A stretch of 33,331 nucleotides of DNA. Origin: Bacteroidota bacterium. Its GTDB lineage: Bacteria > Bacteroidota > Ignavibacteria > Palsa-1295. The first letter of the stretch is position 1. Each line of letters opens with the position of its first letter. The notes beneath the pieces were generated by a model that was given only the letters and a program-made list of their open reading frames with translations, searched no databases and was not told where the DNA came from. Location: positions 1 to 33,331 of the forward strand of contig JAUZOQ010000033.1 in the NCBI GenBank assembly GCA_030706385.1, written 5' to 3'. The position numbers and the translations under genes are program-made. Shown one piece after another: positions 1 to 33,331 of the stretch.

Positions 1-474
1 ACTTGCAGCCTACTCCCTGTCCTCGCCAAAGCTCGCCTCAAACAATGCCTTCTCCCTTACCGGCAGGACACTCTAGCTGAGCGATCTGTTTGCCATCCAG
101 ATAAAAGCATTAAAAGAACCTGTTGAAGCGAACTTCTGAGTACAAAAATACGGAATAAAAACATGAATTGCAAGGACAAAAGTATCGGATATTCCTCAAG
201 CAATCATACTTAACTTATTGAAAAATAATAACTTAAAAAATAAGTGAAATAAATTAAAATTGCCGAAAATAGGCTGGAAATAGGGGATCAATAGCTCGAA
301 GTTGTGGCATCACCTTGCGGATTGGGATAAAGTACTCGGCTGATTTTGGAATCGAAGATTTTTCACCCATTCCAGGAACATGGATAGGCGCATGCAGCAT
401 AGAACTTTCCAAGACTAGCTATGTTCAACGGAGGGTCTAATAGCAACAAACTGGGATAAAAAGTCGTGGGAGCC
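1..474. other. Non-coding leader region, no recognisable gene
   Basis: No convincing gene was found. A forward frame is open from base 1 to a stop at 124-126, but its 41 codons match no family I recognise. It could be the tail of a gene lying upstream or chance. Bases about 190-270 are strongly A+T rich and may hold the promoter for the first secreted-protein gene, but I see no clear TAnnTTTG match there. Confidence 0.5.
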
Positions 475-2250
475 ATGAAGAAATTCTTTTATAGATATCC
501 TCGAAAAGGGCCCACCTCGTTCTTTTTTCTTATCTCATTGCTGGTTTTCTCTATTCATGTGTCAGCCGTTCATTCGCAATGGACGCTGATCGCACCAAAT
601 AGAGTTCTGCCTCTCGCATCACCCACGGCGGAGTGGGGTGCCATCGACTACAAAGACGGCATCTTATGGGTCGGGTGGCAAGATTTGTGGTTCTCACCAG
701 ACTCAGGAAAAACCTGGCAAAAGTCTAATATTCCCTTGGCGAATAGCGCTATTACCAACATTGATTTTTTTGACAATTCATCCGGAATTGTATCGACGAA
801 TTCACAAGGTGTATTCCTTACACGAGATCGTGGTCAGACGTGGTCGCAAATCTTGTCAACTTCGACTGTTGTTCCAAGTTCTGTCTTCGATTCTGCTCCC
901 AATGTTATCCATGCATTATTAGCGAGTTCGGATTTCTACACAACGACGAATGGAGGACTTAGCTGGACGTCCTCGCATCTGCCGGACGACCTGGGGGTTT
1001 CATTCACAATTACCAAGGATAGAACAATCTACGTTCACACTTCTCCTTTTTTCGGGAATGGAAGTATCTGGGCCTCGAACGACTTGGGTTCGAATTGGCA
1101 TGTAATTTCCCAAGGGTATATCGATGCGGACTCGTATTCTCTCTGCGCTGATTCATGCGACGCAAATCGGCTCTACCTGGCAAACGAAGAATACTTCACC
1201 CGAAATAATGGCAACTCTGAAATTTTTATTTCAAGCGACAGAGGTCAGTCTTGGATCAGCGCGATCGGTTTTCAGAGAACATATTTTACAGGTTCGATGA
1301 CTTGTACGAAGAATGCCATCTTTACCTCGAGCCTGACCAACGGTCTGTATCGTTCAATTGATAGGGGACTCACATGGAAGTCGATCGGAGGCCCGTCGGG
1401 TATTTTGGCTGACTCTCGAAATATTGCATGTATTGATGACAATATTCTCTTCGTCCTTGACGGTCAAGGAAACATTTGGGAGACGATCAATAGCGGAGGA
1501 GACTCGCTGCAGATACATACTTCAACCTTGCAAATCAATAGCGACAATATAACGAGACGAATTGCTTCGAACAGCCGAGACCAATTTCCGGTGAGTATCT
1601 ATTATCCACACGAAGCCTATTATCGACCAGTTGATTCGATTTCCTTCATTCTAAAATATTCAGAATCAATAGAATATCTAGGGGATTCTGTCTGTCAGGG
1701 TTGGAGTATTCGCCAAAGCGCAATCACAGACTCGACGATCTTGTTTGCTCTAAGGCGAACTATCCCTGCTGCTCCCGCATTAGATTCAATGATCTTAAAA
1801 GTATACTTTCAGGGAGTGGTATCTAATGAAAAGACTGCAACATTAACCCTCGATGAAATCAATTTCAATCAAGATACAACCTTTCGCGATTGCATGATTG
1901 CTGCGCTATCGAAGACTGATACATTATTTGTAGATATTACTAATGAATGTGGCGATAGCATCCTTCGACAATTTCTGACAAAAAGCACCATTCCGTTCAG
2001 GATACTTTCTCTCCGCCCCAATCCTGCACAAGACGAACTGCAGATCGATGTGCAGTCGGCAGTGAAGCAGGATGCAAACATCGAGATCTGCAATGCTTTG
2101 GGAGTGCGAGTCTATTCCGATTCGAGGAATTTGGCTAATGGCGCGAACAGTATTCATCTCGAAACCAAAGGACTGGCATCGGGCTTATATATCGTGCGCA
2201 TCACTTCGGCTTGCGGCGCGACATCGCAGGAATTTGTAAAGGTGAACTAG
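475..2250 (+). CDS. T9SS-secreted Asp-box beta-propeller protein
   Basis: This is a predicted exported protein of about 591 residues. A basic N-terminus followed by a hydrophobic stretch ending near VHSQ forms a signal peptide. Six Asp-box motifs of the type S/T-x-D-x-G-x-T/S-W (for example SPDSGKTW, TRDRGQTW, SSDRGQSW, SIDRGLTW) occur between about residues 75 and 302, as in sialidase/BNR and YCF48-like beta-propellers. The last 80 residues form a type A T9SS sorting domain (LRPNPAQDEL, then ALGVRVY, GLASGLYIVRI and a terminal FVKVN), so the protein should cross the outer membrane through T9SS and be anchored or released at the surface. The ATG at 475 is preferred. A GTG at 466 would add three residues and has a better-spaced GGGA. 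No enzymatic residues are evident, and the substrate is unknown. Confidence 0.85.
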   Translation: MKKFFYRYPRKGPTSFFFLISLLVFSIHVSAVHSQWTLIAPNRVLPLASPTAEWGAIDYKDGILWVGWQDLWFSPDSGKTWQKSNIPLANSAITNIDFFDNSSGIVSTNSQGVFLTRDRGQTWSQILSTSTVVPSSVFDSAPNVIHALLASSDFYTTTNGGLSWTSSHLPDDLGVSFTITKDRTIYVHTSPFFGNGSIWASNDLGSNWHVISQGYIDADSYSLCADSCDANRLYLANEEYFTRNNGNSEIFISSDRGQSWISAIGFQRTYFTGSMTCTKNAIFTSSLTNGLYRSIDRGLTWKSIGGPSGILADSRNIACIDDNILFVLDGQGNIWETINSGGDSLQIHTSTLQINSDNITRRIASNSRDQFPVSIYYPHEAYYRPVDSISFILKYSESIEYLGDSVCQGWSIRQSAITDSTILFALRRTIPAAPALDSMILKVYFQGVVSNEKTATLTLDEINFNQDTTFRDCMIAALSKTDTLFVDITNECGDSILRQFLTKSTIPFRILSLRPNPAQDELQIDVQSAVKQDANIEICNALGVRVYSDSRNLANGANSIHLETKGLASGLYIVRITSACGATSQEFVKVN

Positions 2251-2295
2251 GTAGAATCTCAAACTTATGTATAGCGAGCAGCTCCTTCCACGTTG

Positions 2296-4053
2296 ATGCT
2301 GAAAAACCTATCCTTAATATCCTGCTTCATTCTGCTCCTAACCCTGAGTGAGGCAGAGGCACAGTCTATTTCTGTGCAACACTATGTTTTATGTTTTCTG
2401 GGCGACGGGTATAGTCCCTCCGAGTTGTCCAAATGGCCCGACTCCGGGAGTTGTATTTATTTCGGTTCTTACGATGAGGACACTGCAAGGATTGTAATTA
2501 CTTGCAAGGCGTACCCGAGTTTTAAGAAAGTACTTCTTCTACCTCCCAAAACATCGATTCGATATAAGATTTGGAAGGATATTATTCCACAAATAGAAAC
2601 GAGCGAGGAAGTAAGTGACAAAGCCGTTGTCATAAATTCGGATCATCCCATAACTTGCATGTATACTCCCCTGACGGGGGAGACGCCAGGTGATGCTGTA
2701 TTTGCCTATCCCAAGAATCAATATTCCGGTGCGGAGTTTATCGCGCAGTATATGATTATGAGTTATCCTGTTAACAAGGACCCATATGACTCTACCTGGT
2801 GCTGTCACTCTCCATCAGAGTTTGCCATAGCGGCATTCGAGGACAGCACCCAGGTAACAATCATTCTAAAAAGTGATACATGGAATGGTGCTGATTCAGG
2901 GACAACTCGGCAGTATATGCTTATGTCAGGACAATGCGTTCAGATCTATAGCTCTAGAAGATATTTCTACAAAACCTACGATCTTACAGGTAGTTTCATA
3001 CAAGCGAATAAACCGGTATCGGTCTATGCCGGCAATGGTGGAACCAGTATGCCGACTCAACAAGAAGTTGGGCAAGCATGGTGGGACGAAGGAACATTAT
3101 TCGAAGCTATTCCTCCAATGAGTACTTGGGGAAGATCATTTCTCTGCCGACTTCATGCTCCTCGGCTACCAGGATACTATAACATCGGTGATCACCCTTT
3201 CGACATTATACGAGTACTTGCCGGGAGCAATAATACTTTAGTTACGATCAACGGCATGCCCTGGACGACTCTTGCCTCAGGACAATATCGGGATACTGCC
3301 ATAAGTGACATTTTTGCTATCGAAACATCTCAGCCTGTACTGGTCGCTCAATTTGACCATCAGAAATATGCCGGGGATTTAACAGGTGGTCCGGATATGG
3401 CCATTGTCTCGCCTTTGGAGCAGAGAACCAATGATCTTAGATTCTTCAGTTCGCATGATTTTGAAGATTTTGCCGACACGGCAGAAAGGTACAACGATCA
3501 TTACATGGTAATTTCGGGAGACCAGAGTATTAGGAATACTATTACTTTTGACGGTGCTCCATTGCCGGATACGGGATTTGTCAATATCGCAACTATTTTG
3601 AATGGAGAGAATCTTGTCATCGGCAGCTATGCCATTGACTCCGGCTTCCATCACATTTCAACATCCAGCCCGAAGGGGTTGACGCTTCTGGTATATGGTG
3701 GCGGTGATGGCTTTGGCTATGCGTATGGAATCGGAAGTCTAACCGTTCCGAAATCTGATCTTTCAAGTTCGATTGCTCCTTCAAATTCTTTGAGTCTGCA
3801 GCCACCATATCCAAATCCGACGGACGGAAATTCCGTGATTGTGACGATAGGAGGAGGAGATGTACAGTCTGTTCGCGGAGTGACGACACTTACGATGTTC
3901 GATGTCTTGGGACGGGAAGTCTACCACGAGAATATCCCTGCAGGCATATCGCAGGTCGAACTTCCGATCAGGAATCTCAGCGAAGGAATATATTACATTC
4001 AACTCGCAACTTCAACCGGCTCTCTTACACAGAAGTTCGTGAAGAGTAAATGA
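2296..4053 (+). CDS. T9SS-secreted IgGFc-binding-family protein (copy 1)
   Basis: This predicted surface protein of about 585 residues has a signal peptide ending near SEAEAQ. Its body resembles the IgGFc-binding N-terminal family seen in many bacterial secreted proteins. Family-like blocks include SEFAIAAFEDSTQVTI, a PVSVYAGNGG strand and EAIPPMSTWGRSF. The C-terminus (YPNPTDG, DVLGREVY, LSEGIYYIQL, FVKSK) is a T9SS type A sorting domain. The ATG at 2296 is preferred over the TTG one codon upstream. It lies 45 bases after the preceding T9SS cargo gene, so the two are probably co-transcribed. It shares blocks with the next gene (EFAVAAF, KPIAVYGGHA, EAMPPYSTWGYSF), so the two are paralogues. 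The ligand is unknown, and the family name does not imply antibody binding here. Confidence 0.8.
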   Translation: MLKNLSLISCFILLLTLSEAEAQSISVQHYVLCFLGDGYSPSELSKWPDSGSCIYFGSYDEDTARIVITCKAYPSFKKVLLLPPKTSIRYKIWKDIIPQIETSEEVSDKAVVINSDHPITCMYTPLTGETPGDAVFAYPKNQYSGAEFIAQYMIMSYPVNKDPYDSTWCCHSPSEFAIAAFEDSTQVTIILKSDTWNGADSGTTRQYMLMSGQCVQIYSSRRYFYKTYDLTGSFIQANKPVSVYAGNGGTSMPTQQEVGQAWWDEGTLFEAIPPMSTWGRSFLCRLHAPRLPGYYNIGDHPFDIIRVLAGSNNTLVTINGMPWTTLASGQYRDTAISDIFAIETSQPVLVAQFDHQKYAGDLTGGPDMAIVSPLEQRTNDLRFFSSHDFEDFADTAERYNDHYMVISGDQSIRNTITFDGAPLPDTGFVNIATILNGENLVIGSYAIDSGFHHISTSSPKGLTLLVYGGGDGFGYAYGIGSLTVPKSDLSSSIAPSNSLSLQPPYPNPTDGNSVIVTIGGGDVQSVRGVTTLTMFDVLGREVYHENIPAGISQVELPIRNLSEGIYYIQLATSTGSLTQKFVKSK

Positions 4054-4061
4054 CAATGTTT

Positions 4062-4151
4062 GTAGGGGCACGCTGCGCGTGCCCTTTTGATGACTTCCAA
4101 ATATCTCTGGATACGCACAACTTCAGCAGGGCACGCGCAGCGTGCCCCTAC
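4062..4151. repeat. Inverted-repeat element, copy 1 (24-bp perfect arms)
   Basis: The left arm at 4062-4085 (GTAGGGGCACGCTGCGCGTG then CCCT) is exactly reverse-complementary to the right arm at 4128-4151, with a 42-base spacer. Each arm also contains its own hairpin, GGGCACGC-TGC-GCGTGCCC. The architecture is REP/BIME- or MITE-like, and a near-identical second copy lies at 6433-6524. It sits just after one T9SS cargo gene and could also act as a transcription barrier, but there is no clear T tract. Confidence 0.9.
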
Positions 4152-4187
4152 GAGGGTTGATTGCCGTCCTTTCAGATTAGGTATCTT

Positions 4188-4216
4188 TTTGACCCCTTCA
4201 AGCGTTAGTATATTTA
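4188..4216 (+). promoter_or_regulatory. Candidate Bacteroidota-type promoter
   Basis: TTTG at 4188-4191 and TATATTTA at 4209-4216 are separated by 17 bases. This resembles the -33 TTTG / -7 TAnnTTTG arrangement, with the last base of the -7 box mismatched. It lies 31 bases before the ATG of the following cargo gene, and the inverted repeat upstream may separate that gene from the preceding pair. Confidence 0.3.
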
Positions 4217-4247
4217 CACAGAACGTATCCACCATCCATGCACATCT

Positions 4248-6407
4248 ATGTATAAAGGGAAAGTGCTTTCTTTTCGCCAGATCGTGGCAAGCTCTATGAT
4301 TCTCGCCACCGGAGTAATTTCGTTTTCGACCACACTCATGGCGCAGACATGTGGGGGAACGGGGACTCCGCCGATCGCAACAAGCCAGGGACAAGAATTC
4401 CTTCTCTGTTTCATGCAGAACGAAGTTCCGGCATACGACGAGACGAGCTTTCGTTATCAGGATATCTATGTCGCTTCGGCAGTCGATACAGGCATTACGC
4501 AGGTAACGATCACGTGCAAAGCCTTTCCGGGCTGGAGAAAAGACATTTTTCTTGCTCCGCGCGAAGCGCAATCCTACAGGCTTTCCACCGATCCTGTTGT
4601 CGGCGGGCCGGGCAAAGATGCCATCATGGAGGATTGCGGAAATATCAATAAGACCGTATTCAGAGTTGTCTCCACAGCTCCTATCGCATGCTACGGGATG
4701 AATAACAAACAATTCACGGCCGATGCGTTTCTTGCTCTTCCCAAGACTCTTACCGGCCCGGCCGGAATCGAATACCGGATCATGAGCTTCACGAATTCTA
4801 CTTCTATTGTTCCCGAAATGCCGTCGGAGTTTGCTGTGGCAGCCTTCGATAGCAATACGACGGTTAAGATCGTCCCATCGGCACGAACATGCAATGGCGA
4901 TGACTCGGGCAAAACGTTAACGTTCATCCTCAATGCCGGCGAAGGAGTTCAGATCCAAACAGATCGGTTTACGCCTCTGCTCGATATGACGGGATCGGAT
5001 ATTCATTCGGATAAGCCCATCGCCGTATATGGCGGGCATGCCAGGACGGAAGTACCGCTTGGCTATGCCTTCGATGATAACGGAACGGAGCGAACAACTC
5101 GGGACCATCTATGCGAAGCAATGCCTCCTTATAGCACCTGGGGTTATTCGTTCGTCACGAAGAATTTCGGAAGACCGGTTGGCGATGTACTGCGCGTGCT
5201 GGCAGGAGTCGATGGCACTGTAGTGAAGATCAATAATCAGGTCTGGGGCATACCGATGCGCGCGAATACCTTTCGCGATACGATCATCACTCCGAGCATT
5301 TTGCCGCTGGGAAATATCATCACCGTTGAAACGGATCCGAATCATCTCGTCCTCGTCGGAATGATCGCTCATAGTGCAGCCGACGTTCCCGGTACGGGCG
5401 ATCCTTTTCTTACCATCGTTCCGTCATTGAACCAGTTGTATTCGGATTTCTCGTATTTCATTTGCAACGATTCGCTTCAGTATTCTTCGACTGAGCAACA
5501 TCTGATCATCGCTGCCGAAGCGAGTATTGCAGGTAATATTATGGTGGACTCGACTCTCGTTCCTGCAAGTAATTTCACAAGTATTCCGTGGCCGCTTTTC
5601 GAGGGCAAACATTACGTAGCAGCTACGATCGATCAGCACATGGGGACTCATCGCATTGTCTGTCCGGCAATTCCTGGATCGGGATTTACGATCCTTGCCT
5701 ACGGATGGGGCCATGTGATATCGTACGGATATCCGGCCGGTCTCTTGTTAAAACCTACGAATGGAATTATGCCGATGAAGTCCGAGATTCCGAATGTATC
5801 TCCAGGCCCCGGCGCATCGTGGAGCGCTCCGCCTCCCTCTATTATCATCAGAAATATTCTTACCGAACCGGTGTATTTCGATAGCGCACGGATTTCCTAC
5901 ACTCAAAATAAGAAGAATGTGAATGTTCGCTTGAAAAAGGATATTGCCATGCAAGTGGGAACGATCGAATCTGCCGAGGAGAAAACGCTGGAGCTTGTTA
6001 CTTCAGAGCCGATCGATGACGTCATTACCGGAAAGGTCCGCGTATGGTATCACTCGAAGTTATGGGTTGATATGTATCCGGTGGATTTCCCGTTCGTCAT
6101 CACACCGGCTCAGAATGCCGGAGTTAGCAATGACGCATCGATTGTTGCAGTGCTTGAGAACTTCCCGAATCCTGCATCGGGAAAGACAACGGTGCATTTC
6201 CGCATTCCCTCACGGGCAGCAGTCAGCGTGAAGATCTATGACGCTCTCGGAAGAGTCGCACGGACGCTTATGCAAACGGTTGTGAATTCCGGAGATCAGA
6301 ATATTCAGGTGAGTACAAAAGGAATGGAGCCGGGAGAATACACGCTGGAATTGCTTGCACCGGAACTCGGGATCAGCGAGCATCGGCATTTAGTGGTGGT
6401 GGAGTAG
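4248..6407 (+). CDS. T9SS-secreted IgGFc-binding-family protein (copy 2)
   Basis: This 719-residue predicted surface protein has an N-terminal export signal ending near TTLMAQ. The IgGFc-binding-like body carries blocks shared with the preceding gene: EFAVAAFDSNTTVKI, KPIAVYGGHA and EAMPPYSTWGYSF. It is longer by an extra segment of about 130 residues (about 505-635) with an Ig-like beta-sandwich appearance, followed by a C-terminal T9SS/FlgD-like sorting domain (LENFPNPASGKT, YDALGRVARTL, MEPGEYTLEL). The two inverted-repeat elements lie on either side of this gene alone. By eye its DNA looks more G+C-rich than the two cargo genes before it. It is a paralogue of its neighbour, probably from an old duplication followed by divergence. 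The ligand is unknown. Confidence 0.8.
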   Translation: MYKGKVLSFRQIVASSMILATGVISFSTTLMAQTCGGTGTPPIATSQGQEFLLCFMQNEVPAYDETSFRYQDIYVASAVDTGITQVTITCKAFPGWRKDIFLAPREAQSYRLSTDPVVGGPGKDAIMEDCGNINKTVFRVVSTAPIACYGMNNKQFTADAFLALPKTLTGPAGIEYRIMSFTNSTSIVPEMPSEFAVAAFDSNTTVKIVPSARTCNGDDSGKTLTFILNAGEGVQIQTDRFTPLLDMTGSDIHSDKPIAVYGGHARTEVPLGYAFDDNGTERTTRDHLCEAMPPYSTWGYSFVTKNFGRPVGDVLRVLAGVDGTVVKINNQVWGIPMRANTFRDTIITPSILPLGNIITVETDPNHLVLVGMIAHSAADVPGTGDPFLTIVPSLNQLYSDFSYFICNDSLQYSSTEQHLIIAAEASIAGNIMVDSTLVPASNFTSIPWPLFEGKHYVAATIDQHMGTHRIVCPAIPGSGFTILAYGWGHVISYGYPAGLLLKPTNGIMPMKSEIPNVSPGPGASWSAPPPSIIIRNILTEPVYFDSARISYTQNKKNVNVRLKKDIAMQVGTIESAEEKTLELVTSEPIDDVITGKVRVWYHSKLWVDMYPVDFPFVITPAQNAGVSNDASIVAVLENFPNPASGKTTVHFRIPSRAAVSVKIYDALGRVARTLMQTVVNSGDQNIQVSTKGMEPGEYTLELLAPELGISEHRHLVVVE

Positions 6408-6432
6408 GGGCGAGTGGCAAACGGTTGCGATT

Positions 6433-6524
6433 GTAGGGGCACGCTGCGCGTGCCCTCCTGATGATACCAATAAACCTGAGGCATTCGGAAGAAATGCAAG
6501 AGGGCACGCGCAGCGTGCCCCTAC
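6433..6524. repeat. Inverted-repeat element, copy 2 (25-bp perfect arms)
   Basis: The left arm at 6433-6457 and the right arm at 6500-6524 are perfect reverse complements with a 42-base spacer. The first 24 bases of the left arm are identical to copy 1. The spacers are diverged but still alignable: both begin near TGATGA, followed by CCAA. This indicates two copies of one element in the same orientation. It lies between convergent genes, ending 16 bases before the stop codon of the lipoprotein gene. Confidence 0.9.
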
Positions 6525-6540
6525 GAATGGAATTCGCTCC

Positions 6541-7398
6541 TCACTTTGCCGGCGGAATATTCTTTGCCAGAAATACTCGCAGATCCTTTTCTACTCCGGC
6601 CTGCTCGGAACTGGCACTGATCTTTTTTGTGAGATCGTCGTAATGCTGTTTATCGGGGATCTTATTTATCTGTCCGGTTATCACCTGAAGCATTTTGTCG
6701 CCTTTACGTTTGCGAACGAAAAGATATGCTGCAAGGATGAGAAGAAGGGCAACGACAACTCCGACCGTCCACAAGATTGCCGTGATATTATCTTTGAGAA
6801 AACTTTGCTGCTGGTTTGCCGCACCCTGAACGCGTGCTAGGGAACGTGCGACGACAGAATCAATGGAGCTTTGCGTCGATACTCCGAGCAGCGTATCGCG
6901 AACGCGGGCAAGAATTTCTCCGATACGTTTTTCCGTCATCGGTCCCAGGAGGCCATCGCTGACAAGTTTCTGAAGCCTGTCTTGCGTAGCGGGCCCGAGC
7001 ACATCGCGCTGCAGGATCTTTGCCAGCATCGCTCCGGTCTTTTTCCCGAGCGCATCGTCGCGAATGGAATCGAGACCTTGTCGGGCAGTCTGGAGAATAG
7101 TTTTTATCCTTCCGTTCGTCGTTTCACCTGCTAATGTATCAAGAAGCATCGATGCTTCTTTTGCAGATCGAATGCCGGCACGATGGAGCAGCGTATCGAT
7201 GAGCGTGCCAAGTTTCTGCTGCGACTCCTGGCCTGTCAATGAATCGCGAATACCTGTGATGAGGCCGTAGCCGAGTTTATAGGCTATAGAATCTGCATGA
7301 GTCTGCAATTTCGAAGTGAGACCTTCTCCGAGGTTTTCACCCCAGGAAACACAACCTGTGAAGGCTGCTGCGAGGAGAACATATTTTAGATATCTCAT
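6541..7398 (-). CDS. Putative lipoprotein with C-terminal membrane segment
   Basis: This is a 285-residue protein of unknown function. The N-terminus has a lipobox (LAAAFTGC, with Cys16 as the predicted lipidation site). Residues 50-200 are rich in amphipathic helical repeats with recurring Leu-Asp-Thr-Leu-Leu-type motifs (LIDTLLHRAG, MLLDTLAGE, VRDTLLG). A clear transmembrane helix follows at about 205-229, then a basic RKRKGDK stretch and a short charged tail. A lipid anchor and a downstream membrane helix in one protein is unusual: it could tether the protein to two membranes or make a double anchor in one. Its start overlaps the upstream gene's stop as TGATG, so it is translationally coupled as the last gene of the GMC oxidoreductase operon. 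I do not recognise the family. Confidence 0.75.
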   Translation of the reverse strand: MRYLKYVLLAAAFTGCVSWGENLGEGLTSKLQTHADSIAYKLGYGLITGIRDSLTGQESQQKLGTLIDTLLHRAGIRSAKEASMLLDTLAGETTNGRIKTILQTARQGLDSIRDDALGKKTGAMLAKILQRDVLGPATQDRLQKLVSDGLLGPMTEKRIGEILARVRDTLLGVSTQSSIDSVVARSLARVQGAANQQQSFLKDNITAILWTVGVVVALLLILAAYLFVRKRKGDKMLQVITGQINKIPDKQHYDDLTKKISASSEQAGVEKDLRVFLAKNIPPAK

Positions 7399-7910
7399 CA
7401 GGGTACGATCAATCCGTCTACCGATTTGGAAAGAAGTCTCAAACCGAGCTGCGAAAGCACGGGATAGAGGCCATCGACTAAACTCATGCAGACAACGTAT
7501 GGAAACCAGCCGTGGAAGAAGAGGAAATCGGTCTTATCCCAGGTGCCGAGGATCATGTGCTCCGACATCTTTACGATGAAGCTGAAAAATGCGCAGAGGA
7601 ACATCTGCTCCCACATCGGCCGCTTGTAGCACCCTGCGTAAAGGAAGCCGAGGCAGAAGCCGATCCAAATGAAGGAATGAACAAAATCATTTAGCCATGG
7701 AAGGAAGCTCATGAGATTCACGGAGTAGAAAAAATAATTTCCTGCAAACATTGCGATCGACCATCCAATATAGAGCACCCAGTACGTCTTGCGGAAATTC
7801 AGCTCAACCGTATCGTTCGCATAGCGCATCACGAGGGCTAAGAGCCCGTACATAAGAAGCACATAAAGATAATCGAGCAGGGTATTATTTGCGCCTAAGA
7901 ATTCTGTCAT
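7398..7910 (-). CDS. Polytopic membrane protein of unknown function
   Basis: This 170-residue protein is strongly hydrophobic, with about five predicted membrane helices near residues 11-29, 42-62, 66-90, 98-120 and 127-150. Aromatic and acidic residues near the helix ends (WLNDFVHSF, KMSEHM, FFHGWFPY) include several histidines (in VHSF, SEHM and FFHG) that could bind metal or haem, but that is conjecture. It lies 47 bases downstream of the GMC oxidoreductase gene and its stop overlaps the start of the lipoprotein gene by one base. The three are very likely one transcript. It may be a membrane partner of the oxidoreductase. No family is recognised. Confidence 0.75.
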   Translation of the reverse strand: MTEFLGANNTLLDYLYVLLMYGLLALVMRYANDTVELNFRKTYWVLYIGWSIAMFAGNYFFYSVNLMSFLPWLNDFVHSFIWIGFCLGFLYAGCYKRPMWEQMFLCAFFSFIVKMSEHMILGTWDKTDFLFFHGWFPYVVCMSLVDGLYPVLSQLGLRLLSKSVDGLIVP

Positions 7911-7957
7911 GATATAGTCTCCTGTTGATGGTAGTGGATCGGGAAATCAATCTTGTC

Positions 7958-10348
7958 TCATCCTTTATTGGCGGCGATGAACGGAGCTGCGTAGTGAGCC
8001 AGCGACATTACCGTAAGCTGTGGATTGACTCCGAGGCTTGTCGGGAATACGCTTGCATCGGTGATATAGATATTGTCGTAGCCGTAGATCTTGAACTCGT
8101 TATCGACGACTCCGATCTTCGGATCGAGGCTGAGCGCATTACCACCTTGCGGATGTCCGGTGCCGATCGTAAGATCGCTTGAGTCTTTAACCAGATTCGG
8201 CAGATTCGCAAGTTCATCGCTATTATGAAACTCATAATACTTGAATGTTGCCGGCATGACAGCTTTTGCTCCGGCAGCAAGAAAGATATTACCGGAGAGG
8301 ATGATGCCATCGAGTAGTTTTTGGAAATCACCGGGAGTCGGTTCGTAATCGATCTCGCGTCCCGTCAGTCCTGCCACTTGTGCGACAGCATTGGGTTCGG
8401 AGCCCACGAGGATTCCTGCACAGGACATTTTATTATACCGTTTCATATTATTGAAATGATCTTCAAACCATCCCGGCATTGTCAGCGCCTGTGCAAGCGG
8501 GGGATTGAACCAAGTTTCCATGATGTAGCCGCGGTTCGGAGTAAGCCGAAGGTAATGCGAGATCTGCAGGCCGGCATAGGAATTCATCACGTTATCGAAT
8601 ACGGCCGTAATGGGCGAGCCCATATTGAACGAAAGCCGCTTACCGACATTCCTTCCACCAACTCCTGATCGCAGCAGCAAGAGGCTTGACGATACGGCTC
8701 CGGCAGCAACGACGAAAGTTTTTCCTTTTACATCGATCCTTCTTCCATCGGAAGTTTGGCACGTTACGGAAGTAATTTTATTTCCCGTACCTCTCAATTT
8801 CACGGCTTCGCAGCTGGCGAGAATGCGCAGAGCATGAGGGCCATATTTCTGCTGAGTCTGCGGAAGAACTGTATCGAGCATTGATAACTTTTTTCCGTAG
8901 CTGCAGCCGATGTTGCAGTAGCCGCAGCCATAGCAATCTTTGATGTTTGCATCGACAATGCTTAATCTATCCGGAGCCTTATCGAAGCCAAGGGCTTGCG
9001 TACCGTAGACAAATGCCTGTGCTCCGGGATTGAGCGTTGTTGGATTTTGCTGTGTGATCGACATGATGTTGCGAACATCGGAGAACGACTTCCACACCCG
9101 GTTCGCATCGAGATTGGCATTGATGCCTTCTTTATCATTCCATTGATCGAGAATGTAATCGGGCATATCGAAACAGACGGCATTATTGATCACCGTTGTT
9201 CCGCCGACGCAGCTTCCCTGCAAAACACGGAATCGGAAGTCCTTGCTCTGCTGAAGAGCGCCGTCGGCGTAGAGGCGAGACATCATATCCATCTCGTCTT
9301 CATTGAACGTGCTCGGATCGACATGATCTCCTCGCTCGATCATCAGGACTTCGCGGCCTTGCTCGACTAAGCCGCGCGCTGCGATCGCCGCTCCGGCACC
9401 TGTGCCGATAATGACAACATCGGCGGAGATCACTTCTTCGGTGATGTCTCTTCCCGTCATTACTTGCAGCGGGATGCGTTGAGCGGGAGGATTGGAGCTT
9501 AGTTTTGCCGGAGTTTCGGGGCGTTTCGAGAAGGGCGTATAGCCGACCGATTCGAATGTGCGCGGATCGTTATAATAGCCGATATAGCAGAGCTGCTGTC
9601 CCATGCGGATCATCGCCTGAGTCAGGACGCGGTAGAACTCGGGCTGCAGCTTCAAGGTCGTATCGCGATAGAAACGCTTCTTCACGAATGAAAGGCGGTC
9701 ACCAGGATTCATCAGCGATAGCGGAGCCTTCAGCGAAAAAATAGGATAGATCTCCAGCACATTCAGTGCAAGAGCGGTGATCCATTTTGTCTTAGCGCGG
9801 AAGGAAGAGAGGTAGCGATCGACATTTCGGGCAATATCGACTTCGGAGATCAGATGCTTCGTTTCATTGAACATCACATCGGCCAGAGCAACGAGTGTAC
9901 GGAATTGCGAAGGGGAGAGATATGCAAGATCATACTGGGATTTGTCGGCCGATAGATAGAGGCTGATAAGAATTGCCGTGACGACTCCATCGGCTATCGA
10001 AGATGCGAGAATAAGTGTCGTGGTCGAATACACACCACCCATAAGAGCATAAGAGGCCGAAGTATCGCCCCAGATCAGCGTGCAGATACCGGCAATTACT
10101 GCAAAACAATTGCCAAGAGCTATGACGCGACTCAGGATGCGAAAGCGGCGGACATTGGCAGCGGCAATGAACGAGATGAGAGCAAGCACTCCGATCTTCG
10201 CAACGGAATTGACGATGAAGGGCGGAAGGATGATATGCTTTGTCGGCTCGATAAGGCCGGGGACGATATATCCGAAAATCGCCAGTGAATAAATAATGCC
10301 GAGCCACCAAAGAAATACTTGAAGTCTGCGTTCTTGAGGTGTGAACAT
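7958..10348 (-). CDS. Membrane-anchored GMC-family FAD oxidoreductase
   Basis: This 796-residue protein has two parts. The first 135 residues hold about four transmembrane helices. A middle linker (about 140-290) is weakly reminiscent of gluconate dehydrogenase small-subunit-like helical domains. From about 307 it is a GMC oxidoreductase: ADVVIIGTGAGAA and MIERGD (FAD dinucleotide fold), the GSCVGGTTVINNAV substrate/FAD block near 378-391, and the C-terminal catalytic pair His732 (GHPQGG) and Asn775 (GVNPQLT). A cysteine cluster, Cys472-x2-Cys475-x2-Cys478-x3-Cys482 (DCYGCGYCNIGCSYGKK), sits before the second half, similar to a short Cys motif in long-chain alcohol/sterol-type GMC enzymes. 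It probably oxidises an alcohol or sterol-like hydrophobic substrate at the membrane. The substrate and electron acceptor are unknown. An upstream GGAG nine bases before ATG supports the start. It is the first gene of a three-gene operon. Confidence 0.9.
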   Translation of the reverse strand: MFTPQERRLQVFLWWLGIIYSLAIFGYIVPGLIEPTKHIILPPFIVNSVAKIGVLALISFIAAANVRRFRILSRVIALGNCFAVIAGICTLIWGDTSASYALMGGVYSTTTLILASSIADGVVTAILISLYLSADKSQYDLAYLSPSQFRTLVALADVMFNETKHLISEVDIARNVDRYLSSFRAKTKWITALALNVLEIYPIFSLKAPLSLMNPGDRLSFVKKRFYRDTTLKLQPEFYRVLTQAMIRMGQQLCYIGYYNDPRTFESVGYTPFSKRPETPAKLSSNPPAQRIPLQVMTGRDITEEVISADVVIIGTGAGAAIAARGLVEQGREVLMIERGDHVDPSTFNEDEMDMMSRLYADGALQQSKDFRFRVLQGSCVGGTTVINNAVCFDMPDYILDQWNDKEGINANLDANRVWKSFSDVRNIMSITQQNPTTLNPGAQAFVYGTQALGFDKAPDRLSIVDANIKDCYGCGYCNIGCSYGKKLSMLDTVLPQTQQKYGPHALRILASCEAVKLRGTGNKITSVTCQTSDGRRIDVKGKTFVVAAGAVSSSLLLLRSGVGGRNVGKRLSFNMGSPITAVFDNVMNSYAGLQISHYLRLTPNRGYIMETWFNPPLAQALTMPGWFEDHFNNMKRYNKMSCAGILVGSEPNAVAQVAGLTGREIDYEPTPGDFQKLLDGIILSGNIFLAAGAKAVMPATFKYYEFHNSDELANLPNLVKDSSDLTIGTGHPQGGNALSLDPKIGVVDNEFKIYGYDNIYITDASVFPTSLGVNPQLTVMSLAHYAAPFIAANKG

Positions 10349-10455
10349 GATCAGGAACTCCTATAGAATGTATGTAAGGAAATCGCAAAACTCTTCCGAG
10401 ACTGACATCTGCTAGACTGTGAGGCAAACAAGCGGATGTGCATCAAGATACAAAA

Positions 10456-10486
10456 CAAATATAAGGAAATTAATTGGTATTTGCAA
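10456..10486 (-). promoter_or_regulatory. Candidate promoter of the GMC oxidoreductase operon
   Basis: On the reverse strand, TTG at 10486-10484 is followed after 20 bases by TATATTTG at 10463-10456. This matches the Bacteroidota housekeeping promoter (-33 TTTG/TTG, -7 TAnnTTTG) in sequence and spacing. Transcription would start about 100 bases before the GMC ATG. Confidence 0.55.
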
Positions 10487-10568
10487 GTATATGAAGGATA
10501 TTGCGTTAAAATACCGTTAAAATTCGAATTTTACGCGAATTTGTGCCTAAAAGAGGAAACCCACGGCG

Positions 10569-10576
10569 TATATTTG
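10569..10576 (+). promoter_or_regulatory. Candidate -7 box of the exbB-tonB operon
   Basis: TATATTTG matches TAnnTTTG and lies 84 bases before the exbB ATG. The nearest TTTG (10540-10543) is 25 bases upstream, longer than the usual spacing, so only the -7 element is convincing. Confidence 0.4.
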
Positions 10577-10659
10577 TGTTTTAGGGTAGCTCTAAAATTT
10601 TCGTACAATTTCATTCACTTCAAGTTTCCACTTTTTCTTTACTTAATTAGGACCATTTT

Positions 10660-11466
10660 ATGAAAAAGAATTCCGCTTTTGTGGCTATCGTCATTGTTTT
10701 GGCGTTCGTGATCGGATTCGTGCTCTGGGAATTCGTGCTTGGCAATCCCAGCAACTTCAAGGACCCGCTGACGCGCAAAGCTCCGCTTTCCGATAGCATT
10801 CTCGGTCTTATGTATGTCGGCGGATTTCTCGTGCCGGTACTTCTCGGCCTTTCGCTTATGGTCTTTACCTTCATCGCAGAGCGTTTCCTGAGCCTTTCGA
10901 AGGCAAAGGGAAAGAAAGATCTCGCCGCACTGCTTCCGCAGATCGAGAAATTGCTGAATGAAGGAAATTTAGATGCAGTCACAAAACTTTGCGACGAGCA
11001 GAAGGGAACAGTTGCTAATATCATCCGCGCAGGTATTTCGCGCTTCAAGGAAGTTCAGAATAACAGCAGCCTTTCGGCCGAGCAGAAAGCCGAAGAAGTG
11101 AAGAAGACCATCGAGGAAGTAACGATGCTCGAGACTCCGCTTCTGGAGCAGAATTTAGTTATCCTTTCGACGATCGCTTCGATCTCGACGATGGTCGGAC
11201 TTCTTGGTACGGTTCTGGGTATGATCCGGTCATTCCGCGCTCTCGGCGAAGGCGGAGCAGGAGCCAGCGCAACACAGTTATCGGTCGGTATCTCCGAAGC
11301 TCTGTGGAACACAGCTCTCGGTATCGGCGGCGCTATTATCGCTATCGTATTCTACAATTTCTTCACCAACAAGGTCGATAAATTTACCTATCTCATCGAC
11401 GAAGCATCGCTGAATTTGCTTGAGAATATCAAGGTTCGTTTCCTCGGAAAATCGGCAAATGTTTAA
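10660..11466 (+). CDS. exbB: MotA/TolQ/ExbB proton-channel protein
   Basis: This 268-residue inner-membrane protein is the proton-channel partner of ExbD and TonB. It has an N-terminal helix (about 6-28), a second near 48-72 and the characteristic pair of long helices. Family hallmarks are the ETPLLEQNLVILSTIASIST helix, the GLLGTVLGMIRSF motif, and the ATQLSVGISEALWNTALGI and IIAIVFYNFF blocks near the C-terminus. It opens the exbB-exbD-exbD-tonB cluster, with 26 bases to the next gene. With its partners it uses proton motive force to energise TonB-dependent outer-membrane transport. An AGGA eight bases before ATG supports the start. Confidence 0.93.
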   Translation: MKKNSAFVAIVIVLAFVIGFVLWEFVLGNPSNFKDPLTRKAPLSDSILGLMYVGGFLVPVLLGLSLMVFTFIAERFLSLSKAKGKKDLAALLPQIEKLLNEGNLDAVTKLCDEQKGTVANIIRAGISRFKEVQNNSSLSAEQKAEEVKKTIEEVTMLETPLLEQNLVILSTIASISTMVGLLGTVLGMIRSFRALGEGGAGASATQLSVGISEALWNTALGIGGAIIAIVFYNFFTNKVDKFTYLIDEASLNLLENIKVRFLGKSANV

Positions 11467-11492
11467 GCGATAGCAAAGGAAGAATATAACAA

Positions 11493-12035
11493 ATGTCAAA
11501 AGCAAAATTAAAACGGCACGGATTCCGGATCGACATGACTCCGATGGTCGATGTCGGCTTTCTGCTGCTGACCTTCTTTATGCTGACTGCGAAGTTCAAA
11601 TCGCAGAAGGATAATGTGGAGATCAAACTTCCGGTCGCTCAGGCCGATACGGCAAAGCTTCCGGATGTGAATATCGTCGTTCTGACGATCGCACTGGCTC
11701 CGGCGCAGCCGAACGAGACTCCGGATACCTTGATCTATTTCAGTGTGGCTACCGATAAGGACCGTGCGGCGATCTACAAACCGCTTGCACTTACCGATCC
11801 GAAAACGGGCGCACCGCTCGATGATAACGAGTTAACGAAGATGCAGCAAGTCTCGCTGAAGAAGTCGCAACTCGATGCCGTCGTTAAAGCTGCACGATGG
11901 CAAAACCAGAGTTTGCGATACGCCATCAATGCCGATAAGCGCCTGAGTTACGGCTATATCGATGATGTCATGCGAACGCTTCAGAAGAACGGCGCAACGC
12001 GGTTCAATCTTGTCACGGTCACGCAGGGATTATAG
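11493..12035 (+). CDS. exbD: ExbD/TolR biopolymer transport protein (first copy)
   Basis: This 180-residue ExbD family protein has a short cytoplasmic N-terminus (KLKRHGFRIDMTPMVDVGF) in which the Asp of MVDV is the expected proton-carrying residue. A single transmembrane helix (FLLLTFFML) is followed by a periplasmic domain. That domain carries an insert of about 40 residues between its first strand (DVNIVVLTIAL) and the C-terminal part (DAVVKAARWQNQSLRYAINADKRL, VMRTLQKNGATRFNLVTV), so it is longer than a minimal ExbD. It forms a pair with the next gene, as is common in Bacteroidota. Confidence 0.93.
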   Translation: MSKAKLKRHGFRIDMTPMVDVGFLLLTFFMLTAKFKSQKDNVEIKLPVAQADTAKLPDVNIVVLTIALAPAQPNETPDTLIYFSVATDKDRAAIYKPLALTDPKTGAPLDDNELTKMQQVSLKKSQLDAVVKAARWQNQSLRYAINADKRLSYGYIDDVMRTLQKNGATRFNLVTVTQGL

Positions 12036-12071
12036 AGTGACCACTCATTAACAATTTGAAAAGGGCAGGCA

Positions 12072-12572
12072 ATGGCTGAAATGGTAGAAGCCGGCGGACA
12101 CGGCAAAAAAGGGAAGAAATCCAAAAAAAGAGTCGGTGTGCGAATGGATATGACGCCCATGGTGGACGTTGCATTCCTGTTGCTCACTTTCTTCATGTTA
12201 TCGACGACTCTGAGCACTCCGCAAGTCATGGAGATCTCCTTGCCGCCGGATAGCAAGGTGAAGATCGAAGTTGGTGAATCGAACTTGCTGACGATCCGTG
12301 TCCGGAAAGACGATGCCGTCTTTTGGAACAAGGGAAAGGACGCACCGCAGAAGATCACTGCAGCCGAGATCAGCAAAATTCTCGAACAACGCCTTCGTGA
12401 AAATCCGAAGATCGCAACACTCATAAAGATCGACAGGGAAGCCAAATACCAGAAGTTAGTCGATCTCATCGACGAATTGAACCTGATCCAGGCAAAACTT
12501 GGGCAGACGGAGAAACGCTTCAGCATTATCACTATGGATAAGGATGACGACGCCCTTATCGGAAACTTATGA
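12072..12572 (+). CDS. exbD: ExbD/TolR biopolymer transport protein (second copy)
   Basis: This 166-residue ExbD family protein starts with a basic Lys/Gly-rich N-terminus, then RMDMTPMVDVAFLLLTFFML, with the conserved Asp at the head of the single transmembrane helix. A periplasmic domain of normal ExbD form follows (NLLTIRVRKDD, TLIKIDREAKYQKLVDLIDELN). It is a paralogue of the preceding gene and closer to the typical ExbD length. Two ExbD paralogues with one ExbB suggest a heteromeric ExbD dimer in the motor complex, which is an inference. The gene lies 36 bases after the first exbD and 37 before tonB. Confidence 0.93.
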   Translation: MAEMVEAGGHGKKGKKSKKRVGVRMDMTPMVDVAFLLLTFFMLSTTLSTPQVMEISLPPDSKVKIEVGESNLLTIRVRKDDAVFWNKGKDAPQKITAAEISKILEQRLRENPKIATLIKIDREAKYQKLVDLIDELNLIQAKLGQTEKRFSIITMDKDDDALIGNL

Positions 12573-12609
12573 TCCCATTTCGTGTATTACTTATAGGTAG
12601 AGAATAACT

Positions 12610-13380
12610 ATGTCATTAAGCGATCTTACCCTGAAGGGGATGGAGCAATACGGCGGAATCGATATCAAGAAGAACGCCGAGAAGAATACATACATGGGAT
12701 TCGTGTATTCTGTTGCTTTACATGCTCTGCTGATCCTGATCTATGTCGGCTGGACGTGGATCACAAGCGAGGACGACTCGAAAGTACCGCATTTCCGTCG
12801 CAAGATCACCAGTATCGCCGAACTTGCTCCGCCGCCATCGACTTCGCAGGATATGGCTGCACCGCCTCCATCGGCTCCGACTGTCGATGTTGCAAGGCCG
12901 ACATTCGGTATCCCTGTTCCTGTTCCTGATATTCAGGCTCCGAACCAGACGATGCCGACCAACGATATTCCAATGCCGCCGAGCGATAACACCGGCCCGG
13001 CAGGCCCCGGAGGCCCTCCGGGTGGAGAACCTGGCGGCGCACCGCCACCTCCGCCGCCGCCGCAGGATAAAGAACCCTCGGAAGATGAATTTATTGAAGT
13101 CTCCGAAGAGCCGAAGCCGACGGAGAATATTCAGACGAAAGTACAGTATCCTGAAACAGCAAAGAGATCCGGATTAGAGGGCAAAGTTACCTTTTCAGCT
13201 CTGATCGGCCTGGATGGCCGCGTATTGAACGTAAAGATCGATAAAGCCGATTATGAAGTGTTCAAACAGCCCGTTATCGATGCCGTTTCGAAAGTGCGCT
13301 TTACACCTGCGCGCAATGGCCAGACGCCGGTCAAGGTGTGGTATACGCAGACGATCAGCTTTAAACTGAACTCAAGGTAA
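12610..13380 (+). CDS. tonB: TonB energy transducer
   Basis: This 256-residue protein has classic TonB order. A cytoplasmic N-terminus of about 30 residues precedes one transmembrane helix near 31-51 (YSVALHALLILIYVGW, with the conserved Ser and His of TonB anchors). A proline-rich periplasmic spacer from about 74 to 152 includes a seven-proline run. The C-terminal TonB domain runs from about 175 to 256 (VQYPETAKRSGLEGKVTF, IDAVSKVRFTPARNGQTPV, WYTQTISFKL). It links the ExbB/ExbD motor to TonB-dependent receptors. It is the last gene of the four-gene cluster, which a strong intrinsic terminator closes 17 bases later. Confidence 0.93.
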   Translation: MSLSDLTLKGMEQYGGIDIKKNAEKNTYMGFVYSVALHALLILIYVGWTWITSEDDSKVPHFRRKITSIAELAPPPSTSQDMAAPPPSAPTVDVARPTFGIPVPVPDIQAPNQTMPTNDIPMPPSDNTGPAGPGGPPGGEPGGAPPPPPPPQDKEPSEDEFIEVSEEPKPTENIQTKVQYPETAKRSGLEGKVTFSALIGLDGRVLNVKIDKADYEVFKQPVIDAVSKVRFTPARNGQTPVKVWYTQTISFKLNSR

Positions 13381-13396
13381 GACCTTTCTTTTCAAG

Positions 13397-13435
13397 AACT
13401 GCAGTATCGTTTCGACGATGCTGCAGTTTTTTTTT
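13397..13435 (+). terminator. Strong intrinsic terminator after tonB
   Basis: A 14-bp stem (13397-13410 pairing with 13415-13428, one T-G wobble) has a TTCG tetraloop and is followed by an unbroken T tract to 13435. UUCG loops are exceptionally stable, and this is the clearest terminator in the window. Confidence 0.93.
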
Positions 13436-13436
13436 A

Positions 13437-13458
13437 CGTATTTTTGAAAAAAAATACG
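13437..13458 (+). promoter_or_regulatory. A/T hairpin with GAAA loop, overlapping a TAnnTTTG box
   Basis: CGTATTTTT (13437-13445) pairs perfectly with AAAAATACG (13450-13458) around a GAAA loop, only two bases after the tonB terminator T tract. TATTTTTG at 13439-13446 fits TAnnTTTG and could be the -7 box for the small membrane protein gene. Whether it works as promoter, second terminator or both is unclear. Confidence 0.35.
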
Positions 13459-13464
13459 ACGCCT

Positions 13465-13677
13465 ATGAAATTAACTGGATTGCTTTTTCTCCTCTTCGGT
13501 TTGATCGCTCTCGGATTAGGCATTGCAATGGTTGCCGATAAGACTCTCCTCAATCAGTTTGATTCAACCTTACGAACCGTATTCATAGTCTTGCTTTTTG
13601 TGTATGGTGCATATCGGCTGTGGACTGCAATCGGTACGATGAGGAATTCTTCGAAAACCCAAAGTCCGGCAAAATGA
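13465..13677 (+). CDS. Small two-helix membrane protein
   Basis: This is a predicted 70-residue inner-membrane protein with two hydrophobic helices (GLLFLLFGLIALGLGIAMVA and VFIVLLFVYGAYRLW) joined by a short polar loop, and a polar C-terminal tail. The ATG at 13465 is preferred. A TTG at 13444 would add seven Lys/Thr-rich residues but lies inside a hairpin. Its stop overlaps the start of the next gene as ATGA, so the small protein and the PstS-like lipoprotein are translationally coupled. The function is unknown. Confidence 0.7.
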   Translation: MKLTGLLFLLFGLIALGLGIAMVADKTLLNQFDSTLRTVFIVLLFVYGAYRLWTAIGTMRNSSKTQSPAK

Positions 13678-14582
13678 AGACTCGACCGGAGCTTTCGTGC
13701 ATTACCAGCTTTTTCCTTATAATAATCCTCCTTTCAGGTTGTGGGAAGAATCGCTCCGGCGAACCCCAGCCTGATACTGCAACATCGGGAAGTTTCGAAC
13801 TTACTGCCGATGAAACGCTACGACCTGTTATCGATAGCCTAGTCTATGGATTCAATGTCCAGACTCCGAACGCAAAGGTAACGGTTCGATACAAGAATGC
13901 AACGGAAGCTCTTGATGATCTTATTCAGCAGCGAACACGTCTTGTCCTCATTGGCCGTCCGCTTGCGCCGAAGGAACGTGATCTACTTGCGAAGGAGAAG
14001 ATCGAACTGATCGATGCCGATGTTGCCGAAAATGCGATCGGATGTATCGTCAGCTCAAAAAGCAAACTTGAATCGATCAGCATGGATTCTTTGCGCACTC
14101 TGATCACCAATCAAAGTCTTCCGGCCGGTAATGCAAATGTTATGGTTCGCATTTCCAGCCCCTATCTCTCAAGCACTGAATCCGTCTTGGATTCGATCTT
14201 TGGTTTGGATCATTACCAATCCGGACTGATCCGCCGCTACGAAACTTCCGACAGCATCATTTCCCGTGTTCGCGCGGATGAGCATGCAATAGGATTTGTT
14301 AATGCATCGTGGCTGAAACAACTTTCGAATTCTGGTGATACGGGGATTCGGGTGCTCCGTATCTCAGGCACCTCCGATCGACCGATCATGATGCATCCGG
14401 CATATGTCCTTCAGGGATTGTATCCTCTCGTTTCGCGTATCTGTGCCTATACATCCGATGTGCCGAATACTCTTCCGAGGGGATTCCTAGCCTATGCAAT
14501 GTCTGCAGATGGGCAGCGTGTATTCCTCAATTATGACTTGCTGCCGAAAACACAGATCTTAAAGCTCGTTCCTCCTCAATAA
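13674..14582 (+). CDS. PstS-like periplasmic substrate-binding lipoprotein
   Basis: This 302-residue lipoprotein has a lipobox ending LLSGC (Cys23). The mature part resembles the PstS-like phosphate-binding fold: an early DETLRPVIDSLVYGF helix, a TVRYKNATEALDDL segment, IGRPLAPKE, and an AIGFVNASWLKQL block near residue 210, with a closing FLAYAMSADGQRVFLNYDLLP. The ATG at 13674 overlaps the previous stop codon, and an in-frame upstream extension to 13620 lies inside the preceding gene and is rejected. No pst permease or ATPase is adjacent. From memory, PstS-like proteins and a TPR protein commonly follow exbB-exbD-exbD-tonB in Bacteroidota, so its role may belong to that envelope module rather than phosphate import. 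Confidence 0.8.
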   Translation: MKTRPELSCITSFFLIIILLSGCGKNRSGEPQPDTATSGSFELTADETLRPVIDSLVYGFNVQTPNAKVTVRYKNATEALDDLIQQRTRLVLIGRPLAPKERDLLAKEKIELIDADVAENAIGCIVSSKSKLESISMDSLRTLITNQSLPAGNANVMVRISSPYLSSTESVLDSIFGLDHYQSGLIRRYETSDSIISRVRADEHAIGFVNASWLKQLSNSGDTGIRVLRISGTSDRPIMMHPAYVLQGLYPLVSRICAYTSDVPNTLPRGFLAYAMSADGQRVFLNYDLLPKTQILKLVPPQ

Positions 14583-14716
14583 CTCGACCGTTTATGAGAA
14601 AGATTTAATCATTCCGAAGCCCTTTGGCCGAAATTCCTTACCTAAGTATGGTGTTTTAATGGCTGTATCGGAAATCTATTGCATAATTCTGTTCGCTTAA
14701 TACTCTAAAATACTCT

Positions 14717-16411
14717 ATGCGTTCTTATCGCAGTTTTGTTCTTCATATACTCATTCTTGCACCGGTCTTCGCGATCACCACGGGGAGGATCGAAGCTCAG
14801 ACCACGAACGAACGGATCAAGAAGGATCTTCAGCTCGTCGATCTCGGTAATCCTAAACAGGCTCTGAACGATCTTCAGCTGATGACGGCATCTGAACCGA
14901 AAAACGCCGAGGCTCACGCAGCTTTAGCTCTAGTCATGATCGACATGGGCGACCAAGCAAGCGCCGAAAAAGAAGTTGCAACTGCCTACGATCTTGAAAG
15001 AAAGAATGTCCTTGTTCGAATTGCACGAGGCACGCTTTACGGAAAGAAAGGGAAGCGAGAAGACGCCATTGAAGAATTCAATCGTGCCATTAAGATCAAT
15101 GATAAAGACATTTCGAGTTTTCTTGCCTTAGCGCATTATTATCTTTCCATCGATTCTCTGAAGCCTGCCGAGATCGCATTGTATCGCGCTCAGTCAGTCA
15201 ATGCAACCGATGTTCGTCCTTTTCTCGGACTTGCCGAGCTTTATGAGAAGCAGCATATTCCGGATCTTGCGATCAATCAATATCAGGAAGCGAAAAAGAT
15301 CGATCCGAAGGATGAAGTCGTTATCGCCAAACTCGCCCAACTCTACTTCCGCGCAAAGAGATATTACGACGCAGTGAAGGAATGGGAAAGTCTAGCGAAG
15401 GTCGATCCGACCTACTGCAGAGCATACTATGAAATGGCGCATATCTATGACATTTCCGAAGACCACGCCAACGCCGCTACCTATGCCGATAAGTATGTTG
15501 CCTGCGATCCTGAGAACATGGAAGGCATCTGGCTTTTGGCCCGATCACTCGCTGAGAGCAATCAGTATCAGAAAGCGCTTCCGTATCTTGAGAAAGCTTC
15601 GAAGAACGACAGCCTGAAAACCTATACCGATCTTTATTTAGCCCGTAGTTACTTCTTTGCCAAGGATTATCCGAAGGCTAATCAGATGTATGCTGCATCG
15701 AAGAATCTGAGCGCCTATGATCTGTACTACTACGGCTTCTCACTCATTTCCAGCGGTGATACTGCTGGCGGCATTGAGAAATGGAAACTCGAGCTTGTTG
15801 CCGATACCTCTCACAAAGCCGAGGAAAAGCTTAAAGTCCGACAGCAGATCATCAGCTATCTCAATATTCAGAAAAAATATGCGGAGATCGCAAAGATCTA
15901 TCTCGATTATCCCAAAGACCCAGTCGATGATGCTGTAAGTGCCGGACAATTCTATAACGCAGCGAATAGGCCGAACGAAGCTCAGGCAGCATTCGCAATG
16001 GCTCTGCAACGGAATCCAAAATCGATAAAAGCGATGGTCGGAATGGCCGATGCTCTGGGCAAGAATCCCGATAGCCTCGATGCCTCCGAAAAAATGATCG
16101 ATAATGCCGCAACATTCGCCGCCACTGCCGAGGAGAAGGAAGTGATTGGCAATGCGTACGCCCGTCTTGGAATTCAAAACTACACTGCAAAGAATTATGA
16201 AGCCTGCGTAGCTGTACTCGAGAATAAGGCAATGAGATACCTTACGCCGAAGTCGCCGTTCATGATCAATGTCTATAAAGTCGCAGCAGCCGGAGATCTT
16301 CAGTTGAAGAATAATAAGAAAGCAACAGAATACTACCGGAAGGCTGAGGCAATCGATCCGAAAGATGAGGACGTGAAGAAGGGCCTGGAATTCCTCAAAC
16401 AGTCCAAATAA
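14717..16411 (+). CDS. Periplasmic tetratricopeptide-repeat protein
   Basis: This 564-residue exported protein has a signal peptide ending near GRIEAQ. Nearly the whole mature chain is tandem 34-residue TPR units, recognisable by repeated A-x-L-x-x-x-Y, G/A at position 8 and P-x-D/N turns (for example GTLYGKKGKREDAIEEFNRA, LAELYEKQHIPDLAINQY and AQLYFRAKRYYDAVKEW). I count at least ten units, ending near EAIDPKDEDVKKGLEFL. TPR solenoids act as protein-protein scaffolds. The position after exbB-exbD-exbD-tonB and a PstS-like lipoprotein suggests a periplasmic scaffold linked to TonB energisation, which is inference. A 134-base gap precedes it and a clear terminator follows. Confidence 0.88.
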   Translation: MRSYRSFVLHILILAPVFAITTGRIEAQTTNERIKKDLQLVDLGNPKQALNDLQLMTASEPKNAEAHAALALVMIDMGDQASAEKEVATAYDLERKNVLVRIARGTLYGKKGKREDAIEEFNRAIKINDKDISSFLALAHYYLSIDSLKPAEIALYRAQSVNATDVRPFLGLAELYEKQHIPDLAINQYQEAKKIDPKDEVVIAKLAQLYFRAKRYYDAVKEWESLAKVDPTYCRAYYEMAHIYDISEDHANAATYADKYVACDPENMEGIWLLARSLAESNQYQKALPYLEKASKNDSLKTYTDLYLARSYFFAKDYPKANQMYAASKNLSAYDLYYYGFSLISSGDTAGGIEKWKLELVADTSHKAEEKLKVRQQIISYLNIQKKYAEIAKIYLDYPKDPVDDAVSAGQFYNAANRPNEAQAAFAMALQRNPKSIKAMVGMADALGKNPDSLDASEKMIDNAATFAATAEEKEVIGNAYARLGIQNYTAKNYEACVAVLENKAMRYLTPKSPFMINVYKVAAAGDLQLKNNKKATEYYRKAEAIDPKDEDVKKGLEFLKQSK

Positions 16412-16436
16412 GCACAATTTCACCATGAGAAAGATA

Positions 16437-16468
16437 CAAGGCACGTCACGGACGTGCCTTGCGTTTTT
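16437..16468 (+). terminator. Intrinsic terminator after the TPR gene
   Basis: A perfect 11-bp stem CAAGGCACGTC/GACGTGCCTTG (16437-16447 and 16451-16461) with an ACG loop is followed by CG and five T residues. It lies 25 bases after the TPR stop codon and separates this gene from the Mla operon. Confidence 0.88.
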
Positions 16469-16488
16469 AAGCCTATAAAATACCGGCT

Positions 16489-17268
16489 ATGAATGTCTTA
16501 TCGCGATCGACCGTATTAAACTTCCTGGAAAAGATCGGAGGCTTGTCGCGCTTTTCCATGCGATTTTTCCGGACTGCTTTTCGTCGCCCCTTTGAAACAA
16601 AGGAGCTGGTTAAGCAAACCTATGAAGTCGGCGTTCGTTCGTTCGGACTCGTCGCCATCGTAGCGATCGTCATCGGTGCCGTACTCACGATGCAGAGCAG
16701 GCCGACGATGATGAAGTTCGGAGCCGAAGCCTTTATTCCGGCAATGGTCGCTGTTAGCGTGCTGCGCGAGCTTTCTCCAGTACTTATTTCAATTATCGTG
16801 GCAGGCCGCGTTGCAGCCGGCATTGGTGCCGAGCTTGGCTCGATGCGTGTTACCGAGCAGATCGACGCCATGGAAGTCGCCGCGCTCAGCCCGTTCAATT
16901 ACCTTGTCGTTACACGCGTTCTTGCCTGTATGATCGCCTTACCTCTACTCACCGTTTATGCGGATTTCCTGGCCCTTGTTGGTGCGTTCATTGTCCAAAA
17001 TATCGAAGCAGGAATGAGCGGAAGGCTCTTCTACAACAGCGTCATGAGCAGTGTCAATTTTGCGGACTTTGCTCCCGGAGTCGTAAAAACCATATTTTTC
17101 GGATTCATCGTAGGGATCGTCGGTTGTTTTGAAGGCTATAACTCCGAAGGTGGTACCGAAGGCGTCGGGCGCTCGGCAACCGATGCCGTCGTCGTCAGTT
17201 CGCTGCTGATCATCATCGCAGACGTGCTTGCAGTGAAATTGACTGTTTTCTTTTTCGATATTGCCTGA
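16489..17268 (+). CDS. mlaE: MlaE-family lipid transport permease
   Basis: This 259-residue inner-membrane permease belongs to the MlaE/YrbE family, which with MlaF and MCE proteins moves phospholipids or other lipids between membranes. It shows an N-terminal amphipathic stretch (SRFSMRFFRTAFRRPFE), several membrane helices, the ELSPVLISIIVAGRVAAGIGAELG core and the family's RVTEQIDAMEV motif, then PFNYLVVTRVLACMIALPLL and a late VGCFEGYNSEGGTEGVG block. The stop and the next gene's ATG overlap as TGATG. It starts 20 bases after a terminator, so the promoter must be very close or transcription reads through. Confidence 0.92.
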   Translation: MNVLSRSTVLNFLEKIGGLSRFSMRFFRTAFRRPFETKELVKQTYEVGVRSFGLVAIVAIVIGAVLTMQSRPTMMKFGAEAFIPAMVAVSVLRELSPVLISIIVAGRVAAGIGAELGSMRVTEQIDAMEVAALSPFNYLVVTRVLACMIALPLLTVYADFLALVGAFIVQNIEAGMSGRLFYNSVMSSVNFADFAPGVVKTIFFGFIVGIVGCFEGYNSEGGTEGVGRSATDAVVVSSLLIIIADVLAVKLTVFFFDIA

Positions 17269-18077
17269 TGCCGGAGAAAAAGGAAACTACAACTCATAAG
17301 ACTCTGATCGAAGTCGAACATATCTCAAAGTCGTTCGGCAGCAATCACGTGCTTAATGACATTTCTCTTACCATCGGCGAAGGAGAAACACTGACGGTCT
17401 TGGGAAAAAGCGGAGTAGGGAAGAGCGTACTGCTGAAGCTTATTGTAGGACTGATGCCGTTGGATTCCGGCATTGTACGATACGAGGGACGCTCCATCGC
17501 AGAGGCGACGGAGAAAGAGCTTAATGAGATCCGCAAGAATATCGGATTCCTCTTTCAGGGAGGAGCGCTGTTCGATTCGATGAGTGTAGGAGAGAATCTC
17601 AATATTATTTTACACAAACACACCGATCTTCCTCTTGAAGAACGGGAAACGCGGATCATCCGCGCTCTGGAATTGGTTGGGCTCAAGGATAAACTCGATG
17701 AAATGCCGTCAGCTCTATCGGGCGGACAGAAGAAAAGAGCAGGCTTGGCCCGGTCGATCGTGCTCAAACCAAAGCTCATCCTCTATGATGAGCCGACGAC
17801 AGGGCTTGACCCGATCACTGCCGGCTCCATCGCCGAGCTTATCCTGAGCTTGCAGACTGAATTACAGGTCGCCTCGATCGTTGTAACACATGATCTGCCG
17901 ACGGCCTTCACCGTCAGTGATCGAACAATCGTACTCGAAAGCGGGAAGAAAATCTATGACGGGCCTGTTGAGGGACTTGCTGAAGCAGGACACGATCATC
18001 TCGGTGAATTCCTCAAGGCTGCAAAACTCGATAGGTCGCGCCGAGAAGAGATCATCAAGAATGCGCACAAAATGTAA
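17268..18077 (+). CDS. mlaF: MlaF-family ABC transporter ATPase
   Basis: This 269-residue ABC ATPase pairs with the MlaE permease. Walker A is GKSGVGKS (about 46-53), the Q-loop Gln is near 97 (FLFQGGALFDS), the signature is LSGGQKK (about 150-156), Walker B is LILYDEP (about 170-176) with catalytic Glu175, and the switch His lies in VVTHDLPTAF. The GVGKSVLLK Walker A context and GGALFDSMSVGEN are typical of the MlaF/MKL branch. It overlaps mlaE by one base and is followed after 17 bases by the MCE protein gene, so the three form one operon. Confidence 0.93.
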   Translation: MPEKKETTTHKTLIEVEHISKSFGSNHVLNDISLTIGEGETLTVLGKSGVGKSVLLKLIVGLMPLDSGIVRYEGRSIAEATEKELNEIRKNIGFLFQGGALFDSMSVGENLNIILHKHTDLPLEERETRIIRALELVGLKDKLDEMPSALSGGQKKRAGLARSIVLKPKLILYDEPTTGLDPITAGSIAELILSLQTELQVASIVVTHDLPTAFTVSDRTIVLESGKKIYDGPVEGLAEAGHDHLGEFLKAAKLDRSRREEIIKNAHKM

Positions 18078-18094
18078 ATAAAACCTTTAATTGC

Positions 18095-19108
18095 ATGAAA
18101 ATAGCAAAGATACCAGCTTCTCGAACTGGACTTTTCGTCATCATTTGCTTTAGCCTTCTGGTTATTGCGTTGTTTCTTATTGGTGATAAGCAGAAGCTAT
18201 TCAGCAACACATCGAAGTATTATGTCAAGTTTCGTGAAGTCAGTGGGTTAAAGCAGGGAGCGCAAGTTCAAATAACCGGAATCAACGTAGGCAGTGTAAG
18301 CAAGATCGAATTGCCAAGAAAATCCGGAGATTCTGTGCTACTAACGATTCAAGTGGTGAAAGAGGCTCAGAACCTTATCCATATGGATTCGAAAGCCTCG
18401 GTAACGACGGAGGGATTAGTTGGGAATAAGACAATTTCGATCACCGTTGGAACGGATGACAGCCCGCTCAAACCGATTGGCGGATTGATCATCGGAGAGT
18501 CCCAGCGCGACCTGATGGGCGTTGTGGATTCGGCCGTTGCAGCACTGGACGCCGTAAAGGACCTGACGGTACAGGCGACCGGCATCGTTACCGATATGCG
18601 CTCAGGAAAAGGCTCGATCGGCAAGTTACTCAATGACGAAGGCCTCTATAACGACATCAGGGCAATCGTAAGTAATACGGATAAGAGCCTGGCAACCATT
18701 ACGCGGACAGCGAATACCGTCGGAGTCTCTGTGGATTCGGCATTGGCGAATATCTCGGCAACATCATCGGAGTTCAAGCAGTTGGCAAAATCGATCAATA
18801 GCGGCAAGGGCAGTGTCGGCAAGCTGCTCAATGATACGGATCTCTATGTGAAGCTTGTTGGCATGACAGGCTCGATCAATAGCACCATAGCCGAGCTGCA
18901 CGATGCCATGATGAAGATCTCAGCGGCTTCCGGAAATGCCGTAGAAGTGACTGAGGCATTCAAGCACAATTTTCTTGTTAAAGGATATTTTGAAGACCGT
19001 GGATATTGGGATGCTGCAGCATTCGAAAAGAACATTCAAACCAGGATCGACTCGCTACAGCAGATCGAATCGCGGATCAACCTAAAGCTCAAACAGATCC
19101 AGAAATAG
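18095..19108 (+). CDS. mlaD: MCE/MlaD-family lipid-transport protein
   Basis: This 337-residue protein has one N-terminal membrane helix (about 12-30) and an MCE domain at about 38-115 (YYVKFREVSGLKQGAQVQITG, VGSVSKIEL, SKASVTTEGLVGNKTISIT). The C-terminal half is longer than in Escherichia coli MlaD. It is alpha-helical and carries a repeated segment, GKGSIGKLLNDEGLYNDI near residue 170 and GKGSVGKLLNDTDLYVKL near 232. This suggests a long helical tube or coiled coil reaching into the periplasm. No MlaB, MlaC or MlaA gene follows, so the system is reduced or completed elsewhere. A convergent gene lies 65 bases downstream. Confidence 0.9.
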   Translation: MKIAKIPASRTGLFVIICFSLLVIALFLIGDKQKLFSNTSKYYVKFREVSGLKQGAQVQITGINVGSVSKIELPRKSGDSVLLTIQVVKEAQNLIHMDSKASVTTEGLVGNKTISITVGTDDSPLKPIGGLIIGESQRDLMGVVDSAVAALDAVKDLTVQATGIVTDMRSGKGSIGKLLNDEGLYNDIRAIVSNTDKSLATITRTANTVGVSVDSALANISATSSEFKQLAKSINSGKGSVGKLLNDTDLYVKLVGMTGSINSTIAELHDAMMKISAASGNAVEVTEAFKHNFLVKGYFEDRGYWDAAAFEKNIQTRIDSLQQIESRINLKLKQIQK

Positions 19109-19124
19109 CCTTCCAGAGCCCGTA

Positions 19125-19148
19125 GTATCTATCTCTGTCAATAGATAC
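19125..19148. terminator. Possible weak hairpin between convergent genes
   Basis: GTATCTAT and ATAGATAC form a perfect 8-bp stem with an 8-base loop. It lies between the ends of two convergent genes. There is no T tract on either side, so termination here is only suggested. Confidence 0.3.
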
Positions 19149-19173
19149 ATTATGTAAAGTCGCGAATGAGCCT

Positions 19174-19656
19174 TTACTCTCTTCCCTTGAATCGCAGCAT
19201 CGGCGCATTTTTTTCTACTGACGATCCTGCTTCTACTAACACTTCTGCGACGATTCCAGAGAATCCTGCTAAGATCGAATTCTCCATTTTCATTGCTTCC
19301 AGGAGAATTACTTGAGTGTGCTTTTCGACAATATCGCCGGCTTGGACTGTGATAGCTCTGACCATTCCCGGCATCGGAGCCTTCAGGGTTTTTGAGTTGC
19401 CGCCTTTGCCTGAACCGCTCTCCTTGCCTACCCCTGAAAACCTTTCCCTAATGATACGGTCCCGTTCGCTTTCGACCTTGACTTCGATACCATCAAGCGC
19501 ATTTCCGTCGCTCAGAAGTCCGCCGGATGTCACGAAGATCTCGACGAGACCGTTCTTGCCGCGTACCAGGAAATGCGTCGGGCTTTCCTCGATAACCTCT
19601 GGCATGGAGTCCAGGACTACCGTCTTACCATTGATCTCCCCTCGGATTTGCTTCAC
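19174..19656 (-). CDS. Biotin/lipoyl carrier protein
   Basis: This 160-residue protein has a C-terminal biotinyl domain from about residue 90 (LKAPMPGMVRAITVQAGDIV, then EAMKMEN with the biotinylated Lys123, and a closing VLVEAGSSVEKNAPML). A Gly/Ser/Lys linker (about 74-90) joins it to an N-terminal domain that I do not recognise beyond general resemblance to carboxylase carrier subunits. It would carry carboxybiotin for an acyl-CoA carboxylase or a decarboxylase pump, but no carboxylase gene is adjacent. The start is a GTG, three bases after the upstream stop codon, so the two genes are probably co-transcribed. The ribosome binding site is weak. Confidence 0.88.
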   Translation of the reverse strand: MKQIRGEINGKTVVLDSMPEVIEESPTHFLVRGKNGLVEIFVTSGGLLSDGNALDGIEVKVESERDRIIRERFSGVGKESGSGKGGNSKTLKAPMPGMVRAITVQAGDIVEKHTQVILLEAMKMENSILAGFSGIVAEVLVEAGSSVEKNAPMLRFKGRE

Positions 19657-19659
19657 TTG

Positions 19660-20913
19660 TTAGAAAAAGACGTGCGTTTGAACAAGAAAGGTATTTTCGG
19701 TGAAATCATCAAGAGCTGTCGAGCCTTGCGTCGTCGCGCTCGATGAATTTGCTATCCGGAATTCGGGGCGGATCTCCAAGAACCGTATCGGAAACCACTG
19801 CGCGCCGATCATGATCCGACCCTTTACTTTTGTATCGGTTATTCCTGCCGGGTTCTCGTCAGAAAAAGTCTCGTACCGAAGAATGCCGTCAAGCCCTTTC
19901 GTGATCCGGATGGATCCTTCAAGACAAAGGGCATTCGCTTTGGCGACGACAGCGGCATTATCTAAAACAACATTTTCACCAAAATCATATTCGCCCAGGA
20001 TAGAGACAGGCCCTACTCGAAGCCCGACGTGCGCAGCATTGAGGGCTAGATTGACGGCCTGCCCACCGATAGAATTATGCATATATCTGGAAAATCCAAT
20101 TTCTCCGGCAAGCATATCTTCAATAAATTCACCGGCAGCATTTATCCGAACACAAATGGCCTTATTAGGATCGGTGCTGAATGTTGCACGAGGTGAAGTC
20201 TCCGAGCCATTGAACATTCCGGCAGTGATTCCGATATGATCGAAGAACAATGCTCCGATCTCTGCGCCGACATCGCGATAACCAGGCGACCAGAAGAATC
20301 CGGCCGGGGCAAATCCGGAAAGGCTGGCTGTCCCCCCTTTTACATAGACCGTATGGTCATCGAAGCGAACACCGAAGGCAGGAAGGAATGAGCCGACTTT
20401 TATGTAGGCATTCGTCACGGCATCTGAGGATTTGAGGAGCTCACCAGAGGAATGAACAAAATGCAAGATGGCCCAACCTTCGCTCGGTGTCAGACCTAAT
20501 GGATCGTACCGGAAGAAGCCGTGCAAGGTATTGGTGGCTTTAACATCAAGTTCGAATGCGAGACTCATTGCATGAAAAGATGTCACGCTCAGAGTTGTGT
20601 CTGCTTTGTTCTGGCCAAGCGGGCCTTTCTGGGCGAAGTACAAAAGCTGGCTACGGAAGTCGCCGCCCAATCTGAGACCTTCGGAAATATCTCCGGTATA
20701 CTTAATATTCTCGCCGCGTTTCCACATCGGAAGGTCGTTGATCGCATACGATACGCCTCCCGGTCCGCGAAGCTGGCCGCCGGTAGGATTGACGTGGCAT
20801 CCAAGGCAATTGGCTTCCCCTCTCATCAAAGCAAATCGTGGCAACGCGAAGGCTTGGGACACTGATACAATTAGGACAAGTACAGTAGAAAAGTAGATCG
20901 ATAGCTGTTTCAT
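19660..20913 (-). CDS. Exported haem-motif beta-barrel protein
   Basis: This 417-residue protein has a signal peptide of about 23 residues ending SQAFA. One c-type haem motif follows at once: Cys36-x-x-Cys39-His40 within RGEANCLGCHVNPTGG. The rest is rich in alternating hydrophobic/polar beta strands (for example GRIMIGAQWFPIRFLEIRPEF) and ends in NTFLVQTHVFF, a C-terminal aromatic residue typical of outer-membrane barrels. The overall plan, one N-terminal haem followed by a porin-like barrel, recalls Cyc2-type cytochrome-porins, although I cannot show homology. It may pass electrons across the outer membrane or belong to an uncharacterised PxFA...CxxCHVNPTGG-type family. It lies 47 bases after ribF with its own possible -7 box and is followed after 3 bases by the biotin carrier gene. 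Confidence 0.8.
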   Translation of the reverse strand: MKQLSIYFSTVLVLIVSVSQAFALPRFALMRGEANCLGCHVNPTGGQLRGPGGVSYAINDLPMWKRGENIKYTGDISEGLRLGGDFRSQLLYFAQKGPLGQNKADTTLSVTSFHAMSLAFELDVKATNTLHGFFRYDPLGLTPSEGWAILHFVHSSGELLKSSDAVTNAYIKVGSFLPAFGVRFDDHTVYVKGGTASLSGFAPAGFFWSPGYRDVGAEIGALFFDHIGITAGMFNGSETSPRATFSTDPNKAICVRINAAGEFIEDMLAGEIGFSRYMHNSIGGQAVNLALNAAHVGLRVGPVSILGEYDFGENVVLDNAAVVAKANALCLEGSIRITKGLDGILRYETFSDENPAGITDTKVKGRIMIGAQWFPIRFLEIRPEFRIANSSSATTQGSTALDDFTENTFLVQTHVFF

Positions 20914-20942
20914 ATGACTGCGTTATAGTGAATGAACTCAGG

Positions 20943-20950
20943 CAAATATA
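20943..20950 (-). promoter_or_regulatory. Candidate -7 box of the haem/beta-barrel gene
   Basis: TATATTTG on the reverse strand lies 30 bases upstream of the ATG, in the gap after ribF. It matches TAnnTTTG. The nearest upstream TTG is 24 bases away, slightly long, so only the -7 box is convincing. Confidence 0.4.
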
Positions 20951-20960
20951 CGGATGCTCG

Positions 20961-21893
20961 CTACTTAGTTGTTGCAACACGCACTTTTTTCACATCCTCT
21001 TCGATTTGAGTTTTTAGTTCTTCGAGTGTATCGAATGTCGCTTGAGGGCGGAGATAGGAATGAAATTCAAGTCGGAGTTTATTTTCGTAGAGGTTGCCCG
21101 CAAAATCCAGGAGAAAGGCTTCTACCTTCCGCGGGCCGTTCGCTTCAATTGTTGGTCGATTCCCAATGCTGATCGCTGCGAGATAATGCCGGCCATCGTG
21201 AGTTGCTCTACCTGAATACACGCCGTCACTTGGTATGAGTTTGCTTGCCGGCACGCTCAAGTTAGCCGTTGGGTATCCGAGAGCCGTTCCGATCTTGTCG
21301 CCGCCTTCTACGACTCCTGTTAATTCGTATGGCCTGCCGAGATACTCATTCGCAATGGCAAGCCTTCCTTCCAAAAGTGCATGTCGGATCTTCGTTGAAC
21401 TGATACTCACTCCATCAACGATCAGAGGCGGCACCGATTCAACCCGTATTCCCGATTCTGCTGCAAGAGCCTTCAAATGCTCTACATCCCCTTCCCTGTT
21501 CTTTCCAAATGCATGATTGAAACCAACGACCATAGCCTTTGTGCCGAGTTTCGCGAGCAAGATATTCCGAAAAAAATCGTTGTAGGGCATCTTCGAGAAG
21601 TCGAGCGAAAAACGGATGACAAGGGCTTCATCGATTCCGGCCTTCTCAAAGAGAGCCAAGCGTTCATCGATCGTCGTCAGAAGATTAACGCTGCTATTAT
21701 TCTTGCGGAGTACTTCCTGCGGATGCGGATCGAAGGTCAAGACAAGCGAGCGATTCATTCCAAGCTCTTGCTTTGTGCGAATCAGCCGGGCTAATATTTC
21801 GACATGCCCTCTGTGCATACCGTCATAGCTGCCCAGAGTCGTAACAGTCTTCGGATCGAACGAGGCATTTTCAAGCCCCCAGGTTACTTTCAA
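20961..21893 (-). CDS. ribF: Bifunctional riboflavin kinase/FAD synthetase
   Basis: This 310-residue enzyme phosphorylates riboflavin to FMN and adenylates FMN to FAD. The N-terminal nucleotidyltransferase half carries GSYDGMHRGH (about 21-30), the family's nucleotide-binding motif, plus SLVLTFDPHPQEVL and SISSTKIRHALLEG. The C-terminal riboflavin kinase half shows GTALGYPTANLSVP, GVYSGRA and SIGNRPTI, followed by VEAFLLDFAGNLY and RLEFHSYLRPQATFDTLEEL. The length is normal. It lies six bases after truB, in the usual place at the end of the rimP-nusA-infB-rbfA-truB cluster. FAD synthesis may be relevant to the GMC flavoenzyme in the window, but the genes are not linked. Confidence 0.95.
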   Translation of the reverse strand: MKVTWGLENASFDPKTVTTLGSYDGMHRGHVEILARLIRTKQELGMNRSLVLTFDPHPQEVLRKNNSSVNLLTTIDERLALFEKAGIDEALVIRFSLDFSKMPYNDFFRNILLAKLGTKAMVVGFNHAFGKNREGDVEHLKALAAESGIRVESVPPLIVDGVSISSTKIRHALLEGRLAIANEYLGRPYELTGVVEGGDKIGTALGYPTANLSVPASKLIPSDGVYSGRATHDGRHYLAAISIGNRPTIEANGPRKVEAFLLDFAGNLYENKLRLEFHSYLRPQATFDTLEELKTQIEEDVKKVRVATTK

Positions 21894-21899
21894 GATATT

Positions 21900-22661
21900 C
21901 TAGTTCGGTTGAATGAGTGATTCGATCTTATCTTCGGTCAGGGCGTCGGCAATATTCCAATCGCCGATCTTCTCCCTTCGAAGATTTGTCAAGACGGCGC
22001 CGGTTCCGAGCATTGTACCGATATCGGAGGCAAGACTACGGATGTAGGTACCCTTGGAACATTCGGCACGAAAACGTACGTACGGTATTTCGATTTCGAT
22101 ACCGACGATGGAATGGATCGTAATGTTTTTTTGCGCCATTTCGATTTCTCTGCCTTTTCGGGCATGCTTATACATCGGCTTTCCCCGAAGCTTCACGGCG
22201 CTAAAGATCGGCGGCCTCTGCAACTGATCGCCTACAAAATTACTTACTGCTGCAAGCACGAGTCCCGACGTGATCCCTTCAAGTCCGCCGGTGATCTTGA
22301 TCGGAGTCTCGAGATCGAAGCTCGGAGTCGTAATTCCCAGGCGCAGTTCACACCAGTAGGTTTTCCCAAGGCCCAACAACTGAGTCAGAGAGCGTGTTGC
22401 TTTACGCGTTGCGATGATGAGAAGCCCTGTCGCAAGAGGATCGAGCGTTCCACCGTGGCCGACTTTCACCCATTTATCACCGGAATATTTCGTGAGGATG
22501 TGACGAAACCTGTTCACCATGCTAAATGAGGTAACGCCGTACGGCTTATCCAAAAGAAGGAGTGCTCCTTGCTCGTCATTGAGCGCAGGCAGGATTGAGA
22601 GCGGATCTCGTTGGTAATCGGAGAGCGTAAGGATAGGCGGAGCGATCGGAGAATCAGGCAT
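21900..22661 (-). CDS. truB: tRNA pseudouridine-55 synthase
   Basis: This 253-residue enzyme makes pseudouridine 55 in the T-loop of tRNAs. Motif I is LLLDKPYGVTSF (about 35-46). The catalytic aspartate is Asp74 in GHGGTLDPLATGLL, and the later KGTYIRSLASDIG motif is present. The start overlaps the end of rbfA by 8 bases, indicating translational coupling. A 30-residue extension precedes the first motif. The C-terminus is short and appears to lack a PUA domain, as in shorter bacterial TruB forms. Confidence 0.95.
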   Translation of the reverse strand: MPDSPIAPPILTLSDYQRDPLSILPALNDEQGALLLLDKPYGVTSFSMVNRFRHILTKYSGDKWVKVGHGGTLDPLATGLLIIATRKATRSLTQLLGLGKTYWCELRLGITTPSFDLETPIKITGGLEGITSGLVLAAVSNFVGDQLQRPPIFSAVKLRGKPMYKHARKGREIEMAQKNITIHSIVGIEIEIPYVRFRAECSKGTYIRSLASDIGTMLGTGAVLTNLRREKIGDWNIADALTEDKIESLIQPN

Positions 22662-23010
22662 CGGGTTTTTCCTGCTCGTGGATCTTTTTGAACAACTCCT
22701 CTATCCGCGATACTTCCTCTTGCGTATCATCGAGATAGAAGAATAGCTCGGGAGTGTGACGAAGCCTCAGGGATCGTCCCATCGCCGACCGGATATGCGG
22801 AGCTTCGAGCTTGATCGCCTTTAAAACATCTTCATGCTGGCGCTTGCCGCCGATGAAGCTAAGATACACGCGGCAACTGCGAAGATCGGGCGACATGCGA
22901 ACCATCGTCACCGTAAGCAAGCCATCGCTGAAGTGCGAGAAGTCGCGCTGAAAAAGATTCGACAAGATCTTCTGGATCTCGCCGGCTACACGTTCGGTTC
23001 GAATCGACAT
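22654..23010 (-). CDS. rbfA: 30S ribosome-binding factor RbfA
   Basis: This 118-residue protein assists 30S subunit maturation by binding near the 5' helix of 16S rRNA. Family blocks include an early RTERVAGEIQKILSNLFQR, TVTMVRMSPDLRSCRVYLSF, and RSAMGRSLRLRHTPELFFYLDDT near the C-terminus. The length is normal for the family. It follows infB with only one base between stop and start and overlaps truB by 8 bases, so it is embedded in the translation operon. Confidence 0.95.
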   Translation of the reverse strand: MSIRTERVAGEIQKILSNLFQRDFSHFSDGLLTVTMVRMSPDLRSCRVYLSFIGGKRQHEDVLKAIKLEAPHIRSAMGRSLRLRHTPELFFYLDDTQEEVSRIEELFKKIHEQEKPDA

Positions 23011-23011
23011 A

Positions 23012-25741
23012 TTATCGTACGGGCAGAGGGATCTCCAGTTTACGTTTCACCTCAACCATCTTGAAGGCTTCGACGGTATCGCCAACCTTGATGTCGTTGA
23101 AATTCTCAAGTCCAATACCGCACTCGTAACCGGCATCGACTTCCCTGACGTCATCTTTGAAGCGCTTCAAAGAGGTCAGATTGCCCGAGAAAATTTCGAG
23201 GCCATCACGAATGACGCGCACTCTGTTATTACGGGTGATCTTCCCTTCCTGCACATAACAACCGGCAACGGTACCGATCTTCGGCACTTTGAAGATCTCG
23301 CGAACAATGACCGTACCCAAGACTTCCTCTTTTTCCTCCGGAGCAAGCAGGCCTTCGAGTGCAGCACGGACTTCATTGATACAGTCGTAGATGACACTAT
23401 AGAGTCGGATATCGACATGCTCGGCAGCGGCAATTCTGCGAGCATCAAGATTCGGACGAACATGGAAGCCAATAACGATGGCATTGCTGGCGGCAGCGAG
23501 ACGAACGTCGTTCTCTGAAATGGCTCCGACTGCTCTGTGCACGATCTCGACCTTTACTTCGCTTGTTGCCAAACGCTGTAATGAATCGGCAAGCGCTTCG
23601 ACCGATCCATCGACGTCGCCTTTAAGAATGATACGAAGATTCCGTACTTTTCCTTCTTTGATCTGCTCGCTGATATCGTCAAGGCTGATGACGGATTTCA
23701 TCTGCTTGAAGCTCTGCTCGCGTTTGAGCTGCTGACGAGTAAGCGAAATTTCTTTCGCTGCGCTATCGGATTCTACAACAATAAATTGATCTCCGGCTTG
23801 TGGAATGCCATCGAACCCAAGCAGCTGAACAGGACGTGACGGCGGAGCCTCTTCGAGGCGATTGCCGCGCTCATCGAACATTGCTCTGACTTTTCCGGAA
23901 TAAACACCTGCAATGAAAGGATCGCCCATGCGAAGCGTGCCTTTTTGTACGAGGACGGTTGCCTGAATGCCTCGCCCTTTATCCACTTCGGCTTCAACGA
24001 TAACGCCTCGTGCCGGACGGTCGGGATTTGCCTTAAGCTCGAGAATATCTGCTTCGAGAAGCACTCTCTCCAAAAGTTTATCGACATTCAAACCGGTGCG
24101 AGCTGAAATTTCCACTGCTCCGTATTTTCCGCCCCATTCTTCGACAAGAATATTCTTATCGGAAAGCTGCTGACGGATACGATCGGGATTCGCCTCAGGG
24201 CGATCGATCTTATTGAGCGCGATAACAATCGGAACATTGGCGGCCGTAGCATGAGAAATTGCTTCCCATGTCTGCGGCATGACGCTATCATCGGCTGCGA
24301 CAACGAGGATAACGATGTCGGTTACCTGCGCTCCGCGAGCACGCATGGCCGTGAAGGCTTCATGGCCAGGGGTATCTAGGAAACTGATCTGCCTGCCATT
24401 ATCGAGCGAAACTTCATAAGCGCCGATATGCTGGGTAATACCTCCGGATTCACCGGCAACAACGCGTGACTTACGGATATAATCGAGCAGCGACGTCTTG
24501 CCGTGATCGACGTGACCCATGATCGTTACGACGGGCGGGCGCGGCTTCAGAGTCTCAGGCTCATCAGGTGTATCTTCGAGAACGTCAGTTGTATACTCTT
24601 CCTGGAATTCGATCGTGTATCCGAATTCATCGGCAACAAGCTGAATCGTATCTTTCTCGAGTCGTTGATTGATCGAGACCATGAGTCCGAGTCCGATACA
24701 CTTCGAGATGATCTCGCCAACATCGACATGCATGAGATTTGCAAGTTCGTTAGCAGTCAGAAATTCCGTAGCCTGGATAACCTTACCCTGTGACTCTTGT
24801 TCGAGGATACGGCGCTCTTCAGTTTCGGCACGATCGCGGCGGCGCTGCTTACGCATTTTTGCACGTCCGGAAACAGCACTCGATTCATCGAGGCCGAACA
24901 GCGTGCGCTTTACCGCTTCCTGAACTTCTTTGGCATTGATCGTAGATTTCTCTCTTCCGCGTTTCTTCTTACCCGAACGATCTTCTTCTTCAAGAGCTTT
25001 TTTCGTCTTGACCTCAAACTCTTTGGGTTTTCCGTCAGTCTTACCGAGTTTTGGAGATTTCTTGAGATCGAGCCTTTGCATGGGCTCTTTCTTTTTCGGA
25101 TGCAGAGCTTCGAGATCGATCTTGCCTTTGATCTTCAGGCCCTGAACGGGAGATTGCTGTTCCGGCGCTCCGGTAACAAGAACGGTCGTGGTTTTCTTCT
25201 TGCGGCGCTTACGCTTGCTCTTTGCTTCTTCGCTTTCCTCGCCATGCTCTTCGCCAAGTTCAGTCGTTTCGGCAACACCTTCAGCCGGCTCGCCTTCGGC
25301 AACGATGGGCTGGGCTTCTGGGGCAGGGACTTCTTCTTCGGAAATTTCTTTTTCAGGCTGCAGTATGGGCTCGGCAGGAATTTCCTGCGGAGCTTTTACT
25401 TCTTTTTCCTGGATTGGGGCAGCGGGCTCCCCTTTTTTGGCTGTCTCTTTCTTCGGAGCTTTCGGAGGTTCTTCGACTGCGGCTTCGCCTTTGCTGATGG
25501 CTCGCTTCTCTTTGAATGCCGCTACTTTCTTCTGGCGCTTTTCTGTAACATCTCGGTCTTTTCCGAACTGCTTCATCACCAGTTCGAGAGCATCTTCGTC
25601 CACTTTGGACATAATGCTCTTAATGTTCGTATACCCTTTTTTCTGGAGAAACTCGATCAGTGTATCATGACTGATGTTGATCTCCGTTGCAAGGTTGCGA
25701 ACGGTAGTTTTTTTCGTCTTTTCTGTCGTGTCAGCCGCCAT
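23012..25741 (-). CDS. infB: Translation initiation factor IF-2
   Basis: This 909-residue GTPase places initiator tRNA on the 30S subunit and promotes subunit joining. It has an N-terminal IF2-N domain (about 14-62), a long low-complexity acidic/basic, Pro- and Lys-rich region (about 65-320), a second IF2-N-like module (about 325-375), and then the G domain with GHVDHGKT (409-416), DTPGH (456-460) and NKID (510-513). The beta-barrel domains and the IF2 C-terminal domains follow ([34 protein letters not shown]). The length is normal for a long bacterial IF-2. It lies 60 bases after nusA. The neighbouring YlxR and L7Ae-like genes found here in many bacteria are absent. Confidence 0.97.
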
Positions 25742-25801
25742 GAAGTTAAATTATGGGCAATCCACAAAAAATGATATTGAAGCCGGGTACGCATAACGAT
25801 G

Positions 25802-27148
25802 TTACTTAGCTTCGTCATGAGTATTTTCCTCGGCAACTCCTTCGCGTATTTCGGGGCGAAGTGTCGTGAGCTTGAATCCGGCCTTTTCAGCCACATCTTC
25901 AAGAGCCTGATCTGCCTGCTGGAACTCGCGCTCCAGAAGATCGCGGATCTGTCCGATGCGTTCCAAAGTCAAACCGGGGATCTGTTGAAGCGCCTCAACA
26001 GGCGTATTCAAAAATTCTTTTGCCGTATCGATACGGGCACGGATAAGCTCCGTGTAGAGATCGAGTCCGATCTCGTCGCGGAATTCGATAAGTTCGATAT
26101 CTTCCTCGTCGCGAGCTTCCTTAACAAGGTTGATCTGATAGCCCGTCAGCTTCGAAGCTAAACGGACATTCTGTCCCTGCTTACCGATGGCAAGAGATAC
26201 CTGGTCATCGGATACGAGAACCGTAGCCGTCTTCGTTGTATCGTCAAGCTCAACGGAGATGAGCTTTGCCGGAGAGAGTGCGCGAGCCAAGAATACATCC
26301 GGCTCCTCTGCCCACGGAATAACGTCAATGCTTTCGTTGGCGAGTTCGCGAACGATCGAATGGATACGAACGCCTTTCATGCCGACGCATGCGCCGACCG
26401 GATCGATACGCTCATCATTCGATTCGACAGCGACCTTAGCGCGTTCGCCTGGTTCACGGGCAACGGCCTTGATCGTAATGAATCCGTCAAAAATTTCGGG
26501 TACTTCCGACTCCATAAGCTTCGCAAGGAAGCGAGGATCGGTACGGGAGAGTACGACGATCGGAGTGGAGTTCACCGTGCTGCGGCGTACTTCTTTGCAG
26601 AGAGCGCGGATCGTATCGCCTTTGCGCCAGCGTTCGCGCTGGATCTGCTCCGATTTCGGAAGCAAGAGTTCGCGGCGGTTATGCAGGATAAAGAGATCGC
26701 CCTGGCGGATCTGATAGACTTCGCCGACAAGCACATCGCCGACTAAGCCGTTATACTCATTAAAGAGATTATCTTTCTCGATCTCACGGATCTTCTGGTT
26801 CAGATTCTGCTTGGCAGTGATGATAAGCCTTCTGCCGAAGTCTTTTCCGGTATTGATAACTTCAACGTACTCGTCGCCGGGTTCGAGCTCTTCGCCTGAT
26901 TTCTTAAACGCGTCTTCGACCGAGATCTGCGTCGAGGGATCTTCGACTTTCTCGGCTACGGTCTTTTCGAGGTAAATTTCGATGTCACCCTTATCCATGT
27001 TCATAACGATATCGAACTTTGCTTCCAGGCCGTATTTCTTACGGACCATCATGGCAAAGGTCTCCTCGATGACGGACATCAGGATATCTCTATCTATTCC
27101 CTTTTCGCGGACCATATCCGCGAATGATTCAACAATTATCGGATTCAT
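25802..27148 (-). CDS. nusA: Transcription termination/antitermination factor NusA
   Basis: This 448-residue factor binds RNA polymerase and RNA to modulate pausing, termination and antitermination. An N-terminal polymerase-binding domain (1 to about 120) precedes an S1 domain (about 130-200, GLVGDVLVGEVYQIRQGDLF). Two KH domains follow (VGACVGMKGVRIHSIVREL, then VSLAIGKQGQNVRLASKLTG), and a C-terminal region contains a helix-hairpin-helix-like IPGLTLERIGQIRDLLE. It lacks the long acidic repeats of enterobacterial NusA, giving an intermediate length. A 170-base gap with a candidate promoter and a terminator-like hairpin precedes it, unlike the usual tight linkage to rimP. Confidence 0.96.
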   Translation of the reverse strand: MNPIIVESFADMVREKGIDRDILMSVIEETFAMMVRKKYGLEAKFDIVMNMDKGDIEIYLEKTVAEKVEDPSTQISVEDAFKKSGEELEPGDEYVEVINTGKDFGRRLIITAKQNLNQKIREIEKDNLFNEYNGLVGDVLVGEVYQIRQGDLFILHNRRELLLPKSEQIQRERWRKGDTIRALCKEVRRSTVNSTPIVVLSRTDPRFLAKLMESEVPEIFDGFITIKAVAREPGERAKVAVESNDERIDPVGACVGMKGVRIHSIVRELANESIDVIPWAEEPDVFLARALSPAKLISVELDDTTKTATVLVSDDQVSLAIGKQGQNVRLASKLTGYQINLVKEARDEEDIELIEFRDEIGLDLYTELIRARIDTAKEFLNTPVEALQQIPGLTLERIGQIRDLLEREFQQADQALEDVAEKAGFKLTTLRPEIREGVAEENTHDEAK

Positions 27149-27178
27149 GTGTTATTTAATGCCCAATGCCTTCCCATA

Positions 27179-27208
27179 AACAAAAACAGACTTTACGCTG
27201 AAAGTCTG
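27179..27208 (-). terminator. Terminator-like hairpin in the nusA leader
   Basis: Reading the reverse strand, CAGACTTT (27208-27201) pairs perfectly with AAAGTCTG (27194-27187) around a six-base loop and is followed by TTTTTGTTT. It lies about 30 bases before the nusA ATG. It may end the transcript of the two secreted-protein genes or act as an attenuator for nusA-infB. Confidence 0.65.
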
Positions 27209-27222
27209 CAAACCGGAACTGC

Positions 27223-27228
27223 ATTATA
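27223..27228 (-). promoter_or_regulatory. Candidate TATAAT box upstream of nusA
   Basis: TATAAT on the reverse strand lies about 75 bases upstream of the nusA start and immediately before the terminator-like hairpin. No good -35 or TTTG element is visible at the right spacing, so this is tentative. If real, the hairpin would be at the very 5' end of the nusA mRNA. Confidence 0.3.
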
Positions 27229-27318
27229 GCTAAGAAGTAACAGTATGAGAGCCGGTTTAATTTCCGCCTTTCCGACTATATTTCAAGGGTTACTCCCGTT
27301 GTGCGAATCGTGAACCGC

Positions 27319-28293
27319 TTAGTGTAAGATCATGGAATCAATATCTTTGCGAATATCGGATTCGAATAGTGCCAGTGGGAGTGAAGTGCCATACCCGAAG
27401 AAATTGGATGGAATCAGTACATTTCCATCACCATCGATCGGAAAAATGCCTCCTTCAAGCGAATACCCTTTCAGCGGCCAGTACGTATAGTAGCTGGTAG
27501 TACCGTTGTAATCCAGGAGCATGCTACTGAGGAAAACAATATACTCTTTGGATTCTTGAACAGAACTGGTTCCATAACAGTCTGGGCAGGGCATCGCCCT
27601 GCCAAGTGAATCCTCCCCCATCAAGATTAAGTCGCTCCCATGTTGTTTTTGCCACAATGGAGAGAAATCGAAAGCAATGCAATTTGCGCTGCCCCTGCTA
27701 TCGCAATTCCTGAAATGCAATCCCTTAATTGTGTCAATAACACTCGCTTTCACGCAGATCAGTGGTAACGGATGAACAGGAACAGAGGCCATACTATCGA
27801 AATCCGAAAATACATTCGTGACTCGAATGTGCAAGATAAGATCTGCGTGAGTTAGATATGATAGTTTATTGTGACGTCCCAAAATCGCATCCATTCTGTT
27901 TCCTACGACATCCATCACTGCGGCAGGATTGTGGCAGTACTCTTTATTCAATTCTCCGGCAGCCACTTGATACTCCTTCAAGAGATCGGCGTTGTATTCT
28001 CTCATCCGGTATTCGAATATCATAAAGGGTTTCAGTGCACCCGGAGTGAGGATAGTATTTCCCATCGAATCAAGATGAGCCCAACTAAAGGTACATCGGC
28101 AGAGAGAATCCAGGTATGTATATCCTTGAATGCAATCGGCATTCATATCGGAATGCAATTGCGGTATCCGTTGAATCGGCTGAACCGACTGACGAAAACA
28201 ACCGGAATTCGTAGCCGGGCTTACACTTCTTTGCGCCCGAACAGTGCTTATGAATATTGAGGCCAGAAGGATTGTAACGAGAATCTGCTTCAT
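27319..28293 (-). CDS. Secreted protein of unknown function (paralogue A)
   Basis: This 324-residue exported protein has a signal peptide ending at about residue 20 (FISTVRAQ) and several cysteines in the mature part. It is a diverged paralogue of the gene just upstream. Shared blocks in the same order are GYTYLDSLCR versus GYIYLDSIRR, LILHIRVTNV versus IIAHIHVTGI, VIDTIKGLHFRNC versus IVDTIKGRHLPSC, NCIAFDFSP versus NCLRFCYSP, and YIVFLSS versus YIAFLSI. The V-DTIKG ... C ... YIVFL series is loosely like an NTR/OB-fold secretory domain, but I would not assign that. No T9SS sorting tail is seen. It lies between rimP and nusA, an unusual place for a secreted protein. Confidence 0.75.
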   Translation of the reverse strand: MKQILVTILLASIFISTVRAQRSVSPATNSGCFRQSVQPIQRIPQLHSDMNADCIQGYTYLDSLCRCTFSWAHLDSMGNTILTPGALKPFMIFEYRMREYNADLLKEYQVAAGELNKEYCHNPAAVMDVVGNRMDAILGRHNKLSYLTHADLILHIRVTNVFSDFDSMASVPVHPLPLICVKASVIDTIKGLHFRNCDSRGSANCIAFDFSPLWQKQHGSDLILMGEDSLGRAMPCPDCYGTSSVQESKEYIVFLSSMLLDYNGTTSYYTYWPLKGYSLEGGIFPIDGDGNVLIPSNFFGYGTSLPLALFESDIRKDIDSMILH

Positions 28294-28322
28294 AAAGAAA
28301 TTTCGGCACTATTAAATTCAAA

Positions 28323-29312
28323 TCATGGATGCGTAATGGAATATATTTTGGAACGAAGCCCGGCCACAAAATCTGAAAGTGTCGGATAGACTCCAAATCC
28401 CATATCGTTGTTGGGATCGGATACGTGACCACTATTAACAGAGTAGAGGCTCCCTTGAGTCGTATGGTGTTTGAGAGGTGTAATAGTATAATATAGGTTA
28501 ATAGAATCGCTACCAACAAAGTAGATAGATAGGAATGCAATGTAGTCTGCTCCAACCTTCACCCATGGATTACCAAGACTATCGGTCATAGTCGGGTCGC
28601 CGAAAGAGACATCACCTTTCGAACCGCGAAGAGGCTCTTGAGGAGAATAACAAAATCGCAGGCAATTAGAGAGCGCCTGTGGACTTATGCCTCTCTGACT
28701 ACCAAAAGTATCTCCACAAGACGGAAGATGCCTGCCCTTTATCGTATCAACAATCTCGCAGCTGACTACCCTTTGGTTAGGGTATGCAATACTTGATCTA
28801 TTAAATATTGAGTCGATGCCAGTGACATGAATGTGAGCAATGATGCTCGCAGAACTGATCATTTCTATATGCTGCCAATCCGGGAAGATGCTGGTCGCTC
28901 TTTTCATCAATTTTACCCTGAGCAAAGTCCCGGATGATTGATAATAGAACGGTGACGGCGAAGACTCGCAATATTGTTCAAAGAGCAGAGGCGAGTAATT
29001 ATCTAATTCATAAAGATATTTCAACGCATGGCGCATGGTATCCGAATACGTCAAATGCGCAATCACCCGATCCATTTGCCGAGTATAATGCCGGCGAATA
29101 CTATCTAAATAGATATACCCTGTGCGGACATCAATAGACATATCTGCGCTCAAAGGTGGGTATGTCGTGAGTTGGGGAATTGATGCAACGAATGCATAAC
29201 CGCTATCATCTATCTGCGCGTCCGCGCTGCGTTCGTTAAGTATAAAGAAAAATACAAAACCCAATGAAAAGAAATAGCGCAGCAAGATAGGAATATTTTC
29301 CAATTTCTTCAT
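28323..29312 (-). CDS. Secreted protein of unknown function (paralogue B)
   Basis: This 329-residue exported protein has an N-terminal hydrophobic signal (YFFSLGFVFFFIL, ending near SADAQ) and the same block order as the gene 29 bases downstream, so the two arose by tandem duplication. Identity is low outside the shared motifs (YLDS, HVTGI, VDTIKG, C-rich centre, YIAFL, GFG). It starts 67 bases after rimP, so it is likely on the same transcript. Sampled by eye, its DNA is more A+T-rich than nusA. No enzyme motif, lipobox or T9SS tail is visible. It is presumably periplasmic or secreted. Confidence 0.75.
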   Translation of the reverse strand: MKKLENIPILLRYFFSLGFVFFFILNERSADAQIDDSGYAFVASIPQLTTYPPLSADMSIDVRTGYIYLDSIRRHYTRQMDRVIAHLTYSDTMRHALKYLYELDNYSPLLFEQYCESSPSPFYYQSSGTLLRVKLMKRATSIFPDWQHIEMISSASIIAHIHVTGIDSIFNRSSIAYPNQRVVSCEIVDTIKGRHLPSCGDTFGSQRGISPQALSNCLRFCYSPQEPLRGSKGDVSFGDPTMTDSLGNPWVKVGADYIAFLSIYFVGSDSINLYYTITPLKHHTTQGSLYSVNSGHVSDPNNDMGFGVYPTLSDFVAGLRSKIYSITHP

Positions 29313-29379
29313 ACAGAACTATAGAGAAGAACGGATACAAATGTACGAAACTCAAGCCTTGTGTGGAAGACAATAACAC

Positions 29380-29877
29380 TCACCCAAAATCCGGCCGTGC
29401 GAAAGCGCTAACTATTTCCGCCCTCTTGATCCTTATCTCTTCTCCGCTTTCGCTTTTGCCAGATCTCTTTGCTTGTCTTTTGGTAACGATAATCTCATTC
29501 GGAGTTACGCCATCTAACTTCCCAGTAATGCTTCGCTTTTTACCGCTGTCTTCAAAGGTCACTTCGACCAATCTGCCGATGCTCCGCTGGAATTGGTACT
29601 CGTGAACGATCGGCTCATCAAGTCCCGGCGAAAGAACATCGAGCCGGAAATTCCCACCGACGAGGGATTCTGTTTCAATGGCTTCATTCAGCTTCTTGCT
29701 GATCGTTTCGCAGTCGCCGATGGAAACGAGTTTCGGGCCATCGAGAGTAACTTCAATGATTGCGCGAGACGGTGTGCCCCGGGCGGTGAGACGCAGCAGC
29801 ATAAGGCCTAAGCCTTCTGCGGCTTGGGATGCAACCTCGGAAAGGCGCTCAAGTTTTTCTTTGGGTACGGATTCCAT
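29380..29877 (-). CDS. rimP: Ribosome maturation factor RimP
   Basis: This 165-residue protein is needed for 30S ribosomal subunit maturation. The N-terminal alpha/beta domain has the family's LDVLSPGLDEPI motif (about residue 80). The C-terminal SH3-like domain contains VEVTFEDSGKKRSITGKLDGV. The length is typical. Its start lies only 10 bases after the stop of the PorE-like OmpA gene, so a structural envelope gene and this ribosome factor are almost certainly co-transcribed. The usual next gene, nusA, is displaced by two secreted-protein genes. Confidence 0.93.
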   Translation of the reverse strand: MESVPKEKLERLSEVASQAAEGLGLMLLRLTARGTPSRAIIEVTLDGPKLVSIGDCETISKKLNEAIETESLVGGNFRLDVLSPGLDEPIVHEYQFQRSIGRLVEVTFEDSGKKRSITGKLDGVTPNEIIVTKRQAKRSGKSESGEEIRIKRAEIVSAFARPDFG

Positions 29878-29887
29878 AAAGCTAATC

Positions 29888-31480
29888 TTATTTCTGCAAA
29901 CCTACGATGCGGAAGGCAACGCGGCGATTCTTTCTTCTTCCCTCATCCGTTGTGTTCTCCGCCACAGGGTTCATTGCGCCGAATCCTTCGGCACGAAGCC
30001 TTTTTTCCTCAATCCCTTTACCTAAAAGATACGCAACAACTGACTGCGCTCGTTCAAGCGAAAGCTTGTTATTGAATTCAGCGGTTCCGATGCTATCGGT
30101 ATGTCCCTGGATCTCAACGATCCAATCCGAATTCAACTTCAGGAATCCTGCAAGCCTATCAAGAGAATATGCCGATTCGGGTTTCAGCGTTGCTTTGTTG
30201 AAATCGAAAAAGATATCGCCGATAGTCGTAACGCTTCCGATCGCAATACTATCGAGGACGATATCGATGAAGGGCTCTGAGAATCCGGATTGCTGAGAAA
30301 GATCGATCTCATCGCTGAACGGCAGATACCCCGGAGATTCGACATTAAACCGGTAGTGCTGACCGGCAGGCAGTACCATAGAAAATACATCGGTCTCTTC
30401 CGATGTCGAAGATCTTCCGACTTCGAGATTCTGAACAATATCCGTGCAAACGATCGTCGCATTGAGCGGCTCCCCTTTTCGGTTCGTCACTCTTCCGCTC
30501 AGAAGAGTTACCGGGAATGGTTGTTGGTCTTCAGTGAGGGCGATCTTATAGAGATCAAGCTGATTCTCGCCATTCGATGAGGAAAAATATGCAACATCTC
30601 CCGAGGCCGGGATGCTGTAGTATGCATCCATGCCGGAAGTATTGATCTGCGGCCCCATGTTCTGCGGAGCAGTCCAGTTCACCCAGGAATCATCGAGCCG
30701 TTTGGTGATGAAAACATCGGCATTGCCATATCCGCCTTTTCCGCTCGTTGAGTAATAGAGTGTCTTCCCATCGGGTGCGAGAAATGGTGCAAAATCATTT
30801 TCTTTCGTATTGATCACCGGTCCGAGGCTTTCCGGAGGCCCGTAGAGGTTTTTCTTCCGGTCCTTAAGCCTGCTCACATACAGATCGAGGCCGCCGTAAC
30901 CACCTGCTTGCTCTATGGAGAGAATAATAAACTGGCCATTAGTGCTAATGCATTGCGAGGAGAACTGGTTGGAGTTCGCATAACTCTCGATCGTGATCGG
31001 ATCGATCTGCCACGTTCCTTTCGGAGTTCGTTGAGCGAAGCAGAGTCCGCTGACGTGATTGTAATAAAAATTCTTTAGAAAGAGAACTTGTCCGTCAGGA
31101 GAGACTCCGCAAATTGCATCGTTACCCGGAGAGTTGATCGGAATTCCAAGATTCTTCGGTTTACCCCAGGCTCCGCTCTGGAATTTCGATACGTAGCAAT
31201 CTTGCAGATGATCTTCACCTTGGTTATAGGGATTACCTATTCCCATTGTAAAGAACAGGAGTTTGCCATTCGGCGAAATGATCGGAGCGATTTCGGAATA
31301 CGGAGAATTGATCAGGCGGCCAAGGTTTTGCTTCTTCGGTAATTTCTTTTCCTGTGCGAACGTACGAGCTGGGGTTGAAAAAATAGACAGGAGAAAAAGC
31401 GGGAAAAGAACCAGAACCAGATTGTTGGACCATCGACCGTTACCAGCTGGCCATCGATATTTCTCAATTGGCAATTTCAA
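29888..31480 (-). CDS. PorE-like PD40/OmpA envelope protein
   Basis: This protein is predicted at about 530 residues. Its domains, in order, are a signal region (NNLVLVLFPLFLLSIFS, then TFAQ), PD40/WD40-like beta-propeller repeats (SPNGKLLFF, SPDGQVLFL, APDGKTLYYSTSGKGGYG, PASGDVAYFSS), a carboxypeptidase-regulatory-like domain (LLSGRVTNRKGEPLNATI), and a C-terminal OmpA peptidoglycan-binding domain (IFFDFNKATLKPES, EIQGHTDSIG, RRKNRRV). This matches the T9SS component PorE apart from a missing N-terminal TPR domain, and three T9SS cargo genes lie in the same window. An upstream reading-frame extension to 31603 runs through the tRNA-Cys gene and is rejected. I chose the TTG at 31480-31478 because no ATG occurs between the tRNA and the signal sequence, but the exact start is uncertain. 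Confidence 0.82.
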   Translation of the reverse strand: MKLPIEKYRWPAGNGRWSNNLVLVLFPLFLLSIFSTPARTFAQEKKLPKKQNLGRLINSPYSEIAPIISPNGKLLFFTMGIGNPYNQGEDHLQDCYVSKFQSGAWGKPKNLGIPINSPGNDAICGVSPDGQVLFLKNFYYNHVSGLCFAQRTPKGTWQIDPITIESYANSNQFSSQCISTNGQFIILSIEQAGGYGGLDLYVSRLKDRKKNLYGPPESLGPVINTKENDFAPFLAPDGKTLYYSTSGKGGYGNADVFITKRLDDSWVNWTAPQNMGPQINTSGMDAYYSIPASGDVAYFSSSNGENQLDLYKIALTEDQQPFPVTLLSGRVTNRKGEPLNATIVCTDIVQNLEVGRSSTSEETDVFSMVLPAGQHYRFNVESPGYLPFSDEIDLSQQSGFSEPFIDIVLDSIAIGSVTTIGDIFFDFNKATLKPESAYSLDRLAGFLKLNSDWIVEIQGHTDSIGTAEFNNKLSLERAQSVVAYLLGKGIEEKRLRAEGFGAMNPVAENTTDEGRRKNRRVAFRIVGLQK

Positions 31481-31497
31481 ATTCTCAATTCTTTTAG

Positions 31498-31569
31498 AGG
31501 TGCCGATCAGACTCGAACTGATGAATAGAGCTTTTGCAGAGCTCTGCCTTACCACTTGGCTACGGCACC
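31498..31569 (-). tRNA. tRNA-Cys (GCA anticodon)
   Basis: The cloverleaf folds cleanly on the reverse strand. The acceptor stem is GGTGCCG/CGGCACC with discriminator U (encoded at 31498), typical of tRNA-Cys. The D-arm is TAGCCAAGTGGTAAGGCA. The anticodon stem is GAGCT/AGCTC around the loop CTGCAAA with anticodon GCA, and the T-arm is CAGTTCGAGTCTG. CCA is not encoded. It lies 69 bases after the SDR gene and directly upstream of the PorE-like OmpA gene. Confidence 0.95.
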
Positions 31570-31638
31570 GTAATTTTTGGAAGAGGAATAACGGAAGAAC
31601 CATGCTTCAGGTTTCAATTGCGCTATTACTTGCCATTC

Positions 31639-32400
31639 TTAATGTCTTGCAACTCCTCCATCGACATTGATCGTCTGGCCGGTAATGATCGAGGATTCTA
31701 CCGAAGCCAGAAACGAGACTATGCCTGCAAGATCTTCGGGAGTTTCCGCACGATGGATAGCCTGCGGCGGCAGCAAATGCTCCAGGATGTTCCCTTGCGC
31801 AAGGCGCGAGCCTGCTGGCCTTTGCGTAGCAGTCAGCCCAACAGTGATAGCATTCACGGTTATTCCAAATTGCCCGACTTCGCTGGCAAGCGCCCGTGTA
31901 AATCCGATAATCCCCATCTTCGTCGTCACATAATGGACAAGATATGGTGTACCAAGCCAAATCGTATTGCTGCTCATATTAATAATCCTTCCGAAATTAT
32001 TCGACTTCATTATCGGAATAGACGCCTTGCTCATCAAAAACAGGCCGTTCAAATTGATCTCCAGCATATTCTTCCATTTCTCGAAGGAGAGCAGGTCGAA
32101 AGGTTCTTCTTCGTAAAGTCCGGCATTATTTACAAGGATATCGATTCGTCCGAATTTCGATTTGACTTTTCCGATCAGTGCATCTACTTGCTTTTCATCC
32201 GTAATATCGGTCTGAATACTGATGGCATCGCCGGCGCTTTTTATTTGTGCGATCGAATCTACCGTTTCTTTCGCTTCATCGAGATCTGCGATAATAACGT
32301 GTGCCCCTTCCCGGGCCAAAAGCTCGGCGATTGCTTTGCCGTTGCCGATCGCTGCACCTGTAACTATTGCTATCTTTCCGCTATGCCGTAACTCTGCCAT
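31639..32400 (-). CDS. Short-chain dehydrogenase/reductase
   Basis: This 253-residue classical SDR has a Rossmann fold. TGAAIGNG (14-21) binds the cofactor, NNAG is at 91-94, and the catalytic residues are Asn116, Ser144 (in NMSSN), Tyr157 and Lys161 (YVTTK). An acidic Asp near the end of the second strand (IIADLDE) favours NAD(H) over NADP(H). The C-terminus (SSIITGQTINVDGGVARH) matches the FabG-like group. The substrate cannot be told from sequence: candidates are 3-oxoacyl or sugar/alcohol substrates. It is divergent from an ABC ATPase gene, with 75 bases between their starts. Confidence 0.93.
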   Translation of the reverse strand: MAELRHSGKIAIVTGAAIGNGKAIAELLAREGAHVIIADLDEAKETVDSIAQIKSAGDAISIQTDITDEKQVDALIGKVKSKFGRIDILVNNAGLYEEEPFDLLSFEKWKNMLEINLNGLFLMSKASIPIMKSNNFGRIINMSSNTIWLGTPYLVHYVTTKMGIIGFTRALASEVGQFGITVNAITVGLTATQRPAGSRLAQGNILEHLLPPQAIHRAETPEDLAGIVSFLASVESSIITGQTINVDGGVARH

Positions 32401-32442
32401 TACTATTCTCTTCTTTTCTGAACTAAGTTTAGGTTTCCGTTG

Positions 32443-32450
32443 TAAATTTG
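32443..32450 (+). promoter_or_regulatory. Candidate -7 box of the ABC transporter gene
   Basis: TAAATTTG matches TAnnTTTG and lies 25 bases upstream of the ATG, in the 75-base divergent gap with the SDR gene. There is no unambiguous TTTG at the expected distance upstream. Confidence 0.4.
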
Positions 32451-32475
32451 AACGGATTTACTTGATTATACAACA

Positions 32476-33331
32476 ATGGAATACGCACTTACAACCGATT
32501 CTCTCGCAAAACGTTTCGGCACAGGTCCTACAAGTGTGCCGGCACTGCAGGGAGTTAATATTTCCGTTCAGCGCGGAGAGATCTATGGATTGCTTGGTCC
32601 GAATGGAGCAGGAAAGACGACATTCATCAAATGTCTTCTCGGAATCGTCTTCCCCACCGGCGGCGCCGGACATATTTTGGGAATGCCGTTAGGATCTATA
32701 AAAGCGAAGGAAAGGATCGGCTATCTGCCGGAAAATCATCGCTACCCTCTGCATCTGAGTGGTGAACAGGTTCTTAGTTACTTCGGCAAACTTTCCGGAG
32801 TCGGCCATGCAACGCTGAATGCAAGAATAGATGAGACGTTGGCTCTCGTCGGAATGTCGGAGTGGCGAACGATGAAAGTGCGGAAGTATTCAAAAGGTAT
32901 GATGCAGCGCTTAGGTCTTGCTCAAGCACTGATCAACGATCCCGATCTTATCATTCTCGATGAACCGACCGATGGAGTCGACCCCGTCGGAAGAAAAGAG
33001 ATTCGCGACGTTCTTACGCACTTGCGTGAGCGCGGCAAAACCGTCTTCCTGAATTCGCATTTGCTTTCGGAAGTCGAACGAATATCGGATCGTGTGGCGA
33101 TCATGAGGCAAGGTGAAGTTATTACCGAAGGTTCTGTTGAATCGCTTACGAGCAAAAAGAACCAGTATGATATTCGTGTCGAAGCCGTATCACTCGACTC
33201 TGCAAAACTTGTGCTCGGAAGTGTTATTCAGTCTGAAACAGATGGCATGATCCATGCCGAATTCATGTCGACGGAAGAGCTGAATGCAGCGATCGATAAG
33301 CTTCGCAGACAAGGCATTCTGATCGAAAGCC
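32476..33331 (+). CDS. ABC transporter ATP-binding protein (5' part, cut by window end)
   Basis: The reading frame from ATG at 32476 stays open to the end of the window, giving at least 285 residues. Walker A is GPNGAGKTT (about 41-49). The Q-loop region reads IGYLPEN, with Glu in place of the usual Gln, as in ABC-2/DrrA-NatA-type ATPases. The signature is KYSKGMMQR (about 138-145), Walker B is LIILDEPTDGVDP with Glu163, and the switch is NSHLLSEVE. A short regulatory extension follows (TEGSVESL). It should energise an ABC-2-type exporter whose permease probably lies downstream of the window. The cargo is unknown. Confidence 0.93.
   Translation, partial: MEYALTTDSLAKRFGTGPTSVPALQGVNISVQRGEIYGLLGPNGAGKTTFIKCLLGIVFPTGGAGHILGMPLGSIKAKERIGYLPENHRYPLHLSGEQVLSYFGKLSGVGHATLNARIDETLALVGMSEWRTMKVRKYSKGMMQRLGLAQALINDPDLIILDEPTDGVDPVGRKEIRDVLTHLRERGKTVFLNSHLLSEVERISDRVAIMRQGEVITEGSVESLTSKKNQYDIRVEAVSLDSAKLVLGSVIQSETDGMIHAEFMSTEELNAAIDKLRRQGILIES

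Follow-up and report, generated by a model that had tools for sequence, protein, structure and literature searches.

A conserved family of predicted single-haem outer-membrane porins, separate from Cyc2, in a class of mostly uncultured bacteria

The gene, its product and the predicted barrel

In the window (the whole stretch of 33,331 nucleotides that was analysed), an open reading frame with an ATG start was located on the minus strand at 19660..20913, stop codon included. According to the ORF list and translation, it encoded a protein of 417 aa with the layout of a fused monohaem cytochrome-porin; all parts described below lie on the same strand. A Sec signal peptide was assigned to residues 1–23 (20845..20913) by eye rather than with a signal predictor, based on a charged start, a hydrophobic core and the sequence AFA at the likely cleavage site. 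It was followed by the haem segment (residues 24–60, LPRFALMRGEANCLGCHVNPTGGQLR..., 20734..20844), which contained the predicted haem c attachment site CLGCH at residues 36–40 (20794..20808) in the context CLGCHVNPTGG. No second CxxCH was present in the protein or among the other retained ORFs of the window. Approximately 370 residues followed the motif and the C-terminus read THVFF, so the layout described in the first-pass annotation, a haem site directly after the signal peptide and a long downstream part ending in Phe-Phe (HVFF in the translation), was found as claimed.

No Pfam or NCBIfam model covered the 417-aa protein, and weak matches to PfkB and IolC were far below the cut-off and were rejected. 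Neither the protein nor the family profile retrieved anything from the PDB sequences beyond chance-level or haem-motif matches. The predicted porin barrel (residues 80–417, 19663..20676) was analysed by profile comparison using only the part downstream of the haem, with TonB receptors, a soluble enzyme and reversed sequences as controls. The family barrel profile matched a haem-less porin set, made up mostly of proteins that match Porin_O_P (PF07396), with 99.5% probability (P 6e-23) and an alignment spanning residues 80–415. The match to the Cyc2-like barrel was weaker (95.5%, P 1.4e-8), and the controls reached 0–3.7%. The haem-less porin set matched the structures of OprO and OprP (E about 1e-18), OprO over its full length. 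The curated Pfam cut-off of Porin_O_P was not reached, with no match for the window protein and one of 30 family members at E 5e-4. Hydrophobic periodicity of the β type was evident in the family (z 3.8; 12 amphipathic strand peaks vs 6.0 in permutations) and, in the same test, in the Porin_O_P set (16 strand peaks vs 5.3). An AlphaFold2 model from an alignment of two sequences only (the window protein and its homologue L001) had a pLDDT of 26 and was set aside. Given the profile homology to Porin_O_P and OprO/OprP together with the hydrophobic periodicity, a closed, 16-stranded OprO/OprP-like barrel is likely, in line with the barrel-like character noted earlier.

Conservation of the family and its relation to Cyc2

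A search with the single sequence against 247 genomes of the phylum detected homologues in 37, every one in the same class. With a 30-member profile against 395 genomes, strong matches (E below 1e-50, counted from the profile-search table) were obtained in 68 genomes, again all of this class, and full-length homologues were present in these genomes. The family is common across this class, most of whose members are uncultured. The closest named record was an Ignavibacteriae MAG (L001, 62% identity), and some relatives were shorter than the window protein. No further homologues were found in viral contigs, and none on plasmids in the plasmid search. The family tree had two deep branches of 41 and 35 alignment rows and mostly tracked bacterial families. 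In one genome of the same bacterial family (G164; L143:5025-6203), the gene occurred twice, each deep branch being represented by one copy.

The CxxCH motif was kept in 30 of 30 homologues at 22–62% identity and occurred once in each of 76 alignment rows, which represent 74 genes (two rows are truncated second copies of genes already included). Because of this invariance, the CxxCH of the window protein is not a chance occurrence. The results that the first-pass annotation had named as speaking against its reading, a soluble fold, a small or incomplete barrel and loss of CxxCH in homologues, did not appear.

Three sites in the barrel were specific to the family. Met116 (20566..20568) was present in all 76 rows, where haem-less porins mainly have Lys. 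Within Asp-Asp-His 185–187 (20353..20361), a triplet found neither in haem-less porins nor in Cyc2, Asp186 was conserved in 74 and His187 in 73 of the 76 rows. His414 in the last strand (19672..19674) was conserved in 71 rows, whereas haem-less porins mainly carry Gln (10/14). Cyc2 had no consistent residue at position 116 or 187. Since these residues are conserved in the family and not in its haem-less relatives or Cyc2, they are candidate distal haem ligands. Porins carry polar residues at the equivalent positions, which suggests that the side chains face the lumen.

Cyc2 is defined by the motifs AXPXFAR[Q/K][T/Y] and PXL (Keffer et al. 2021, PMC8406198). PXFAR[Q/K][T/Y] upstream of the haem was found in 0/76 rows, the window protein reading ALPRFALMR, and PXL after CXXCH likewise in none. 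The window protein does have a signal peptide with a single N-terminal CXXCH and, at 417 aa, exceeds the Cyc2 minimum of at least 365 residues. As FAR[Q/K][T/Y], the distinctive stretch of the first motif, and PXL are both absent from all 76 rows, we keep the family apart from Cyc2; by these motifs, the predicted single-haem outer-membrane porins form a real and separate conserved family. The earlier suggestion of a distinct, undescribed family therefore holds within the literature searched, in which no account of the family or its motif was found (most subscription papers and preprints lay outside the search).

The proposed resemblance to the Cyc2 plan was borne out. Both families share a signal peptide, one CxxCH directly after it and a predicted OprO/OprP-type porin of similar length and the same superfamily, as well as, before the haem, an [AS][LI]PxFA-like stretch at equal spacing in most family members. 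In profile comparison, the haem segment gave 96.8% (P 2e-10) against its counterpart in Cyc2-like proteins and a stronger 98.2% (P 5e-14) against the one in T9SS-secreted monohaem proteins. The CxxCH alone, compared with multihaem segments, gives about 80% (P 1e-5), so the likeness goes beyond the motif. The T9SS-secreted proteins belong to Temptin_C (PF24784) and have a similar haem segment (CxxCHxNPxGGGxRNxFG), but they end in a T9SS sorting tail and lack a barrel. The likeness is confined to the haem segment, and the Temptin_C Pfam model had no match in the window protein; a search of the window's own genome for Temptin_C proteins found none.

Could the family be Cyc2 proper, an Fe(II) oxidase with a drifted haem motif that shares both the fusion ancestor and the job? 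The identical order of parts, the same distance, in most members, between the upstream proline and the first Cys, and the matches of barrel and haem segment to Cyc2-like proteins fit such a descent. However, neither Cyc2 motif occurs in any row, an NPTGG-type sequence follows the CxxCH, and the family has its own Met116, DDH and His414 as well as different gene neighbours. In addition, the barrel is nearer to haem-less Porin_O_P than to Cyc2, the haem segment is likewise nearer to that of the T9SS cytochromes, and the window's own genome encodes a separate Cyc2-like protein. We therefore regard divergence from Cyc2 as unlikely. Somewhat more plausible, though still tentative, is an independent origin: the family may be a second class of fused cytochrome-porin that arose by the joining of a Temptin_C-like haem segment to a Porin_O_P barrel, would take its distal haem ligand from the barrel wall, and would pass electrons to or from T9SS-secreted or lipoprotein surface cytochromes.

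Gene neighbourhoods in the window's lineage and in relatives

At three loci, those of the window, L001 and L062, ribF flanked the porin-cytochrome gene on one side and a biotinyl-carrier-like gene on the other, and no cytochrome gene was adjacent. This order (19174-21893 in the window) was shared by the three genomes at 44–62% protein identity. Elsewhere in the window (466-6407), three large secreted proteins had ends that by eye resemble T9SS sorting tails. The window's own genome encoded cytochrome c assembly proteins and a COX2 protein. A cluster on contig C71 (about 11000-25600; L159, L082, L160) contained the Cyc2-like gene (L082:4499-5893, minus strand), a DmsE-family decahaem cytochrome above the model cut-off, a 786-aa outer-membrane-like protein, two cytochrome b/Rieske pairs and a protein with eight CxxCH motifs. 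This cluster possibly serves iron oxidation or electron uptake. That the 786-aa protein is an MtrB is a guess only, as it had no Pfam, PDB or NCBIfam match.

Over 54 loci, the density of other c-type cytochrome genes was 2.53 per 10 kb within 1 kb of the porin gene, where all 27 lay on its strand, and 0–0.25 per 10 kb beyond 4 kb. A looser count, which includes a few doubtful ORFs, gave a CxxCH gene within 4 kb in 31 of 57 contexts. The kind of cytochrome varied by bacterial family. The neighbours were T9SS-tailed Temptin_C monohaem cytochromes in f3, PSCyt1-like proteins in f2, f4, f9 and f13, and CytoC_RC-like proteins in f7. In f10 (best seen at L149, L150 and L153), the porin gene was accompanied by genes for an MtrC/F-like lipoprotein with five to six haems, a Rieske protein and a monohaem protein, and also for a 13-haem protein similar to DmsE and a protein of the b561/NapC type; this set resembles a quinol-to-surface electron route. 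Monohaem proteins with a CxxCH-bearing Temptin_C domain and a T9SS sorting tail were observed at L063, L065, L067, L069-L072 and L084-L086, their genes often directly upstream of the porin gene; they are possibly surface cytochromes secreted via type IX secretion. In f10 (L149, L150, L152, L153:3874-11061, L097), the electron-transfer gene run extended from the b561/NapC-type protein to the MtrC/F-like lipoprotein, which has collagen-like repeats, and at L097 porin genes alternated with 5-6-haem genes.

Like the MtrAB, MtoAB and Pcc complexes, the family invites the idea of an outer-membrane electron conduit, and in f10 its gene sits with MtrC/F-like and DmsE-like cytochromes. Those complexes, however, hold a separate multihaem cytochrome in a larger, 26-strand barrel, whereas the family has one fused haem and a smaller porin. 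An arrangement of the MtrAB type, with a separate multihaem cytochrome in the porin, was not found, and the window contained no multihaem gene.

Proposed function

Homology and gene neighbourhood together make it probable, in our judgement, that the protein is a trans-outer-membrane electron conduit, a porin with one fused c-type haem. After Sec export, haem would be attached to Cys36 and Cys39 with His40 as the proximal ligand, and the downstream part would fold as a porin-type barrel, probably with 16 strands. The short haem segment may lie at or inside the periplasmic side of the pore, and the distal ligand would probably come from a lumen-facing barrel residue (Met116, His414 or His187). 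Through the protein, periplasmic cytochromes could then exchange electrons with a surface cytochrome, or with a soluble donor or acceptor that enters the pore. What the computations show is the CxxCH with its conservation, the homology to porins, the residues specific to the family and the cytochrome genes beside the porin gene in relatives; haem loading, closure of the barrel, the place of the haem, its distal ligand, the role in electron transfer and the possible direction and substrate are inferred. Against a conduit, one haem cannot span the membrane by itself; either a partner not yet seen or a substrate within the pore would have to complete the path.

The extracellular electron-transfer role put forward in the first-pass annotation is probable from the cytochrome genes beside the porin gene in relatives; the gene neighbourhood in the window's own lineage, with ribF and the biotinyl carrier, counts against a conduit. 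The cytochrome c assembly proteins and the decahaem/Cyc2-like cluster in the same genome count for one. The missing cytochrome neighbour would also suit a haem-bearing porin outside respiration, in which the haem serves to sense or detoxify a small molecule such as iron or peroxide, or to gate the pore; according to PMC8446621, Bradley et al. 2020 raise iron detoxification as a possibility for Cyc2. Against this stands the repeated association in relatives with several cytochrome types, multihaem sets included, and we consider such a role improbable, slightly more so than descent from Cyc2. An ordinary Porin_O_P porin that carries no haem, with an incidental or structural CxxCH, is very hard to reconcile with the invariance of both Cys and the His in 76/76 rows and the family-specific His and Met in the barrel, even though that barrel is clearly of an ordinary porin superfamily.

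If the protein is an electron conduit, a mostly uncultured class would harbour an unnamed single-haem route through the outer membrane that marker screens built on the Cyc2 motif would overlook. The Cyc2 principle would extend to a second family, with Met116, His187 and His414 as testable residues, and the type IX secretion system would be tied to surface electron transfer. If, moreover, the fusion arose independently of Cyc2, Ignavibacteria-like bacteria would possess a class-wide trans-outer-membrane electron route.
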